This document shows positions 1 to 64,000 of a stretch of 64,000 nt of DNA, in pieces. The stretch comes from an uncultured Bryobacterales bacterium (GTDB taxonomy: Bacteria > Acidobacteriota > Terriglobia > Bryobacterales > UBA6623): contig OX638379.1 in the NCBI GenBank assembly GCA_951813605.1, forward strand, positions 1,188,471-1,252,470. The letters run 5' to 3'. Within the stretch, counting starts at the first letter, position 1. Every line of letters begins with the position of its first letter. The notes under the pieces were generated by a model. It did no database searches and was not told the origin of the DNA. It saw only the letters and a list, made by a program, of their open reading frames with translations. A program made the translations under genes and the position numbers.

Positions 1-646
1 CTCGGGGGCGGATTTTCTTTCCCTCCTCGTAAGTGCGGCCATGGTAGGAAATCCCCACTTCGTAGACCCTGGCGCCAGCTTTCGCAATCTTGGAAGTGAT
101 TTCAGGCTCGAATCCGAAGCGGTTTTCCTCCAGCACGATGGACTGCAACAACTTCCGTCGGAAGGCCTTGTAACACGACTCCATGTCGGTTAGATTCAAA
201 TCTGTGGCGAGGTTTGACAGCAGAGTCAGTAAGCGGTTGCCGATGTAGTGCCGGAAGTACAGGACGCGGTGCTCGCTAGAAGTCAGGAATCTCGACCCGT
301 ACACAGCGTCCGCCTTGCCCTGCAGCAGCGGGTTGAGCAGCTTCGCGTAATCCCCGGGGTCGTACTCGAGGTCGGCGTCTTGGACAATCACGAATTCACC
401 GGTCGCGCGCTCGAACCCGGTTCGCAGGGCCCGGCCCTTGCCTTGGTTTCGGTCGTGGCGCAGGACTGTCACATTGCTGTGCCGCTGCGAAATCTCGGTC
501 GCGATTTCCGCCGACCCGTCAGTCGAGCCGTCGTCAACGATCAAGATCTCCGTCTCGAGTGCAACCGCTTGGACCCGTTCTACGATTTCGCGCAGAGTGC
601 TCCCTTCGTTGTACACCGGGATCACGACCGAAAGTAATGCCGCCAC
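1..646 (-). CDS. family 2 glycosyltransferase (DPM1/polyprenyl-phosphate type), partial at window edge
   Basis: The frame reads leftward and runs off the window without a stop, so only the N-terminal ~215 residues are visible. It opens with the GT-A fold signature SVVIPVYNEGSTL, then ILIVDDGSTDGS (nucleotide-sugar binding Asp pair), a GKGRALRTG segment and the metal-binding VQDADLEYDP (DXD-like). Later residues (YGSRF, NRLLTLLSN, TDMESCYKAF, ENRFGFEPEIT) are typical of enzymes that transfer a sugar from a nucleotide donor to a polyprenyl phosphate at the inner membrane. No ATG precedes the conserved strand in frame; a GTG at 646 directly before AALLSVVIP is the best start, though no clear Shine-Dalgarno is seen. 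It is divergent from the cobA-hemD gene. The acceptor and sugar cannot be told from sequence. Confidence 0.88.
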   Translation of the reverse strand, partial: MAALLSVVIPVYNEGSTLREIVERVQAVALETEILIVDDGSTDGSAEIATEISQRHSNVTVLRHDRNQGKGRALRTGFERATGEFVIVQDADLEYDPGDYAKLLNPLLQGKADAVYGSRFLTSSEHRVLYFRHYIGNRLLTLLSNLATDLNLTDMESCYKAFRRKLLQSIVLEENRFGFEPEITSKIAKAGARVYEVGISYHGRTYEEGKKIRPR

Positions 647-799
647 GCCAGAGCAAGTGCTTGAGGGACCCCATGCGGCTGGTAACGAACGGGGCCCTAG
701 CTGCCAAGTATGCAACAGCTCGGCCGGGTCGTGCGGCGCTCCGTGAATTGATCGGCCAAACAAGGCTCGGATCGGGCGGTTCGCTTTCGGTTGCGTAAC

Positions 800-2344
800 A
801 TGGATTTGGTGCTTGATTCGCTCGAGACCGCCCCAGTGAGGCGCGGGACGGTCTACCTTGTCGGTGCCGGACCAGGCGACCCCGATCTGCTCACGCTGAG
901 GGCGCGCGAACTGCTCGAGCACGCCGACCTGATCCTCTACGACAACCTGACATCGCCCGAAGTACTGGCATTTGCCGGGCCGCATGCCGAACGGCGCTAC
1001 GTGGGCAAGAAGCGGGCGGTGCGCGTCCTCGAGCAAAGTGCGATCAACGCGTTGATGGTAGGCGCCGCGCGCAAAGGAAAGTCCGTTGTCCGGCTCAAGG
1101 GAGGAGATCCCTTTGTGTTCGGACGGGGGGGCGAAGAGGCTCAGGCGTTGGTCCGCGAGGGCGTGCCTTTCGAGGTGGTACCAGGGGTGACATCGGCGCT
1201 CGGTGCCGGTGCGTATGCCGGTATGCCACTTACCCACCGCGATTACACGCAATCCGTGACGCTGCTCACCGGGCACGATGTGAACCTGATCGACTGGAAG
1301 TCTCTCGCCGGCCGCCAGACGCTGATCGTGTTCATGGGGCTGATCTCGTTCCCCAAGATCGCTGACCGTCTGATCTCGGCGGGACTCGACGCGAACACGC
1401 CGGCCGCTGCGGTGCGCTGGGTGACCAGGGGCGACCAGACCGTCGTCACTGGCACCCTAGCGAGCCTTCCGTCCGCGATCCGCGACCGGGGCCTCAAGCC
1501 GCCGGCATTGGTTGTCATCGGTGAGATTGTCCGCTTGCGGCGTGAGATCGACTGGTTCGACAAGCTCCCGCTGCGGGGGCAGGAGGTCGTCGTCACCAGA
1601 GCCAGCGCACAGGCCGCCCCACTGTGCCGCCGACTGCGACGTCTGGGCGCGCGGGTTATGTCGATCCCCGTGATCGGCTTCGAGCCTCCATCCGAGTGGG
1701 GTCCGGCGGACAGGGCAATTCGCGACCTCCCCAGCTACGAGTGGCTTGTCTTCACCAGCGTCAATGGAGTCGACCGGTTCGTGGAGCGGCTCGACATGAG
1801 CAAGCGCGACCTCCGCGATCTCCCTCCGAGGATATGCGCTATCGGACCTGCCACTGCGGATCGCATCCGTGCGCTTCACCTGCATGTTGACCTCGTGCCT
1901 GAAGAATTCGTGGCGGAGTCGCTTGCTGCGTCGTTTCGCAACATTTCCCTGGAGGGACAAAGAGTGCTGATCCCGCGTGCTCAGGAGGCCAGAGAACTGC
2001 TGCCGATCCAGCTCGGAAGCATGGGTGCCGAGGTAGACGTGGTCCCCGTTTACCGCACGGTCCTTCCGGACAGCTCGCGCCAAATGGCGCTGGCGGCTTG
2101 GAGCAAGGGGAACCCGCCCGATTGGGTGACGGTCACCAGCTCGTCCACGGTTCGGAATCTGGCCCGCTTGCTTCCCATGGGCGATCTGCGGCGATCAAGA
2201 CTCGCCTCTATCGGCCCGGTTACATCGGCGACGGCAAGCGAGGTCGGATTGCATGTCGCGACGCAGGCCTCTGAGTACACCATAGAGGGCCTTGTTCAGG
2301 CGATGTGCGCGTTCGTAACCGCAGATCGAGCGCGAAACGGGTAG
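800..2344 (+). CDS. cobA-hemD: uroporphyrinogen-III C-methyltransferase / uroporphyrinogen-III synthase fusion (CobA-HemD)
   Basis: This bifunctional enzyme of tetrapyrrole synthesis is about 514 residues long. The N-terminal ~245 residues are an SAM-dependent uroporphyrinogen-III C-methyltransferase: VYLVGAGPGDPDLLTLRA at the start, VVRLKGGDPFVFGRGGEEA in the SAM pocket, and VPGVTSALGAGAYAGMPLTHR. This half makes precorrin-2 for siroheme and cobalamin. After a short linker (LPLRGQEVVVTRA) the C-terminal ~250 residues are a uroporphyrinogen-III synthase, with the paired-domain motifs WLVFTSVNGVDRF and TVTSSSTVRNL. A TTG at 791 is in frame, but the ATG at 800 is preferred. The unknown gene that follows starts 18 bp after the stop, so the two may be co-transcribed. 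The window also holds a B12-dependent methionine synthase, a use for the product. Confidence 0.95.
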   Translation: MDLVLDSLETAPVRRGTVYLVGAGPGDPDLLTLRARELLEHADLILYDNLTSPEVLAFAGPHAERRYVGKKRAVRVLEQSAINALMVGAARKGKSVVRLKGGDPFVFGRGGEEAQALVREGVPFEVVPGVTSALGAGAYAGMPLTHRDYTQSVTLLTGHDVNLIDWKSLAGRQTLIVFMGLISFPKIADRLISAGLDANTPAAAVRWVTRGDQTVVTGTLASLPSAIRDRGLKPPALVVIGEIVRLRREIDWFDKLPLRGQEVVVTRASAQAAPLCRRLRRLGARVMSIPVIGFEPPSEWGPADRAIRDLPSYEWLVFTSVNGVDRFVERLDMSKRDLRDLPPRICAIGPATADRIRALHLHVDLVPEEFVAESLAASFRNISLEGQRVLIPRAQEARELLPIQLGSMGAEVDVVPVYRTVLPDSSRQMALAAWSKGNPPDWVTVTSSSTVRNLARLLPMGDLRRSRLASIGPVTSATASEVGLHVATQASEYTIEGLVQAMCAFVTADRARNG

Positions 2345-2362
2345 TATTGGACTTAGGGACCG

Positions 2363-2851
2363 ATGCGGTACATGCAGGCAGGCGACCAGCAGCTAGTGTT
2401 GTTGGACCCAGATCACAGTACCCTTCGGCAACTCGTGCAGCAGGCAGGTTTCTCCTGCGAGATTGTCAAGGAGAGCCGCCGAGTGAGCCTCGAAGTGCGC
2501 GCACTTGAGTCGTCCGGCCCGTTGCTGCTTTTCGACGCCAGCGACCCCGCGAATCTAGGCTGGTTCTCGCGCTGCCAGTTCTATGTCGATTCCGTCTCCG
2601 GCGTCGTGCTGCAAACGCCGCTGATCGTGGCCAACTGCTTCGAAGGGGGCGAATTGGTGCGCGACCGGCTTCGCGTGTCCGTGGCGACGGAACTGCCCGC
2701 GGCATTTAGGCTTCCCGGAAGGCGAAGCTTGACCGAGCAGGTGGTCTACGCCCTCATTTACAATCTGCTGACCGCCTTGCAGGAGACTGGTGTGGCGCTT
2801 TGCGGCACGACTGGAATCCGCCCCCTGACCGGGACCAAACGCAAGCCCTGA
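2363..2851 (+). CDS. hypothetical protein downstream of cobA-hemD
   Basis: This 162-residue protein is not recognised. It starts at an ATG with a reasonable ribosome site (TTAGGGAC just upstream) and lies 18 bp after the cobA-hemD stop, so it is probably in the same transcript. It has no signal peptide, no membrane segment and no obvious catalytic motif. The composition is that of a soluble alpha/beta protein, with phrases such as GPLLLFDASDPANLGWFSRCQF and a C-terminal helix rich in Leu (VVYALIYNLLTALQE). It ends ten bases before the stop of the convergent sulfatase gene. Function cannot be assigned; a role in tetrapyrrole metabolism is only suggested by position. Confidence 0.7.
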   Translation: MRYMQAGDQQLVLLDPDHSTLRQLVQQAGFSCEIVKESRRVSLEVRALESSGPLLLFDASDPANLGWFSRCQFYVDSVSGVVLQTPLIVANCFEGGELVRDRLRVSVATELPAAFRLPGRRSLTEQVVYALIYNLLTALQETGVALCGTTGIRPLTGTKRKP

Positions 2852-2860
2852 GCGGGACGC

Positions 2861-4303
2861 TCACCAACGCCACCAAGAGCTCAGCTTCTTCTCCAGGCTC
2901 CTTCGGACCGCGGCGTGCCGGGAAGAGCCCGCGAGATTCACCCGTTCCCTAGGAGTTGAGTCAGCAATTGAATACAACTCGGCAGGCTCGGTCTCGTTCA
3001 GGATTAGCTTCCATTCACTCGTCCGCACCATCTTGGTGCGATGCATCGGTCTCATTGTCGGCCGCAGCACCCGTGTGTGCCGAGGGATGCCATCCTCGTC
3101 CTCCGGAGCCAGGTCGGGAGGCAGGACATCGGGCGCCAAATCACCGTAAGCCGCAGACGTATAGATCTCTTCGCGGTCCTCGCCGCCGCCCAGCAATGTC
3201 TGGACCAGGGATGTGCCGGAAGCCTCCTCCACCCGCGTTCCACCCGTAAGCTCGGCAAGCGTCGGGAACAGGTCGTTCGATAGCGCGAGGGCATCGGTTC
3301 GAGTGCCGGCGGCGATTCGGCCTGGCGCCCACCAAAGCAGAGGGACGTGCAAGAGCGAGTCGTACAAGAACATTCCCTTCCGTACCATGCCGTAATCTCC
3401 CATGAAATCGCCGTGGTCTGCCGTCAGCACCACGACTGTGTTCTCGGCCAGCCCCCGGTTCTCGAGAGCCCGCAGAAGACGCCCGAGGGGCTGGTCCACA
3501 CCCCACTCGACTTGCGCGTAGTAGTAGCGCATTGTCTCGGTCAGATCCTCCCGATCCAGCTCGCTGAAACCCATAGCCCGCGCGTAGCGCTCAAGGCGAC
3601 CGCAGAGGGCTGCTGGATCGGTGCGATCCGGCAGGACCATATCGCCAGAGTCGTACCGAGCGGCGTACCGCGCTGGAGCCATGTACGGCGGGTGAGGGTC
3701 GAAGTAGCTCACGTGGAGAAAAAACGGATCGTCCCCCGCTTGGTTCAGAAACTTGATCGCCGACTGCGTGTTGATGTGCGGATAGCAGTCCTCCTCAGGC
3801 CAGTAGACGGCCGAATGCCAGTGTGGCGGAACGTACCCGTTGTACGCACGAAACGCCTCTCGGCTTCGGATGTCTGTGTAGTCGATCTCGCTCAGGGCCG
3901 CTTTGTCGTAGGTATGGTTCTTGCCGACCCAAGCGGTGCGGTAACCGCGTTTAGCAAAGTATTCCAGCATCGAGCCTTGCCACCGAAGCACGTCCCCATC
4001 GTTGTTCGTCAGCGAGCCGTGCTCGTGCGGATGACGGCCCGAGAAGCAGGACTTGCGAGTAGGGACGCAGACAGGGCCGCTCGCGAATCCGTTGCGGAAT
4101 AGCAGGCCCTCCCGCGCCATGCGGTCTAGGTTAGGGGTTCGGACGTTGGGATGTCCGACCGCGCCGATGCAATCCCCGCGCATCTGGTCGACCGTGACAA
4201 ACAGGACGTTGGGTGGCGCGTCGCCCGCTCGGGTAGCGTGAAATGCGGCCGTGCCTGCCGACAAAAGCGCAGTTTTCGCGAAGGTCCGCCGCGTGTAGCT
4301 CAT
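2861..4303 (-). CDS. sulfatase (alkaline phosphatase superfamily), Tat signal
   Basis: This is a 480-residue sulfatase that hydrolyses sulfate esters, probably of a polysaccharide, outside the cytoplasm. The start at 4303 gives MSYTRRTFAKTALLSAG, a twin-arginine-like signal peptide. Mature-domain motifs follow: NVLFVTVDQMRGD (metal-binding Asp), the formylglycine site CVPTR (Cys79, C-x-P-x-R with Thr in place of the usual Ser), SGRHPHEHG, HVSYFDPHPPY, and TADHGDFMGDYGM with the C-terminal metal ligands. The length fits the choline-sulfatase/N-sulfoglucosamine sulfohydrolase-like group. The gene is convergent with the unknown gene after cobA-hemD and divergent from the mono-haem protein gene, with only ~25 bp between the starts. 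The Tat genes tatA/tatC later in the window could export it. No anaerobic maturase gene is visible here. Confidence 0.92.
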   Translation of the reverse strand: MSYTRRTFAKTALLSAGTAAFHATRAGDAPPNVLFVTVDQMRGDCIGAVGHPNVRTPNLDRMAREGLLFRNGFASGPVCVPTRKSCFSGRHPHEHGSLTNNDGDVLRWQGSMLEYFAKRGYRTAWVGKNHTYDKAALSEIDYTDIRSREAFRAYNGYVPPHWHSAVYWPEEDCYPHINTQSAIKFLNQAGDDPFFLHVSYFDPHPPYMAPARYAARYDSGDMVLPDRTDPAALCGRLERYARAMGFSELDREDLTETMRYYYAQVEWGVDQPLGRLLRALENRGLAENTVVVLTADHGDFMGDYGMVRKGMFLYDSLLHVPLLWWAPGRIAAGTRTDALALSNDLFPTLAELTGGTRVEEASGTSLVQTLLGGGEDREEIYTSAAYGDLAPDVLPPDLAPEDEDGIPRHTRVLRPTMRPMHRTKMVRTSEWKLILNETEPAELYSIADSTPRERVNLAGSSRHAAVRRSLEKKLSSWWRW

Positions 4304-4327
4304 AGCGGGGCTAGTATCGCAAACGGA

Positions 4328-5563
4328 GTGTCGGCTATTTTGGGAGGTATCGGAGCCAGCCCGCCAATTGTCGCGATCTTGTTCGCCGCCTCCACGGCGG
4401 CAATCGGCGCAGCCGACCCGGTCGCTGACCTCGACCGGAGATTGGCCGCGGGCGAGCTCCACCTGCGCTTTGACGCACGATGGGGTTACCTGCCCAGCCT
4501 GCTGCGCGAATTGGACATCCCGGTCTCGTCGCAGTTGCTGGTGTTCTCCAAGACTAGCGCGCAGTTTCGCTTGATCACGCCGCGGAATCCACGGGCCATT
4601 TACTTCAACGACGAGACCTATGTGGGATGGGTGCCGGGGGCACCGCTTCTGGAAATCTCAACTGCCACGCCAGCGGGAGGGGCTGCGTTCTACACGCTGG
4701 CTCAGCGGCCCGCATCCCCGCCAAGGCTGGTGCCTGACGACGGCTCTTGCCTGCAGTGTCACGAAAGTCACCGCACTCTCGGAGTCCCGGGGCATCTGAC
4801 ACGCTCAGTCTATCCGGCGCCGGACGGACTGCCTCATTTTCGACACGGCACCGTCAACGTCGACCATGCTACCGACGTGTCCAAACGATGGGGAGGGTGG
4901 TTTGTCACCGGACGGGTCGATATGGTTCACCGCGGCAACGCTATCGGCCCCGACGGTCGATTCGATGCTTTTGCATTGGGTTCCTTGTCGAGACCGCCGT
5001 CGCAATTCTTCGATGCCACCAAGTACTTGACGCCTCATAGCGATGTCGTCGCGCATCTGGTCCTAGGCCACCAGACCCGAGTCCACAACGCGATTGGAAA
5101 GGCCTCCATCGAGGCGCGCGCAGCGATCGCATACCAAGAGGAGATGGAACGGCTCTTCGGCGAGGCGACCGAATCCGTGAGAGCGTCTGTCGAACGGCGA
5201 ATCAAGAGGCCTGCCGAGGAATTGGTGCGGGACCTGCTGATGTCGGGCGCAGCTCCGCTACACGGCGTTACAGGCGGAGGCTCGGGCTTCACAGATGAAT
5301 TCCAGAGCCGCGGCGCCCGCGACGCCTTGGGCCGCTCGTTGAGGGACTTGGATCTGGGATCGCGGCTCTTCCGCTACCCGTGCAGTTACCTGATCGGCTC
5401 TCGCGCTTTCGCGCGCCTACCGGCTCGTGTACGGAACTACGTCAACAGACGCATCGCGGAAATACTGGCGGGCCTCGATACCTCAGGCGCGTTCGATCAT
5501 CTGGATACTGGCGATAGGCGATCCCTGTCCGAGCTGCTGTCGACGCGTCTCTCGCTTCGGTAG
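4328..5563 (+). CDS. secreted mono-haem c-type cytochrome-like protein
   Basis: This is a protein of about 411 residues with an export signal (hydrophobic VAILFAASTAAIGAADP) and one haem-attachment site, CLQCHESH (CxxCH), about 140 residues in. The region before the haem site (DARWGYLPSLLRELDIPVSSQLLVFSK, then FNDETYVGWVPGAPLLEIS) resembles a family of uncharacterised cytochrome-domain proteins that I know from planctomycete and acidobacterial genomes. The C-terminal ~200 residues are helical, with no second haem. The start is uncertain: the frame is open further upstream but would overlap the sulfatase gene, so the GTG at 4328, just before the signal peptide, is chosen. A role in periplasmic electron transfer is inference from the single CxxCH. 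Confidence 0.78.
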   Translation: MSAILGGIGASPPIVAILFAASTAAIGAADPVADLDRRLAAGELHLRFDARWGYLPSLLRELDIPVSSQLLVFSKTSAQFRLITPRNPRAIYFNDETYVGWVPGAPLLEISTATPAGGAAFYTLAQRPASPPRLVPDDGSCLQCHESHRTLGVPGHLTRSVYPAPDGLPHFRHGTVNVDHATDVSKRWGGWFVTGRVDMVHRGNAIGPDGRFDAFALGSLSRPPSQFFDATKYLTPHSDVVAHLVLGHQTRVHNAIGKASIEARAAIAYQEEMERLFGEATESVRASVERRIKRPAEELVRDLLMSGAAPLHGVTGGGSGFTDEFQSRGARDALGRSLRDLDLGSRLFRYPCSYLIGSRAFARLPARVRNYVNRRIAEILAGLDTSGAFDHLDTGDRRSLSELLSTRLSLR

Positions 5564-5588
5564 TTCGCCGGACAACTGCCCGCAAAAT

Positions 5589-5605
5589 CCGCCGGCCGTC
5601 GGCGG
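5589..5605. terminator. short GC-rich hairpin after the mono-haem gene
   Basis: CCGCCG and CGGCGG are perfect inverted arms around a 5-base loop, 26 bp after the stop of the upstream gene. The downstream bases (CTAATTATCTTT) are AT-rich but not a clean T tract, so a terminator role is only possible. Confidence 0.35.
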
Positions 5606-5758
5606 CGCTAATTATCTTTCGGGAGATTGATTAAGCAATACGCACCGCCGACGCGAGTTCCCCATTGTTTCCCAAGCATTGACTGGACGGTTCCTGCACC
5701 TCAGTGCAGGCTGTGATTCATTCGCGGGCCCACCCTCCCGAAATGCGCTGGAAATTCC

Positions 5759-6046
5759 ATGGAAGCCTCCTGTGTCTCAGTTACTGGCGAGCTCGCCTTG
5801 ATACTGGAACAGCCCTACGGCTTTTCCTGGAACCGGATTGCGCCGATATTGGAAGAGTTGGTAGCGACCGAGGGTCTCGCAATTGAGGGCGCTGACGATG
5901 TCGCCCGTGCCGCCTTTCGATACGGGGCGGCTGGCGCCGGATTCTCCAAGCTGATGGTCTTGGCAGCGTCGGAACGGTCCGGAGCCCATCCTCTGCATAC
6001 CTTCGATAGGAAGGAAGCACGGCTTGAAGGTGTGTCGCTGCTCTAA
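5759..6046 (+). pseudogene. VapC-like PIN-domain toxin remnant
   Basis: The 95 codons encode the C-terminal two thirds of a type II PIN-domain ribonuclease. Recognisable blocks are the TEGLAIEGADDVARAAFRYG helix and the terminal HTFDRKEARLEGVSLL, which closely match VapC C-termini. The N-terminal strand with the first catalytic Asp (normally MxxLDTNxLVR) is absent. The third acidic site, normally GADFADCLIA, reads GAGFSKLMVLA, so a catalytic Asp is lost. No antitoxin gene precedes it. It is therefore a degraded fragment, not a working toxin. Confidence 0.72.
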
Positions 6047-6237
6047 GCCCGGCCAACGCGTTCGTACATGTCGAATGGCCACACACCGCGATTTCATCGG
6101 AGCGTGCCCTTCTGCTGGAGAGCGCGGAGTGGTCCACCGCCGGGTTCCGCCTGCGCCGGCAAACTATGTGCAATCTGCTCCAAGCACGCGGAACTGAAGA
6201 CGTTATGAATCCAATGGATCAAACACTGGAACGGTCT

Positions 6238-6411
6238 TTATCTGAGCTGGACTCCGGCCCTGACGCCAAGCCAGCTGTGCTCGAACAGCTCCGCTACGCT
6301 CTCGTGGACCCTCCGTTTCCACTGGCTCACCTGGTTCGGATGCACCGCGTGCCGCGCCGCTAGCTGTTGCACCGTCCTGAGCTCCCACAGCGCCTTTATG
6401 GTGGGGAGAGT
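6238..6411 (-). pseudogene. IS3-family transposase OrfA remnant
   Basis: The leftward frame contains a core (LRTVQQLAARHAVHPNQVSQW then KRRVHESVAELFE) that is the helix-turn-helix of IS3-family OrfA proteins. The flanking residues do not match, there is no OrfB reading frame with the DDE domain beside it, and no intact ends are seen. It is a broken piece of an insertion sequence. A second OrfA N-terminus from a similar element lies at 7440 on the other strand. Confidence 0.72.
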
Positions 6412-6543
6412 GAGCCGGGAAGGTATCCCGCCGAGCGACTGGGCAGGACTTTTTCCCAGCCTTCCAGACGTACCCGACCCTCGGGAGATAGGCAGACGCA
6501 CAATTCATTGCGTCCTGTTAAAGACGGAGCACGTCGTGGTCAC

Positions 6544-6951
6544 CTACGAACGCAGATTAAGCTGCCATGAGACACCGTATTTGTCCGAAACCCAACCGAA
6601 CTTCTCGCTAAATCCGTAATTGTCGAGCGGCATAAGTACCTGCCCGCCATCGGATAAGGCTTGATAGGTTGATTCGACTTCTTCCAATTGCGCACATTCC
6701 ACAAACAGAGATACGGACGGAGTAAACGTGAATTGATGATTGAGAGCACTGTCCATCGCCATGAACTCTACGCCATTGAGGGTGAACCTTGCTACTCTTA
6801 CCGAGCCTGCGGGCTCACTCTCGCCTGCTCCGTACCGTTCGATATGCAGGATTCTTGAATTGTCGAACAGCGAAGTGTAGAAGGTGATCGCTTCTTCGGC
6901 TTTTCCTGCTTGATCGCCGACGAACATCAAGAATGTTTTGATGGATTTCAT
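6544..6951 (-). CDS. VOC/PhnB-like glyoxalase-fold protein
   Basis: This is an intact 135-residue protein of the PhnB branch of the vicinal-oxygen-chelate superfamily (often annotated 3-demethylubiquinone-9 3-methyltransferase-like). Diagnostic segments are KTFLMFVGDQAGKAEEAITFY at the N-terminus, RVARFTLNGVEFMAMD in the middle, and the C-terminal LMPLDNYGFSEKFGWVSDKYG followed by SWQLN. Members bind a metal between two beta-alpha-beta-beta-beta units; the substrate is rarely known. The gene is less GC-rich than most of the window and sits alone among transposon fragments, which suggests recent acquisition. The start ATG at 6951 is well placed. Confidence 0.88.
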   Translation of the reverse strand: MKSIKTFLMFVGDQAGKAEEAITFYTSLFDNSRILHIERYGAGESEPAGSVRVARFTLNGVEFMAMDSALNHQFTFTPSVSLFVECAQLEEVESTYQALSDGGQVLMPLDNYGFSEKFGWVSDKYGVSWQLNLRS

Positions 6952-7164
6952 CCTATTTCCAAATTCTAGTGTACCTACTCGAACGGTTGTCGTCCTCTTG
7001 CGGACTTTTGGGAGTCAAGAAGCGTCACTTCAATTTCCCAATTGGGTTTGCGAGCACAGGCGCGGTCTATGCCCGGTCGATGCGAACTTGCTCGCTCAGC
7101 CCGACGTCGTCCAGAATCTTCTGCAGCTCGGTCTCCATGTTCTGTGCAAACCGCAAGCTGCCAC

Positions 7165-7380
7165 TCACGGAGAACTCGATGCCGACACGGTCTCGGCCCG
7201 GGCATTGATGCGGAGCGTGCTCAGCCGGCTGTCTTTGGAGCAGGCGGGCACAAGCCCCCAGCGGAGCCGGGCCATGGCGCGGTTCCCGTTCTCCTCAAGC
7301 CGGAAGGCTGCGAAGTCCTGCGCCGGTGCGCCGTTGTAGCGGGGTTTCAGATTCAGCGGTAGCGGCGATCCCTGAGGTGG
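7165..7380 (-). pseudogene. SRAP/YedK-like (SOS response-associated peptidase) remnant
   Basis: Read leftward, the frame gives PRYNGAPAQDFAAFRL, then LRWGLVPACSKDS and LRINARAETV, which are the conserved blocks of YedK/HMCES proteins that cross-link to abasic sites in single-stranded DNA. The N-terminal MCGR with the catalytic Cys2 is missing, and a stop follows INARAETVSASSSP, so the C-terminal half is absent too. It is a clear internal fragment of an SRAP gene. The upstream part overlaps an IS3 OrfA start on the opposite strand. Confidence 0.75.
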
Positions 7381-7439
7381 TCCCAGATTCTTAGACAGTG
7401 CGTTAAGGTGTGTTTCGTCGAGGGATACGGAGAACGACG

Positions 7440-7499
7440 ATGGCGAAGAGACGGCTCACAGAGGCGTTCAAGGCGCGTCCGGCGCTGCGGGAGGGCTAG
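7440..7499 (+). pseudogene. IS3-family OrfA N-terminal scrap
   Basis: A 19-codon frame, MAKRRLTEAFKARPALREG then stop, matches the N-terminus of IS3 OrfA proteins (typically M-x-K-R-R-x-T-x-E-F-K-A-x-V-A-L-E-A-L). A small deletion between ARP and ALREG explains the loss of the rest. It is too short to function. Confidence 0.5.
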
Positions 7500-7563
7500 A
7501 CAGAGGTGTGAGCGTAACATCGGATGGAGACGGTTCCAGTGCATCCATTTGCAGTCGAAAGAT

Positions 7564-8349
7564 ATGAAGAATTTGAGAACTTACGGGCCGGCACCGTTTT
7601 CTATAGCTATCATCCACGGAGGTCCAGGTGGCGCCGGAGAAGTCGCACCGATAGCACGCGAGCTTTCAGCCAATGTGGGTGTATTGGAGCCACTGCAAAC
7701 AGCGACGTCGTTAATAGGCCAGATTGAGGAGTTGCGATCCGTCTTGGAGCGGAGAGGGAATCCGCCCGTTGTTCTAGTGGGCTTTTCTTGGGGTGCGTGG
7801 CTCAGTTATCTGCTTGCGGCCAAGCGTCCGAAACTAGTCAAAAAGCTGATTCTGGTCAGCAGCGGCCCCTTTGAAGAGCGCTACGCCAGTATTGTCTGGG
7901 ACACCCGTATGGTTCGACTCAGTGAAGAGGACCAGACCGAAGTCCAATTACTCTCGGTGGTGTTGAACGATGTCGATAGAGGAGATAAAGACCAAGCGTT
8001 GCTGCGCCTTTGTGCCCTACTGGCCCAGGCCGATGCCTATGATGCACTACCCAGTGACTTTGAATCCATCGATTTTCGGGCGGATATTTATGCAGGTGTG
8101 TGGCCTGTCGCCGCACAGCTACGCAAGAGTGGTGAGTTGCTTCGGTTTGGCGAAAGCATCACGTGCCCGGTGGTGGCAATTCATGGGGACTACGATCCCC
8201 ATCCAGCGTCGGGCGTCCAGAAGCCTCTTTCAGGCGTCTTGCATGATTTCCGTTTCATGCTAGTCGAGAAATGTGGCCATAGGCCCTGGCTCGAACGGAA
8301 GGCAATGGACGCTTCTTACCAAACGCTGAGAAGAGAGGTTTGCTCTTAG
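7564..8349 (+). CDS. alpha/beta hydrolase
   Basis: This 261-residue enzyme has the complete alpha/beta-hydrolase machinery. It shows the oxyanion loop IIHGGPGGAGEV, the nucleophile elbow VGFSWGAWLSY (G-x-S-x-G), an acidic residue in VAIHGDYDPHPASG, and the catalytic His in EKCGHRPWLERKA. The open frame extends upstream to 7408, but the upstream part is IS debris. The ATG at 7564 (MKNLRTYGP) is placed right before the fold and is chosen. The HGGPGG motif is like that of proline iminopeptidases, yet the length and cap region (rich in VVLNDVDRGDKDQALLRL) do not fix a substrate. The gene stands alone between transposon fragments, and its lower GC suggests it came with them. Confidence 0.85.
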   Translation: MKNLRTYGPAPFSIAIIHGGPGGAGEVAPIARELSANVGVLEPLQTATSLIGQIEELRSVLERRGNPPVVLVGFSWGAWLSYLLAAKRPKLVKKLILVSSGPFEERYASIVWDTRMVRLSEEDQTEVQLLSVVLNDVDRGDKDQALLRLCALLAQADAYDALPSDFESIDFRADIYAGVWPVAAQLRKSGELLRFGESITCPVVAIHGDYDPHPASGVQKPLSGVLHDFRFMLVEKCGHRPWLERKAMDASYQTLRREVCS

Positions 8350-8399
8350 CATTAGTAGCGTCCTAACCAGATGGCTGCAAGCCATTCGGCGCTTGCCCG

Positions 8400-8609
8400 T
8401 TAGCAGCCCACACTCGCGAGTTCGCGCGCCGCCATTGTGCCTAACAAGAACGGAGTGGCCAGGGCGGCAGCCAGGCAGGCCCGCGGGGAGGGCTGGCCGG
8501 AGAGTTCGACTTGCTGGAACCAGCGCAGATAGCTCTCCAGATAATTGCTGGCGACGCCGCGAAACGGTCGTAGGAAGCTCTTGAACTGGCTGTGGAACTT
8601 CCGCAGCCT
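8400..8609 (-). pseudogene. transposase C-terminal remnant (IS1595-like)
   Basis: The leftward frame contains RLRKFHSQFKSFLRPFRGVAS followed by NYLESYLRWFQ. This resembles the C-terminus of IS1595/ISXO2-type DDE transposases, where a His-Ser pair is followed by a short F-x-G-V-A-x-x-Y-L-x-x-Y-L-x-W motif. Nothing upstream keeps the frame as a transposase, so only the last ~70 codons remain. The family assignment is from pattern recall and is tentative. Confidence 0.45.
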
Positions 8610-8759
8610 GCTGGGCGAGACGCGGCCGCAGAAGCGCAACCGCGTGCGCTTCCGCGTGCCCGGCGGGAATTCCCGGCCGGAGGTCTGGATGCATGCCTCT
8701 CCGAGCCCGCTGCAGCAGCGCGGGCTAGACTTGCTGGAGGTGGGGCTCAACCCCTGACC

Positions 8760-9381
8760 TATCCCAGTAGCGCGACGTGAGCCACGTCGCCCCGTCCGCG
8801 ATTAAGCCACTGTTTTGCTGGGACTTACGCGGTGCCCGCACGTCAGAGTCCTCTGGAATTTTGGGTTAAACGCTTGCCCCGCACTGTGTCCGAATCGTGT
8901 CGCGCTCGACCGCATTGTCCTCGGTCCCGGCCCTTTGCTCCACCCGCTCCGCAGTGGGTTGCCCTCACTTGTTCGCGCGTTTCCCAGTTCGCATGGTCGA
9001 GTCTGACTCCTCCATCCCGCTCATCGGACTTCCGATTCCCACCTTCCCTCCGCTGCCAGGCACGACCGCTGTGCGAAATGGAGACCTCGCAGGTTCCTTG
9101 ACAGAACGTACGCACCTGCCTGGCTACTTCGACACCGCGAAGGCCGAACCGGGTTTCAACATGACGGCCGTAACGGTATTGCCTTCAGCCGGTTGGACAT
9201 CCGCGGCACTTCGAACGGATGGCTTTTCGCTGCTCCATTGCCTTGCCCGCGCGCGCCCCTGTGAACGCTTCATCTGCCGCCTCGCGACGACCGGCCGATC
9301 ACCCGTGGTGAACGTAATTTGTTACTCCTTCCTTGCCGTCGGACTTCCACCGGCTGTCGTGCCAAAGTTAGCCGGTCGCAC
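8760..9381 (-). other. probable group II intron 5' remnant (RNA part, no reverse transcriptase)
   Basis: No reading frame on either strand in this stretch looks like a protein. Read leftward from 9381, it starts GTGCGAC, matching the group II intron 5' consensus GTGYG. An inverted repeat CCGGCT/AGCCGG (9350-9375) follows at once, as in domain I, then GGTGGAAGTCCGACGGCAAGG and later GTCAAGGAACCTGCGAGG, which look like group II intron domain I text. No domain V hairpin and no intron-encoded reverse transcriptase is present. The sequence stops near 8760, where transposase debris begins. It is best read as the 5' part of a truncated intron; it could be another structured mobile RNA. Confidence 0.4.
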
Positions 9382-10277
9382 TCAGCCAAGCCGTTTTTTC
9401 CTCGCCACACCAGGACGTGGCAGAGTCCAACACCTCGATTGCTTCCGCTCGCCCGCGTTGCAGTAATAGTGCGGTCAGGATTTCCGCTGCCGAAGGCTCC
9501 TGGTTATCATGCGAAACTCGTGAGCTGCCGCCCGTGCCCTGCTAGGCCGTCTTTTCACGGCGAGTCGCGGTCTGTGAATCGTACGTTTGCAGCTCCACGC
9601 AATCTCTCGACGGCTCTCGGCGGTGCCGACAAGGCGAACGATGCCGGCTTCAGTGAGCTTGGCGCGGACACCCGCGCCGAAACCCTGTCGGCCCGCTCCC
9701 ATCGGTTGATGAGCTCGATGGCCCGCCCCGCTCCCGTTGATTTCTCGGGCGTTGAGTCCGCCACCCGAGTCAGCCCGCACAGTGGCGGCGGGGTCTCGAA
9801 CTCGTGCTGCGTCTCAGCGATCTTCGGGCAACGGTTCTACGTTACAGGTATCTCCAAGTAGCTTTCAGCCACCTTCACCAAAATGAGTCGTAGCGCCGGG
9901 TCGGGATTTCAGCTCCCTTGCCGATGCTGTGTTCCGCGCCCACGTCTCGCTCGCGCTGTTGTGGTCGAAGCAGATCTCCGAACCGCTATCTGGCCTTCGG
10001 GATTGATCGAAGCCGGTCTGGTCCATTCGGAAGGGTTGCAAGTGTGAGGCGCGCTAGTTGCTCGGGCGCTTGCCGCAGTTCAAAGCACACTGCGATGGAA
10101 TAATCAATGGAATGGCCCTGTCGCTGCATGCGTTATCCGACCCCTGCCAATTGTCCGATTCAGCCTCTCAAGACCGCATTGCAAAACAGCCGTAGATTTG
10201 GAGCAGGCCGGTGTCGCCACCTATAGGGTCCAGCTCGGATTGGCCGCAACAAGGGGCTCGATGGAGGAACTCTAGGA
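9382..10277. other. gene-free stretch, presumed mobile-element debris
   Basis: About 900 bp with no credible gene. Short frames exist on both strands but none shows conserved motifs. If the group II intron reading to the left is right, the bases just right of 9381 would be its 5' exon. The last ~20 bp carry the ribosome site and start of the PLP decarboxylase. Confidence 0.4.
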
Positions 10278-11753
10278 ATGTCCATGCGTGACGATTCAAG
10301 GTCTTCAGCAGCAGCACTCGAGACGGGCCGTAGCCTTCAAATGGAGCCGGCGGCCATGCTGGCTCTCGCACGCCAGGCGGCTGGAATCGCCGTAGACCGC
10401 TGGAGTCGGTTGCCCGAGGAAGATGCGTGGGACGGGGAGTTCTCCCGAGATCTCAGCGAGCGCCTGGCTGAGGACGCGCCCGAAGACGGTCGGCCAGCCG
10501 CTGAAGTCCTCGAACGGGCCGCGCGTGACATCTTGCCCATAGGGCTGCGGCTAGACCATCCGCGCTGTTTTGCGTTCATACCGACGGCGCCAACATGGCC
10601 CAGCATTGTGGCAGACTTCATGGCCTCAGCCTATTCCGTCAACGCATGCACTTGGCTAGTTGCAAGTGGTGCGAGCCAGACTGAGCTGGTAGTCGTCGAC
10701 TGGTTTCGGCGCTGGATAGGGTATCCCGAGGGAGCGGGTGGACTGATCACGTCCGGAGGGTCGGCTGCCAGCCTCAATGCGCTAGTCGTGGCAAGAGAAG
10801 CGGCAGGGTACCCAGAGAATGCGACGGTATACATGAGTGACCAGAGCCACGGCGCGATCATACGCGCAGCGGCCACCATCGGCATCCGGCGCGAACGAAT
10901 CCGCATTATTCCGAGCGACGATCTGTTTCGCATAGACATGGATGCCTTGGCTCGTTCGGTCGCCGAAGACCGCGCTGCGGGGGCCAACCCCATTGCGGTT
11001 GTCGCAACAGCCGGTACCTCAAGCAGCGGGGCGATTGATCCTCTCGAAGCTATGGCAGATTTCTGCGGAGCGCAAGGCATCTGGCTGCACGTCGACGCCG
11101 CGTACGGCGGTTTCGCGCTGTTGGCCGAGAAGGGAAAGCAGGCCCTTCGAGGCGTGGAGAAAGCCGATTCTATCGGTCTGGATGCGCACAAGTGGTTCTT
11201 CCAGCCGTACGAGGCGGGCGGCCTATTGGTCAAGGACGAACGGAAGCTTGTGCAAGCCTTTGGGGTACGGGCCGATGTCCTTCAAGACACCATTTGGGGG
11301 AAAAACCACCCGAACTTCTCGGACCGTAGCTTTGAAGTTAGCCGTTCGTTTAGGGCTTTCAAGATCTGGATGTCCGTCCAGACATTCGGCCTCCGCGCAT
11401 TCCGTGGCGCAGTGTCAAGAGCTATGGAATTGGCCGAGCGGGCTGAGGGGTTCGTCCAGGCCAGTCCGGTTCTCGAGATGTCGACGCCTCTTTCGCTGTC
11501 GATCGCCTGCTTCCGCGTGAATCCGGTAGACGCCAACTTAGACGAAGCAACTATCGAGGACGCCAACAGGACGGTGCTGGCGCGTGTGTTTTGGGAAGAC
11601 CGAGCCTTCATCTCTTCCACAATTCTCCACGGCACGTTCTGTCTCCGGCTCTGCATCCTCAATGACCGCACGTCTTGGGAGGACGTTCGCAAGACATTGG
11701 AGGTCATCGAGCGATTTGGGCGCGAATACCTGGATCGAGTTTCGCAGCAATGA
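10278..11753 (+). CDS. PLP-dependent group II decarboxylase (aromatic-L-amino-acid decarboxylase-like)
   Basis: This is a 491-residue pyridoxal-phosphate enzyme of the DOPA/tyrosine/tryptophan decarboxylase family. Visible landmarks are DHPRCFAFIPTAPTWPSIVAD near residue 95, the cofactor-binding GGLITSGGSAASLNAL, TAGTSSSGAIDPLEA, WLHVDAAYGGFALL (Asp pairing with the pyridine N), and the Schiff-base lysine in SIGLDAHKWFFQPYEAG (Lys305). The C-terminal small domain is complete. Substrate is probably an aromatic or related amino acid, giving an amine and CO2; specificity cannot be read safely. The ATG at 10278 follows TCTAGGA; an ATG six bases later is also possible. The gene stands upstream of the TonB receptor, which has its own promoter. 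Confidence 0.93.
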   Translation: MSMRDDSRSSAAALETGRSLQMEPAAMLALARQAAGIAVDRWSRLPEEDAWDGEFSRDLSERLAEDAPEDGRPAAEVLERAARDILPIGLRLDHPRCFAFIPTAPTWPSIVADFMASAYSVNACTWLVASGASQTELVVVDWFRRWIGYPEGAGGLITSGGSAASLNALVVAREAAGYPENATVYMSDQSHGAIIRAAATIGIRRERIRIIPSDDLFRIDMDALARSVAEDRAAGANPIAVVATAGTSSSGAIDPLEAMADFCGAQGIWLHVDAAYGGFALLAEKGKQALRGVEKADSIGLDAHKWFFQPYEAGGLLVKDERKLVQAFGVRADVLQDTIWGKNHPNFSDRSFEVSRSFRAFKIWMSVQTFGLRAFRGAVSRAMELAERAEGFVQASPVLEMSTPLSLSIACFRVNPVDANLDEATIEDANRTVLARVFWEDRAFISSTILHGTFCLRLCILNDRTSWEDVRKTLEVIERFGREYLDRVSQQ

Positions 11754-11816
11754 GGCAAGCGGTATGATCGCGTGACGTCCGCTCCGGAGACCTTGCACCC
11801 AAAACAGCAGCGGTCG

Positions 11817-11845
11817 TTGACAGTGCGGCAAGTCCGTGATACAAC
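11817..11845 (+). promoter_or_regulatory. sigma-70-like promoter for the TonB-dependent receptor
   Basis: TTGACA (11817-11822) and TACAAC (11840-11845) are separated by exactly 17 bp, and the start codon of the receptor is 22 bp further on. The -35 box is a perfect consensus; the -10 keeps the TA and the central A positions. Confidence 0.6.
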
Positions 11846-11866
11846 AGGGCCGAACGGGGGTTCGAC

Positions 11867-14800
11867 GTGCTAAAAACAACCAATTTTACGCTGCGCCTTG
11901 CCGCAAGTTTGGCCTGTTTGACAGCGGGCCTTTTGGGACAGGTCGAGTCCGCGCGGATCATCGGCAACGTGATTGATCAATCCGGGGCGGTCATACCGGG
12001 AGTCGCGGTCACAATCACCAACGTTGATACCAACCTCAGCTATCAGACCGAGACTAATTCCGCCGGTCGCTACGAGTCGGTCCCCCTGCGTATTGGGCCC
12101 TATCGCGTAGCCGCCGAGCAGTCCGGATTCAGAAGGGTGGTCCGCGACGGAATCATTCTTCAGATCCAAGAGACTGCGGAGATCAACCTCGTCTTGGAAG
12201 TCGGCGTCGTGGCCGAAGCCGTTTCCGTCACCGCCGACGCGCCGCTGCTCGTAGCTACGGAAGCGACGCAGGGCCAAGTGATCGACAACCAGAAGATCGT
12301 AGACCTGCCGCTAAACGGCCGCGACTACATCCAGCTGGCGCTGCTCTCGGCAGGTGCCGTGCAACCTCACCCCGGCGCGCGGTTCGGCGGATTCAGCGCT
12401 GGCGGCGTACGCGCCGGTCAAAACAACTACATCCTTGACGGCATTGATAACAACAACATGCAAAACGCGGCGCAGGGTCGGCAGGCGGAAACCGTGAAGC
12501 CATCGATTGACGCCATTCAGGAGTTCAAGGTGTCAACCAACGGCTTCTCCGCTGAATACGGCCGGGCGGCTGGAGCTGTCGTGAATGTGAGTATCAAATC
12601 AGGGACGAACGATCTGCACGGGACCGCCTACGAGTTCCTGCGCAATGAGAAGCTTGACGCTAAGAACTTCTTTGATTCGCCGACGGCTCCTAAACCGCCC
12701 TTCAAGCGAAACCAGTTCGGCTTTTCCTTGGGCGGCCCGATCGTCAGGAACAAGACGTTCGCTTTCGGGGATTATGAAGGGAGCCGAGTTCGCGAGTCCC
12801 GCACGGTCACAAACACCATCCCTACGCCTGCTCTACTTCAAGGCGACTTCTCCTCGCTACTCCCGGGAACGGGGATCTATGACCCCTCCACCTATGATGC
12901 GAACACCGGCCAGCGCCAACGCTTTCCGGGCAACGTCATTCCAGCCTCGCGGTTTGATCCCATTGGCGCTGAGCTGGCGACCTTTTATCCAGCGACAAAC
13001 CTGCCCGGCTTGAGAAGAAACTTCCTCTATAATCCCGCCGATTCAGAGGATCTAAACCGTTGGGATACCAGAATTGACCACAACCTGGGACCCAGCGACA
13101 CTCTTTTCGGAAGATACAGTTGGCAGCGCCTCTTTGCACCCTCATCGCCCAACCTGCCGCCACCCGCGTTTGGAGGGGGTGCCAACGCCAGCGACTTTGG
13201 TCACAATGGCCGCAACGTTGCGTTGGGCTGGAATCATATCTTCACGCCCACCTTGATCATGTCAACGAAAGCCGGTTGGAACAAGATCTTCACACGGCGG
13301 GAACCATCCGCTGTGGATGACAGGAACGTGAATTCAGAGCTGGGCTTGAAGGGAGTCAACACTGTCATTCCCGGCATGGCGCAGTTCAGCCTGGCGGGGT
13401 TCAGCGCTCTCGGTATCGGCCCGTTCAACCCGAACCACATTGGCTCCCGCAATTGGCAGGTGAACAGTGATATCACTTGGATCCATGACAAGCACAGTGT
13501 GAAATTCGGATTCAATTTCCAGCGCTTGTGGCGCTTCCTGTTCAATCCGCGCCAATCGATTGGCGTGTTTACGTTCGACGGAGGTTTCACGCGCAACACC
13601 GAGACCGTCCGGGAAGGGAGTTCCCCAGCTGATCTGCTACTTGGCACTGCGTCGGCGGCGCAAGTGTCGAATACAGCCACGATGGACGAGCGTGCGCCGT
13701 ACTACGACCTGTATATCCAAGACCAGTGGCGTGTGACGGGCAAGTTGACCCTGAATCTAGGGCTGCGCTACGAGCTGCACATGCCTTGGGAGGACATCAA
13801 CCAACACAAGCTCAACGTGGATTTCGGGGACCTAGCAAACCCCAAGCTGATCCTGGCGCAGACGACTGGCTCGCGGTTCGATCGAACGTTGGTCCGTACC
13901 GACGCGAACAACTTCGGCCCGCGCTTCGGCCTTGCCTATCGGGCCACGGACAAGACGGTCTTGCGAGGCGGCTACGGGGTGTACTACGGAAATGTCATTT
14001 TTCAAGGAGTGCTCGCCCTCAACCCACCGTTTCATTACCGGGCGAACATATCGACGGATAGAATCAACCCCACCATTCGGCTCGTAGATGGGCTGGAGCC
14101 GGGTCTCGCGACTCCCGCCAATGCACGCAACATCGCAATCTCCACACAGGAAATCGCCGGACGCATGCCCTATGCCCAGCAATGGAATCTCTCCATTCAA
14201 AACCAGTTGCCAGGCGACATGTTATGGGAAATAGGATACTTTGCCAACACACTGCACAAAGAAGCGCGCCGAACCCAGGGGAACTGGGCGTTGCCCGGAC
14301 CCGGGAATGTGAATCGGCGACGGCGTTACACCTCGATCTTCGTTCCGGGCGATGAAGTCGTCATCGGCCCGCTGGCGGGGTGGGGCGTTTTGGAGCGCAG
14401 CGCCAACGCGAACTACCACTCCTTTCAGACGAAGATCGAGAAGCGCTTGTCGCACGGACTCAGCTTCCTGACATCCTACATCTGGTCCAAGGCCATCAAC
14501 GATGGACGCGGGGCTGCCGACTCAGGCGGAAACGGTAACCTCGAACCACAGAACCCACGCGACTTGCGAGCCGAGAGAGGCCTTGCGGACGAGCACATCG
14601 CCCACCGTTTTGTGGCCAGCTATGTCTACGAGCTACCGTTTGGCCGCGGCAAGAGATTCATGGCTAGCGCGCCTGCGGTCGTGAATGGAGTCCTCGGCGG
14701 CTGGGTACTTGCCGGTATCGCGACCGCGACGAGTGGCAGGATGGTCAATCTGAGAGTGAGGGGTAACCCTTCCAATTCCGGCGACCCAAACCGCCCCAAT

Positions 14801-15133
14801 GTCTTACGCGATTGGCGCCTTGGCGCAGACCGCCGGTCACTCGACGAGTGGTTCGACACTGCTGCGTTCGAACCCAACGCCCGCTTCACCTACGGAAGTG
14901 CCGGCCGGAATCTAATCGAGGGTCCCGGCCAGGTGAATTTTGACTTATCGGTCTACAAGAACTTCTCAATTGCCGAGGGCACGCGGATCCAGTTTCGGTT
15001 CGAAGCATTCAACTCATTCAATACGCCAGCCTTCGGGGTTCCCAACGTCCAGGCCGGAAACAACAACTTCGGCTTGATCAGTTCCGCCGGGCGGCCCAGA
15101 AACCTGCAGTTCGGACTGAAGTTTATTTTCTGA
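11867..15133 (+). CDS. TonB-dependent receptor with carboxypeptidase-regulatory domain (Oar-like)
   Basis: This is a 1088-residue outer-membrane protein. A signal peptide (LAASLACLTAGLLGQVES) is followed by a carboxypeptidase-regulatory-like beta-sandwich at residues ~28-115 (IIGNVIDQSGAVIPGVAVTIT, ETNSAGRYESVPLRIGPYRV). Next comes a plug domain (VDLPLNGRDYIQLALLSAG, NNYILDGIDNNNMQ, GFSAEYGRAAGAVVNVSIKSG) and then a large beta-barrel ending in LQFGLKFIF, with a terminal Phe as expected for BAM insertion. This architecture is the Oar-like class expanded in Acidobacteriota. It is likely to import large substrates, perhaps oligosaccharides or peptides. Start is a GTG at 11867. A consensus promoter lies upstream and a hairpin follows the stop, so it is probably a single-gene unit. 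Confidence 0.93.
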   Translation: MLKTTNFTLRLAASLACLTAGLLGQVESARIIGNVIDQSGAVIPGVAVTITNVDTNLSYQTETNSAGRYESVPLRIGPYRVAAEQSGFRRVVRDGIILQIQETAEINLVLEVGVVAEAVSVTADAPLLVATEATQGQVIDNQKIVDLPLNGRDYIQLALLSAGAVQPHPGARFGGFSAGGVRAGQNNYILDGIDNNNMQNAAQGRQAETVKPSIDAIQEFKVSTNGFSAEYGRAAGAVVNVSIKSGTNDLHGTAYEFLRNEKLDAKNFFDSPTAPKPPFKRNQFGFSLGGPIVRNKTFAFGDYEGSRVRESRTVTNTIPTPALLQGDFSSLLPGTGIYDPSTYDANTGQRQRFPGNVIPASRFDPIGAELATFYPATNLPGLRRNFLYNPADSEDLNRWDTRIDHNLGPSDTLFGRYSWQRLFAPSSPNLPPPAFGGGANASDFGHNGRNVALGWNHIFTPTLIMSTKAGWNKIFTRREPSAVDDRNVNSELGLKGVNTVIPGMAQFSLAGFSALGIGPFNPNHIGSRNWQVNSDITWIHDKHSVKFGFNFQRLWRFLFNPRQSIGVFTFDGGFTRNTETVREGSSPADLLLGTASAAQVSNTATMDERAPYYDLYIQDQWRVTGKLTLNLGLRYELHMPWEDINQHKLNVDFGDLANPKLILAQTTGSRFDRTLVRTDANNFGPRFGLAYRATDKTVLRGGYGVYYGNVIFQGVLALNPPFHYRANISTDRINPTIRLVDGLEPGLATPANARNIAISTQEIAGRMPYAQQWNLSIQNQLPGDMLWEIGYFANTLHKEARRTQGNWALPGPGNVNRRRRYTSIFVPGDEVVIGPLAGWGVLERSANANYHSFQTKIEKRLSHGLSFLTSYIWSKAINDGRGAADSGGNGNLEPQNPRDLRAERGLADEHIAHRFVASYVYELPFGRGKRFMASAPAVVNGVLGGWVLAGIATATSGRMVNLRVRGNPSNSGDPNRPNVLRDWRLGADRRSLDEWFDTAAFEPNARFTYGSAGRNLIEGPGQVNFDLSVYKNFSIAEGTRIQFRFEAFNSFNTPAFGVPNVQAGNNNFGLISSAGRPRNLQFGLKFIF

Positions 15134-15148
15134 TGTCAGGCTGGACCA

Positions 15149-15167
15149 ACGGGGCCACGTTCCCCGT
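15149..15167. terminator. hairpin after the TonB receptor
   Basis: Arms ACGGGG and CCCCGT surround a 7-base loop, 15 bp past the receptor stop. The following TTTCG is a weak T run, so termination is plausible, not proven. Confidence 0.4.
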
Positions 15168-15408
15168 TTCGCCGCCGAAAAGCACGCGCGCAGAAGCCAT
15201 GGGCGTGGCCCTTGCGGGCCTTCCCATCGCGGCCAACTCGAGGGGCCGTGATACGCTTCGGGGCCGTCACTCTCTGCTGTCTTGGATCTCAGGGAATTGC
15301 CGGTCCGATGAGCGGCCCGGATTCTCGCACCAATTGACGTCGGAGACCCGGGCCCTCACGCCGATTGTTGATGCTCGATTCCGATGGTCGCACCAACCAC
15401 ATCCTCGA

Positions 15409-15723
15409 TCAGGGGAGGCGGTACGCCGTATCCAATGTGCCGAATGGTTTGGTCCCGGCGTGTGTTTTGAATTGAAGGCCGCTACGAGCTCTAGCCAGCA
15501 GGAACCATTCCAGCCGCTCCGCCCCTTCCGGCGCCGTCTCTTCCCGCACCTGCACTAGGTTCAGCCGCAACGCCTCCCCCGGCCCGTCAGGGTCCGGCGG
15601 GTCCGCCGCCCTCCAACTCAGGCCCGCCGCCGCCAGCAACGCCTTGCCGCGGACCAAAGCCTCAGCACGCGCGAGTCTGGCCGGAATCCGGTTTTGCTCG
15701 TACATGCCCAAGAGATGGCACAC
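15409..15723 (-). pseudogene. IS4/Tn5-like transposase fragment
   Basis: The leftward frame carries LRLNLVQVREETAPEGAERLEWFLLARA. This matches the segment of IS4-family (Tn5-like) transposases that lies between the second and third catalytic acidic residues, typically E-P-P-E-G-x-E-P-L-E-W-x-L-L-T. Neither the D-D blocks before it nor the Y-R-E-K signature after it is present. Only ~100 codons remain. Confidence 0.55.
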
Positions 15724-16150
15724 ACTCGATGCAAATGTTAAGCCCTAACTTGTGTGTAATCGGCAGGGGCCGGCCCGTCACTGCGACAGAGTCGGCACAG
15801 TCGTAGTGTAGGGCCGAGGCCGACGCGCGTTCGGCCTTTCGACGAGGCTGACGTCTCCGCTTTTCTCCTTCAAAGGATCAATGGCCTCCGTTTCGGGGTA
15901 GCCTTCGACCCGCCATCGAAGCTGGTTCCCCAACGCCGGCCGGGATTCCCAGCTTCGCCATCGACTAGACGCTGCAGCTGCTCCGCAGCTACCCTCTTGT
16001 GCTGTCCATCGCCCGCGAAATACCGAGCGGCTTCCTCGCGGAAAACGGGTTGGATTCAAGAATGAGATGGGCTGAGACCATCGCGTGGCACTTGCGTGCC
16101 AAGAGACGGGAATGGCAGAGACTAGCAAGTAGGGTCGACTTGAGCGATGA
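15724..16150. other. region between IS4 fragment and TPR gene, no intact gene
   Basis: No full gene is seen in these 427 bp. The end of a leftward frame near 15778 (GNQLRWRVEGYPETEAIDPL, then a Pro/Arg-rich tail to TVPTLSQ) has protein-like composition and may be the C-terminus of a decayed gene, but no family is recognised. Confidence 0.35.
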
Positions 16151-17563
16151 CTATCTCGCAGCAAGCGTCTGTAAGTCTTTGCGGATTGCGGCCTCCATGT
16201 CTGCTTGTCCCATTGCTTCGGCCATCGCAAGCGCCCGCTTAGCATACTTGATTGCCACTTCTTTGCTTCCGGCGCGAACGTGAGCGTCGGCCAGAGCGTA
16301 CAGGAATCCAGGCGTCTTGTCGTCCTCGCTCTCCAGCGTGCGCTCCAAATGGGCGATTGCGTCGTCGATTCTCCCTTCGGTGACTCGATACCGCCCCATC
16401 TGAAAATTCGCTAAGCGATGATTCGGCTCAAATTCGAGGGCCTGTACGAAGTGTTCCACGGCCTCCGTCGCTCGCCCCATTTGGTTGAGCATCGATCCGA
16501 GGTTGAAATGCCCATCGGCTGAGAAGGGATTGATATCCAGCGCACGCCGAAAACTCTCGGCTGCTTCCTGCGGTCTGTTCCTCAACGCCTGAATCGTTCC
16601 CCAATTGTTGTGTAGTTCCACGATCTCAGAATTCAGTTCCAACGCCCTGCGGTAGTGCATTTCCGCCGGCTCGAATCTGGCTAGGCGCCCCAGCAAGGCA
16701 ACTAGGTTCACATGCGGCTGTACGAACTCCGCATCCAACTCGACAGCCGTTTCGTAGGACTCAATGGCTTCTTCCACGCGACCGTTGGATTCAAGCCTCA
16801 TGCCTTCGCTCTGGTACCAATACTGATCAGCCCTCAAACGCTCGACCTCGCGAAAGGCGGGGTCGTCGATCGGCGGGAGGGGGCGTTCGTAATTCTTTGC
16901 CAGCACCAGATGTTTTTGCGATGACTTCAGGTCGCCAGCGTCCCGGTAGGCCATCGCGAGCGCATAGTGCGGCGCACCGGTGCGCGGTGCTAGTTCACAG
17001 GCCTTGAGAAGAATGCGTATGGCCTCCCGCCCTTCGTTCTGCCTCGCACGTACTTGGCCAAGCCCATAGTAGGCTGCGGGAGAAGCCGGCGAAATATCCA
17101 ATGCGGCTTCAAAGGCCAGTCTACTCTCCTTCAGGCGGTTGAGAGACAGCAGTACTTCCCCGAGACGCACGTAAGCGGCTGGGTACCTCCTCAGGGTGAG
17201 CGCTCGCTGGAAGGCGTCAACGGCGGCTTCCAGCTCCCCGGACTCCGCTTGAACAATGCCTAGATAATATGGCCACCTGAAGTCGTCCGCGGCGAATACT
17301 TGAGCGCGCATAAGACAGGCTTTCGCACCTTCGTCGAGGCTGTGGGACTGCAAAAGCATGCCCAATCGCCCATTCGAGGACGCTGCTTCTGGATTTCGCT
17401 CCAAATCGTGCAGGATCCGAGCGGCAAGCGGTCGGGATGCAGCGGGAAAATCCTCTTGGCTGACGGAAGGGATTGACGGCGCGGATAAGCTGCTCTCGCT
17501 ACCGCAACTGTGAAGCACGACGAACCCGAGCAGAAGCGCCAGTGGTGCCGCTCGGCGGCTCAT
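16151..17563 (-). CDS. TPR-repeat lipoprotein
   Basis: This is a 470-residue protein with a lipoprotein signal: MSRRAAPLALLLGFVVLHSCGS, where the lipobox LHSC would give an acylated Cys. Most of the rest is tetratricopeptide repeats, visible as 34-residue units with the Gly-Tyr/Ala pattern, for example PAAYVRLGEVLLSLNRLKESR, PAAYYGLGQVRARQNEGREA, ADGHFNLGSMLNQMGRATEA and the final AIKYAKRALAMAEAMG. TPR stacks are protein-binding scaffolds. Here it would face the periplasm or sit under the outer membrane, partner unknown. The Met at 17563 is chosen because it fits the signal peptide. It stands alone; a decayed DUF6788-like gene lies just upstream on the same strand. Confidence 0.88.
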   Translation of the reverse strand: MSRRAAPLALLLGFVVLHSCGSESSLSAPSIPSVSQEDFPAASRPLAARILHDLERNPEAASSNGRLGMLLQSHSLDEGAKACLMRAQVFAADDFRWPYYLGIVQAESGELEAAVDAFQRALTLRRYPAAYVRLGEVLLSLNRLKESRLAFEAALDISPASPAAYYGLGQVRARQNEGREAIRILLKACELAPRTGAPHYALAMAYRDAGDLKSSQKHLVLAKNYERPLPPIDDPAFREVERLRADQYWYQSEGMRLESNGRVEEAIESYETAVELDAEFVQPHVNLVALLGRLARFEPAEMHYRRALELNSEIVELHNNWGTIQALRNRPQEAAESFRRALDINPFSADGHFNLGSMLNQMGRATEAVEHFVQALEFEPNHRLANFQMGRYRVTEGRIDDAIAHLERTLESEDDKTPGFLYALADAHVRAGSKEVAIKYAKRALAMAEAMGQADMEAAIRKDLQTLAAR

Positions 17564-17598
17564 AGACCCATGATAGTCTGCGCCCGGCAACCCGGGAG

Positions 17599-18024
17599 CT
17601 ACGAAGCGGGCGATCTCGGTTTCGATCGCAGGGACGAACTCCTGTGCGCAGGCTTTTCTTTTGCCCGCCGCCCGGCCTGCGGGTCGTCGCTGCGGAGGCG
17701 GGTGTCGGAGAGTTGCTCACTGACCTCGATTAGCTCGCTGGTCAGTCGGCGCAGGCGCTGGCACTCCTCGACTTCGATGCGCAGGATGGCCGAGCTCCGG
17801 GGAGAGACGGAGCGGGTGGTCTTCCTGCCGCCGGAATAGGCGACGAGTTGAAAGTACGGGCCGTGGCCGGGGTCGTCGTCGCGCATGCAATGGCAGGCGG
17901 GTCGGCCGCACCTGGTGTGGATCTCGCGCACTAGTCCGGGGCGCAGGTCACCGATGGCGGCAATCCTGGCGAGGATGCCGACGCGTCATTCTGTCAAGGT
18001 GTGGATGCTGTCGTCGGGGGGCAT
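17599..18024 (-). pseudogene. DUF6788-like transposon-associated gene with in-frame TGA
   Basis: The leftward frame starts at ATG 18024 (MPPDDSIHTLTE), meets TGA at 17988-17986, then continues in the same frame as RVGILARIAAIGDLRPGLVREI and HTRCGRPACHCMRDDDPGHGP. The Cys pattern C-G-R-P-x-C-x-C and GPYFQL match DUF6788, a small family often found beside transposases. The C-terminal part (helical EVEECQRLRRLTSELIEVSEQ) ends in a low-complexity basic tail. One nonsense codon therefore separates the N-terminus from the conserved domain. A restart at the GTG after LRPGL is possible but would give an N-terminally shortened protein. Confidence 0.6.
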
Positions 18025-18099
18025 GGCGTGATCCTGCCTTGACACCATACAGTATCAAGACTTGGGATTCCGCCACGGCAAGCGAATAAAGCGATTCCA

Positions 18100-18600
18100 G
18101 GCCTAGCCCGAGAAAATCAAGCCCGGATCAAAATGATGTTCTGCGCCCTTGTCATTGCATTCGTGTTTGATGGGATCATCCGCACTCAAATAGTTAATTT
18201 TCATTTGAATAATTGACGGGCGGTGGGTGGTGCGTCAGATCTGACGGAGCAACATTAGATTTTGATAGATCGACGCTCTCCGAAATCTTCGAATCGGTTC
18301 TTGAGATGTTGGTATCGCAAGGGAATGATGGCGTTGCTACTCTAGACATTGCAATGTGGATCAACTCCTCAATGTTTTGCAATATCGATTCGATATAGTA
18401 GGTAGAAATATCGCGATAATCATGAAAAATCATAATACATCTGGCTTTTTCTCTGATGAATATTTGGTCCAGATTATGGGTATTATATAATGAATTTGAT
18501 CAAAGATATGATGATTATATAAGACACTATTGAGAAAATGAATCCCGATCTGGCAGATTCAAGAAATACTATGGCTAGAATACAGTGACACGCCATAGCG
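18100..18600. other. AT-rich island
   Basis: Between about 18.18 and 18.60 kb the base composition changes sharply: runs such as ATTATGGGTATTATATAATGAA and TCATGAAAAATCATAATAC contrast with the GC-rich surroundings. The only frame with protein-like composition is leftward, 18433-18194 (79 codons, starting MIFHDYRDISTYYIESI), rich in Ile, Ser and Asn; it is not recognised. The island looks like foreign DNA brought in with the neighbouring transposon material. Confidence 0.5.
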
Positions 18601-19252
18601 TGGTCAGCCTCAGCGATCCAGAAACGAGCGTCCAAAAAAAGTGGGAAATATGATCGGTGTCAGGCCCACCTGTCGCTTCTACTCGGATGGGATGCTGTCC
18701 ATGCTCTTGCCTTTGGACTTCGTCGAATTTTCGTTTCCTAACACTGTCATCATTTTAGGGATCTGCGCAAGTGCCTTTGGACTGTCCACCAACTTCCTCT
18801 CCCTGGCTTAGATACCTTTTCTCGATGTGCCGTGAATCTTGGGATGCCCATCATTCGTTTTCGTGCGCATAGCACATGAAGAGCCTTCTCGCTGGGATCC
18901 TGATCGTGAGCTCGCGACATCGCTTGCTAGGCAAGTTGTGTGAATTGTGCACAACTCTTGAACACTTACGAGAGAAACAGGCGACTGCTGAGCGGTCTTG
19001 GGTAGCTTCTCAGGCTTGTTAGGTGATAATTCGACTGCCAGTGGCGGGATCTGGTGCACATGAGGGGGGCTACCTGGAGACCGCCACCAAGGGTCGTGGC
19101 TGGGCTCAACTCGTTCTTTGCTGGTCGTTCTCGCAGGGTTCCGTTTCAATGGTGCCGGGAGGGAAGCCAGACTGCCCCATGGGTTCAGATTGGAACTCTC
19201 GCATAATGGAAACTGGCCCCTGCGGTTCCTCTGGGGGCCGTCCGTTCGCGGC
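18601..19252 (+). other. long leader/intergenic region upstream of metH
   Basis: No gene is seen in ~650 bp before metH. Close to the start (19140-19250) the text is GC-rich with several hairpin-forming segments (GGTGCCGGGAGGGAAGCC, CCCCTGCGGTTCCTCTGGGGG). A GGGAAGCC segment recalls cobalamin-riboswitch text, but the diagnostic GCCACTG box is not found, so no riboswitch is claimed. Confidence 0.3.
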
Positions 19253-22200
19253 ATGCAAACCCGTCTCGATCGTATTCGCCTACTAAAGGAGGCGTTATCT
19301 GAACGAATTCTCGTCCTCGACGGGGCAATGGGCACGGAACTGCAAGCCGCCGGCCTGACCGCCGAGGATTTCGGCGGCCCGGCCCTCGATGGCTGCAATG
19401 AGAATCTGGTGCTCACTCGGCCTGACGTGACGAGTGGCATCCATGCGGCCTACTGCGAGGCAGGCGCCGACATCATCGAAACCAACACTTTTGGGGCCAT
19501 GGATTTCGTGCTCGCCGAGTACGGTCTGCAAGACCGTGTCGCGTGCATCAACTCTGAGGCCGGTAGGCTCGCCCGAGCTGTCGCCGATGCGTACTCAAAG
19601 CCCGAACGCCCGCGCTTCGTGGCGGGCGCGATGGGACCGTCAACCAAGTCGATTACCGTTACGGGCGGGATTCGGTTCGACGAGTTGATCGCCTCCTACC
19701 GGGCGCAGGCGCTCGCCCTAGCTGAGTTTGCGGACCTCCTAATACTCGAGACTTCTCAAGACACACGCAACATCAAGGCTTCTTTGATTGGCGTCGAGCA
19801 GGCGCTGCGGGAGTTCGGGCTCAGACTGCCGGTCATTGTGTCCGGGACGATCGAACCCATGGGGACGATGCTAGCCGGTCAGACAGCCGAAGCGCTTGTT
19901 GTCTCGCTAGAGCATCTCGAACTTCTCGGAATCGGCTTGAATTGCGCAACTGGACCGGAATACATGACGGACCATATGCGGACGATTCACGAGACCGCGA
20001 CCCCTTTCGTTTCTTGCTACCCCAACGCCGGGCTGCCGGACGAGGATGGGAATTACGGGGAAACACCGGAATTGCTCACGGCTGTTTTGGAGAGATTTGC
20101 ACGGAACGGGTGGTTGAACATAGTCGGCGGGTGTTGCGGAACTACACCGGCCCACATCCGGATGATCGCCCAGATGGCGTCAGAGTACGCCCCGCGGAGG
20201 CATACGCCGCACCGTCGCACTGCGTTCACAGGGATCGACTTGGTCGAGGCCTCCGATGACAACCGCCCGCTGCTCGTCGGCGAACGCACCAACGTGGTGG
20301 GCTCGCGCAGATTCAAGCGCCTGATCTCGACTGAGAGTTTTGAGCGGGCGTCCGAGATTGGCCGAGCCCAAGTGAAGGGAGGCGCGCAGATTATCGATGT
20401 CAATCTCGAGAATCCGGACCGTGACGAACTCTCGGACATCGATTCCTTCTATTCGCTGCTGATCCGCAAGGTCAAGGTCCCGCTCATGATCGACACCACG
20501 GATCCTGTCGCGGTCGAGCGAGCGCTGACGTACTGCCAAGGCAAGGCGATAGTGAACTCGATCAACTTCGAGGAGGGCGAGCAGCGGTTCGATCTGGTCG
20601 TGCCGCTGCTACAGCGCTACGGCGCTGCGGTGATAGTCGGCGCTATCGACGAGGACCCCGAACAGGCCCAAGCCATCACCCGAGAGCGAAAGCTGGCGAT
20701 CTCCGAGCGTGCCCGTGCCCTGCTAGCGGGCAAATGGCGCTTCGCGGAGGAGAATATCATCTTCGACCCGCTCGTCTTTCCGTGCGGTACTGGGGACAAG
20801 AACTATATCGGCAGCGCTGTGGAGACGATCGAGGGATTGCGGATCATCAAGCAGCGGATACCACTTGCCAAGACCGTGCTAGGGATCAGCAATGTCAGCT
20901 TCGGCCTGCCCCCCGCAGCACGGGAAGTGGTGAACGCGGTCTTTCTTCATCACGCGACTCGAGCTGGGCTCGATCTGGCGATCGTTAACACGCAGAAGTT
21001 GCGCCGCTATGCCGCCCTGTCGGACTTAGAGAAGCGGCTAGCAGAAGGGCTGCTCTACAACTACCCGTGCGCCGAGATTGATGCGCCGAAAGATTACAGG
21101 GATCAAACGCCCGAGCAGCGGGCCAAACTGAATCAGCATCACATTGCCAAGGTGACGGAGCATTTCCGCGGAGCGGTGAAGCGACCTCGGAAAACCGCAG
21201 GTCAGCTGTCAGTGGACGAACGCCTGGCCAATTGCGTCGTCGAAGGCACCAAGGAAGGCCTGGTCGCTGACTTGGACCGTAAGCTTGCCGACGGCGTCCC
21301 TCCGCTGGATATCGTCAACGGCCCCCTCATGGCCGGAATGAAAGAGGTTGGGCGCCTCTTCAACAAGAACGAATTGATCGTCGCGGAGGTGCTCCAGTCC
21401 GCAGAGTCCATGAAAGCGGCGGTGGACCATCTCGAGCCGCACATGGAAAAAACTGGCGACGCCAACAAAGGAACGGTGATTCTGGCTACTGTCAAAGGCG
21501 ATGTTCACGACATTGGAAAGAATCTTGTCGACATTATTTTTTCGAACAACGGCTATACCGTCACGAACCTAGGCATCAAGGTTCCTCCGGAGGAATTGAT
21601 TCGCGCCTGCCGCGAGCATTCGCCAGACGCACTCGGGCTATCCGGCCTGCTCGTCAAGAGCGCGCAGCAGATGGTCATCACGGCCCAGGATCTCGAATCG
21701 GCGGGCATTCGCGTGCCGCTACTGGTGGGCGGAGCGGCCCTCAGCCGGAACTTCACCCGCAAGAGGATCGCTCCTGCCTACGGTCAGCTGACGTGCTATG
21801 CGAAGGACGCGATGAGCGGATTGGCGCTACTCGATCGCGTGATGGATCCAGAGGAATCTGAGGATCTGAAGGCCGAGCACGCCCCGCTAGCTGATGACGC
21901 CCGCAGAAAATCTCGGGGCAGAACGACTGCTTCAATCTCGCGCAGCACTAGGGTGCGCGCCGACGTACCTCCGCTAAGGTGTCCGTACGATCAGCGCCGG
22001 ACGGAGGATGTCCCTCACTTGAGAGAGCTCTGGACCTACATCAATCCGGCCATGCTGTACTCGCGTCATTTGGGCTTCAAAGGGAACTTCGCGAAGGCAC
22101 TGGCCGCGCGGGACGAAAAAGCAATGTCATTGCACGCCGCGACGGAGGACCTCAAGGCAGGGGCCGAAGCTTACATGAAGGTCCGGGCTGTGTGGCGCTA

Positions 22201-22759
22201 CGTCGAAGCGGAAGGGAAGGGGAATTCGCTTTGCCTGTACGAACCGGGCGGCGGCAAGAGGCTGCACGAGTTCACGTTTCCGCGCCAGAGACGACCTAAC
22301 GGTCTCTGCCTTCCGGACTTTGTGGCCCAGCCAAACGGACACCGGGACTCGCTGGCTCTGTTTTGTGTGTCAGCAGGGGAAGGAATTCGAGAGCGCGCCG
22401 CGGAGTACAAGTTGCAGGGGGCATACTTCAGGTCACATGCCCTCCAGGCGCTAGCGATCGAGACAGCGGAGGCCTGCGCCGAGTGGATGCATCGACGGAT
22501 CCGCGAGGACTGGGGCTTTCCGGATCCGGTGGGAATGACAATGACGGACCGCTTCCGTTCGAAGTACCGGGGCCGTCGCTACAGTTTCGGATACGCTGCC
22601 TGCCCCAATCTGGAAGACCAACGCGGATTGTTCGAGTTGCTGAGGCCGGAGGACATCGGTGTGACCCTGACGGACGGCGACATGATGGATCCCGAGGCGA
22701 GCGTCAGCGCCCTAGTCTTCCAGCATCCGGATTGCATCTATTTTGACGTGAATTCGTGA
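19253..22759 (+). CDS. metH: cobalamin-dependent methionine synthase
   Basis: This 1168-residue enzyme transfers the methyl group of 5-methyltetrahydrofolate to homocysteine through cobalamin. All four modules are present: a homocysteine-binding Zn barrel (ILVLDGAMGTELQ; Zn cysteines in GLNCATGPEY and VGGCCGTTPAHI), a pterin-binding barrel (LLVGERTNVVGSRRF, GAQIIDVNLENPDRDE), the cap and B12-binding domain with the axial His in DVHDIGKNLVDIIF (His752), and the C-terminal SAM-activation domain (AEACAEWMHRRIREDWGF, RYSFGYAACPNLEDQ). Length is near that of the E. coli protein. The frame is open upstream to 19118, but ATG 19253 (MQTRLDRIRLLKEAL) precedes the conserved fold. Precorrin-2 for the cofactor could come from the CobA-HemD enzyme in this window. 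Confidence 0.97.
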   Translation: MQTRLDRIRLLKEALSERILVLDGAMGTELQAAGLTAEDFGGPALDGCNENLVLTRPDVTSGIHAAYCEAGADIIETNTFGAMDFVLAEYGLQDRVACINSEAGRLARAVADAYSKPERPRFVAGAMGPSTKSITVTGGIRFDELIASYRAQALALAEFADLLILETSQDTRNIKASLIGVEQALREFGLRLPVIVSGTIEPMGTMLAGQTAEALVVSLEHLELLGIGLNCATGPEYMTDHMRTIHETATPFVSCYPNAGLPDEDGNYGETPELLTAVLERFARNGWLNIVGGCCGTTPAHIRMIAQMASEYAPRRHTPHRRTAFTGIDLVEASDDNRPLLVGERTNVVGSRRFKRLISTESFERASEIGRAQVKGGAQIIDVNLENPDRDELSDIDSFYSLLIRKVKVPLMIDTTDPVAVERALTYCQGKAIVNSINFEEGEQRFDLVVPLLQRYGAAVIVGAIDEDPEQAQAITRERKLAISERARALLAGKWRFAEENIIFDPLVFPCGTGDKNYIGSAVETIEGLRIIKQRIPLAKTVLGISNVSFGLPPAAREVVNAVFLHHATRAGLDLAIVNTQKLRRYAALSDLEKRLAEGLLYNYPCAEIDAPKDYRDQTPEQRAKLNQHHIAKVTEHFRGAVKRPRKTAGQLSVDERLANCVVEGTKEGLVADLDRKLADGVPPLDIVNGPLMAGMKEVGRLFNKNELIVAEVLQSAESMKAAVDHLEPHMEKTGDANKGTVILATVKGDVHDIGKNLVDIIFSNNGYTVTNLGIKVPPEELIRACREHSPDALGLSGLLVKSAQQMVITAQDLESAGIRVPLLVGGAALSRNFTRKRIAPAYGQLTCYAKDAMSGLALLDRVMDPEESEDLKAEHAPLADDARRKSRGRTTASISRSTRVRADVPPLRCPYDQRRTEDVPHLRELWTYINPAMLYSRHLGFKGNFAKALAARDEKAMSLHAATEDLKAGAEAYMKVRAVWRYVEAEGKGNSLCLYEPGGGKRLHEFTFPRQRRPNGLCLPDFVAQPNGHRDSLALFCVSAGEGIRERAAEYKLQGAYFRSHALQALAIETAEACAEWMHRRIREDWGFPDPVGMTMTDRFRSKYRGRRYSFGYAACPNLEDQRGLFELLRPEDIGVTLTDGDMMDPEASVSALVFQHPDCIYFDVNS

Positions 22760-22949
22760 GAGAGTTCAAAGCGACCTGAATCCGAGAATCTCAGGCCGCC
22801 TCTTGTCTTCGCGAAGCAAGGCGCACACGAAGGCAGCCCCGTCGAGCGACTCGACCAAAAGTGCGATCCGCACCGGCAGAAGCTAAGCCTTGGCCAGCTT
22901 CTGGAAAGGGCGCGTACAATCGGTGGCTGGGTTGGATGCCCGGACGAAC
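22760..22949. other. short spacer between metH and the sialidase gene
   Basis: 190 bp between convergent genes. A weak inverted repeat (CCTGA...TCAGG) about 30 bp after the metH stop could end transcription. Nothing else is seen. Confidence 0.3.
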
Positions 22950-24107
22950 CTACATGGCGGGCGGCGTCCAGATCGTTGCGCCGATATAGCGCTCCGGCCC
23001 GGATGCCTCGTCGGTGAAGTAGTAGACCGCCACCACCTTGCCATCAGGCCGTTGCACGGCGCGGACGTACCCGATGTCGCGGCTAGCGCCGTCGTCCCGA
23101 AGAGTGATGTGGTCTCCCCAAGTCCTACCGCCGTCGCTGCTCAGCGTGGCGCGGATGCTGAACGGCTCCGCGCGATAGCCATAGATCAGGCAGATCCGGC
23201 CGTCCTCGAGCTGAATCATCGCGGGCGGGTTGCCCACGCCGGTGTCAGGCACAGCTTCGTTCAGGTAGTCCCAGGTACCGCCGTTGTCCATTGAAAGGTA
23301 GGTTCCGATCCACCGCCTCGAGTCGTCCCGCATTCGAGCCGTGACGAGGATGTCGGTGTCAGATAGCCTCACCGAGGCTGGCATGATCGAGAAGCCTACC
23401 TCCGGTTCCGGGCCGATCCATGATACGAATTCCCAAGTCGCTCCCCCGTCTGTTGTGCGGACGCAGAGGGGACGACCCTCCTTGCCGTTCGATTTAGCGG
23501 CCGTGATGAACAGCGAGCAGGTGTCCTTGCCGTCCACGATGTAGTCTGTCCGGGGGGCGATCCCGGGCGAGTCGAAGCTCGGTATGCGAAACGGACCGTC
23601 CCAGGTGCGCCCGCGGTCGTAGGAATAAAAAACGCGGCCAATTCCCGCATGAATGCTGTTGGTGCGGACGGTGAACGCGAGATCGGGGTGTGTGAAATCG
23701 ATCCCTCCCTCGCTTTCTCGGAGCTCAGGTAAAGTTACTCCCGGGCGCGTCACCCCGTGCAGATACCCGCCTTCGGTCAACAGGTAGCCCTTCTCGCCGG
23801 GATCCTCGATCGACCAGCTCTCTCCGCCATCCACACTTCTGGCCAGCATGGCGATTTCCGGCTTTTCCCTGTCGATGTGATGGCTCAGGCCTTGGTCCTT
23901 GTAATAGCCCATGCCGAAGCCCACGAGGATCTCGTTTCCCCAGCTCCAGATCCCGTGGTTGGCCGGCCAGCCGCCGAACATACCTTTCTCGAAGTACACC
24001 TTGACGTGCCGGGGGGCCTCCGCCGCTGGTGCGGCTTGCTCCTCGGCGGAGCAAGCCATGAAGCACAGCACAAGCATGGACGCGGATGCGACGATTCTCG
24101 AGTTCAT
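22950..24107 (-). CDS. exo-alpha-sialidase family (BNR/Asp-box) lipoprotein
   Basis: This is a 385-residue six-bladed beta-propeller of the sialidase superfamily. The N-terminus is a lipoprotein signal with lipobox CFMACS (Cys19). Five Asp-box repeats are visible (S/T-x-D-x-G-x-T/S-W): SVDGGESWS, SYDRGRTWD, TTDGGATWE, SMDNGGTWD and SSDGGRTWG. This fold cleaves terminal sialic acids, but many bacterial relatives act on other sugars or are uncharacterised, and I cannot place the full catalytic Arg triad with confidence. Upstream of the ATG is a good ribosome site (CGGAGGACTG). The window's sulfatase and TonB receptor fit a glycan-foraging role. It is probably a single transcript. Confidence 0.85.
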   Translation of the reverse strand: MNSRIVASASMLVLCFMACSAEEQAAPAAEAPRHVKVYFEKGMFGGWPANHGIWSWGNEILVGFGMGYYKDQGLSHHIDREKPEIAMLARSVDGGESWSIEDPGEKGYLLTEGGYLHGVTRPGVTLPELRESEGGIDFTHPDLAFTVRTNSIHAGIGRVFYSYDRGRTWDGPFRIPSFDSPGIAPRTDYIVDGKDTCSLFITAAKSNGKEGRPLCVRTTDGGATWEFVSWIGPEPEVGFSIMPASVRLSDTDILVTARMRDDSRRWIGTYLSMDNGGTWDYLNEAVPDTGVGNPPAMIQLEDGRICLIYGYRAEPFSIRATLSSDGGRTWGDHITLRDDGASRDIGYVRAVQRPDGKVVAVYYFTDEASGPERYIGATIWTPPAM

Positions 24108-24184
24108 TCAGTCCTCCGTTTCTTGGCACGGGCACGCTTTGGGCTGTAGCACTCGAAGCGTTCCAAGCACTTTCCGAACCAAAT

Positions 24185-24325
24185 GGATAGTATCGCAGCA
24201 AGAGAGTTCCGAATCCAACTCGCTCGATTCCCCGTTTCCTGACACGGGAGGGGTTTAGTCTGGAGCGGTTGAAGCTTCCCGCGCAAGCGTCTAACCGCAT
24301 AGATTCTATCGCAGCAAGGGGTTCC
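24185..24325. repeat. pair of imperfect direct repeats between sialidase and tricorn genes
   Basis: Two copies of TATCGCAGCAAG (24191-24202 and 24307-24318) sit 116 bp apart, each followed by a GAGAGTTCC/GGGTTCC tail and preceded by ATAG-like bases. They could be operator sites, a duplication, or remnants of a small element. Confidence 0.5.
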
Positions 24326-24538
24326 AAGGTGGGGCAAGTGTTCGGCAAATTCGTCGATGCGACGGTGCGGTCGGTCTAGCGTCGAACCTAGGGGCGGGAG
24401 GCTCTCGGACGGACGCAGGCGGCGACATTTGGCGATGCCGAGGCCGCGGAAACCGTTTCCGCCGTTGCCATTCCTTGAGTTCGGCGGGTTGTACGGATAT
24501 GGCTCTGCGACGCCCAGTCGGCTGGTACAATCCCCAAA

Positions 24539-27500
24539 ATGCCACTGCGGTTTCTCTTGCTCTTGCCGATTCTGGTTGCTGTTGCGCCGTCGCAAACCAA
24601 GCTGCTCCGATTCCCTGACATCCATGGCGATCGGATTGCCTTCGTCTACGCCGGAGACCTTTGGACAGCACCTGACCAAGGGGGGCGTGCAGTCCGCCTG
24701 ACTGCGCATCCCGGGCTCGAGCTGTTCCCGAAGTTCTCGCCGGACGGGAAGTGGATCGCCTTCACAGGTCAGTACGATGGCGACGAGCAGGTCTATGTGG
24801 TCCCGGCGGATGGCGGCGAGCCCCGCCAGCTAACTTTCTACCCTGCGCGCGGGCCATTGGCTCCACGCTGGGGCTATGACCATCATGTGTACGGCTGGAC
24901 TCCCGACGGCACCTCGGTCCTGTTCCGATCGACCCGCTCTTTCTGGGGCGCCAAGGACGGCAAGCTATACACCGTCCCGATGAAGGGAGGTCTTCCCCAG
25001 CCGTTGGAAATGCCCGTTTCTGGAGGGGGAGAGCTCTCCGCAGACGGCCAGCAAGTCGCTTACTCCCCGTTGTTTCGAGATTTTCGAGCTTGGAAGCGAT
25101 ACCAGGGTGGCTGGGCTCAAGATCTATTCATCTTCCACCGCGAGTCGGGCACTGCGACCCAGATCACCGATCACATTCGAACCGACCGTGATCCTATGTG
25201 GATTGACGGGGACGTGCTTTTCTCATCGGACCGGGACGGCACTCTGAACCTCTACCGATACGACGTCAAGACCAAGCGGTCCCGGCAGCTCACCAAGGAG
25301 AAAACTTGGGACGTGCGCTGGCCCTCGTCGGATTCGAAGCGTCGAATCGTCTACGAGCTCAACGGCGAACTTAGCGTCTTCGATACCAAGACTGGGCGTT
25401 CCCGCCAGGTTCGCATCGAAGTTCCCAGCGACGGCGTCGCAAGCCGGCCGCGCCGGGTCTCGGCAGCTACCAATATCGAGTCTTTCAGTCTCAGTCCCAA
25501 GGGACGAAGAGCGGTCTTCAGCGCGCGGGGGGACATCTTCACGGTCCCTGCGGAGAAGGGATCGGCAAGGAATCTGACTCGCTCCTCCGGCTCTCACGAA
25601 AGATTGCCGAGCTGGTCACCTGACGGCAGCAAGATCGCCTTTGTGTCCGACATGACAGGCGAGGAGCAGGTTCATGTCGTGGACCAGCTAGGAGGCGAGA
25701 TCGAGCAGCTGACAGAGGGCGTGCGAGGTCGGCTATACAAGCTTCTTTGGTCGCCCGACTCCAAGCGGCTGGCGTTCTCCGACAAGGAGGGCAAGGCTTA
25801 CGTGCTGGATGTAGATAGCAAGGACGTCACGGAAATCGCAGACGAGCCGCGCGGGCGAATTACCGACTACCGATGGTCTCCGAGTGGAGGATTCCTAGCG
25901 TTTACCGTCAGCGTTGCCGCACGAGTGAATTCGATCTTCATCTGGGATGCGGGCGAGGAAACGCTGCATCAAGTGGGCGGAGCGATGTTCGACGAGTTCA
26001 CACCCGCTTGGGGCACCAAGGGGGACTACTTGTACTTCCTGAGCGACCGCGAATTCTCCCCGCTCATTTCCGGAACCGAATGGAATTTCGCCACAAACCG
26101 CCAGACCGGTGTCTTTGCGCTCGCCTTGCGCGACGACGTGCCCCATCCCTTTCCGCCGGAGAGCGACGAAGCAGAGGTGATGAAGACGGAATCCGCCGAC
26201 TCGGACGACGATGATTCCGACGACGCCGACGCGGATGACGAATCTAAGAAGAAGGGCCCAATCCGGATCGATTTCGACGGGCTAGCCGCCCGCGTCACCC
26301 GCGTACCGGTGCCGGCCGACAACTACTCTCGCTTGCAGGCTATCGATGGCTCCCTTCTCTTCGTTCGAGGCGCTCCGTCTTACTACGGGCGCGATTCCGA
26401 GATCGATTCAGAAATCAAGATTTTCGACCTGGAGAAGCGTGAGCTGAAGACTGTGACCAAAGCTGGAGGCTTTGAACTTTCCGCGGACGGGAAGAAGCTC
26501 ATAATTCGGCAGGGCAGGTCATTCAGGCTGCATGATGCGAAGCCGGACGCGAAGTCACCCAAGACTGTCTCGACCGCGCAATTGGAAGTTGATCTGGTTC
26601 CTTCGCAGGAATGGGACGCGATCTTCGACGAGGTTTGGAGGCGGTATCGCGATTTCTTCTATGTGAAGAACATGCACGGGTACGATTGGGCAGCTATCCG
26701 CGATCAGTACCGCCCGTGGCTCGCCCATGTCAAGCACCGGTCGGACCTCAATTACGTGATCGGTGAGATGATTGCGGAGCTAAATGTCGGTCATGCCTAC
26801 ATTTCCGGAGGTGATTACGTGGCTCCGGATCGACCAAGGGTCGCATTGATGGGCGCCGAGCTTGAACTGGATTCCGCAAGCGGGCGGTACCGGATTGCCC
26901 GCATCCTGCCAGGCCATAACGAAGAAGAGGAATACAGGGCTCCTCTGACGGAGGTTGGAGTCGACGCCCGCGAAGGCGATTACTTGCTTGAGATCGACGG
27001 AGACGAGGTGAGCGCCGGCGACAATCCGTATCGCCTCCTGCGTCACAAGGCGTCGCGCCCGGTCGAGCTCCTGCTCAGCGACTCGCCGGAACGAGAGGGC
27101 GCGAGGAAGGTGGCATACCGCCCAATAAGAGACGAATCCAAGTTGCGCTACCTTGCTTGGGTCGAGGCCAACCGCGACAAGGTGGACAACGCAAGCGGAG
27201 GGAAAGTCGGCTATCTCCACGTGCCGGACATGAGTTCCAGCGGCATCAGCGAATTCATCAAGTGGTACTACCCGCAGTTGCGGAAGGAAGGGCTCATTGT
27301 CGACGTACGTGGCAACGGGGGAGGCAATGTTTCGCAGATGATCATCGAGCGCCTAAGCCGGAAGCTGCTAGGCACCCGTTACTCGCGGACCAGCGAGGAC
27401 TTCCGTACCTACCCCAACGAGGTCTTTCTCGGCCACTTAGTGTGTTTGGTGAGCGAGAATTCCGCCTCAGATGGGGACATTTTCGCCGCTCGATTCAAGC

Positions 27501-27808
27501 AGGCCGGCCTCGGACCGCTGATCGGCAAGCGGTCTTGGGGCGGAGTGATCGGGATCACGTCCCACGGACCGCTGATCGACGGAGGCGATGTGCGAGTTCC
27601 GGAGTTCGCGACCAATGCGGTGGACGGTTCTTGGATCATCGAGGGGCATGGGGTCGATCCCGACATCGTTGTTGAGAACGATGCGCAGTCCGTGCTGGCA
27701 AGCCGAGACCCGCAGCTGGAGCGAGGGATCGAGGAAGTCCTTCGCAGAATCCGAGAAGAACCAAGGCCGAGGCCGAATCGCCCGCCGGACCCAATTCGCA
27801 CCCGCTAG
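24539..27808 (+). CDS. tricorn protease homologue
   Basis: This is a 1089-residue secreted serine protease of the tricorn family, which trims peptides. A signal peptide (LRFLLLLPILVAVAPSQT) precedes a six-blade propeller (LRFPDIHGDRIAFVYAGDLWT, FSPDGKWIAFTGQYDGDEQVY) and a second propeller with ARGDIFTVPAEKG and LPSWSPDGSKIAFVSDMTG. A strongly acidic insert (SDSDDDDSDDADADDE) follows near residue 560. The catalytic half holds the His in ELNVGHAYISGG (His752), a PDZ domain at ~800-860 and the Ser in VSENSASDGDIFAARF (Ser977), with VIGITSHGPLIDGG after it. Spacing matches the archaeal enzyme. The acidic insert is longer than I recall for the family. It stands alone with a long upstream spacer and the direct repeats. 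Confidence 0.94.
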   Translation: MPLRFLLLLPILVAVAPSQTKLLRFPDIHGDRIAFVYAGDLWTAPDQGGRAVRLTAHPGLELFPKFSPDGKWIAFTGQYDGDEQVYVVPADGGEPRQLTFYPARGPLAPRWGYDHHVYGWTPDGTSVLFRSTRSFWGAKDGKLYTVPMKGGLPQPLEMPVSGGGELSADGQQVAYSPLFRDFRAWKRYQGGWAQDLFIFHRESGTATQITDHIRTDRDPMWIDGDVLFSSDRDGTLNLYRYDVKTKRSRQLTKEKTWDVRWPSSDSKRRIVYELNGELSVFDTKTGRSRQVRIEVPSDGVASRPRRVSAATNIESFSLSPKGRRAVFSARGDIFTVPAEKGSARNLTRSSGSHERLPSWSPDGSKIAFVSDMTGEEQVHVVDQLGGEIEQLTEGVRGRLYKLLWSPDSKRLAFSDKEGKAYVLDVDSKDVTEIADEPRGRITDYRWSPSGGFLAFTVSVAARVNSIFIWDAGEETLHQVGGAMFDEFTPAWGTKGDYLYFLSDREFSPLISGTEWNFATNRQTGVFALALRDDVPHPFPPESDEAEVMKTESADSDDDDSDDADADDESKKKGPIRIDFDGLAARVTRVPVPADNYSRLQAIDGSLLFVRGAPSYYGRDSEIDSEIKIFDLEKRELKTVTKAGGFELSADGKKLIIRQGRSFRLHDAKPDAKSPKTVSTAQLEVDLVPSQEWDAIFDEVWRRYRDFFYVKNMHGYDWAAIRDQYRPWLAHVKHRSDLNYVIGEMIAELNVGHAYISGGDYVAPDRPRVALMGAELELDSASGRYRIARILPGHNEEEEYRAPLTEVGVDAREGDYLLEIDGDEVSAGDNPYRLLRHKASRPVELLLSDSPEREGARKVAYRPIRDESKLRYLAWVEANRDKVDNASGGKVGYLHVPDMSSSGISEFIKWYYPQLRKEGLIVDVRGNGGGNVSQMIIERLSRKLLGTRYSRTSEDFRTYPNEVFLGHLVCLVSENSASDGDIFAARFKQAGLGPLIGKRSWGGVIGITSHGPLIDGGDVRVPEFATNAVDGSWIIEGHGVDPDIVVENDAQSVLASRDPQLERGIEEVLRRIREEPRPRPNRPPDPIRTR

Positions 27809-27933
27809 CGCCTGCAGCTGCCTCGGCGTCCAGCGGGGGACCTACGACAAGTGCGTGTCCATGTCCTGCTAGGTTAGAATTTGGATTCGGCTGGCGCTTC
27901 GCAAGCCGATGCGACAGGCGAGTTTAGAGGCCG

Positions 27934-30207
27934 ATGCGCAGACTCGACATGACCACACGAACCATTTTCCGAATTGCGCTCGTCGTAGCGCTCACCCTAA
28001 ATGCGGTGCTGGCAGACTCAGGCGAAGCCACAGAAGATCCGTATTGGAGCCGGAACCTAGCCTCCTACACTGCGGCAAGTCCAGGTGCCGACGGGCGACC
28101 GGCCACTTTGCCAGCGAGGCTTATCCCCCCGCCCGTTGCGTCCCCAAAGATCGACCTTGGATTCTCACGGGTGCGGACCGTCTTCGACGGAACTGACCTG
28201 ACCGTCACGTCGATCACTGGCGGGCTGCCCCATAGCGTGTTTGGATTTGCGGCGGCCGAAGCCATGAACCCTCCGGAGCTTGGCGGAACCTTCCCGCTCC
28301 CGCCTCCGCATGTGTTCTCGGTCGGATTGCCGTCGTTGAGCAACCCTGCGAGCGGAGCGTTGTCGTGGGCTGGGACCTTGGTCGGCACGGATGGCGGGTC
28401 TGGTCTGCATGGCAGCACAATCCTCGGAGGCGTAGACATCGTCATTAGCGACTTCTTGAATCCGAGGGCCGAGATTGCGTTTCGCAGTCTCATCGATTTC
28501 GACGCCAAGACTTCCTTGGATCCGATGGCATGGTCGGATGTGCCGATTAAGGACGGAGCTTTTGCCGCAGGGACCGCAGGAAACCGAGTCGAAGGGAGGT
28601 TTTACGGTCCAGATCACCAGGAGGTCGGGGGCACCTTTGAAAGCGTTGGCATCGTCGGCGCATTTGGTGCCCAGAGAGTCCAGGCCACCATGCCGCCCCA
28701 ATTGGGGACTCGATGGGCGGATCTCAGCGAGCCTCCAGGATTCCTTGCCTCGGTCTCTCGAGCCCTCTTAACGGGAGATTTCACATTTGAGGGCATCGCC
28801 CGCTCGTCGTCGCAAATGGGGTCCTCAGCGGCACTCGCACAGCTCGCGGACTTGCAATCGACCGTGGGCGAGGCTTCTTTGGATTTCGGGCCATCAACGG
28901 TCGGCCTTCGAGGCTCGATCCCAAGCGATGGCATGCGGCACTGGCGCGTCGAATGGCTCTCGAAGCTCGGAATCGGTGTCCAGGGCTTCGAACTCGAGCT
29001 TGACCTCGAATTCACGGGGCTCCTCAGCTGGCTACGCAACGGCGGCACATTTGTTGGCGAGAGCCAGCTCTCGTTCGTCGAAGGAATCGAAGGGATTTCC
29101 CTGCCCGATGTCAATATCACGTACCAAACAGCGTTCGGCAGCAACGTATTGGTCACTCCGTTCCACGAGGGTGCCCAATGGAATGGATCGATTGCGGGGA
29201 AGGACATCAGTGCAATTCAGGCCAGCGGAGATTCGATCGCTGGCAATGCGAATCTGACGATCACCGACTTGTCGCCAGCCGGCGTGGACGTCGAATTCAC
29301 AAACGTTATCGAAACTCGAGGAGGCGGACCACGTACCGACATGGCTTGGACTGCCGTGCCAGTGTCTGGCGGCGTTTTTCGATCCAATGAAAACGGGGAC
29401 ACGATTCAAGGGATATTCCTCGGCCCTAGCACCGATGAGGCCGTAGGGATTTTCGAACGGGACGGCGTGTTCGGAACGTTTAGCACAGTCCGCTCGGATT
29501 CCACTGTGTCCGTGCCGGATTCACCAACCCGTTCATTCGAGGTCCTGGCCTACCTGGATACATTGAATCTCGAGTCGATTTCCAACGCGGTCGCGGCCTT
29601 TGCCGCAGACCCTAATCTGTTGGATACCCTCCTCGCCAGTGCAACCTTGACACAATCGACACACAACGGAATTGCATTCACGGAAGCTCGCTCGTATCAG
29701 ATTCCAGTGGGTCGAGAGGCTGCCAACTTCGAGGTGCTCGGGGGCTGGCTCGAGCACGGTTTCTTCGCAGTCACGGGAATCCGGAGCGGTCCGTTGGACG
29801 CTCCAGTTTCCAACAATATCTGGGCGGCAGTGACCCTCGGCCACAGCGCGGGTTCGAATCCGCCGTCGGGAAGGGCGCGCTGGGCTGGAGCGATGCAAGG
29901 CATCGACGTGAGCGGCAGCGCCACTCACGGCAACCGGGTCCGAGGCGACGCCTCGATAGCATTCGAGGATGTCCGCTACGCAAACGTGGACGTTGTGTTC
30001 ACGGAAGTCGTCGACCTCTCCACGAATTCCCTCAGAAGCGACATGGAGTGGTGGGGCATTCCGCTGTCTGCAGGTGCGTTCGAAGCGTCGGTAGGAAGCC
30101 ACCGAGTTTCCGGCCAGTTCTTCGGGCCCCGACACGAGGAAGTCGCCGGGACGTTTCACTGGCACGATATCCTAGGCGCTTTCGGCGCGAAACGCACGCA
30201 ACCCTGA
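27934..30207 (+). CDS. secreted protein with three tandem TbpB-like beta-barrel domains
   Basis: This is a 757-residue protein with a type I signal peptide (TIFRIALVVALTLNAVLADSG). Its hallmark is a block repeated three times at the end of each unit: VEGRFYGPDHQEVGGTFESVG then GAFGAQR (28.59-28.68 kb), IQGIFLGPSTDEAVGIFERDG then GTFSTVR (29.40-29.49 kb), and VSGQFFGPRHEEVAGTFHWHD then GAFGAKR (30.11-30.20 kb). The F-Y-G-P-x-x-x-E-V-G-G-T-F ... G-A-F-G-A-K-R signature is that of the transferrin-binding protein B barrel (PF01298-like). Each unit also has a D-W/M-A/E-W-x-x-x-P segment (MAWSDVPIKDG, MAWTAVPVSGG, MEWWGIPLSAG). There is no lipobox. Ligand unknown; surface binding is inference. ATG at 27934 has a plausible ribosome site; 27949 is an alternative. 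Confidence 0.8.
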   Translation: MRRLDMTTRTIFRIALVVALTLNAVLADSGEATEDPYWSRNLASYTAASPGADGRPATLPARLIPPPVASPKIDLGFSRVRTVFDGTDLTVTSITGGLPHSVFGFAAAEAMNPPELGGTFPLPPPHVFSVGLPSLSNPASGALSWAGTLVGTDGGSGLHGSTILGGVDIVISDFLNPRAEIAFRSLIDFDAKTSLDPMAWSDVPIKDGAFAAGTAGNRVEGRFYGPDHQEVGGTFESVGIVGAFGAQRVQATMPPQLGTRWADLSEPPGFLASVSRALLTGDFTFEGIARSSSQMGSSAALAQLADLQSTVGEASLDFGPSTVGLRGSIPSDGMRHWRVEWLSKLGIGVQGFELELDLEFTGLLSWLRNGGTFVGESQLSFVEGIEGISLPDVNITYQTAFGSNVLVTPFHEGAQWNGSIAGKDISAIQASGDSIAGNANLTITDLSPAGVDVEFTNVIETRGGGPRTDMAWTAVPVSGGVFRSNENGDTIQGIFLGPSTDEAVGIFERDGVFGTFSTVRSDSTVSVPDSPTRSFEVLAYLDTLNLESISNAVAAFAADPNLLDTLLASATLTQSTHNGIAFTEARSYQIPVGREAANFEVLGGWLEHGFFAVTGIRSGPLDAPVSNNIWAAVTLGHSAGSNPPSGRARWAGAMQGIDVSGSATHGNRVRGDASIAFEDVRYANVDVVFTEVVDLSTNSLRSDMEWWGIPLSAGAFEASVGSHRVSGQFFGPRHEEVAGTFHWHDILGAFGAKRTQP

Positions 30208-30258
30208 CTCTCTGTCTGCCGGGAAGACCCCGCCGCCGACTTGGAATACGAGCCGCCG

Positions 30259-31356
30259 TCACGCTTCAGCCGCGTCCTTCAGCGATTGCAAGTATCCGAT
30301 GGCGAACGCCCAACTCATCTCGGCCCCGACCGTGTCTCCCGTGAATGCCGGCGTGTGGTCCGGTATCAAGAGATACCGGTACCCGACGTCGGAGAACGCC
30401 TGCATGCAGGCAAGCATGTTGCAATCGCCCGCGTCGTGTCGCACCTCGAGATACTTGTAGTAGGGGATGTCCACACGCACGTTGCGGAAATGCACGTGGT
30501 TGATCCGGTCGCGCGAACCGAAGTAGCGGATCGCCTCGGCGGCGTCCTCGCCCATTTCAGTGGTCACCCCGGTGTCGAGCGTGATGCCGTTCGCCGGGCT
30601 GTCGACAGTCTCGATCAACCGTATCTGGTCAGCGATTGAGCGCACCGGCTGGGCCGCGCCGCGGTATACCGGGACTGGCGGGTCATTGGGATGCAACGCC
30701 AGACGCACTCCGGACTGTTCGGCGACGGGTATCACTTCGCGCAGGAAGGACTCGAGGCGCTCCCACATCTGTTCGCGTGTGTGCTCGCCGACATTGGGCA
30801 GGGGAGGGAGGTTGCGTGTCCGGGCCTCGTCGTAGTCCCTGAGCCCGATACCACTCGGGCCGGTTGTTCTCGAATAGCCCTCCGATCCACGGAGGGGCGT
30901 GAAATTGTATTCCAAGACCGGGATTCCGAGTTCTCCGATGAGCCGGATATTGGCCTTGGCCGCATCGACTTCACGGTCCGCGCCAGGCCTGCCCAAGGTC
31001 ACGAGATTCATCCGGCCCAGATGCACCATCGCCGGATTCAAGCCCTTGCTTTCGATCCTCGACTTGATTCGTGACAGCTCGTCGCGGTTCCAAGGCTGTC
31101 GCGGGGCGTCGCTTGCGGGGCCGGTGTCAGTGCGCGGCACCAGACCGCGCCGGCTCACCCGTACCGAGTAGCGCGTGGGCATCACAACGTGCCGAATACC
31201 GAGGCTTTGGTAGAAATCGAGCGTCTGATCTGAAAGGTCCCGCAAGCCCTTGCCGAGTTTCAGCCGGTGTTTCCCGGTCCTCGTGTGACACGCAGCAAAC
31301 GACACCGCCGCGATGGCCGCGGCGCCTGCAAGGAGGCTTCGCCTTGTGCGCGTCAT
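30259..31356 (-). CDS. TIM-barrel protein, mannonate-dehydratase-like, exported
   Basis: This is a 365-residue protein of the xylose-isomerase-like TIM-barrel group. The N-terminus MTRTRRSLLAGAAAIAAVSFAACH has a twin-arginine-like pair and a possible lipobox (FAAC). Later text resembles UxuA-type mannonate dehydratases: VLEYNFTPLRGSEGYSRT, GVRLALHPNDPPVPVYRG, ANGITLDTGVTTEMG, INHVHFRNVRVDIP (His) and EVRHDAGDCNM. These are positions of the metal ligands (Glu/His/Asp). The gene overlaps its upstream neighbour by four bases (ATGA, 31353-31356), so the two are translationally coupled. An exported dehydratase is odd because the substrate is usually cytoplasmic. Substrate unproven. Confidence 0.82.
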   Translation of the reverse strand: MTRTRRSLLAGAAAIAAVSFAACHTRTGKHRLKLGKGLRDLSDQTLDFYQSLGIRHVVMPTRYSVRVSRRGLVPRTDTGPASDAPRQPWNRDELSRIKSRIESKGLNPAMVHLGRMNLVTLGRPGADREVDAAKANIRLIGELGIPVLEYNFTPLRGSEGYSRTTGPSGIGLRDYDEARTRNLPPLPNVGEHTREQMWERLESFLREVIPVAEQSGVRLALHPNDPPVPVYRGAAQPVRSIADQIRLIETVDSPANGITLDTGVTTEMGEDAAEAIRYFGSRDRINHVHFRNVRVDIPYYKYLEVRHDAGDCNMLACMQAFSDVGYRYLLIPDHTPAFTGDTVGAEMSWAFAIGYLQSLKDAAEA

Positions 31357-32309
31357 GCGTTCACCGCCTGCACAAGCCCCCGGATATAGCCGTGCGCGTA
31401 GGAACACCCGATCTTGTTCTCTCGCAGATCTGTCGGGAATGACTCGGCGTGATCGGAAACGATGGCGAGAACGTAGCCGGATTCCTTGTACGCCCGCATG
31501 ACCGCCAGACTATTCGGATACTCTCCCAGGCTTCCCCGCGGCGGGAGAATGGCCGCGGAATTGAACTCGGCATGGTGGATTCGGCCGGCTGCGCCGATCC
31601 GACGAATCGCTTCGATAGTGTCGGCTTCCATGCCGGGGATTGTTCGATGGGACATTGTGAAGCCGTTGGCCGGGCTTGGGATCGTGGAGAAATAACGCTC
31701 GATTTGCGCGAGCGACACGAAGACCCGGGCAGGGCCGGATACTCCTATCCGTTGCACGTCATTCGGACGCAGCGACATCTTGATGCCGGCTCGCTCGGCA
31801 GTCTCCATCACTCCGTCGCCGAAGTGAGCCAGCCTGTCCAAGACCTCGGTTGAAGAAATGTCCTTTCCCCAACGGGCCTCTGCCGACCACGGCCACTCCA
31901 CGACCGCTACCCCTCCCTCGCCTGCCGAGACAAGACTCGTGCAAATGTTCTCGATAGCCCTGTCACGTTCGTCGTTGTCCAGCCTCGGACCGTCGAGCCA
32001 ACGGGCCGGGAGTCTCAGGCAGGCCAGTCGAAGGCCGAAGGCGCTGCAGCGATCCTGCACGTTCTCGATGTCCCCCCTCGACCAATAGCCTTTTCGTCCG
32101 ATGTCTATGTTTTCGGTCACGGTAAGCGCGACCCATTCAAGGCCCAGCTGGCCAACCCAGCGGAGCGTCGATTCGTCCAAGCCGCTCACGTTCTCGGCAA
32201 GGCGCGGCTTCCAATCGCCAGCCACGGTAGGGGTTGCCGCCGACTGGCCCGACGAACCCGCGGCCCAAGGAGCCGCTGAAGCGAGCGGTATGAAATTACG
32301 GCGCTTCAC
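31353..32309 (-). CDS. TIM-barrel paralogue, exported, possibly catalytically weakened
   Basis: This 318-residue protein starts at GTG 32309 with MKRRNFIPLASAAPWAAGSSG, an export-type signal. It shares the layout of the next gene: GIKMSLRPNDVQRIGVSGPAR (compare LALHPNDPP), ANGFTMSHRTIPGMEADT (compare ANGITLDTGVTTEMG), RIHHAEFNSAAILPP (compare INHVHFRNVRVDIP) and the final SYAHGYIRGLVQAVNA (compare SWAFAIGYLQSLKDA). Several would-be metal ligands differ: His to Arg before PND, Asp to Ser in the TLDTG block. Its stop overlaps the start of the downstream paralogue (ATGA). The two may form a heteromer, with this copy non-catalytic; that is inference. Confidence 0.78.
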   Translation of the reverse strand: MKRRNFIPLASAAPWAAGSSGQSAATPTVAGDWKPRLAENVSGLDESTLRWVGQLGLEWVALTVTENIDIGRKGYWSRGDIENVQDRCSAFGLRLACLRLPARWLDGPRLDNDERDRAIENICTSLVSAGEGGVAVVEWPWSAEARWGKDISSTEVLDRLAHFGDGVMETAERAGIKMSLRPNDVQRIGVSGPARVFVSLAQIERYFSTIPSPANGFTMSHRTIPGMEADTIEAIRRIGAAGRIHHAEFNSAAILPPRGSLGEYPNSLAVMRAYKESGYVLAIVSDHAESFPTDLRENKIGCSYAHGYIRGLVQAVNA

Positions 32310-32892
32310 TAACGTTGGTGGGATCTGGGCTGCGCCTAAAGGCGTTGCCGCGCAAGAAGCATGTTACAACGGCGAATTGGCTGGTGCGCGGTGCAGGTAC
32401 GACGATCGGAGGGAAGCCGTGGCTCGTCGGCGAGCGTTCCGGCGAGGCCGGTCGTTCGTGCGTGTTCTGAGGGCACTGTCGTATCGGCATCCCTCTTAGG
32501 CACTGAAGCCACGGGCAAATGGACGCAGCCCTCTGTAGCGTTCCCAGGCATGCGAGACGTCGCTAAGGGCACTGACACGGGCCGTCCCCGCAAGTTCTGG
32601 GCAACGACCTTCTGCCATTCGCCTTGGATGCATACGTCGGTCAGCTCTCGGGGTTCGGTTTCCGATCCCGGCCGGCGCCCGGAATCTTCTGACAGCAGTT
32701 CACCCACGCCCTATTCGAGGCTTGCCAGAGACCGCTTCGGCTGGACGAACCCGGCGTTCCGGAGTGCATCTGGGGGGCTTGCGGGGCTTGACTTGGCTCG
32801 GCTGTGCCGCGTTCTTCGGGGTGCCGATTCTCGGGCGATTCGATCCCCATGTTTGCGGAGCTGGGTCCGATCCGCGATCAGGCGGCCGTAAC
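32310..32892. other. gene-free region, possible intron/mobile-element debris
   Basis: About 580 bp without a convincing gene. The right-hand part is open on both strands for >100 codons but with no recognised domain. The leftward text (from ~32.7 to 32.35 kb) looks like the flanks of group II introns that I recall, but there is no domain V hairpin and no reverse transcriptase, so the call is weak. Confidence 0.2.
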
Positions 32893-33405
32893 TCAGTAGA
32901 CTGGCGTCCCGTACGGAACCGGCGTCTCGACGCGTCGAATGTCGCTGACGCGGGCGATCTTCCAGCCGCCGCCAGTTCGTTCAAGATAGATTTCTTGCAC
33001 TTCGTTGCGATCGGCGTAAACGTACTCAACCCGCACTTCCGCCTCGTGGCCGACCTCCTTCGGAGCGTTCATGGCGATCCCCTTGATGTCTCGGTTTCGC
33101 TCCCGCAGGAACTTGGAAAAGCGATCCGCCCCCATCTCTTCGAGACTCTGGCGGAGCGTGCGGTCCATCTGGCCCACGTAGCAGTCCAGGTAGTCGTCAA
33201 CGATTCCGTCACGCGCCGCGTCCAGCATCGCGTAGATGACGTCTCGCGGCTCGGCTTCCTTCGAGGCTCCGATTCCAAGGAAGCCACCCTCGTAGCTGGT
33301 GCCGCGCCACAAGGCGTCGAATCCTCCTTGATTCCACGCGATGACTCCAAGGGCGGCTGCAATGAGGGTGATGGTGATGGCCTGGGCCTTGGCGTCCTTG
33401 CTCAT
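32893..33405 (-). CDS. small membrane-anchored protein, last gene of the metal ATPase/SPFH operon
   Basis: This 170-residue protein (start ATG 33405, after GGAG) has one N-terminal membrane helix (AQAITITLIAAALGVIAW) and a soluble domain of ~125 residues. The soluble part (DVIYAMLDAARDGIVDDYLDC, then LRERNRDIKGIAMNAPKE, EVRVEYVYADRNEVQEIYLER and GGGWKIARV) has the helix-then-four-strand layout of NTF2/DUF4878-like domains. The family is not recognised with certainty. It starts 11 bp after the stop of the upstream SPFH gene, so it is the fourth member of that operon. It may be a periplasmic partner of the SPFH complex. Confidence 0.75.
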   Translation of the reverse strand: MSKDAKAQAITITLIAAALGVIAWNQGGFDALWRGTSYEGGFLGIGASKEAEPRDVIYAMLDAARDGIVDDYLDCYVGQMDRTLRQSLEEMGADRFSKFLRERNRDIKGIAMNAPKEVGHEAEVRVEYVYADRNEVQEIYLERTGGGWKIARVSDIRRVETPVPYGTPVY

Positions 33406-33416
33406 GGCTCCGATGG

Positions 33417-34394
33417 TCAACGAGTTGCGCCGCGTCGGATGATTGTCAGATCGAGGTTGCCGTTGTCGCCGACGATCGTCTTCCGCAGGCGCGGCAGCAC
33501 TTCTTCCATGGTCTCCAGGTACAGGCGGTTCCGCGTGACTCCCGGGTTCTTGCGGTACTCGGAGGCAAGCTGCTCGAAGCGAGCGGCATCGCCTTGCGCT
33601 TGCTGCGTTTTCCGCTCACGGTACCCTCGCGAAGCGGATAGCATTTGCTGGGCCTCTCCACGTGCGCGAGGCAGTATGTCGTTCGCGTATCCTTCCGCCT
33701 GGTTGACGATGCGCACGGCGTCCGCCCTCGCTGAAGCCACGTCCCGGAACGCATCCGCTGCCTCGGGAGGCGGCGAAACGGAGCGAATGCTCACGGTCGA
33801 CAGAACCACCCCCAGTCTGTGCCGATCGACCACTTCTTGCGAAATGCGTCGAACTTCCTCCTGGATCGCGATTTTCTCGGTCGTCAGAATCTCGTCCACC
33901 ACTCGCGAGGAAATCTGCTGCCCCAGAGCTGCCTCCACGGCGTTCGCGACCGCTCGGTCTACGTCTAGGGACCGAAAGAGGTACTGGGCGGGCTCGGCGA
34001 TGCTGTACTGGACGACCGCGCGCACGTTGAGGATGTTCTGATCACCGCTGAGGAATTGCGAAAGCACCGGGTCGGCAGGTATGGCGTTGGCCTCGTCGGC
34101 AACCTCGCCGCCAATGAAGGCGCGCTTCAGTTCGCGTGCCTTGAGCTTATGGACCCGGCCCACAGGCCACGGCCAGTGCCACCCAACCCCTGGAGTGACC
34201 TGATCGGCCGCGATCGCGCCGAACGTTGTCAGTACCGCTTGCTGCTCGGTCTGGACGACGTACACCCCTGCGATCAGCCAGATGGCGGCCAACCCGACTG
34301 CGAGATGTCGTCGCGACACCCGCCGGATGGCCGAGGCGGCCGTCGCGATCACGGGAACCGCAGTGTCGTGCGTCGGTTGGGAGCGGACATGCAT
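33417..34394 (-). CDS. HflK-like SPFH (prohibitin) protein
   Basis: This is a 325-residue protein with one membrane helix (RRHLAVGLAAIWLIAGVYVV) and an SPFH/Band 7 domain. The signature runs are VQTEQQAVLTTFGAIAADQVT, then GVGWHWPWPVGRVHKL, LSGDQNILNVRAVVQYSIAEP and ISSRVVDEILTTEKIAIQEEV, followed by a coiled coil (ASARADAVRIVNQAEGYANDI; RARGEAQQMLSA). The GDQNI and VVQYSI motifs are typical of HflK, the partner of HflC that modulates the membrane protease FtsH. It is third in an operon of four, 5 bp after the His-rich SPFH gene. The order (metal ATPase with fused HflK, HflC-like, HflK-like) gives three SPFH modules in one transcript, which is unusual. Confidence 0.9.
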   Translation of the reverse strand: MHVRSQPTHDTAVPVIATAASAIRRVSRRHLAVGLAAIWLIAGVYVVQTEQQAVLTTFGAIAADQVTPGVGWHWPWPVGRVHKLKARELKRAFIGGEVADEANAIPADPVLSQFLSGDQNILNVRAVVQYSIAEPAQYLFRSLDVDRAVANAVEAALGQQISSRVVDEILTTEKIAIQEEVRRISQEVVDRHRLGVVLSTVSIRSVSPPPEAADAFRDVASARADAVRIVNQAEGYANDILPRARGEAQQMLSASRGYRERKTQQAQGDAARFEQLASEYRKNPGVTRNRLYLETMEEVLPRLRKTIVGDNGNLDLTIIRRGATR

Positions 34395-34399
34395 GGCGG

Positions 34400-35404
34400 C
34401 TACTGGCCCCGGGTCATCAGACGCAGGAGTTCCGAATCCGCGCTAAGAATCACGGTCGTGTCCTTGTCGAGCGCCTTGCGATATGTCTCGAGCGTCCGGG
34501 TGAGTTTGTAGAATGCTTCGTTTCTGGAATAGGCGGCGCCGTATATCCGGGCTGCTTGCGCGTCTCCGTCCCCCTTGGTGGTCTCGGCCTCCTTGTAGGC
34601 CTTGGCAAGGATTTCTTCCTTCTTCCGGTCTGCCTCCGCTCGGATCCTCAAGGCCTGCTCCTCACCTTCGGCACGGTATTGCCGGGCGATCCGCTCGCGT
34701 TCGGCCCTCATGCGGGCGTAGACGCTTTGCTTGTTCTGCTCGGGCAGATTCAGGCGTTTGATCCGAACGTCCACGACCCGGATGCCGTATCTCTCCAAGG
34801 CCTCGGCGCCGCTGCGCTCCGCTAGCTTGTCGAGCGCCTTGTCGGTCTTGACGAGCTTTGGAGAGGTCGACACGATCTCTTCGAGATCCAACCCCGCGAC
34901 TGCCGCCGCGAGCCCCGCCCAGACCAAGTCGTGCAGCCGCATTTCGGCCGCCCGCTCGTTGCCAACCGTCTGCACGAAGGCTTCGGGATCCGCGATCTGC
35001 CAGAGCGCGTAGCTGTCAATGCTCAGGTTTTTCTTGTCCATTGTCAGGAACTCGGAACGCGGCGGATTGTAAACGCGCAGCCGCCGGTCAAAGAACTGCA
35101 CTTGGTGCAGCAACGGCACCTTGGCATTCAGGCCCGCCTCTGTAACCGTCCCAACGGGCTTGCCGAATTGCGTGACTAAGGCGAACTCGGTCTCGCGCAC
35201 GGTGAACAACGTCGACCAAGCAATGAGCAATGCTGCAACCGCAATCAGCCATGAGCGGTAGCGGTTCCAGAACAGCTCCCATTCGAACGGGTCCCGGCGC
35301 TGATGGGAATGCCCGTGGCTGGCGTGGTGGTGATCATGGTCGTGGTGGTGTTCGTGACCGTGCGAATGGGAATGATGATCGTGGGAATGGCTGTGGTCGT
35401 GCAT
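34400..35404 (-). CDS. HflC-like SPFH protein with histidine-rich N-terminus
   Basis: This is a 334-residue protein. Residues 2-34 contain 19 histidines in an MHDHSHSHDHHSHSH...-type run, a clear potential metal-binding tail that would lie on the cytoplasmic side before the membrane helix (SWLIAVAALLIAWSTLFTV). The rest is an HflC-type SPFH domain: VRETEFALVTQFGKPVGTVTE, then AGLNAKVPLLHQVQFFDRRL, MDKKNLSIDSYALWQIADPEA, YGIRVVDVRIKRLNLPEQNKQ and SVYARMRAERERIARQYRAEG, followed by a coiled coil. It begins 3 bp after the stop of the ATPase-SPFH gene, so it is translated with it. Such a His-rich leader on an HflC protein is not one I know; metal sensing or buffering next to a metal pump is the natural reading. 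Confidence 0.9.
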   Translation of the reverse strand: MHDHSHSHDHHSHSHGHEHHHDHDHHHASHGHSHQRRDPFEWELFWNRYRSWLIAVAALLIAWSTLFTVRETEFALVTQFGKPVGTVTEAGLNAKVPLLHQVQFFDRRLRVYNPPRSEFLTMDKKNLSIDSYALWQIADPEAFVQTVGNERAAEMRLHDLVWAGLAAAVAGLDLEEIVSTSPKLVKTDKALDKLAERSGAEALERYGIRVVDVRIKRLNLPEQNKQSVYARMRAERERIARQYRAEGEEQALRIRAEADRKKEEILAKAYKEAETTKGDGDAQAARIYGAAYSRNEAFYKLTRTLETYRKALDKDTTVILSADSELLRLMTRGQ

Positions 35405-35407
35405 GGC

Positions 35408-38400
35408 TTACTCACCGGGTTCGGGCATCTCAAACGGAGGGGGAGGCTGCTGCATCTGGGCTCCGGGAGGAGCCACCAGCACTCCGTCATCCACGGTCCA
35501 GAGCGTGCGTCGGCCGCCGTTCGAATCGAGGACGAGCTTCTTGCGTCCAGGCAGGATATCCTCCATCGCCTCGAGATACAGGCGGGTCGATGTGGCCGCG
35601 GGCGCCGTGCGGTAGGCGGATTCCAGCTGGCGAAAGCGTGCTGCGTCGCCGCCGGCTCGGTCGGACCGGCTCGCCAAATACGCCTTGGCCTCTTGGATCA
35701 GCGCTTCGCCCTGACCGCGCGCCAGGGCCACCTGCTCGTTGGCGTACCCTTCCGCTTCGTTGATCATGCGGCTCTTCTCCTCAAGAGCCCCGGCGACCTC
35801 GCGGAAAGCGTCGACGACTTCAACGGAGGGATGCATGTCTTGGAACCGAACGTGCAGCACGCGAACGCCCGCGCGGTAGGCGTCCAACCGGTCGCTCAAT
35901 TCGGCCGCGGCGAGCAACTCTGCCTCGTGACGACCGATCGTAAGGAGGGCGTCGAGCGAGACCGTGTTGACAACCGAGCGAAGCGCCGCCTCGGATACGG
36001 CGCGAATCAAGGTCTCCGTGTCCACGTGCTGGAACAGGAAGTCGTCCGGCCGGGTGATGTCGTAGTGCACCACGGCGGTCATTTCGATCATGTTCTGATC
36101 GCCGGTCAGCATCAAGGTTTCCTCGTCTTCGAGTTGGATCCGGCCGTCACGGTGCTGGACGTTCCACTCGTATGAAGGAGGCTGGCTGAACGAAGCAGTT
36201 TCGGATGTGCGGAAACCGATCTCCACCACTCGCACTTGCTTCGCGCGAATCCTGGTAAGGCGGTCTACCGGCCAGGGAACCTTGAAGTGCAAGCCCGGCT
36301 CGCGATGCGGCAGCACCTTGCGCCCGAAACGCTCGATCACACCCAACTCGTTTGTGCGGATCGTGAACACCGATGTCGAGATCCACGTTGCCAGAAACAG
36401 GGCGGCGGCCGGTTTCGCGAGCTGGCGGCGGTTCTCCACCAGCCAAGCGAAGCCGCCGGCTGGATCGATCCGCCTCAGGACGCTGACAAGCGATTCCCAG
36501 ATGAGCCCGATCCCGAGAAAACCCCAAAGCTTCTGCCACCGGGAGACCTGTTCCGCGGGCCGCTCGACCCTGAGCAGCCGCACCGAGTTGAGCATGACGA
36601 AAATCGACGAGATTTGGTGAACTCCCGCAGCCAGCGCCGGCCCCATCCACCCCTTGCCCGCGATGTAGACAGCGACGACATTGACCACTCCCGCGAACAG
36701 GATGATGTTCTGCCAAACGGTCGTGACCGCATTGCGCGACACCCCGAAGACTTTGGGCAGCCTTCCGATCTGCGGATTGAGATCGACCACGTCCGCGGCC
36801 TCGGCCGCGATGTCGGCCCCCGAGCCCGAAATCGCTATCCCAACATCTGCCGCAGCCAGAGCAGGCGCGTCGTTGACGCCATCGCCGATCATGGCGACCT
36901 TGCGTCCTTGCACTTGGAGTTGCTTGATGCGATCCAGCTTCTGTTCCGGCAGGAGCTCCGCTTCCACATGGGTGATTCCGACGACGCGCGCCATGGCGTC
37001 AGCCGCCTTTCGCCGGTCGCCGGTCAGAAGAATGACGTTGGCGATTCCGAGATCCTCGATCTCGCGGACCGCGTCGTGAGCGCCTTGCTTGGGTGTGTCG
37101 CGCAGCAGGATCGCTCCTGCGAAAATGTCGCCATTCGCGACCAGCACGGGCGTGGCCCCGGCGCTGTCTGCGGCGGCCAAGTAATCTGCCAGGCCTTCGA
37201 TGCCGCTTTCGCTGAGGAACGCTTCGTTCCCGGCTCGCACAACCCGCCCGTCAAGGACGCACTGGGCTCCGCGTCCGGGTACGATCTGCGCGTCTGTCGA
37301 TTCCTCGGCGGCGAATCCGCGTTCCTCGGCGCTGCGGACGATCACTCGAGCCAGGGGATGGTCCGAACTTGCCTCCGCCGTGGCACCTAGGGCGAGGACC
37401 TGCTGCTCGGTATGCCCTGGAGCGACGAGAATCTCTACGATTTCGAATGCGCCGGTGGTCAGGGTCCCTGTCTTGTCGAATACGACCGTGTCGATCTCGG
37501 AGGCCTTTTGCACCACTTGGCCGCCGCGCGCCAGCAGGCCGCGTCGCGCCAAGCCTCCGATAGCTGCCACCATCGCCGCCGGAGTGGCCAGTATCAGCGC
37601 ACAGGGGCATCCCACGATCAGGACCGCGACGGCGCGGCGCACGCGCTCGGTGGTTTCGGCGTCGCTGGAAAGCAGATAGACAGCTCCGGCGGCCAGCAGG
37701 ATCGCCGGAAGGAAGTAGCGCGCGTAGCGGTCAGCTACGCGCACCACCGGCGCAGTCCGGTGGTCACGCGCCTCTTCCACCAAGTGGATCAGCCGAGCCA
37801 GCGTGGACTCGTCCCCGGCGTGGGTGACACGCACGTGCAGCCGGCCGTGGCTATTGACTGTGCCCGAGAAGACCTCGTCGCCCTCGGCCTTGTCGCGAGG
37901 GACGGACTCGCCCGTGATTGGGCTTTCGTCGACCGAAGACTCCCCTTGCTCGACGATGCCGTCCGCTGAGATCCGCTCGCCGGCACGGACGATGATGACG
38001 TCCCCGGGAGCCAAGTCTTCTACGTGGACCTCGACCTCAGTGCCGTCCCGCAGGACACGAGCATGGTGGGGCAGTTGATCCACGAACCGGTGGATCGCCC
38101 GCTCAGTGCGCCCGGCCGCCCAAGCCTCCAGGCCTTCGCCGAGCAGCATGATGAACATCGCTTCCGCAGCGGCGAGGTACTCGCCGATAGCGAGCGCCGC
38201 GAGCGCGGCGATCACGATGGCGAGGTCCGCAGATATCTTGCGGTCGAGAAGCTCGGCAATGGCGCGGTAAAAGGTCTTGTAGCCGGCAAGAACCGCAAGA
38301 AAGATCGCGGTATCGATGCCTAAGACAGAATCGAAGATCCCAAACAGGTTGAGCAGCAGCAGAACGCCGACAACCGCGGTAAACCCTACGTATTTGATTT

Positions 38401-38449
38401 GTTCCCGCCGGTCGCGATTGATCGCGTGATCCTCGGAGACAACGTGCAC
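35408..38449 (-). CDS. P1B-type heavy-metal ATPase fused to an HflK-like SPFH domain
   Basis: This 1013-residue fusion starts at GTG 38449. Residues 1-~650 are a P1B metal-transporting ATPase without an N-terminal metal-binding domain: TGES (179-182), the transmembrane metal site CPC (281-283, in VGCPCALILATPAA), the phosphorylation site DKTGTLT (Asp325) and GDGVND (522-527). Helix 8 reads GVHQISSIFVMLNSVRLL, with Gln where zinc/cadmium pumps have Asp or cobalt pumps Glu. After a linker, residues ~680-1013 add a further membrane helix and an HflK-type SPFH domain (NELGVIERFGRKVLPHREPGL, LTGDQNMIEMTAVVHYDI, EALIQEAKAYLASRSDRAGG) with a proline-rich tail. No frameshift is seen at the junction. 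Three genes follow within 11 bp gaps. A metal exporter scaffolded in an SPFH ring is inferred. Confidence 0.92.
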   Translation of the reverse strand: MHVVSEDHAINRDRREQIKYVGFTAVVGVLLLLNLFGIFDSVLGIDTAIFLAVLAGYKTFYRAIAELLDRKISADLAIVIAALAALAIGEYLAAAEAMFIMLLGEGLEAWAAGRTERAIHRFVDQLPHHARVLRDGTEVEVHVEDLAPGDVIIVRAGERISADGIVEQGESSVDESPITGESVPRDKAEGDEVFSGTVNSHGRLHVRVTHAGDESTLARLIHLVEEARDHRTAPVVRVADRYARYFLPAILLAAGAVYLLSSDAETTERVRRAVAVLIVGCPCALILATPAAMVAAIGGLARRGLLARGGQVVQKASEIDTVVFDKTGTLTTGAFEIVEILVAPGHTEQQVLALGATAEASSDHPLARVIVRSAEERGFAAEESTDAQIVPGRGAQCVLDGRVVRAGNEAFLSESGIEGLADYLAAADSAGATPVLVANGDIFAGAILLRDTPKQGAHDAVREIEDLGIANVILLTGDRRKAADAMARVVGITHVEAELLPEQKLDRIKQLQVQGRKVAMIGDGVNDAPALAAADVGIAISGSGADIAAEAADVVDLNPQIGRLPKVFGVSRNAVTTVWQNIILFAGVVNVVAVYIAGKGWMGPALAAGVHQISSIFVMLNSVRLLRVERPAEQVSRWQKLWGFLGIGLIWESLVSVLRRIDPAGGFAWLVENRRQLAKPAAALFLATWISTSVFTIRTNELGVIERFGRKVLPHREPGLHFKVPWPVDRLTRIRAKQVRVVEIGFRTSETASFSQPPSYEWNVQHRDGRIQLEDEETLMLTGDQNMIEMTAVVHYDITRPDDFLFQHVDTETLIRAVSEAALRSVVNTVSLDALLTIGRHEAELLAAAELSDRLDAYRAGVRVLHVRFQDMHPSVEVVDAFREVAGALEEKSRMINEAEGYANEQVALARGQGEALIQEAKAYLASRSDRAGGDAARFRQLESAYRTAPAATSTRLYLEAMEDILPGRKKLVLDSNGGRRTLWTVDDGVLVAPPGAQMQQPPPPFEMPEPGE

Positions 38450-38479
38450 AAGTAAATCAACATAGCAGAGCGAAGGCTC

Positions 38480-39640
38480 CCCCGACCAAGGTGAGTGAGC
38501 CGGCTGTGGAACGGCTGCATCGGCAATCCCGCGCCTTGGCGGGCGCCATTTCTTGACGGCTGGCTCGAACCTCCGTCATCAAGAAACTGACACCGGCCTT
38601 CGACGCTCGAACAGGCCCCGCCGACTCCGGAACTAGCGTTCTTCGAATCAGGCCACTCGTTCAGCGTGCGTCGCGGCCCGATAGATGAGGCTAGCGCTGC
38701 CTGTTCGGACCGTTTAGCCGTTGCCGTCTCCTGCATTCTGCCAGCATCGCTTCTAGCCCGGCATTTCGCTCTCCCGCATGCCTAGCACACCGTTCCGACT
38801 CCCGCTTGGTCTCGTGCACTTCGCGGTGATCTAGCCGGTCATTGCCAGTGTCCGGGTTCCGAAAGCGTGGTTTCCCGCACCCCGGCTCCGTCGCTTGCCG
38901 CTGCACGCGCAGTTCCAGACCAGCACCTCGCATCGCACGCTCCCGTCGCCCTGCTGCGCTGGCGGCACGTGCTCGCTACCAGCGAGCTCTTCCCCGGCCA
39001 GCCCGATTCCCGTCAACCTTGCCGTAGCGTTACCTCTCGGATCGAACCTAAGGTGCTCGTGCAAGCCCGTCTTCCGGTAGATTGACCGCTTCTAGCCCGG
39101 GTCACTCAGGTGCGTCTGGAGCGACAGTGCCTCCAGCATGAAATCCGGCGTTTTGCCCCCGCCTGCCTGACTCTGTACGATTCCCGCCTTCGGCTCGAGA
39201 CCGCGAACACGCCAGGACATCCGGGGTCTTCTGAGATTCCACCGTGCCGGCGTCGTAGCAGAGAAAGGTGTCCGACTCGACATAGACATCCCCGGAAGCT
39301 CTGCAATGCTTCGCTAACTCCTAGCATGGGGAGCGCCTAGTCTCCGCCTGCACATCGTAGCCAGCCGTGGGCAATTCGTCCTAACTCGGGTATTCGGGGG
39401 GTGTCTTCGAAGCGACGCTTGGCAGTTCGGCGGCAGCCCTTGAGACTTCCGGCTCCTGAGGGGAACCAATGCCCTGATATATGTCTCGCACTGCCGTCTA
39501 TCGCTCCCGCAACAACCACCCTCCGTTGGATTAGCCTGCCATTCCTCCATTCGGGCGGAACGCGCGATCTCGCAACCGACCGCTGGTGCAAGCGCGTGCC
39601 GTTAGGCAGGTCGCGGGCGAAGGTGCTGGACAGTGTAAAA
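38480..39640 (-). other. gene-free region, possible group II intron remnant
   Basis: About 1.1 kb between the ATPase operon and the acyl-CoA ligase gene. No frame shows a recognised protein. Read leftward, the text is GC-rich with purine-rich stretches (CCTGAGTGACCCGGGCTAGAAGC, TTCGATCCGAGAGGTAACGC) of the sort seen in intron RNA domains, and the leftmost part has a short frame with MQETATAKRSEQAALASSIG that could be the N-terminus of an intron-encoded protein. No domain V and no reverse transcriptase core is found. A truncated group II intron is possible but unproven. Confidence 0.28.
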
Positions 39641-39655
39641 TCGCCGTCTAAGGCG

Positions 39656-41272
39656 ATGAAGAGCTACTCGGCAGGGCCCAATATCGCGCTGATCGAAATG
39701 ACGATCGGCGCCAAGTTCGACGAGGTGGTGGCGAAGGACCCAGGCAAGGAGGCCGTAGTCTCCCGCCATCAGAACCTTCGGCTCACGTTTCGCCAACTTC
39801 ACCGCGAGGTGGAACGCACCGCCGCTGGGCTCTGGGGCCTGGGGATCCGACCCGGGGACCGGGTCGGCATGTGGGCTTCGAGTTGCGTTGAATGGGTTTA
39901 CCTGCAGATCGCCACGGCAAGAATCGGCGCAATCCTCGTGAATGTCAATCCGGCCTATCGGGCGCACGACCTTGCGTATATCCTGGACCGCTCCGAAATG
40001 AAGGCCATATTTCTCTACGAAAAGGATGCACGCGTCAATTACGCCAAGGTCTTGGAGGAGGCATGCGGTCGAGGTTCGCATTCCTTGACGGCCTCCGTGC
40101 TACTCGGCACCCACCAGTGGGAAGCGATGCTGGAAAGCGGCGTCACACCCGATCCGGGGAGCTTGGACAAGCACGATGTAGTCAATATCCAATACACCTC
40201 TGGAACGACAGGCACGCCAAAGGGCGTACTGCTGACCCACCACAACATCCTTAACAACGCCTACTTGGTCGGTATGGGTCTCAAGTGGACATCTGCAGAC
40301 AAGCTCTGCCTGCCGGTGCCGCTCTATCACTGCTTCGGCTGTGTGCTGGGTTCTCTGCAATGCCTCGTTTTCGGGGTCACGCTGGTCCTGCCGTCCGGCC
40401 AGTTCGATCCTGTGGCCGTGTTGCAGGCGATCGACGAGGAACGCTGCACCACTGTTTACGGCGTGCCGACCATGTTCATCGCGGAATTGAATCATCCAGA
40501 ATTCTCCTCGTTCGACACCTCGTGCCTGCGGACCGGGATCATGGCTGGCTCGCCATGTCCTGTGGAACTGATGAAGCAGGTGGTGAGCGACATGCACTGC
40601 AAGGAGATGACGATTGCGTATGGCCAGACTGAAGCCTCGCCGGCGATCACGCAGAGCATGAACGACGACCCGCTCGACGTGCGAACGGCCACAGTCGGGC
40701 GGGCAATGCCCTGCACCGAGGTCAAGATTGTCGATCCCGACTCAGGCGAGACCTGCGATGTTGGAACCCAGGGCGAGCTGCTAACCCGCGGCTACTTGGT
40801 CATGAAGGCTTACGACAAGGATCCCGGGACCACCGCCAACACGGTGGATGATGACGGTTGGCTGCACACCGGCGACTTGGCGACAATGCGCGAGGATGGC
40901 AACTTCCGAATCACGGGACGAGCCAAGGAGATGATCATCCGAGGCGGGGAGAATATCTATCCCCGCGAAATCGAGGAGTTCCTGCACCGTCATCCGCAGA
41001 TCGCTGACGTCTACGTCGTCGGCGTGCCGGACGAGCGCCTGGGCGAGCGCGCGCTGGCTTGGATCAAGCTGCACGAGGGCGAGAGCCTAACGGATCAGGG
41101 CCTCAAGGATTTCTGCAGCGGCCAGATCGCACATTTCAAGGTTCCGGAATATATCCGGTTCGTCGAGGAATTCCCGATGACCGTGACGGGCAAGGTGCAG
41201 AAGTTTGTCATGCGGGAACGGGAGATTGCACTGCGCGGGCTCTCCAAGGCGGCAGCCGTCGAGACTGGCTAA
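39656..41272 (+). CDS. AMP-binding fatty-acyl-CoA ligase
   Basis: This is a 538-residue acyl-CoA synthetase that activates a carboxylic acid with ATP and CoA. It has the P-loop-like motif YTSGTTGTPKGVLLTHHN (~residue 180), YGQTEASPAITQ, the hinge-region TGDLATMREDGNFRITGRAKE and the catalytic lysine region PMTVTGKVQKFVMRE near the end. Overall text is closest to the FadD/acyl-CoA synthase group for medium or long chains. The frame is open upstream to 39401, but the ATG at 39656 (MKSYSAGPNIALIEMTIG) follows AAGG and begins the fold. The gene is convergent with the very large haem protein, with under 30 bp between the stops. Exact chain-length preference cannot be read. Confidence 0.93.
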   Translation: MKSYSAGPNIALIEMTIGAKFDEVVAKDPGKEAVVSRHQNLRLTFRQLHREVERTAAGLWGLGIRPGDRVGMWASSCVEWVYLQIATARIGAILVNVNPAYRAHDLAYILDRSEMKAIFLYEKDARVNYAKVLEEACGRGSHSLTASVLLGTHQWEAMLESGVTPDPGSLDKHDVVNIQYTSGTTGTPKGVLLTHHNILNNAYLVGMGLKWTSADKLCLPVPLYHCFGCVLGSLQCLVFGVTLVLPSGQFDPVAVLQAIDEERCTTVYGVPTMFIAELNHPEFSSFDTSCLRTGIMAGSPCPVELMKQVVSDMHCKEMTIAYGQTEASPAITQSMNDDPLDVRTATVGRAMPCTEVKIVDPDSGETCDVGTQGELLTRGYLVMKAYDKDPGTTANTVDDDGWLHTGDLATMREDGNFRITGRAKEMIIRGGENIYPREIEEFLHRHPQIADVYVVGVPDERLGERALAWIKLHEGESLTDQGLKDFCSGQIAHFKVPEYIRFVEEFPMTVTGKVQKFVMREREIALRGLSKAAAVETG

Positions 41273-41300
41273 CAGAGTCTCCCGCCTTGCGCGTCCGGGT

Positions 41301-44300
41301 TCAGCCGCCGCGCTGCATCTCGGCCTGCTTCAGCACCCATTCCCTCATCACTTGGTAGCTTGGATTGTCAGCCTTGAAGCGGACGCCGCCTTGATGCCCG
41401 TCCTCTTCGCCTGACTGGATGTTGAGAGGCTTGCGGAGGAACTTGCTCTTCTCCACATCGTGCAGGTCAACACGCTGCTGCATGCGGCGGTAGTTGCCCA
41501 AGAGCGCCGCGGGCGGTATGTAGCCGGCTGCGTCTGGCGGTTCAAGATATAGCGTCGGCACCCTTCCTGGAACGCCGTGGCAAGAGATGCAAGCGCGGTT
41601 GTCCTTCGGGTCAATCCGCGTCATCTCCGTGAACACGTAGTCACGGAAATGGATGATGTCGGCGATCCATTCATCGCTGCTTGCGAGAGGCCTTACTTCG
41701 CCCGCGCGTTGCTCGGCACTGCTTTCGAGGATCAGCTCTCGCAGGCGCTTGCCGTAGACCTTGTCGTCGCTGTTCAGGATGTTCTCGATCCGCGTGCGAT
41801 ACACCGGGCTCGGCTCGTGCTCGACCCATGCCGCAAGCGCCTTCAGCACTTCGGGATGACGGCGGAGCGCCGTCTTGTTTGCGAGTGCGATGGCTTGCTT
41901 GCGAACATCTTCCGGCGTTGCGGTGGAGAACCACGAAGTGAACATCTCGATCAGGCGGTCCTTGGCTTCGACGATCGGGTCGATCACGTCGATGCCCAGC
42001 TCGTCCTTGGTGAAGAGCGATCCAGCGCTTTCGCCAGCCTCTAGCTTCAGATAGTCAATCCCGAAAATGTAATTCTTCTCGGCATCCGGGTTGGCCCCGA
42101 CCATGCGGAAGGAAAGCTCGTTCTGCCCTTGCCGGAAGGTATGGACCCCCAGCGAGACCGGCCCGAGAGCGGTAAGGTCCGGGCGATAGAAGTCCAGGGA
42201 ATCCCCTATCGGCTCTCCGTTCAGGGCCGGTTGGACGATGCCCATCTCGCGATCGTGCAGGAAGGCCGTGACGACTTCAAATTGCCCCGCCTCGGGTGCT
42301 TCGATCTTGAAGGTCAGTCGGTCGCCGGGAAGTCCTTCGCGCCACCAAAGGATGGTGTTGCGGCTTGTCAACCCGTGCGGCACCAGCTGCCGGGTCGTGC
42401 GCCCGCCCGTCAATTCGATTACTTCGAGTTCCTCGGCTTCGGTCGCTCCCTCGACCGCTTCCTCCAAGGTTGGCGCGCCCTCCCGAAAGCGGAGCATCCA
42501 ATCCGTGGAGGGCAGCCAGAACCGCGCCTCCCCGCCCACATGGTCGAAGGCGGAACGGCGATGAAGCGTCGGATTGTTTCCCAGCACCATGCCCAGAAGA
42601 ACGGCGCGCTCCGTGCGGATTTCGGCGGACCCGGAAGGCGCCGGGGCAGGGCGTCCTAGGAGGTGTCGCGCCGAAGCTGCGGGCCGGGGAACCTCTCCGG
42701 GCACCAATAGTTCGAAGAATTCCCGCTCGTCCTCGGCGTCGTCCTCGGAAAACCCCCAGCGAACCCTCGATAGGAACCTGATCAACGCCTCGGCGTCGTC
42801 CTGACGTCCCGCGAGCAGGAATTCGTCGAGCTTTGCGAGCAGAGGCCGGATGGTCTTTATGTTGCCCTCTAGCCGCAGCGCGCTTGGATTGGAAAGCGCC
42901 TTGGCGGCCACGGCCACTTGCTCCAGGTCATCGCTCAGGAGGAGGGCGAGAAGATGTTCCTGCAGCGGAAGAAAATTCACGTTGGCGGCCCCTTGGAGCG
43001 CGATGGACCGCCACGGCACGCCATTCTGGGCACGGCGATTGCGGTAGACGTCCAGAAGCACGCTGCCCAGTAAATTCGTTGCACCCGGTGTCGAGTAGCC
43101 GAGCTGGCCGGGGCCACCGTCGTTGCCCCGTTCCTCGAAGTGGGTGGCGGCCACGGCGGCCAGCCGTTGCTCGAACAGCTCGCGCCGCTTCCCAGCGGAG
43201 TCTCGCGCCGAGGAGAGCATCCGATAGAGATCCTCGAGCTCGCGGTACTGATGGTCGCGGTTGTCGATGCCTGTCTGGTTCGCGATCTGCCCGTTCACGA
43301 TCAACATCGATGCTGTGGAGTAGCGCAGCGCGTTCTCAACTTGGGCGTTCGTCTCGGACCGGAGAAGGGCGTCCACCCATGCCCTGTTGATGCGCTGGCG
43401 CAGTGGAGGGTTCCAGACCCACCAGTGCCACGCTGCTTTGAACGCGTAAGCGCGGACCCCTGCGAACGGATCGCGCATGGCGCGGCCGAGCAGGTCCGCC
43501 AGGGCATTGCGATCCACTTGGGAACGAGGTCCGCTCAGGTCGACCCGCATCACGAGCGCCTGGAGGATCGATTGCCTCGTGCGCTCGTCGCCGCTACGAA
43601 ATGCAGCCAGCACAGCCGGCCAGCCGTGATCGTTTAGCAGGAGCTGTCGCAATGACCAGAAAGCCGCTTCCCGACAGGCTTTGACGCGGTCGGAAAGGCC
43701 GCCAACTAGAGTTGGAATCCCGCTCGTGGCCAGCGAGCCGCCGATTCCCAGGTATCCGAAGTAACGCACCTGCGGCATCTGGTCCTCGGCAGCGTCAATC
43801 ATGAGATCGGCGAAATCGCTCTCGGAGGTGGCTTGCAGTGCCCGCACGCGGGAGAGCCTGTCCAGCGGCCTCTCGTCGGGCATCGGCTCGAAGTGCTTTC
43901 GCTCGAAGGGCTTCGCGTCGCCGGGGAACAGTCGGCTCAGGGCCCGGATCACGTATGCATTTGTCACGAATCCAGTCTGCGCCGAGCGATTCCAGAGGCC
44001 GTATTCGAACTGGTTCTGCAGGAGCCAGTGCACCGCGCGACGGACCGGCGGGCTGTCCGTGCCGTGCCCGGCCGCGCGCAGACCGATGAGCGCTACTGCC
44101 GTCGGGGCCGCGTCACCGATGTCGTCGATTCGATTCCAGGTGTCCGCCGGTTCATCGTGTACTCCGAGATCGAAGCCCCACGAGCCGTCGTCTTGTTGCA
44201 AGGCAAGCAGGCGCCTGAGGTCACGCTCCACTTGCTTTTCAAACGCCGGGAGCAGAGCGGCCGCTCGCTTGGCCAGTTCGGAGCCGTCGCTCAGCTCGGC

Positions 44301-46049
44301 AAGTTCCTTTCTCGGCAGCAAGTCGTAGAAGAACTCGATTCGATGACCGAGGTCGTCGGACACCTTGATCTGGTTGTCCCCTGTGGCGACGATCTTTTCG
44401 GCCTTGTCGACCAGTCCCACCAGATACTTCCGCTCGCCGCTGTCGCGCCAAGCTCGCTCGAGGATCTCTGCGGCGAACTTGAAAACCACGTTGGGCCCAA
44501 AATTCGATCCTTTGCCGGCGGCATTGATTCCTTGCGGGTCCGCGGTCTGCAGCACGTAATTCGCAGTTCTCTTCTGCTGGTAAGAGTGCAACTGCTTTGG
44601 CTTGAAGGTGCGCTCGTGCAGGACGATATTCCGTCCGGCCACCCTGCTGCCGGCCGGCGCGTCACCAAGATCGTTCGGGGCGAGGGACGTGTTGACGGCC
44701 GCGTCGACGAGCTTGTTAGTCGGACGCAGGCTCTCGTACATCGTGTTGACGAGGCGGCGATGGTTCTGGATCGTGCCCTCGGGTCGGTATCCGTGTCGCA
44801 AGGCGTCCGCCACGCCCCAGACGCCGCTTTGCGTGTGGCAACTCATGCAGTTCTCCCCAAAAAGGCTCGAACCGTCGCGGACCCGCCTATGGACCGCAAT
44901 GTTGCGGGGGCGATGGATCAGCCACGCGTCGATTTCCGCTAGGTGGTAGTAGATCGATTGCCACAATGCGCGTTGTGGTGTCTCGTACGGCGCGGGGTCG
45001 ACAAGGCGAACCTCCAACTCATAGCCGGGTTGATTCGCCTCCACGCGGAGGAAGTACGTTCCTCCGGGATGAACCCTTCTCGTCACGAACGAGCGGAAGT
45101 TGTCATCCTGCTGGTGGATGCGCTCGTTGACGTCCCGTCCCTCGTAGTATGTGTAGACGGGCTGCGGGCCGGGAATCACCTCCGTGTCAGGGTGAATGTA
45201 GGGGATTGCATTGTTGTTCCCAAAATCCTCTCTCTTTGCCGCTTCGCGCGGCTTGAGCTCCTCTGCCGTGGGAACGCCGGGCTTGTAAACGCGGATCCTT
45301 GCGCTGACGACCGGATCGGGCAACTGCAAGTTGGCCGTGAGGAGCTTGACGCGGTCTCCTCGATAGTCGAATCGATACCAATCGTCGGGAGAGCGGCCGG
45401 AGTCGAAATTGTCGAAGTACTCCAGCTCGTCCGTGCCGCCGACCACGCGAAGCACCTGGTCTTCAATGCCCGCTTCGAACGGTAGAGAAACGGCTTGCTC
45501 GGGAGCGTTGTTGGGTTCCGTCTCCAGCACGATGTCGCGGGCTTGGGTCTCTTGAACGGTCTCGACATGCACTTGGACTTCCGCTTGGGTGACGTTTGGC
45601 GTCCGGGACGGGACAGCGGCGGCGAGCGGGGCCAAGCCGGTGTCGCGATGGTATTTGCCACGCGGGCGCTTGCGGTCGATGACCGTCTCGAGCCGGAGTT
45701 CGTACCGGCCTTCCCTCGGTGCCTTGAACAGCACGAACACATCCGGATCGAGCTCGTGGAGGATCTTGGACCAACCGTTCTCGAGTCCGACCACAAGGTC
45801 GCCTCGCTCCTCGGTGAATGCCGGATCAGGACCTTCGGGGCCGCTCCATCGCGCCTCGATCCGAGCGTTCGCCGGAAGCTTCGCCGGACTGGCGATGCCA
45901 ACTTGGATTTGGACTGTCTGCCCCGATGCGAGGTCCCACGTTCTTGTCCAAGACCCGTCAAAGGCTATGGTCTCGGCTAGGGCAGCAGCTGGCATGAGCA
46001 AACACCAGATAGCTCCGAACCAGACCGCGCGCCCACAGTGGTGCCGCAT
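41301..46049 (-). CDS. giant secreted two-haem protein with cyclase-fold and HEAT-repeat regions
   Basis: This protein of ~1582 residues has a signal peptide (VWFGAIWCLLMPAAALAET; start ATG 46049). Its order is: N-terminal beta-rich regions with a Glu/Pro-rich linker; a CxxCH haem site CMSCHTQSG at ~401; an alpha/alpha-barrel region recalling terpenoid-cyclase/prenyltransferase folds (LLALQQDDGSWGFDLG, ~617; QNQFEYGLWNRSAQTGF); HEAT-like helical repeats (RVKACREAAFWSLRQLLLND; DPFAGVRAYAFKAAWHWWVW); a beta-sandwich near 1300 (FLHDREMGIVQPALNG); and a second haem site, CISCHGVPGR, at ~1487. Two cytochrome c sites in a scaffold of this size suggest a periplasmic redox-linked enzyme or polymer-binding machine. 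Family name unknown to me. It is convergent with the acyl-CoA ligase. Confidence 0.82.
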   Translation of the reverse strand: MRHHCGRAVWFGAIWCLLMPAAALAETIAFDGSWTRTWDLASGQTVQIQVGIASPAKLPANARIEARWSGPEGPDPAFTEERGDLVVGLENGWSKILHELDPDVFVLFKAPREGRYELRLETVIDRKRPRGKYHRDTGLAPLAAAVPSRTPNVTQAEVQVHVETVQETQARDIVLETEPNNAPEQAVSLPFEAGIEDQVLRVVGGTDELEYFDNFDSGRSPDDWYRFDYRGDRVKLLTANLQLPDPVVSARIRVYKPGVPTAEELKPREAAKREDFGNNNAIPYIHPDTEVIPGPQPVYTYYEGRDVNERIHQQDDNFRSFVTRRVHPGGTYFLRVEANQPGYELEVRLVDPAPYETPQRALWQSIYYHLAEIDAWLIHRPRNIAVHRRVRDGSSLFGENCMSCHTQSGVWGVADALRHGYRPEGTIQNHRRLVNTMYESLRPTNKLVDAAVNTSLAPNDLGDAPAGSRVAGRNIVLHERTFKPKQLHSYQQKRTANYVLQTADPQGINAAGKGSNFGPNVVFKFAAEILERAWRDSGERKYLVGLVDKAEKIVATGDNQIKVSDDLGHRIEFFYDLLPRKELAELSDGSELAKRAAALLPAFEKQVERDLRRLLALQQDDGSWGFDLGVHDEPADTWNRIDDIGDAAPTAVALIGLRAAGHGTDSPPVRRAVHWLLQNQFEYGLWNRSAQTGFVTNAYVIRALSRLFPGDAKPFERKHFEPMPDERPLDRLSRVRALQATSESDFADLMIDAAEDQMPQVRYFGYLGIGGSLATSGIPTLVGGLSDRVKACREAAFWSLRQLLLNDHGWPAVLAAFRSGDERTRQSILQALVMRVDLSGPRSQVDRNALADLLGRAMRDPFAGVRAYAFKAAWHWWVWNPPLRQRINRAWVDALLRSETNAQVENALRYSTASMLIVNGQIANQTGIDNRDHQYRELEDLYRMLSSARDSAGKRRELFEQRLAAVAATHFEERGNDGGPGQLGYSTPGATNLLGSVLLDVYRNRRAQNGVPWRSIALQGAANVNFLPLQEHLLALLLSDDLEQVAVAAKALSNPSALRLEGNIKTIRPLLAKLDEFLLAGRQDDAEALIRFLSRVRWGFSEDDAEDEREFFELLVPGEVPRPAASARHLLGRPAPAPSGSAEIRTERAVLLGMVLGNNPTLHRRSAFDHVGGEARFWLPSTDWMLRFREGAPTLEEAVEGATEAEELEVIELTGGRTTRQLVPHGLTSRNTILWWREGLPGDRLTFKIEAPEAGQFEVVTAFLHDREMGIVQPALNGEPIGDSLDFYRPDLTALGPVSLGVHTFRQGQNELSFRMVGANPDAEKNYIFGIDYLKLEAGESAGSLFTKDELGIDVIDPIVEAKDRLIEMFTSWFSTATPEDVRKQAIALANKTALRRHPEVLKALAAWVEHEPSPVYRTRIENILNSDDKVYGKRLRELILESSAEQRAGEVRPLASSDEWIADIIHFRDYVFTEMTRIDPKDNRACISCHGVPGRVPTLYLEPPDAAGYIPPAALLGNYRRMQQRVDLHDVEKSKFLRKPLNIQSGEEDGHQGGVRFKADNPSYQVMREWVLKQAEMQRGG

Positions 46050-46596
46050 CCGTCGAGGACGCCGAGTGTTTGGGCGGATCTCTCTGGTCCGTGGGAATGA
46101 CAAAGTCGAATGGATTGGCGGTTCGATCGGGAAGTTGCGGCTGGACATGCTGGCTACCGGTATGCCACGCTCCCATGCTTCACCTCGAACTTCTTCGCCG
46201 GCGAAGGCAGCGTTTTCGGGTCGGATGTGTCGTTTCTGGCTGGGACGCGAGCTCGCATTCTTCCGGCGACGATCCCTAGCCGGAATCCATTATAGGTTCT
46301 CCGCCTTGCGCGAGTGAAGTGTCGAAGCCAATGTCGGACCTGTCCTCGTCGCAGTTGAGTGGGGTTGGGTTGACCCGGCTGAATCCGACAAGGCAGCTCG
46401 CAGGATAGGTCGCCTCTGGAGCTTGCCACGGGGAATCCGCCTGCAAGCGAACTGGTTCTTTGGCCCAAGTATCGAAAGCCACCCTCGCTGCGCCCGAAGT
46501 TCGGAACCCATCCTAGAAATCCAATGCGTCCGATCTACAGGATTCGCGCGGCGGAATCGAGGCGGATCGGCTCCCGTCGACCGACTGCCGGGGCCT
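46050..46596. other. leader region of the giant haem protein, no gene seen
   Basis: Some 547 bp between the YpdA stop and the giant-protein start. Short frames on both strands lack conserved motifs. It probably holds the promoter of the giant gene, but no clear boxes were identified. Confidence 0.3.
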
Positions 46597-47616
46597 TCAG
46601 GTCCGAGTCGTCTGCCGACTGTCTAGCTTGGTCGCGATGTCGGAGGCGATCTGGCCGCCATGGAAGCGCCCGTTTTCAATGAAGATCTCGTTCGTGTGCA
46701 TTCCGGCAACGATCACGCCGGCTAAGTAGACTCCGGCGCGATCGCTCTCGAGGGTATTTGGATCTGTTTGGGGTTTACGCGTCTCGTCGTTGAATGCGAT
46801 TCCAACGCTTGCGAGGAATTCCATGTCAGGCTGATAGCCAGTCATCGCGAGAACGAAGTCATTCGCGATCGACAATGGCCCTTCCGGAGTATCGAGCTGC
46901 AACGTCTTCTGGTCGATCCGTGTCACTCGGCTGCCCAAATGGGCCCGGATTTCATCGTTCTTGATCCGGTTCGAAATGTCCGGCAAGATCCAATACTTGA
47001 TCTTCGGGCTCAATTCCGGATGGCGGTGTATCAAGGTGACGCGGGCCCCGGCCCTGTAGCATTCCAAGGCGCAAATCGCGGCCGAATTCTGGCCTCCGAT
47101 CACCGCGAGGTCGCAGTCGTAGAACGGGTGCGGCTCGTGGTAGTAGTGATGGACCTTGGGCAGGTCCTCGCCCGGGATGCCCATGCGGACCGGGATGTCG
47201 TAAAAACCCGTCGCCAGGACGACCTTGCGCGCGGTGTGCCGGTGCCGCTCGCCCGTTCGGTCCCTGGTGCCGACGATGAAAAACCCGTCATCGCCGCCGA
47301 CGGTTTCGACCAGCTCGTATTGGTGAATGTCCAGACGATAGTGGCTCGCGACACGCCGGTAGTATTTCAGGGCTTCGCCGCGCGTGGGCTTTTCGCGGAC
47401 CGCAGTCATCGGGATGTCGCCGATCTCGAGAAGTTCTGGAGTTGTGAAAAAAGTGAGGTTGGTCGGGTACCTGTAAAGCGAGTTGACGACGCAGCCCTTT
47501 TCGATGGTCTTTACGCGGAACCCGCACTTCTGGATCTCGATAGCGCACGCCAAGCCCGTCGGCCCGGCCCCGACGACTATAACGTCGAGAGACGAGACTG
47601 CTTTGTTTGAAGGCAA
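46597..47616 (-). CDS. ypdA: YpdA-family NADPH-dependent reductase (bacillithiol disulfide reductase type)
   Basis: This flavoprotein of ~340 residues resembles YpdA, the putative bacillithiol-disulfide reductase. It has an FAD-binding VIVVGAGPTGLACAIEIQKCG, the YpdA-typical YRYPTNLTFFTTPELLEIGDI, VRMGIPGEDLPKVHHYYHEPH, an NADPH-binding LAVIGGQNSAAICALECYRAG, and a C-terminal GVYLAGVIVAGMHTNEIFIENG. It lacks the CxxC pair of thioredoxin reductases, as YpdA does. No ATG is available near the fold. The TTG at 47616, right after GGGAG, is chosen; GTG at 47640 or 47679 are alternatives. It is divergent from the FG-GAP protein gene. It implies bacillithiol chemistry in this organism, although the synthesis genes bshABC are not in the window. 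Confidence 0.88.
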   Translation of the reverse strand: MPSNKAVSSLDVIVVGAGPTGLACAIEIQKCGFRVKTIEKGCVVNSLYRYPTNLTFFTTPELLEIGDIPMTAVREKPTRGEALKYYRRVASHYRLDIHQYELVETVGGDDGFFIVGTRDRTGERHRHTARKVVLATGFYDIPVRMGIPGEDLPKVHHYYHEPHPFYDCDLAVIGGQNSAAICALECYRAGARVTLIHRHPELSPKIKYWILPDISNRIKNDEIRAHLGSRVTRIDQKTLQLDTPEGPLSIANDFVLAMTGYQPDMEFLASVGIAFNDETRKPQTDPNTLESDRAGVYLAGVIVAGMHTNEIFIENGRFHGGQIASDIATKLDSRQTTRT

Positions 47617-47721
47617 CTCCCAGTATAGGAATCCGACCACCCCCGAGGAGCGGCGCCAGCAGTTGCAAGAGTGGCACACTGTACTAGCACGGCTTGACTT
47701 GGCCGAGGAGGAGTGGACGCG

Positions 47722-48876
47722 ATGAGAAATTCAGTGTTTTTGCACTTTGCACTAGGGGTTGCCCTGACATCCCAAGCGGTTGCGGACGACGACTGGAAGC
47801 GGCACGTAGTTGCCACCGGGTATGCTTGCCAGACGGCCGTGGCAGCCGATTTCACCGGAGATGGCATGCCGGACGTGATCGCAGACGCCCAAGGCGAAAC
47901 ACACCTATATGTCGCGCCGTCGTGGGAGAAAGTGGTCATCGACGGGAAGTGGCCGTTCCGGCCGGGTGTGCGCGACACGATTCATAGCGAAGTCATGGAC
48001 GTCGATGGCGACGGCGACCCGGATTATATTGGGGCCGTCTATTCGCCGGGGCCAGTGTTCTGGCTCGAGCGCCCCGCCAATCCATTGGTCGATCGCTGGT
48101 TATTGCGCATCGTCGATGGCGACGTCAACGGCACTCATGGATTGGTGAAAGGAGACATCGACGGCGATGGTCAGCAGGACCTCGCAGGCAACAGCGCGCA
48201 GCCAAAGGACGCCTACCCCAATTCGCTTGTCTGGTGGCGCGTTCCGACGAATCCGCGCTCGGCCGAGGAGTGGGTCCGTCACGTGTTCGCGGATCAGGAC
48301 GCTCCCGGCTTGAGCCACTACCTCGGCATCGGAGACTTGGACGGCGACGGCGTACCGGACGTGGTTTCGGCGGGCAAGGATGCCGTGACCGGGGGAGGGA
48401 ACTGGTTCGCATGGTGGAAGCAGCCCAAGGACCATTCGACCCCTTGGCTGAAGCGGACGCTCGCCGTCAATCAGACTGGAGCGACAAACGCGCTGCCAGC
48501 CGACCTCAACGGCGACGGCTCGACAGATATCTTCGCCACGCGAGGGCACGGGAAGGGCGTGCTGTGGTTCGAGGGCCCGGGTTTCGCGCTTCACGAGATC
48601 GATTCCGAGATCGAAGGGCCTCACGACCTGGCGATCGGCGACATCGACGGGGATGGCGACATCGATGGCGTGACCTGCGGCAAGGACAGCTATGTCGTAG
48701 CTTGGTATCAAAACGACGGTAACGGAAACTTTGGCAAGCACGTGATTCACGACGATCAGGCGGGTTACGACATTCGTTTGGTTGATATGGATGTCGACGG
48801 AGATCTAGACGTGCTCGTTGCGGGGCAGAACTCGAAGAACGTGGTCTGGTACGAAAACACGATTGCTGGCCCCTGA
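47722..48876 (+). CDS. secreted FG-GAP/VCBS beta-propeller protein
   Basis: This is a 384-residue protein with a signal peptide (FLHFALGVALTSQAVADD). It carries repeated Ca-binding loops of the D-x-D-G-D-x-x-x-D type: FTGDGMPDV, VDGDGDPDY, IDGDGQQDL, LDGDGVPDV, LNGDGSTDI, IDGDGDIDG and VDGDLDVLV, which together give an FG-GAP/VCBS seven-bladed propeller. The blades end in VWYENT-like strands (VLWFEGPG, AWYQNDGNG). The function is likely surface or periplasmic binding, not catalysis. The ATG at 47722 follows AGGAG. It is divergent from ypdA and followed 128 bp later by the PHP-like protein on the same strand; a joint unit is possible. Confidence 0.85.
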   Translation: MRNSVFLHFALGVALTSQAVADDDWKRHVVATGYACQTAVAADFTGDGMPDVIADAQGETHLYVAPSWEKVVIDGKWPFRPGVRDTIHSEVMDVDGDGDPDYIGAVYSPGPVFWLERPANPLVDRWLLRIVDGDVNGTHGLVKGDIDGDGQQDLAGNSAQPKDAYPNSLVWWRVPTNPRSAEEWVRHVFADQDAPGLSHYLGIGDLDGDGVPDVVSAGKDAVTGGGNWFAWWKQPKDHSTPWLKRTLAVNQTGATNALPADLNGDGSTDIFATRGHGKGVLWFEGPGFALHEIDSEIEGPHDLAIGDIDGDGDIDGVTCGKDSYVVAWYQNDGNGNFGKHVIHDDQAGYDIRLVDMDVDGDLDVLVAGQNSKNVVWYENTIAGP

Positions 48877-49004
48877 TCAAAGGGGATTCTCCGCCGTGCC
48901 ATTTGCCCGCCCCCTGCGAACCACCAGGACCAAGAACAGTCTCCGGGCGATGGCGGCGTTGCCCTACCATAGGGCCAGCGTGGAAACAGCCCGCGCAAAT
49001 TGCC

Positions 49005-51227
49005 ATGAATCGCCTAGCTTGCATGCTGCTTCTTCTTTGCTCGGTCGCCGCGGCGGATCCGCTGGATTGCGATTTCTCGGATTACCGACCGACCGGCGGC
49101 CTGAAGGCGGAGACGCTGGACGGGGATGTCCAATTCGAGTGGTCGGGCGCGGCTTCGGGTCAGCTCAGAGCGACCTTTGGCGTCGACGGCGGGCAGCCGG
49201 TCATCCGACAGTTCGCCGCGCTCTCTAGAGCCGGGCATTGGGCACCCCTGGTGCAAAACGGGCGCCCCGAGTTCCATGTGGCGGAGGGCAAGCGGCGGAT
49301 TTCGTACCAGCAGCTGCGGCCGATGGAAGACCTTGGCAGGGAGGCGACCGCAGAGGTCGTCGAGAGAGAGAAATGGAAGGTCTTCTGGGACGCGCCGCTT
49401 AATGTGCCTGGGCTCGAGGACGTGAATCCCGGCATGCCGAGGGATCCCGGCGAGGTTACGCGGAGGGACGTCGTGTACGACGTCAAGTCCTGCAAGGTCC
49501 GAAGGGAAGGGGTCCGGCTTGAAATCTCGTTCGACGGATTGGCGCTGGGATCGTTCGAAGGCAGTCTTCGGTTCACCGTCTACAAAGGAACCAACCTAGT
49601 CCGCCAGGAGGCCATCGCCGCTACCTCCAAGCCGTCCGTGGCATACGTATACCGGGCCGGACTGAGCGGGCTGAAGGACGACGACTACGAGCGGCTGCGC
49701 TGGAGAGACATCGCCCGCGACTGGCAGCACTACCGCTTCGGAGGGGGAACGAACGACGGCCCGGTGCCCTTGCGCGCCCGCAACCGGGTCCTTCTCTTGG
49801 AACAGTCGCGCGGCACCCTAGCTGTCTTCCCGCCTTCCCATAAGTTCTTCTTCGCTCGCGAGATCGAAATGAACCTAGGCTACGTGTGGTATCGCCAGCG
49901 GCAAGACGGTCGTTTCGATATCGGCGTGCGACAGGGAGAGCGGGAGGAGATGTTCCGGCCTTGGGGAGCGTCAGATGGCATTTGGGAGAAGCGCGTCCGG
50001 CAATCGCGCCGCTTCGCCGAAGGGAATTTCGCTCTCTACAACGCCCCGCCCGGCAGCTTGCAGCGCATGGCGGTCTACTACTATCTGGGTCCGGCACAGG
50101 CCGAAGACACGCAGGAGGCCGTCCTTGCATTCACTAACGGCGACAAATACAAGCCGCTGGAAGGCTACCAAATCGCTGTCAGCCACTTCCACACCCACTT
50201 CGCCGAGCAACTCGCCGATGGGGGCTCGTTCGATCTGCGGCCGCCCTGGATTTCCGCCTTCCGCGGGCTAGGAATCAACATCGCGATGATGTCGGACTTT
50301 CACGGAGACGGACATCCGGCGGATTCGGGCGAGGTCCGCTTCAAGGAGCTCGGCGAATACTTTGAGGCGTGCCGAAGGCATTCGGACGAGGATTTTCTCC
50401 TGATGCCGGGGGAGGAGCCGAACGTGCATCTCGGCGGCCATTACACGCTGGTCTTTCCCAGCCCGGTCTACTGGTCCAAGGTGCGTGCCGAGGGAGCGGA
50501 GTTCCGGTCTGAGCATGCTTTGTACGGAACGGTTTATCGGGTCGGCTCGGCTGCGGAGATGCTCTCGATGATGGAAACGGAAGGTGCCTTGATGTGGCAG
50601 GCACACCCGCGCACCAAGGGGTCGACCTTCTATCCCGATGTCGTTCGCGGAGCCCCGCACTTTGTTAGCGACCGCTATCTGGGAGGAGCGTTCCAGACCT
50701 TGCCGGCCGATCTCTCTCACGCCAGGATCTGCGAAGAGCGCTGCTTCGAACTGCTGGACGACATGAACAACTGGGTGGGCCCGAAGTACCTGATTGCAGA
50801 GGGCGATACCTACACGAAGTATCCGGAGGACGAGATCTACCCCCAGCTGTCGGTGAATTACATTCGATTGGACGAGCTGCCCGGGTTTGACGAGGATTGG
50901 AGCCCGATCACTGAGGCGATGCGTCGGGGCGATTTCTTCGTGTCAACTGGCGAGGTGCTCATTCCTTCGTTTGAGGTTGAAGGCTACGAGGATCGTCGCA
51001 CCTTGGTCGCGGAAGTGCAGTGGACGTTCCCGCTGGAGTTCGTGGAGCTCGTCTGGGGTAACGGCGAAGAGACTGGGCGACAGGTTCTGCCGACGAGCGA
51101 TCTTGGAGCTTTCGGCAGCAAGAGGTTCCGCATGGAATTCGACGCGTCGGGTAAGAAATGGGTGCGGTTCTCGGCTTGGGACTCGGCGGGAAACGGGGCC
51201 TTCGCCCAGCCCGTCCACCTGCGGTAG
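49005..51227 (+). CDS. secreted DUF3604/PHP-like protein
   Basis: This is a 740-residue exported protein (signal MNRLACMLLLLCSVAAADP, start 49005). The N-terminal ~380 residues are beta-rich and unfamiliar. The C-terminal half has PHP-type metal-ligand text: AVSHFHTHFAEQLADGG (H-x-H), MMSDFHGDGHPADSG, LLMPGEEPNVHLGGHY (Glu, His), and MWQAHPRTKG (His). These positions match the tri-metal centre of PHP phosphoesterases and the DUF3604 group. Substrate unknown; a phosphate ester or other hydrolysable bond is inferred. The gene follows the FG-GAP gene on the same strand and precedes the IS4 element on the other. Compared with small PHP enzymes it is long, because of the N-terminal extension. Confidence 0.8.
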   Translation: MNRLACMLLLLCSVAAADPLDCDFSDYRPTGGLKAETLDGDVQFEWSGAASGQLRATFGVDGGQPVIRQFAALSRAGHWAPLVQNGRPEFHVAEGKRRISYQQLRPMEDLGREATAEVVEREKWKVFWDAPLNVPGLEDVNPGMPRDPGEVTRRDVVYDVKSCKVRREGVRLEISFDGLALGSFEGSLRFTVYKGTNLVRQEAIAATSKPSVAYVYRAGLSGLKDDDYERLRWRDIARDWQHYRFGGGTNDGPVPLRARNRVLLLEQSRGTLAVFPPSHKFFFAREIEMNLGYVWYRQRQDGRFDIGVRQGEREEMFRPWGASDGIWEKRVRQSRRFAEGNFALYNAPPGSLQRMAVYYYLGPAQAEDTQEAVLAFTNGDKYKPLEGYQIAVSHFHTHFAEQLADGGSFDLRPPWISAFRGLGINIAMMSDFHGDGHPADSGEVRFKELGEYFEACRRHSDEDFLLMPGEEPNVHLGGHYTLVFPSPVYWSKVRAEGAEFRSEHALYGTVYRVGSAAEMLSMMETEGALMWQAHPRTKGSTFYPDVVRGAPHFVSDRYLGGAFQTLPADLSHARICEERCFELLDDMNNWVGPKYLIAEGDTYTKYPEDEIYPQLSVNYIRLDELPGFDEDWSPITEAMRRGDFFVSTGEVLIPSFEVEGYEDRRTLVAEVQWTFPLEFVELVWGNGEETGRQVLPTSDLGAFGSKRFRMEFDASGKKWVRFSAWDSAGNGAFAQPVHLR

Positions 51228-51282
51228 CCGCACTCTTGCTCTTGGGTCCCCGTCGAGAGGAGAGATTCGGAGGCCTCGGTGC

Positions 51283-52669
51283 CAGGATTGCTCAGGCGGG
51301 CAGTCGAGGCTTCGAGTCCAGGACGCGTTCGCGATAGACGGTCGGAATTCTCAGCCGACCGATTGTCGACCTCGGTGCGCCCGAATTTACGTCGTCCCGT
51401 ACTCGTTCAACTCGTCGTTTGCTGTTCGACGGCGCCCCGCGTCCCGGAATTCCCCGGTTTCGTCTGGACGACTCGGACGGCTCGTATGAACGACAGCTGG
51501 TCAGCTGATCCGTGCGCAACTCGCGCCACTTCTTGGAGGAAGTGCCTGACAGCGTAATGGGCGAGCATCAAGCCTTCGATCTCCTGCTCGACGAGGCGGG
51601 GCGTCTTGCTGCGCAGGATCGACCCGCGCCATAGCGTATGCGTCTTGACCTCGTCATTGGCCCCCTCGATCTCCCAGCGCTCGTGATACAGGGCCGCGAG
51701 TTCGACGGCCGGCGCCTGCACAGGGTCGAGCAGCGTGGTCACCAAGCGGGAGGGCGGGGCGTCGGAGCCGTCAATGGAGTAATCCAACACACGGACTGGC
51801 GCGCCGCCGATCGAGCTGCGAAACGAGCCGTCATCCAGAAACTCGCCAGACGGCAGCTCTTCGTCGAGTTCCGCTTTCCATAGCAGTTCCGCGCCCTTTG
51901 CCGATGCCGACTGCCAAAGGCGTCGGCTCAGATAGCCCTGGCCGGCCAGCAGGAGCGACTGGGGTCCCAAGTGACCGTGCAAGCGCATTGCTTGCTCCCG
52001 CCTGGTTTCCTTGCAAGGGCCGTAGGTCCATGCGAAGGCGGCTCGTGTCCCGACCTCGATTAGCACGGCCACTCGCGCTCTTGGGCGGGACGATTCGGCC
52101 TGCTCCGACTCGATATTGCCGAACGCTTCCCTGTTGCGCGCCTCGGCGGGTACTTCGAGCATCATGCAGTCATAGGCAAGCAGTCGGAGGCCCCTGTACC
52201 AGCCGCCCCGCGTGCGTTTGTCGGCGAATGCTCGCACGGTGCGTTTTCTAAGGGCCGCGAACGGCTTGGTTCCAAGGCGGCTCCTGGCCCGTGAGATCGA
52301 CGACTTGCCTACAAGGCCCAATGGCACGCTGGCGCGAGCCAATCGCAAGCCATCTGCCAGGCTGCTAAGGACCTCGCTGGCGGGGACGTTTCGGAACAGG
52401 CCGAGCGCGATCACGTAGTACATGACTGCCTCGGCGGAAAGCTCTCGTCGCCTGCGGCTGAGACGGTTGCACTCGCGCAGTGCCGCCTGCACGGATCGCA
52501 TTGGGAAGACTTTCGCTATGACGCCGATGCTCAGGTACTCGGACAGTCCTGCTTTCCTGCGAAGCATAGCTCGGCTGCGTGCCACGGTGAAGTCTCTTCG
52601 CGACGAAGAGGCGCATCAACTCTAGCGGATACGTAGCGCTAAGGCAACAGTTCTCACCTGAGCTTCCTG
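51283..52669 (-). mobile_element. IS4-family insertion sequence (probably inactive)
   Basis: An element of about 1.39 kb surrounds the transposase gene. Imperfect terminal inverted repeats can be aligned: CAGGATTGCTCAGGCGGGCA from 51283 against CAGGAAGCTCAGGTGAGAAC read back from 52669 (one gap, several mismatches). No flanking direct repeat was identified, so the outer ends are approximate. The divergence of the ends and of a catalytic residue suggests an old insertion. Confidence 0.6.
51407..52585 (-). CDS. IS4-family transposase with altered second catalytic residue
   Basis: This is an intact 392-residue IS4-type DDE transposase. The N-terminal domain (IGVIAKVFPMRSVQAALRECN, AEAVMYYVIALGLFRNVPASE) matches the IS4 N-terminal family. 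The first Asp is in LRLLAYDCMMLEVPAEARNRE, and the third region has the Y-R-E-K signature (YHERWEIEGANDEVK). The second catalytic block, normally LLADRGF-like, reads SLLLAGQGYLSRRLWQ, so the expected Asp is Gly. If this is right, cleavage should fail and the element depends on other copies. The frame itself is open from end to end, so decay has begun by missense change only. Confidence 0.85.
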   Translation of the reverse strand: MARSRAMLRRKAGLSEYLSIGVIAKVFPMRSVQAALRECNRLSRRRRELSAEAVMYYVIALGLFRNVPASEVLSSLADGLRLARASVPLGLVGKSSISRARSRLGTKPFAALRKRTVRAFADKRTRGGWYRGLRLLAYDCMMLEVPAEARNREAFGNIESEQAESSRPRARVAVLIEVGTRAAFAWTYGPCKETRREQAMRLHGHLGPQSLLLAGQGYLSRRLWQSASAKGAELLWKAELDEELPSGEFLDDGSFRSSIGGAPVRVLDYSIDGSDAPPSRLVTTLLDPVQAPAVELAALYHERWEIEGANDEVKTHTLWRGSILRSKTPRLVEQEIEGLMLAHYAVRHFLQEVARVAHGSADQLSFIRAVRVVQTKPGNSGTRGAVEQQTTS

Positions 52670-53056
52670 CTCTCGGCCGTCGATTCGGTTGCCTCTTGCG
52701 GCCTCTCTATGGTGTCGTTCGCAGGGTCGCAGTGGTGGGCAGGAGGGTCGGAATGCCGCTCCTTGCGCACCGGCGCCTGCAGGCCAGGGTTCAATGACGC
52801 GAGCGGCCTGCCGCACGCGGCAAGCCAAGAGCGGATTCTGCGATCGAACGTTCAGCTGGATTCGAATCAAAGGCGGCTGCAAAGCCGATGGCTCTGCGGA
52901 ATGCCTCAATCACCTCGAGGGCTGGATGCCTCCATTGGAGGCGGACTCGACTAGCGGCCTTCCATTCGGGAGCGATTCATCGCTGCCGATCTGCACGCTT
53001 TTCCCCGCCAGGAGCAATGCAAGCCGAAGCACTCGAATGCACTACGATAGACTCTC
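52670..53056. other. spacer between IS4 element and RraA gene
   Basis: 387 bp with no gene recognised. An inverted repeat CCTGCCGCACGCGGCAAG lies near 52.81 kb. The stretch may hold the promoter of the RraA-like gene. Confidence 0.3.
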
Positions 53057-53809
53057 ATGTCCTCCAGATCCGCATCTCCCGCGCCTCAGGGGGTCTTAGC
53101 CAAGCTGCAACAGTACGACACTCCCACTGTCTGCAATGTGATTGAACTGTTCGCCGTTCGCCCGCAAACCGACGGATACATGGATGGACGGATTCGAGCC
53201 TGCTTTCCTGAGATGGGTCCGATTTGCGGTTACGCAGCCACCGCAACCTTTCGATCCGCTCTCAAGCCGAGCGGCTCCGTCGCATACGGCACCTTGAGCC
53301 AGCAAGTCACCCGGTTCGAGGAAGTCGACAGTCCCCCCATCGTCGTGATCCAGGATTTGGACGAGCCGACCAAGGCGGCGACATTCGGAGAAGTGATGGC
53401 CGCGACCTACAAGTCCTTTGGCGTATCCGGGTTGATCACAAGCGGCGCGGCACGGGATCTGGACCAGGTGCGCGCCGTCGCCTTTCCGTGTTTCGCGGAC
53501 GGCGTGATCTGTTCACATGGGTATCCGAAGTTCATAGACTTCATGGTGCCGGTGCATGTAGGCGGCCTAGCGGTCTATCCCGGGGACTTCCTTCACGCCG
53601 ATCAGAATGGCGTGACGAACATTCCGCCCGAGATTCTCAGCGAGGTGGCCGATGTCTGCGAGGAATTTTGCGCTGCTGAGGCCGTGGTCCTGGACTACTG
53701 CGCTGCCGGTGACGTTACTGCCGATGGCTATGCCGCTGCCCTCAAAGAACTCGGTGCACGGATAGGGGCACTCAGAAGGCGCGTGCGCCGAGATCCCGCT
53801 ACGACTTGA
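53057..53809 (+). CDS. RraA-like / HMG-aldolase family protein
   Basis: This is a 250-residue protein of the RraA fold. Characteristic parts are YDTPTVCNVIELFAVRP near the N-terminus and GEVMAATYKSFGVSGLITSGA followed by ARDLDQV, where Gly-Glu (111-112) and Arg-Asp (133-134) are the conserved metal/pyruvate-site residues of class II pyruvate aldolases. The last part (VGGLAVYPGDFLHADQNGVTN) is also typical. Members of this family cleave 4-hydroxy-4-methyl-2-oxoglutarate or decarboxylate oxaloacetate; only some inhibit RNase E. No sugar-catabolism partner is seen beside it. The ATG at 53057 precedes the fold well. Confidence 0.88.
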   Translation: MSSRSASPAPQGVLAKLQQYDTPTVCNVIELFAVRPQTDGYMDGRIRACFPEMGPICGYAATATFRSALKPSGSVAYGTLSQQVTRFEEVDSPPIVVIQDLDEPTKAATFGEVMAATYKSFGVSGLITSGAARDLDQVRAVAFPCFADGVICSHGYPKFIDFMVPVHVGGLAVYPGDFLHADQNGVTNIPPEILSEVADVCEEFCAAEAVVLDYCAAGDVTADGYAAALKELGARIGALRRRVRRDPATT

Positions 53810-54068
53810 CACCCGAATCCGGCACAGCCTCTTAGGTCTGGAGAGGGAAGTCCCCGGCAGACTCGCGGAGGCGACCGGTCTTGCGGGTCATACGCGGTCT
53901 GCCGTCACCGAGCTCTCGGTTAAACGATGGGGCTCGACGCTCGGCGTCCGCGCGGGCGTTGCAGGCCGGAAAACCGAGGCACGGATGTAGCGCTTGGTAC
54001 GAGCCCGCCGTTCAGGCAGCTCAGAGGGCGCTCGGCGGCGACGAGCCGCAAGGCACTGGGGCGTTGCC

Positions 54069-56630
54069 TTAGAGCGAAGTGGCGGCTTGGCCCTTGGTCT
54101 CAGTCGCTGTGCCCGAGTCAGTATCGAGGACGCGCACCGTGTAAGTCCCGCTTTTACGCACGGTCGGAGTGAATTCGCTTCCCTGGATGCGGAGCGTGTA
54201 TACGATCTCGCCGTCCGACTCGTCAATCACCTGAATCACCGGGTCCCCTGTTCCTCGGGTGTCGGCAGGAGGCAGCGAGAACCCTGTCGGCAGTCCGCTG
54301 TCAATCTGCTTGATGTGAATCGGCCAACCCGGATATGGCTCGCTTCCGGCGGCGGACGCGTCGACCCAGCGGGGCCAGTTGGCGAACTCGATCCCGCGAT
54401 CCGAGCGATTGAACTTGATGATGCCGTAACCGGGGGCCCGGTGGTTCAGGGCCGTAGGTTCGATGCCGTTCGCCGTGGGGTTCGACACGGCGTGGACGGT
54501 CACCTTGTTTCCGAAGCCGTCCAGGTATTCCCCGGTGTTCCTCGGTGCGCCCGGCTTCCGATTTCGGCCTTCCTCGGAAGGGAACCAACGCCTTGGGAAA
54601 ATGTTGGCCACGGACGGTACGCAGATCGCCCAGCTGCTGTCGTTCCAGTCGTCGACTCCGTACTGAACCGTGCTCCCCAGATGCTGGTCCCCCGCGATAT
54701 GCACGGCCATTGCCTTGCGGAGCAGCCGCACTGCTCGGTTGCGCCCGGACTGAGGCCAGCCGTTCGAATCGTGGTCCTGCACTGGTTCCTCGCCTGGCGC
54801 GTACTCGCCCGGGGCGTTGACACGCAAGCGCCCGGTAACGGCGTCGGTTGTGGTGCCTTTCGGCAGCGTGCAGACATTTGCGAAAATCGTTTGCGAAATC
54901 GCCGCTTTCATCCAAGCCCCATCCCAGTCCTGTGCCCACGACTCTAGGAACTGCTCCTGTCGCTCGCCCAGGAGCGGGAAATCGGGATTGTCCGAATTCT
55001 TGCGCGCGTCGTAGCGCGCATCGTCGGCCCAGCCATTCACGATCCCGGAGTTCGGCAGCAGCGCGGTGGCTGAGTCCTTCCACTTGCGGTCTTCGATGAT
55101 CGCGAAGCTGATACCGCCGTACAGAAGATCCGTGTAGTAAACTGCGATGCCCTGGTCGACCGGAGTGGGATCGTAGGGATCCGGCATGTTCGCTGTTTGC
55201 GTGGTCTGCACGACATGCACGAAGAGCGGGTCCATGACGTAGCCTCCCTGGTCCTGTCCCGGCTTGCCGTATCCGTGGGCTTTGCGCCCGCCCGCTCCCC
55301 AGATATTGCCTTGGTACACGTCGTGGTCGTCGGGGAGGGCGACGGCCGGTATGTCTCGCAGCAACTCGGCGTATTCCCAGCCGAAGATGTACCACTTGCG
55401 CAGGTAGTCCAGGATGGCCAAGTCCGTGGGCTCGCGCACGATGCCGTACTCCCCGACGCGCTCGTATACGTTGTCTCCGGTGAAGGCCAGCAGGTCCGGC
55501 TTGTGGAACCGCATGTTCCTCACAATGTCGGCGTGCGGGAATCCTAGGTCGTTGTTGCCTGTGAACGCGGCGACGATGATCTCTTCTTTGTTAGTCGGGT
55601 TCTTGCGGACCGTCCCTTCCCAGACGCTGTCCTCGTAGACCACTCGGTACGATGTGTCGACGCTGGAATCCCATTCGGGCACGCGGAACGTCGCGGTTCT
55701 GGCCTCAGGGTCCAGGGCGACCGTCTCCACCCGCTTCCACCCGCCGTCCCGAATCTCCAGCGACGCCTCCCTTGAAGCGTTGCCGACGGGCGCGATCATC
55801 GCGTTCAGCTTCAGCACACCCTTGCTCAGGGTGTGCATGGCGAACATGATCGGGCCAAGGGCGCGATCCGGATGCGCTTCGAGCTTAGAGCCGGAGGCCT
55901 TCCAGTCGTCGAACCAGATGCGCATCGTGCCGCCCCGCCGGGTGCCGGGCTTGAGGCTCCAACCGGTCTCGCGGACTGCCTGTTCCGCGGGCGGCGAGTC
56001 GGGCACCCCGCCGGAGCTGGAGACAAGTGCCAAGCCGCCGACCAGCCATCGCGGGTCGATTTCGCGCGAAACTTGCTGCGTTCCTTCGCCTGTCTCTGCT
56101 TCTAGCGTGACTAGGTAGGAATCCACGGCAGGAACTGCCTCGAGCGACAGGCTTGCCGCGCCTTGGAACGCGCCCGCCGCCACAGGAGCGTCGTCTGTGA
56201 GCGAACCGATGAAGAGACGCCCGTCAGATGCGATCCCGCAATTCAACCCGACACCCCGAACGGCGCTGTCTCGGTAGTCCTCGAACGATCCCCGGATGCC
56301 AACGCGGAACCCAGCCCAACCCTCGTCGAGAGGGCCTTGCTCGTCTTCCAGCCGACCGAAGCGGACCTGCATCGCCAGCGTTCCTGGGCCGCTGCCAACC
56401 TCGCGGGTAAGCAGGAAAACGTTCCTGTCTCCGCCCGGGCCGAAATTCTCGAGGCGCCCGGCACGGACCCTCCAGTCCTGGAGTGGATTGGACCAGTAGT
56501 CGGGACCGACCCAAGGGCGCTCGACCTCGGCGTCCCAATGGCTCTCGAAAGAAGTGGACGGAGAGAGGCAACCGACCAAGATCGGCAACACGAGCACTAG
56601 GCTCAGACGGAAAGTGCTTGAATTCGGCAT
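54069..56630 (-). CDS. PhoD-like alkaline phosphatase lipoprotein
   Basis: This is an 853-residue protein with a lipoprotein signal (LVLPILVGCLS, Cys21). The N-terminal ~330 residues are beta-rich and may bind a polymer. The C-terminal half is a PhoD-type metallophosphatase: AFTGNNDLGFPHADIVRNMRF, then DLLAFTGDNVYERVGE (metal ligands), VALPDDHDVYQGNIWGAGG, KAAISQTIFANVCTL and VHIAGDQHLGSTVQYGVDDW (His ligands). PhoD enzymes hydrolyse phosphomono- and diesters outside the cell. Length is greater than usual because of the N-terminal part. The gene is well separated from its neighbours. No Pho box was recognised upstream. Confidence 0.9.
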   Translation of the reverse strand: MPNSSTFRLSLVLVLPILVGCLSPSTSFESHWDAEVERPWVGPDYWSNPLQDWRVRAGRLENFGPGGDRNVFLLTREVGSGPGTLAMQVRFGRLEDEQGPLDEGWAGFRVGIRGSFEDYRDSAVRGVGLNCGIASDGRLFIGSLTDDAPVAAGAFQGAASLSLEAVPAVDSYLVTLEAETGEGTQQVSREIDPRWLVGGLALVSSSGGVPDSPPAEQAVRETGWSLKPGTRRGGTMRIWFDDWKASGSKLEAHPDRALGPIMFAMHTLSKGVLKLNAMIAPVGNASREASLEIRDGGWKRVETVALDPEARTATFRVPEWDSSVDTSYRVVYEDSVWEGTVRKNPTNKEEIIVAAFTGNNDLGFPHADIVRNMRFHKPDLLAFTGDNVYERVGEYGIVREPTDLAILDYLRKWYIFGWEYAELLRDIPAVALPDDHDVYQGNIWGAGGRKAHGYGKPGQDQGGYVMDPLFVHVVQTTQTANMPDPYDPTPVDQGIAVYYTDLLYGGISFAIIEDRKWKDSATALLPNSGIVNGWADDARYDARKNSDNPDFPLLGERQEQFLESWAQDWDGAWMKAAISQTIFANVCTLPKGTTTDAVTGRLRVNAPGEYAPGEEPVQDHDSNGWPQSGRNRAVRLLRKAMAVHIAGDQHLGSTVQYGVDDWNDSSWAICVPSVANIFPRRWFPSEEGRNRKPGAPRNTGEYLDGFGNKVTVHAVSNPTANGIEPTALNHRAPGYGIIKFNRSDRGIEFANWPRWVDASAAGSEPYPGWPIHIKQIDSGLPTGFSLPPADTRGTGDPVIQVIDESDGEIVYTLRIQGSEFTPTVRKSGTYTVRVLDTDSGTATETKGQAATSL

Positions 56631-57140
56631 CTCGGTCCAAATTACCAGTCATCTTCAGATGCTTGCAACGTCAGCGAACTTGGTGCGCCGCACGGGACGT
56701 CCAACGGCGAGGCGCGGTATCCGCAGCGAGCGCAACCTGGCCTCGCTGGCCAGCACGGTGCGAGGCTGACCTGGTGCCCCGACGTAGCTGACCGACTCTT
56801 CATCGCGGTCCTGGGCCCGCCGGAGGAACTAGGTCGTACCCGATAGAAAGCCTGCGAGCGATATCGGCCGCGCCAGGACTGCGGGCCGGGACACCTGCTA
56901 TTGAACTGCGATGCTCGCTCTCGAGTGCCTTTGAGAGGGTTAAGTCACGCGCTGATTCTACCCAGCCTGCTCGCGACAAGTGACTACACAAGTGCAGCCA
57001 GCAGTCCTGGCTGCCGGAGGCACGGCCTCCACTCACACTGCAATCTGTGCGCCGTCGTACTCGAGGCGTGCCCCGCAACCACGGTCTCGGCGGTCCGGCG
57101 GGAAAGGAATCCGAGACAATTCCTCGCTGGCTGGTCGATC
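56631..57140. other. gene-free region between PhoD and SMP-30 genes
   Basis: 510 bp; no frame on either strand has recognisable motifs. It includes an inverted repeat in CAGCCAGCAGTCCTGGCTGC (about 56997-57016). It presumably holds the phoD promoter. Confidence 0.3.
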
Positions 57141-58169
57141 CTACTCGGAGGACATGCCGGCCGGCATCGGCCCTTTGGCCATCAGCTTGATCCGGTACAG
57201 GCCCGTTCGGGCGGTCATGTAGAGCGAACTGCCATCGTCGCCCCACGCCACGTTTGCGGGAACCTCGCTGGGCTGTATGCTGCCGAGATGCGTTCCGTCC
57301 GGGGCGAAGATCCAGACTCCGCCGGGACCCGTGGCGTAGATGTTGCCGTTGGTGTCGACTTTCAGTCCGTCAGGCATGCCGGAGGCCTCCGCCGCCGACG
57401 CGTCGTAGAAGACCCGCCCGTTCTCGAACATTCCCTCGTCGTTCACGTCGTACGCCATCCAGACCTTGTTCGCGCCATCCGAGTTGGCGACGTAGGCCGT
57501 CGTGAAGTCGGGCGAGAACCCGATTCCGTTGGGACGGGTCTGGTCCTTGTCAAGCAGTTGCAATTCCTTGGTCTCGTAGTTCAGGCGGTAGATTCCGTTG
57601 AAATCGAGCTCCTTCATCGGATCTTCATCTTGCTGCGGCAAGCCGTACGGGGGATCGGTGAAATACAGCCATCCGTTCGAGTGCCAAGCGGCGTCATTCG
57701 GGCTGTTGAGCTTCCTGCCTTCGTAGTTGTCCACGACTGTTTCCCACTCGCCGTCTACCATCCGGGAAATGCGACGGTTCCCGTGCTCGCAGGCCAGGAG
57801 GACGCCGTCGTTGTCGAGGATCAGGCCGTTCGAGCCGGGGAGGCCGTTACGCGGCTCGCCCCGGTACATCTGGTCGTAGAATACGGACGCTTCGGTGTCG
57901 CCCTCGGCCCATCGGTAAATCCGATTGGCTGGAATGTCGCTGAAGAGCAGGTGGGGCTCGTCACCAGCTACCCAAACCGGCCCTTCTGTGAACATCATGC
58001 CGCCCGCAAGCTTTTCGATCGTGTAGTCGGCCGGGACGATTGCGTCGAGGGCATCGCTCATCTTGACGACAGTGCCGGCTCCATGGTCGGGAGCGGCCTC
58101 CTCCGGAGGGGCGGCGCAGGACAACGCAATCATCAAAGCGAGAGCAACGAACCAGAACTTGGGTTTCAT
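57141..58169 (-). CDS. SMP-30/gluconolactonase family lipoprotein
   Basis: This is a 342-residue six-bladed propeller with a lipoprotein signal MKPKFWFVALALMIALSCAA (lipobox LSC, start ATG 58169 after GAGGAG). Family blocks include TEGPVWVAGDEPHLLFSDIPA (metal-binding Glu), then GSNGLILDNDGVLLACEHGNR, LNSPNDAAWHSNGWLYFTDPP (Asn/Asp metal ligands), ARPNGIGFS-type text (TRPNGIGFSPDFTTAYVANSD) and MPDGLKVDTNGNIYATGPGGV. Such enzymes hydrolyse lactones, for example gluconolactone, and bind Ca or Zn. Anchored in the outer or inner membrane, it could work on sugar lactones from outside. It is divergent from the anti-sigma gene pair. Confidence 0.92.
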   Translation of the reverse strand: MKPKFWFVALALMIALSCAAPPEEAAPDHGAGTVVKMSDALDAIVPADYTIEKLAGGMMFTEGPVWVAGDEPHLLFSDIPANRIYRWAEGDTEASVFYDQMYRGEPRNGLPGSNGLILDNDGVLLACEHGNRRISRMVDGEWETVVDNYEGRKLNSPNDAAWHSNGWLYFTDPPYGLPQQDEDPMKELDFNGIYRLNYETKELQLLDKDQTRPNGIGFSPDFTTAYVANSDGANKVWMAYDVNDEGMFENGRVFYDASAAEASGMPDGLKVDTNGNIYATGPGGVWIFAPDGTHLGSIQPSEVPANVAWGDDGSSLYMTARTGLYRIKLMAKGPMPAGMSSE

Positions 58170-58340
58170 AACGAATCTCCTCTCCAAGACCGACCATCAT
58201 ACTCCCGGCCGAGCGGGAGTTCAATGGCGTGCCAGCTCCGGACCCGGTTTCCTCTTGACTTAGCGCTTTCCGGTGTGCGAGTGTATTGGTTTCGCTGCTG
58301 GGGCCAGGCTGCCGGCTTGGCCGGTTCTTATTCCGTCTGA

Positions 58341-58796
58341 ATGGTAGATGCCCGGAAACTGCGGCTAAATCTGGAGAGTACTCTGGATAGCGTCGAGGCC
58401 GCGGAATTGATCGTTCAGCGTATGGCGGAACTCAACGGGTTTGACGAGGATGAGGTGCATCAGATCGGCATGGGCGTCCGCGAGACGGTGGCCAACGCGG
58501 TGAAGCACGGCAATTGCTACAGGCCGGACAAGACCGTGTCGTTCGATGCGTCGATCGACGAAGTAGCTTTCCAGGTGACCGTCATTGATCAGGGTCTAGG
58601 GTTCGCCCCTGACACCGTGCGAGATCCATTGCAAGGCGAAAACCTACTAATGGATTCGGGGCGCGGGTTGCTGTTGATGCGCGCGTTCTTCGACGAGGTT
58701 GATGTCGGGCCTTGCGCGGGCTCCGGCACGAGGGTTCGATTGGTTAAGTACCGCACCAAAGGTGCAGGTAGGACAACTCAGGAGGAAGATCGATGA
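58341..58796 (+). CDS. anti-sigma regulatory kinase (RsbW/SpoIIAB-like HATPase)
   Basis: This is a 151-residue GHKL-type ATPase with the N box GVRETVANAVKHGN (Glu48, Asn52), G1 box DQGLGF and G2 box GRGLLLMRAFFDEV. Such proteins bind and silence a sigma factor or phosphorylate an STAS partner on serine. The stop overlaps the start of the next gene (ATGA at 58793), so this and the STAS protein are coupled, which supports a partner-switch pair. No sigma factor or PP2C phosphatase gene is nearby. The ATG at 58341 directly begins the domain. Confidence 0.92.
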   Translation: MVDARKLRLNLESTLDSVEAAELIVQRMAELNGFDEDEVHQIGMGVRETVANAVKHGNCYRPDKTVSFDASIDEVAFQVTVIDQGLGFAPDTVRDPLQGENLLMDSGRGLLLMRAFFDEVDVGPCAGSGTRVRLVKYRTKGAGRTTQEEDR

Positions 58797-59134
58797 GTTT
58801 ATCCACCGCGATTCGCGATGTTGCCGGTGTCACAGTGATCGATTTATCAGGTCGTATCACGCTCGGCGAAGCGTCGGGGAAGTTACGCGATACCGTGCGC
58901 GGCTTGCTGGCAAGCGGCGTGAAGAGGTTGGTGTTGAACTTGGGCGATGTAAGTTACATCGACAGTTCCGGCCTGGGTGAACTGGTCTCGGCCTACACCA
59001 CGGCTAGGGGGCAGGGCTGCACCGTAAAGCTACTGAACGTGCAGGCCAAGGTTCAGGATTTGTTGCAGATCACGAAGCTGTACACCGTGTTCGAGACTTT
59101 CGAAGACGAGGCCACTGCGGTCACGAGCTTCTAG
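58793..59134 (+). CDS. STAS-domain anti-anti-sigma factor
   Basis: This is a 113-residue single STAS domain of the SpoIIAA/RsbV type. It contains the phosphorylation-site motif GDVSYIDSSGLGELVSAYTTA (Ser58/Ser59) and VTVIDLSGRITLGEAS. It is expected to be phosphorylated by the coupled kinase and, when unphosphorylated, to release the sigma factor. Its start overlaps the kinase stop by four bases. Confidence 0.93.
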   Translation: MSLSTAIRDVAGVTVIDLSGRITLGEASGKLRDTVRGLLASGVKRLVLNLGDVSYIDSSGLGELVSAYTTARGQGCTVKLLNVQAKVQDLLQITKLYTVFETFEDEATAVTSF

Positions 59135-59256
59135 AGCCCCAAGCCTTTATAGAAAAGATACCAAGACGCGGCCTAGGATTTGCGACTCCTGGGTAGGGTA
59201 GCCGTCTTTTTGCCTGATGGGTGGATTGCCGCAATTACCGAGCAAGTCGAGTGTCG

Positions 59257-59883
59257 CTACCCAAGCAGCACCGAGAACGTCACGGAGAATTCGAGGTTGT
59301 TCAGATTGCCCGTAACGTTCGGCAAGTAGTCGCTGAACGGCTTGCCTGTGACATGGTTGCGAACGTCAATGCGAATCCCGTAAAGGAAGAAGTTGAACTT
59401 CACGCCGCCCCCGTAGTTGTAGCCGAACTTCGTATTGCCGTAGCCCGAAAAAGACGATACGCCGGGCAGGAAAAACGACGAAAACCCGCCTCCGCCGGTG
59501 ACGAAGGGTCGCAGGGGCGAACCTTCGGGCAAGGCGTGTGCCACGAGGTTGTAGTACATATGGTGGGCTTTGACGGCGCCAAGATCTGACGTCGACGCGC
59601 CCTCCGAGGTATCGGACAGGAAATCCAAACCTGCGTGCTGGTAGGCGTACGAAATCTCGTGCCCGATGAACGGTCGCGAGTTAAAGGCCATTCGTGCCCC
59701 GATCCGGACGCCGTTCGAAATCGAATACTCGTCCCGACCCGCTACGTCCAGATACTCGGAAACGCTCAACGAGTTGTCGCTCAGGGCACCGTAGCCGCCC
59801 GAAATCCCTAGTTCAAGCGACTGGGGTGTGGCGGGAAGCGCAAGCAATGCGCCCAGGGCGCAGCACAGCAGCACAGATTTCAT
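59257..59883 (-). CDS. outer-membrane beta-barrel protein
   Basis: This is a 208-residue protein with a signal peptide (MKSVLLCCALGALLALPATPQ). The mature part is an eight-strand porin-like barrel, with alternating aromatic/small residues (LELGISGGYGALSDN, GHEISYAYQHAGLDF, AHHMYYNLVAHALP, RPFVTGGGGFSSFFL, KFGYNYGGGVKFNFFLYGIRID) and a C-terminal LEFSVTFSVLLG. It resembles the OmpA/OmpX-like small barrel group. The ligand, if any, is unknown. It is convergent with the STAS gene. Confidence 0.82.
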   Translation of the reverse strand: MKSVLLCCALGALLALPATPQSLELGISGGYGALSDNSLSVSEYLDVAGRDEYSISNGVRIGARMAFNSRPFIGHEISYAYQHAGLDFLSDTSEGASTSDLGAVKAHHMYYNLVAHALPEGSPLRPFVTGGGGFSSFFLPGVSSFSGYGNTKFGYNYGGGVKFNFFLYGIRIDVRNHVTGKPFSDYLPNVTGNLNNLEFSVTFSVLLG

Positions 59884-60172
59884 GAATTCTCCTTCGAGGC
59901 ATTACCTATCATACCGACACGTTCACCGCGGCAGGCGGTCTGCTAGCACGTCCCAAACGACGGGTTGCCGGGGGTTTTGGCGCTGTCGCGTTAGACGCCC
60001 AGACGGGCGAGCTAGTTTCGGGCCGGGTCCCCGTGCGCGCCTCGTCACGTGATCGATGGTCTCGGCCCTGCTCCCAGCCTCCGAGTGGGTTCCTTCGCCG
60101 AACGTACCGCCCAAGCGGCCGGCAGGGCTCCTGATTTCGGCTTCCAAGAAGCTCATCGCGCCATGGAATGCG
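59884..60172. other. spacer between barrel gene and VOC gene
   Basis: 289 bp without a gene. Text is GC-rich with short hairpins; nothing firm is recognised. Confidence 0.3.
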
Positions 60173-60553
60173 TCAGTGGTATTGAACGAATTCGATTGTG
60201 TGACCGTCGGGGTCGCTGCAAAACGCTTGGCTCATCCCCAGCCGCTCATTGCCACCTAGCGCGAATTCGATTCCGTGTTCTCGAAGCCGCGACTTGACGA
60301 CCTCCAAGTCGGCAACCTCCATCGCCAAATGGTCCGACCGGCTGATTCGCTCCCGCACCGCGCGGCCCGCCTCGCGGTCCTGGATCAAGTGGATTTGGCG
60401 GTCACCGACTCTGAGCCAAGCGCCCGCGAATTTGAAGGCCGGCCGCTCGTCTTCGGGCAGGCCTAGCACTTCGCAAAAGAAATGCTTGGAAGCGGCCAGA
60501 TCCGCCACTGCGAAAGAAACATGGTGCATGCGCCTGAGCCCGATATGGTCCAT
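60173..60553 (-). CDS. VOC-family (glyoxalase/bleomycin-resistance-like) protein
   Basis: This is a 126-residue single VOC unit pair. HVSFAVADLAASKHFFCEVLG at the N-terminus and SRSDHLAMEVADLEVVKSRLR plus MSQAFCSDPDGHTIEFVQYH at the C-terminus are typical. His and Glu at these positions (HVSF, SDHLA, HTIEF) can bind a metal. The closest recall is a glyoxalase-type or dioxygenase-like small protein; substrate unknown. The gene stands alone, on the opposite strand to tatA. Confidence 0.88.
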   Translation of the reverse strand: MDHIGLRRMHHVSFAVADLAASKHFFCEVLGLPEDERPAFKFAGAWLRVGDRQIHLIQDREAGRAVRERISRSDHLAMEVADLEVVKSRLREHGIEFALGGNERLGMSQAFCSDPDGHTIEFVQYH

Positions 60554-60774
60554 AGCGCCATTGTAAGCATCGGCCAGGCCGAAAGCGGCAGCGAGTGCGC
60601 GACCGACTGCTCACGGCGCAGGTGGCAAGGCTTCAATCGGCTTTGCTCCGTGTACCGCACCGTTGAGCCGGCCGCTCAGGAGGATGCGCGAATGTCACAC
60701 CGCTTCATGCTACAGGTCACATCGCGGATGGGGTTGGGTGCAGACCTCAGAGGCGCTCGGGTGCTTGCGGCAGG

Positions 60775-60803
60775 TTGATTCTTACCGCAAGCGTCGCTAT
60801 GAT
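60775..60803 (+). promoter_or_regulatory. sigma-70-like promoter of tatA
   Basis: TTGATT (60775-60780) and TATGAT (60798-60803) with a 17-bp spacer lie 54 bp before the tatA start; AGGA is found near the start codon. Confidence 0.6.
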
Positions 60804-60857
60804 CAGATGGAGGTAGTGGCAAACTGGGAATCCCGGTCGCACTACAGGAAAAATCGC

Positions 60858-61373
60858 ATGGGCCCCCTCGGCATGGGCGAGATCGTCGTCTTGTTCATCT
60901 TGGCGCTGCTGATCTTCGGCCCCAAGAAGCTACCCGAGCTGGGAAAGACGTTTGGCAAGGGCATGGCAGAGTTCAAGCGGGCCTCTACCGAGCTTAAGAC
61001 GACCTTTCAGCGCGAGATGGACAACATCGAGAGCGAGACGAAGGACGTCAAGAGTCTCGCCAGTGATGTGCGCCAAGACATCAACACCAGTTACTACGAC
61101 GACAACGAAGACGACTACTACAGCGATTACGACTACGACGGGCCCTCGGCGACGACATCCTCGACTGCCTCGGCGACGAAATCTGCGCAGGACGGAACCG
61201 GAGAAACCGGTGACAGCGCGCAGGGGAACTCGTCGGCGAATGGAAGCCCTGCCGGGTCCGCGAGCGCCGAGGCCGGCGGCGACGGCCCGGCGCAATCCTC
61301 TGACCAAAACGGTGGGGAGCCCGTATCGGGTCTGCCCGAGTCCGAGGACATAGCCGCGTCGAAGCCTGTTTGA
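60858..61373 (+). CDS. tatA: TatA/TatE twin-arginine translocase subunit with long acidic tail
   Basis: This is a 171-residue TatA/E protein. The N-terminal transmembrane helix and amphipathic helix are textbook: MGEIVVLFILALLIFGPKKLP, then ELGKTFGKGMAEFKRASTELK. TatA forms the protein-conducting part of the Tat pathway for folded proteins. The tail (residues ~60-171) is highly acidic and low complexity (YYDDNEDDYYSDYDYDGP), longer than in most TatA proteins. The start is the ATG at 60858; ATG 60873 is an alternative. It is followed 60 bp later by tatC on the same strand, and a near-consensus promoter lies upstream. No separate tatB is seen, so this protein may serve both roles. Confidence 0.93.
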   Translation: MGPLGMGEIVVLFILALLIFGPKKLPELGKTFGKGMAEFKRASTELKTTFQREMDNIESETKDVKSLASDVRQDINTSYYDDNEDDYYSDYDYDGPSATTSSTASATKSAQDGTGETGDSAQGNSSANGSPAGSASAEAGGDGPAQSSDQNGGEPVSGLPESEDIAASKPV

Positions 61374-61433
61374 GCGTCGGTTGGCATTATTCTTTTGGAT
61401 CGATCTGGCATCTAGCGAGCATCGCAGCGTCCC

Positions 61434-62606
61434 ATGAGCTCGGAAGAGAAAGATCCCCGGGAAGGCGCTCCCGGCGAGGCTGCAGAACAGTCGAAGGGTT
61501 CGGCATCGAGCGACGAGACAACGCCCGATTCGTCTTTCTACGACGATCCCTATCACGACGAGTCGGACCACCTCTACGACGACCCGCACGCCAATCCGAC
61601 CGGCAGCGGAACGGCGGGTGCCGGGGGCTCTAAGCCCGAAAAGCAGGGCGATGCGGGTTCGCCCGCTAGTCCGCCGCCACCTCCTCCCCCGGACAAAGGG
61701 GACGACGAAGGGGACGACGAAGGGGACAAAGACGAGGAAGGCATGGCTCGCATGTCTTTCCTCGAGCACCTCGAGGAACTGAGGACGCGGATTCTAAGAG
61801 CCCTGGCCGGGCTGCTAGTCGTTTACGTGCTCTGCATTGCCTTCTCGAACGACCTTCTTCAGCTTGTGGTCGAGCCGTTCACCGCCGCAGCGGAATGGGT
61901 CACGGCCAAGCACGGGGTGGCCGTTGAAATCATCAATATCCGCCCGCTCGAGCAATTCCAGGTGCAGTACATCAAGGTGCCGATCGTAGCGGCCGTGTTC
62001 TTGGGCTCGCCATGGCTGATGTATCAAGCTTGGCTCTTCATCGCCCCTGGCCTGTACAAGCGAGAGAAGCGCTGGGCAATGCCGTTCATCTTCACCACGG
62101 CATCGCTCTTCATTCTCGGCGGGCTGTTTTGCTATTTCATAGCCCTCCGCGTCACCTTGCAGTTCCTGCTCTCGGTCTCCATCGATATCGTCAAGCCACA
62201 AATCTCCGTCAGCGAGTACCTCAACACGTTCATTATTCTCGAGATCGGCTTGGGCCTGGTTTTCCAGCTCCCTGTGCTGATCTTCTTCTTCACGCTGCTG
62301 CGACTGACAACGCCGCGCTTCCTGCTTCGCAACATACGGTACGCGGTGCTAATCATGTTCGTGATCGCCGCGATCATCACCCCTACCGGCGACCCGCTGA
62401 CGATGACGCTTTTCGCCGGCCCGATGATCCTGCTTTACTTCGTCGGCATCGCAGCTAGCTGGTTGCTGGTGCTGCGCCGGGAGGGACGGTCACTGCCGTG
62501 GCTGCGGATCCTGTTGGCCCTGGCTGTGTTCTTCGCGATCGTTGCCGCGGTCGTTGCATACATGTATTTCTATCGCGGCTTCCGGTTCGGCTCGCTGCTG
62601 CCGTGA
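61434..62606 (+). CDS. tatC: TatC twin-arginine translocase subunit with acidic Pro-rich N-terminus
   Basis: This is a 390-residue TatC, the substrate-binding receptor of the Tat pathway. The core begins at MSFLEHLEELRTRILRALAG (residue ~107) and shows six helices: VVYVLCIAFSNDLLQLVVEPF, PIVAAVFLGSPWLMYQAWLFI, TASLFILGGLFCYFIALRVTL, LEIGLGLVFQLPVLIFFFTLL, YAVLIMFVIAAIITPTGDPLT and the C-terminal VFFAIVAAVVAYMYF. The first ~100 residues are a disordered, acidic, proline-rich leader (DSSFYDDPYHDESD, PPPPPPP, DDEGDDEGDKDEE) not usual in TatC. A later start at the Met at 61743 would remove it. Sulfatase in this window is a likely client. Confidence 0.95.
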   Translation: MSSEEKDPREGAPGEAAEQSKGSASSDETTPDSSFYDDPYHDESDHLYDDPHANPTGSGTAGAGGSKPEKQGDAGSPASPPPPPPPDKGDDEGDDEGDKDEEGMARMSFLEHLEELRTRILRALAGLLVVYVLCIAFSNDLLQLVVEPFTAAAEWVTAKHGVAVEIINIRPLEQFQVQYIKVPIVAAVFLGSPWLMYQAWLFIAPGLYKREKRWAMPFIFTTASLFILGGLFCYFIALRVTLQFLLSVSIDIVKPQISVSEYLNTFIILEIGLGLVFQLPVLIFFFTLLRLTTPRFLLRNIRYAVLIMFVIAAIITPTGDPLTMTLFAGPMILLYFVGIAASWLLVLRREGRSLPWLRILLALAVFFAIVAAVVAYMYFYRGFRFGSLLP

Positions 62607-62669
62607 CCGCCCGCGCGGCGACAGCAGGGCCGGATGGCGACGGGGCGCCCTAGCCGCGTTCGACTTGCT

Positions 62670-63908
62670 TTACTGAACGCCTGCGGGCACTGACTTTTGT
62701 TCGTACCGCTCGGCCACGTAGGAATTCAGGATGTCGAGGAACTCGGCGACTATTTGCCGTCCGCGCAGGGTTCGGTGCAGTCGCCCGTCTACGTAGACGG
62801 GCGCGACAGGATCTTCGAACGTCCCGGGCAGGGAAATGCCGAGGTCGGCGTGCTTCGATTCGCCAGGGCCGTTCACGATGCAGCCCATCACCGCCACATT
62901 CATGGTCTCCACACCCTCGTAGCGGCTCTTCCACTCCGGCATGCGGTCTCGCAGGTAGCTTTGAATCTCCTCGGCCATCTCCTGGAAAAACGTGCTGGTG
63001 GTGCGTCCGCAGCCTGGGCATGCTGTGACTTGCGGTGTGAAGTGCCGGATTTCCAGTGCCTGCAGGATCTGCTTGGCGACTTCCACTTCTTCGCAGCGAT
63101 CTCCGTCGGGCCGCGGCGTCAGCGACACGCGAATCGTGTCACCGATGCCTTCTTGGAGGAGAACGGAAATCCCCGCCGTCGAAGCCACGATCCCCTTGTT
63201 GCCCATGCCGGCTTCGGTTAGGCCCAGATGCAACGGGTATTCGCAGCGGCTAGACAGAGATCGGTAGACAGCTACCAGGTCTTGGACGTTCGAGACCTTT
63301 GCGCTGAGGATGATGCGGTTGTGCCCTAGACCGTAGCTCTCGGCAGCCTCTGCCGAGCGGAGGGCGCTGAGCACGATCGTCTCGTAGATTACCTCGGCGG
63401 CGCTCCAAGGCTCAGAGCGTCTCGCGTTCTCGTCCATCTGTGCCGTCAGCAGCCGCTGGTCCAGGGATCCCCAGTTCACGCCGATACGCACCGGCTTGTC
63501 GTGCTCGAGCGCGGTCTCGACCATCGTGCGGAAGTTTTGATCGTGCTTCTTGCCAATGTCCACGTTCCCCGGATTGATCCGGTACTTGTCGAGAGCCCGC
63601 GCGCAGTCCGGGTACTTCCGCAGCAGAATATGGCCGTTGTAGTGGAAGTCGCCGACGATCGGGGCCTCGCAGCCGAAGTCGCGCAGTGTTTGGACGATGC
63701 GGGGCAAGGCGGCCGCGGCTTTGTCGTGGTTGACTGTGACGCGAACGAGTTCCGAGCCTGCCTGGGCGAGGGCGAGGACTTGGTTGACTGTGGCGGCCGT
63801 GTCCGCCGTGTCCGTATTGGTCATCGACTGCACGACGATGGGGCTGGAACTGCCGATGCGGACCCCCCCGACGTCGCAGGTGGCAGTGCGTTTGCGTTGA
63901 ATGGCCAT
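62670..63908 (-). CDS. ispG: 4-hydroxy-3-methylbut-2-enyl diphosphate synthase
   Basis: This ~412-residue enzyme (GcpE) makes HMBPP in the methylerythritol phosphate pathway of isoprenoid synthesis. Text is classic: [21 protein letters not shown] at the N-terminus, [26 protein letters not shown], and the [4Fe-4S] ligands in [14 protein letters not shown] (Cys pair) and [18 protein letters not shown] (third Cys plus Glu). TTG at 63914 is in frame, but ATG 63908 ([15 protein letters not shown]) is preferred. It is convergent with tatC and lies about 60 bp away. Electrons come from a ferredoxin or flavodoxin, not in the window. The rest of the MEP pathway is not here. Confidence 0.97.
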
Positions 63909-64000
63909 TGGCAAACTTCGAGCCGAACCCGAATTAGAGTCTATCAGCGATCCCCGGTCGTATCAGCGCACCAAAGCCAGGGTCAGGGCCGGCACGTAGG
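63909..64000. other. window edge, upstream of ispG
   Basis: 92 bp, too short to identify a gene; the ispG promoter should lie here or just outside. Confidence 0.3.

Follow-up and report, generated by a model that had tools for sequence, protein, structure and literature searches.

What kind of machine is encoded by a gene that joins a metal-transporting P1B ATPase to the SPFH domain of HflK in one reading frame? This question is raised by a locus in a 64,000-nucleotide stretch of the genome of an uncultured Bryobacterales bacterium (hereafter the window). On the minus strand, positions 38449 to 35408 form one unbroken frame of 1013 codons that begins with GTG and encodes a protein of 1013 amino acids; the plus strand of the same region is interrupted by stops. 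Profile matches and full-length homologues identify the gene (35408–38449) as a P1B-type metal ATPase followed by a linker, a transmembrane (TM) helix and an HflK/SPFH part. A domain search of the full protein with NCBIfam profiles placed the heavy-metal P-type ATPase family TIGR01525 at residues 75–625 (E=1.9e-168, 562 bits vs a cut-off of 346) and the HflK family TIGR01933 at residues 694–979 (195 bits vs a cut-off of 159). Pfam matches are to E1-E2_ATPase, Hydrolase and Band_7. The original prediction had described, without naming the strand, a single 1013-codon frame with the motifs TGES, CPC, DKTGTLT and GDGVND, an extra membrane helix and an HflK-type SPFH domain, and all of these parts are present.

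The ATPase part (residues 22–627, minus strand 36569–38386), delimited by TIGR01525 and the helices of an AlphaFold2 model, has eight predicted TM helices. No Pfam match to the HMA metal-binding domain was found anywhere in the 1013 residues. Its motifs are TGES in the actuator loop (residues 179–182, 37904–37915, with T179, G180 and E181 invariant), the CPC metal-binding motif in TM6 (residues 281–283, 37601–37609, invariant), the DKTGTLT phosphorylation site (residues 325–331, 37457–37477) and the GDGVND hinge (residues 522–527, 36869–36886). TM8 carries a motif of the form HQxxSxxxxxN (residues 611–621, 36587–36619), of which HQxxS occurs in 64 of the 67 full-length frames compared. Across these 67 frames, TGE and CPC are found in every one and DKTGT and GDGxND in 66, and the pump half is therefore predicted to be active. 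In one relative (locus L051, genome G043) the pump seemed to have lost an internal segment, but the assembly has a stretch of N at this place and the loss is not real.

Between pump and SPFH domain lies a basic, amphipathic linker of about 45 residues (628–672, 36434–36568), predicted to be cytosolic and His-rich in some relatives. The extra TM helix (residues 674–691, 36377–36430) is the likely counterpart of the N-terminal TM helix of HflK, as both the model and topology suggest. It precedes the HflK-type SPFH domain and coiled coil (residues 694–979, 35513–36370; TIGR01933 and Band_7). The AlphaFold2 monomer, built from 53 sequences, is of moderate confidence (mean pLDDT 76, pTM 0.56) and shows in order the P1B fold, linker helices, helix 674–691, the SPFH domain and, at 876–946, a long coiled-coil helix; in Foldseek searches its best PDB matches are P1B ATPases. 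A single TM helix followed by an SPFH domain, as in HflK, is thus predicted after the eight pump helices, in an orientation deduced as follows. The eight TM helices of a P1B core leave the chain on the cytosolic side, so that helix nine should bring the SPFH domain into the periplasm, where that of E. coli HflK is located (PMC12005517).

Two features of the SPFH part were compared with other HflK proteins. The motif RLYLExME..L..K...D (residues 956–983, 35501–35584) also occurs in E. coli HflK, in its C-terminal part, and RLYLExME is kept in both the fused and the second HflKs of the P1B operons described below. In an SPFH loop before the MLTGD motif, alignment reveals an insert, YEWNVQHRDG (residues 760–769, 36143–36172). 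The pattern YEWNxQHRxGR occurs in 65/67 fusions vs 0/29 canonical HflKs, and the loop that bears it has a median length of 34 amino acids in fusions vs 22 in the canonical HflK of the phylum. This loop may contact the pump.

Could the frame be an artefact that joins two genes through an assembly or frame error? The relatives are metagenome assemblies, in which false joins can occur. Dozens of independent assemblies carry this frame without a break, however, which refutes this explanation and leaves it virtually no probability. The full-length fusion is encoded by all 11 sampled genomes of the genus (that of the window and ten others) and by members of further families. Matches at E<=1e-120 were obtained in 35 of 399 genomes of the class and 20 of 396 of the phylum, and nearly all of them are full-length fusions. 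A scan of genome contigs gave 80 loci, mostly from Bryobacterales and other Acidobacteriota, with three from Armatimonadota (L161, L164 and L165, the first two cut by contig ends). The fusion recurs at 42–85% identity across many independent assemblies, far beyond chance, and the SPFH part is kept in close and distant homologues alike.

The fusion is the first gene of an operon of four, all on the minus strand: fusion, hflC, second hflK and a gene for a small membrane protein. The hflC-type partner (34400–35404, 334 amino acids; TIGR01932, 216 bits vs a cut-off of 134) begins with MHDHSHSHDHHSHSHGHEHHHDHDHHH..., and this His-rich N-terminal tail (35303–35404), expected to be cytosolic, has 19 His in its first 34 residues. 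The second hflK-type gene (33417–34394, 325 amino acids; TIGR01933, 217 bits) is unfused. The last gene (32893–33420) encodes a protein of 175 amino acids with a single TM helix and a domain of predicted NTF2-like fold (AlphaFold2 pLDDT 85); it had no significant Pfam match, and Foldseek matched its model to NTF2/ketosteroid-isomerase-like folds. None of the four genes has a Pfam match to DUF1490 (PacL), an Rfam scan of the operon gave no riboswitch, and the sole plasmid DNA match to the locus spans 50 bases.

This gene order recurs with the fusion. An hflC gene lies downstream in 74/74 loci with enough downstream DNA, a second hflK is present in all 66 testable loci, and the small NTF2-like protein is encoded in 56 of 63. 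Across the wider set, the flanks of the P1B operons hold no further recurring gene, metal regulators and RND genes included. The full-length fusion together with this fixed gene set across many genomes indicates that the fusion is old and that both halves have been maintained intact.

Which metal does the pump move? The fusion does not carry the Cu+ P1B-1 signature (YN in TM7, MxxSS in TM8), since its TM8 has HQxxS; another P1B ATPase of the same genome (L002) does carry the copper signature. Nor does it carry the ZntA-type P1B-2 signature for Zn/Cd/Pb (K in TM7, DxG in TM8) or the P1B-4 signature for Co/Zn (SPC in TM6, HEG[GS]T in TM8), with CPC in place of SPC. The best PDB match by sequence is 7qbz, a P1B-4-type pump, and HQxxS bears no more than a resemblance to its HEGST. 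The TM8 motif of the fusion thus fits no named P1B subclass, as far as sequence signatures go. His-rich cytosolic segments occur at some P1B loci, in the HflC tail (22/75, many of them close relatives), the linker between pump and HflK (10) or the pump N-terminus (7), and many P1B operons have no obvious His-rich segment. Such segments are found in none of 30 canonical HflCs and none of 29 canonical HflKs, a comparison confounded by the short tails of the canonical proteins (means of 4 and 15 amino acids).

The same genome holds a second exporter–HflK operon at 3.46 Mb. It encodes a 773-amino-acid fusion of an SO_0444-type Cu/Zn permease with HflK, followed by hflC and hflK. The permease half matches NF033936 (319 bits vs a cut-off of 300) and has a His-rich loop. 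Genes divergent from this operon encode an outer-membrane efflux protein and an adaptor that resembles CzcB. The layout of an SO_0444/ArsP_1–HflK fusion with HflC and HflK also occurs at seven other loci (L224–L227, L232, L242 and L243), and three loci in other Acidobacteriota (L228–L230) have a cation diffusion facilitator (CDF)–HflK fusion in the same arrangement. Each of the three CDF proteins has HxxxD in TM2 and in TM5, which we take to be the zinc CDF pattern; the usual C-terminal cytosolic CDF dimer domain gave no match in any of them.

These fusions are tied to a distinct kind of HflC. A search of the phylum for HflC revealed low-scoring, divergent sequences, and of nine such loci taken, eight have an exporter–HflK fusion directly upstream (five SO_0444/ArsP_1: L224–L227 and L232; three CDF: L228–L230), while the ninth ended at a contig edge. 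None of 29 canonical hflKC loci is fused, and their plain HflK proteins measure 304–385 amino acids. Long open frames over hflC at L233 and L234, considered as further fusions, were rejected, as they overlie a separate hflK frame. Canonical and exporter-type sets occur together in some genomes (e.g. G459, G415 and G507). In the window genome we found no canonical hflKC; its other SPFH genes are, by inspection, of stomatin, prohibitin and flotillin types, and its single FtsH gene lies at 4.75 Mb, far from the fusion operon.

In the HflC tree, the canonical sequences form one group (support 100/100) and the exporter-linked HflCs fall outside it by class (P1B 98/94, SO_0444 93/83, CDF 100/100). 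All fused HflK domains form a single group in the HflK tree (94/95), to which neither the canonical nor the second HflKs belong. AU tests on this tree, on groups chosen after they had been seen, did not reject alternatives to a single fused group (p-AU 0.07–0.08). A single ancestral chassis on which exporters were exchanged is tentatively favoured over independent fusions.

These observations also bear on the substrate. Growth under stress from zinc or copper depends on the SO_0444 protein (PMC3219624). Zinc would be the metal common to the three exporter classes, given the link of SO_0444 to zinc and the zinc pattern of the CDF halves, and on these indirect grounds we propose that the fusion pump moves a divalent metal, most likely Zn2+. 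The implication of SO_0444 in copper as well as zinc weighs against this assignment, and so does a TM8 motif that lies outside the named P1B subclasses.

The reading that we favour, and consider somewhat more probable than otherwise, is that the protein is an active exporter of divalent metal (most likely Zn2+) whose C-terminus is the HflK subunit of a dedicated SPFH assembly of the HflK/HflC type. The pump would end in the cytosol after TM8 and be followed by the linker, a ninth TM helix running outward, and an SPFH domain and coiled coil in the periplasm. We infer that HflC and the second HflK of the operon would co-assemble with the fusion into a ring or dome, in which HflC would alternate as usual and only some HflK positions would bear a pump, with the unfused HflK as a putative spacer where the pump is too bulky. 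His-rich cytosolic tails, such as that of HflC in the window operon, could collect metal at the pump entrance. The dome may act on transport by holding several exporters together and stabilising or compartmentalising them, and the exporters may occupy the place taken by FtsH in the E. coli cage; the metal and the effect on transport are likewise what we infer.

A metal exporter that carries its own microdomain scaffold was one of two functions first suggested for the gene, and it is the better supported. It is incomplete in two respects: the scaffold would not be self-contained, as hflC and a second hflK are always encoded directly downstream, and an SO_0444 permease and a CDF are fused to HflK likewise. 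The other suggestion, that the pump powers or gates an SPFH ring, finds no support, because the same place is held by SO_0444 and CDF exporters, neither of which is an ATPase. More broadly, and with somewhat less than even confidence, we propose an undescribed class of machine, a modular cage of HflK and HflC into which metal exporters are built; one SPFH chassis would have been paired with at least three unrelated families (P1B, SO_0444 and CDF), possibly by exporter swapping.

The fused HflK might alternatively serve to control exporter turnover, tethering the pump to FtsH so that HflK/C protects or presents the exporter according to metal status. HflK and HflC are known modulators of FtsH, and the window genome has one FtsH and no canonical hflKC that we could find. 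FtsH binds HflK/C via HflK, through the contact residues R141/E142 in one loop of the E. coli protein (PMC13220708). In the fusions this loop is replaced by the longer YEWN insert, and R141/E142 are not conserved even in the canonical HflK of the phylum. Most P1B-type fused HflK domains keep the Arg that corresponds to R185 of E. coli HflK, which speaks for turnover control, and this Arg is missing from 11/11 second HflKs of P1B operons. With ftsH far away, at position 4.75 Mb, we regard this explanation as unlikely. A periplasmic metal-handling chamber, in which the SPFH dome encloses the exporter outlet and either retains the exported metal or hands it to efflux components of the periplasm or outer membrane, would suit a topology that sets the dome over the exit side of the exporter, the predicted periplasmic location of the small fourth protein, and the CzcB-like adaptor and outer-membrane efflux genes that adjoin the SO_0444–HflK operon. 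These neighbours do not recur beside P1B operons, however, the genes around the SO_0444 fusion of L243 (genome G100) showed no homologue of the adaptor or the outer-membrane protein, and apart from the YEWN..H insert the SPFH part yielded no conserved cluster of metal sites, which makes such a chamber improbable.

It is also conceivable that an ordinary pump acquired a passive SPFH tail by accidental in-frame fusion, with no functional link between the halves. Adjacent co-transcribed genes commonly fuse, and sister genomes encode SO_0444 permeases of this kind without a fusion. Nevertheless, both halves of the fusion have stayed intact across phyla, at identities as low as 42%, and an identical arrangement with HflC and a second HflK is shared by three unrelated exporter families; we give this account very little credence.

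Known systems offer parallels to parts of the proposed exporter assembly. In E. coli, HflK, HflC and FtsH form a complex with a 24-mer SPFH cage (PMC12624060, PMC13220708, PMC12005517), made of 12 HflK/HflC heterodimers (PMC12624060). The fusion operon resembles it in HflK and HflC matches above the NCBIfam cut-offs, the RLYLExME motif, adjacent hflK and hflC genes and, as topology suggests, an N-in TM helix with a periplasmic SPFH domain. Unlike in that complex, the HflK here continues from a metal exporter and is invariably accompanied by a second HflK, the HflC is of a separate lineage, no ftsH is nearby and the YEWN insert is added. Like the P1B ATPases ZntA, CopA and 7qbz, the fusion has all catalytic motifs, CPC, eight TM helices and the P1B fold, but it differs from them in the missing HMA domain, the HQxxS signature of TM8 and the HflK extension. 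The exporter halves of the sister fusions, SO_0444 permeases (PMC3219624) and CDFs, are normally free-standing, and the CDF versions carry HflK in place of the usual dimer domain, for which no match was found.

The nearest functional parallel, by analogy, is the PacL1–CtpC zinc-efflux platform of mycobacteria, whose scaffold bears a zinc-binding DLHDHDH motif and both clusters and stabilises a P1B pump (PMC9374683). Both systems combine a membrane scaffold bearing a His motif with a P1B exporter in one operon; PacL, however, is a small DUF1490 protein that is non-homologous, is not an SPFH protein and acts in trans, and its foci are flotillin-independent (PMC9374683, PMC13043812), whereas the fusion has its scaffold covalently joined to the exporter. 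Literature searches combining P-type ATPase, CDF or heavy metal with SPFH or HflK returned no paper with such a fusion in its listing, and the word ATPase is absent from a 2009 survey of prokaryotic SPFH proteins. The parts are known, and their combination is without description in the literature searched.

Eukaryotic stomatin-family SPFH proteins regulate channels and transporters, as separate proteins of another SPFH subfamily. The joining of HflK to metal exporters of three unrelated kinds, always with an hflC gene close by, is direct genomic evidence for SPFH–transporter coupling in bacteria. It bears on two questions: which roles HflK/HflC assemblies have other than to hold FtsH, and whether transport proteins are direct targets of SPFH scaffolds. 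A large, little-cultured phylum thereby gains a candidate metal-resistance system, and the fusions suggest an overlooked family of metal pumps built into a membrane protein cage.

The P1B metal ATPase-HflK fusion in the window carries a YEWNxQHRxGR insert in a loop of its SPFH domain (residues 760-769; window 36143-36172), and this insert is almost universal among P1B-HflK fusions. Some fusions of HflK to SO_0444 or CDF exporters have a shorter, tryptophan-containing insert (EWHSP, SWHAS or LIW) in the same loop.

The genome from which the window derives encodes a second exporter-HflK operon (locus L054, 4687-9295; genome position 3.4597-3.4643 Mb), in which a fusion of an SO_0444 Cu/Zn efflux permease with HflK is followed by hflC and then hflK. 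Genes for a CzcB-like adaptor and an outer-membrane efflux protein are divergent from this operon, and a ZIP transporter gene is found close to it. Three loci of other Acidobacteriota (L228, 3356-7001; L229, 6029-9675; L230, 6049-9770) encode, in order, a CDF cation exporter-HflK fusion, hflC and hflK, and the fusions have HxxxD in both TM2 and TM5.

Unfused hflK-hflC pairs occur on plasmids of Vibrio, Paracoccus and Methylophaga (L245, 5857-9244; L246, 5857-9864; L247, 5923-9107), where they adjoin sodium/proton or cation/proton antiporter genes.

Elsewhere in the window, a group II intron RNA was matched on the minus strand (9123-9347; RF02005, 84 bits). The interval 8349-10278 contains no open frame of at least 250 amino acids, and thus there is no obvious reverse transcriptase beside it. 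A 757-amino-acid protein (27934-30207, plus strand) has two stretches of TbpB_B_D (E=2e-12), a transferrin-binding protein B-type barrel that is unexpected in Acidobacteriota. A single 1615-amino-acid frame (41301-46148, minus strand) unites cytochrome c, HEAT-repeat and squalene-hopene-cyclase-type matches, all of them weak. Two neighbouring genes for UxuA-type/xylose-isomerase-like TIM-barrel proteins (30259-32309, minus strand) probably represent a duplication.
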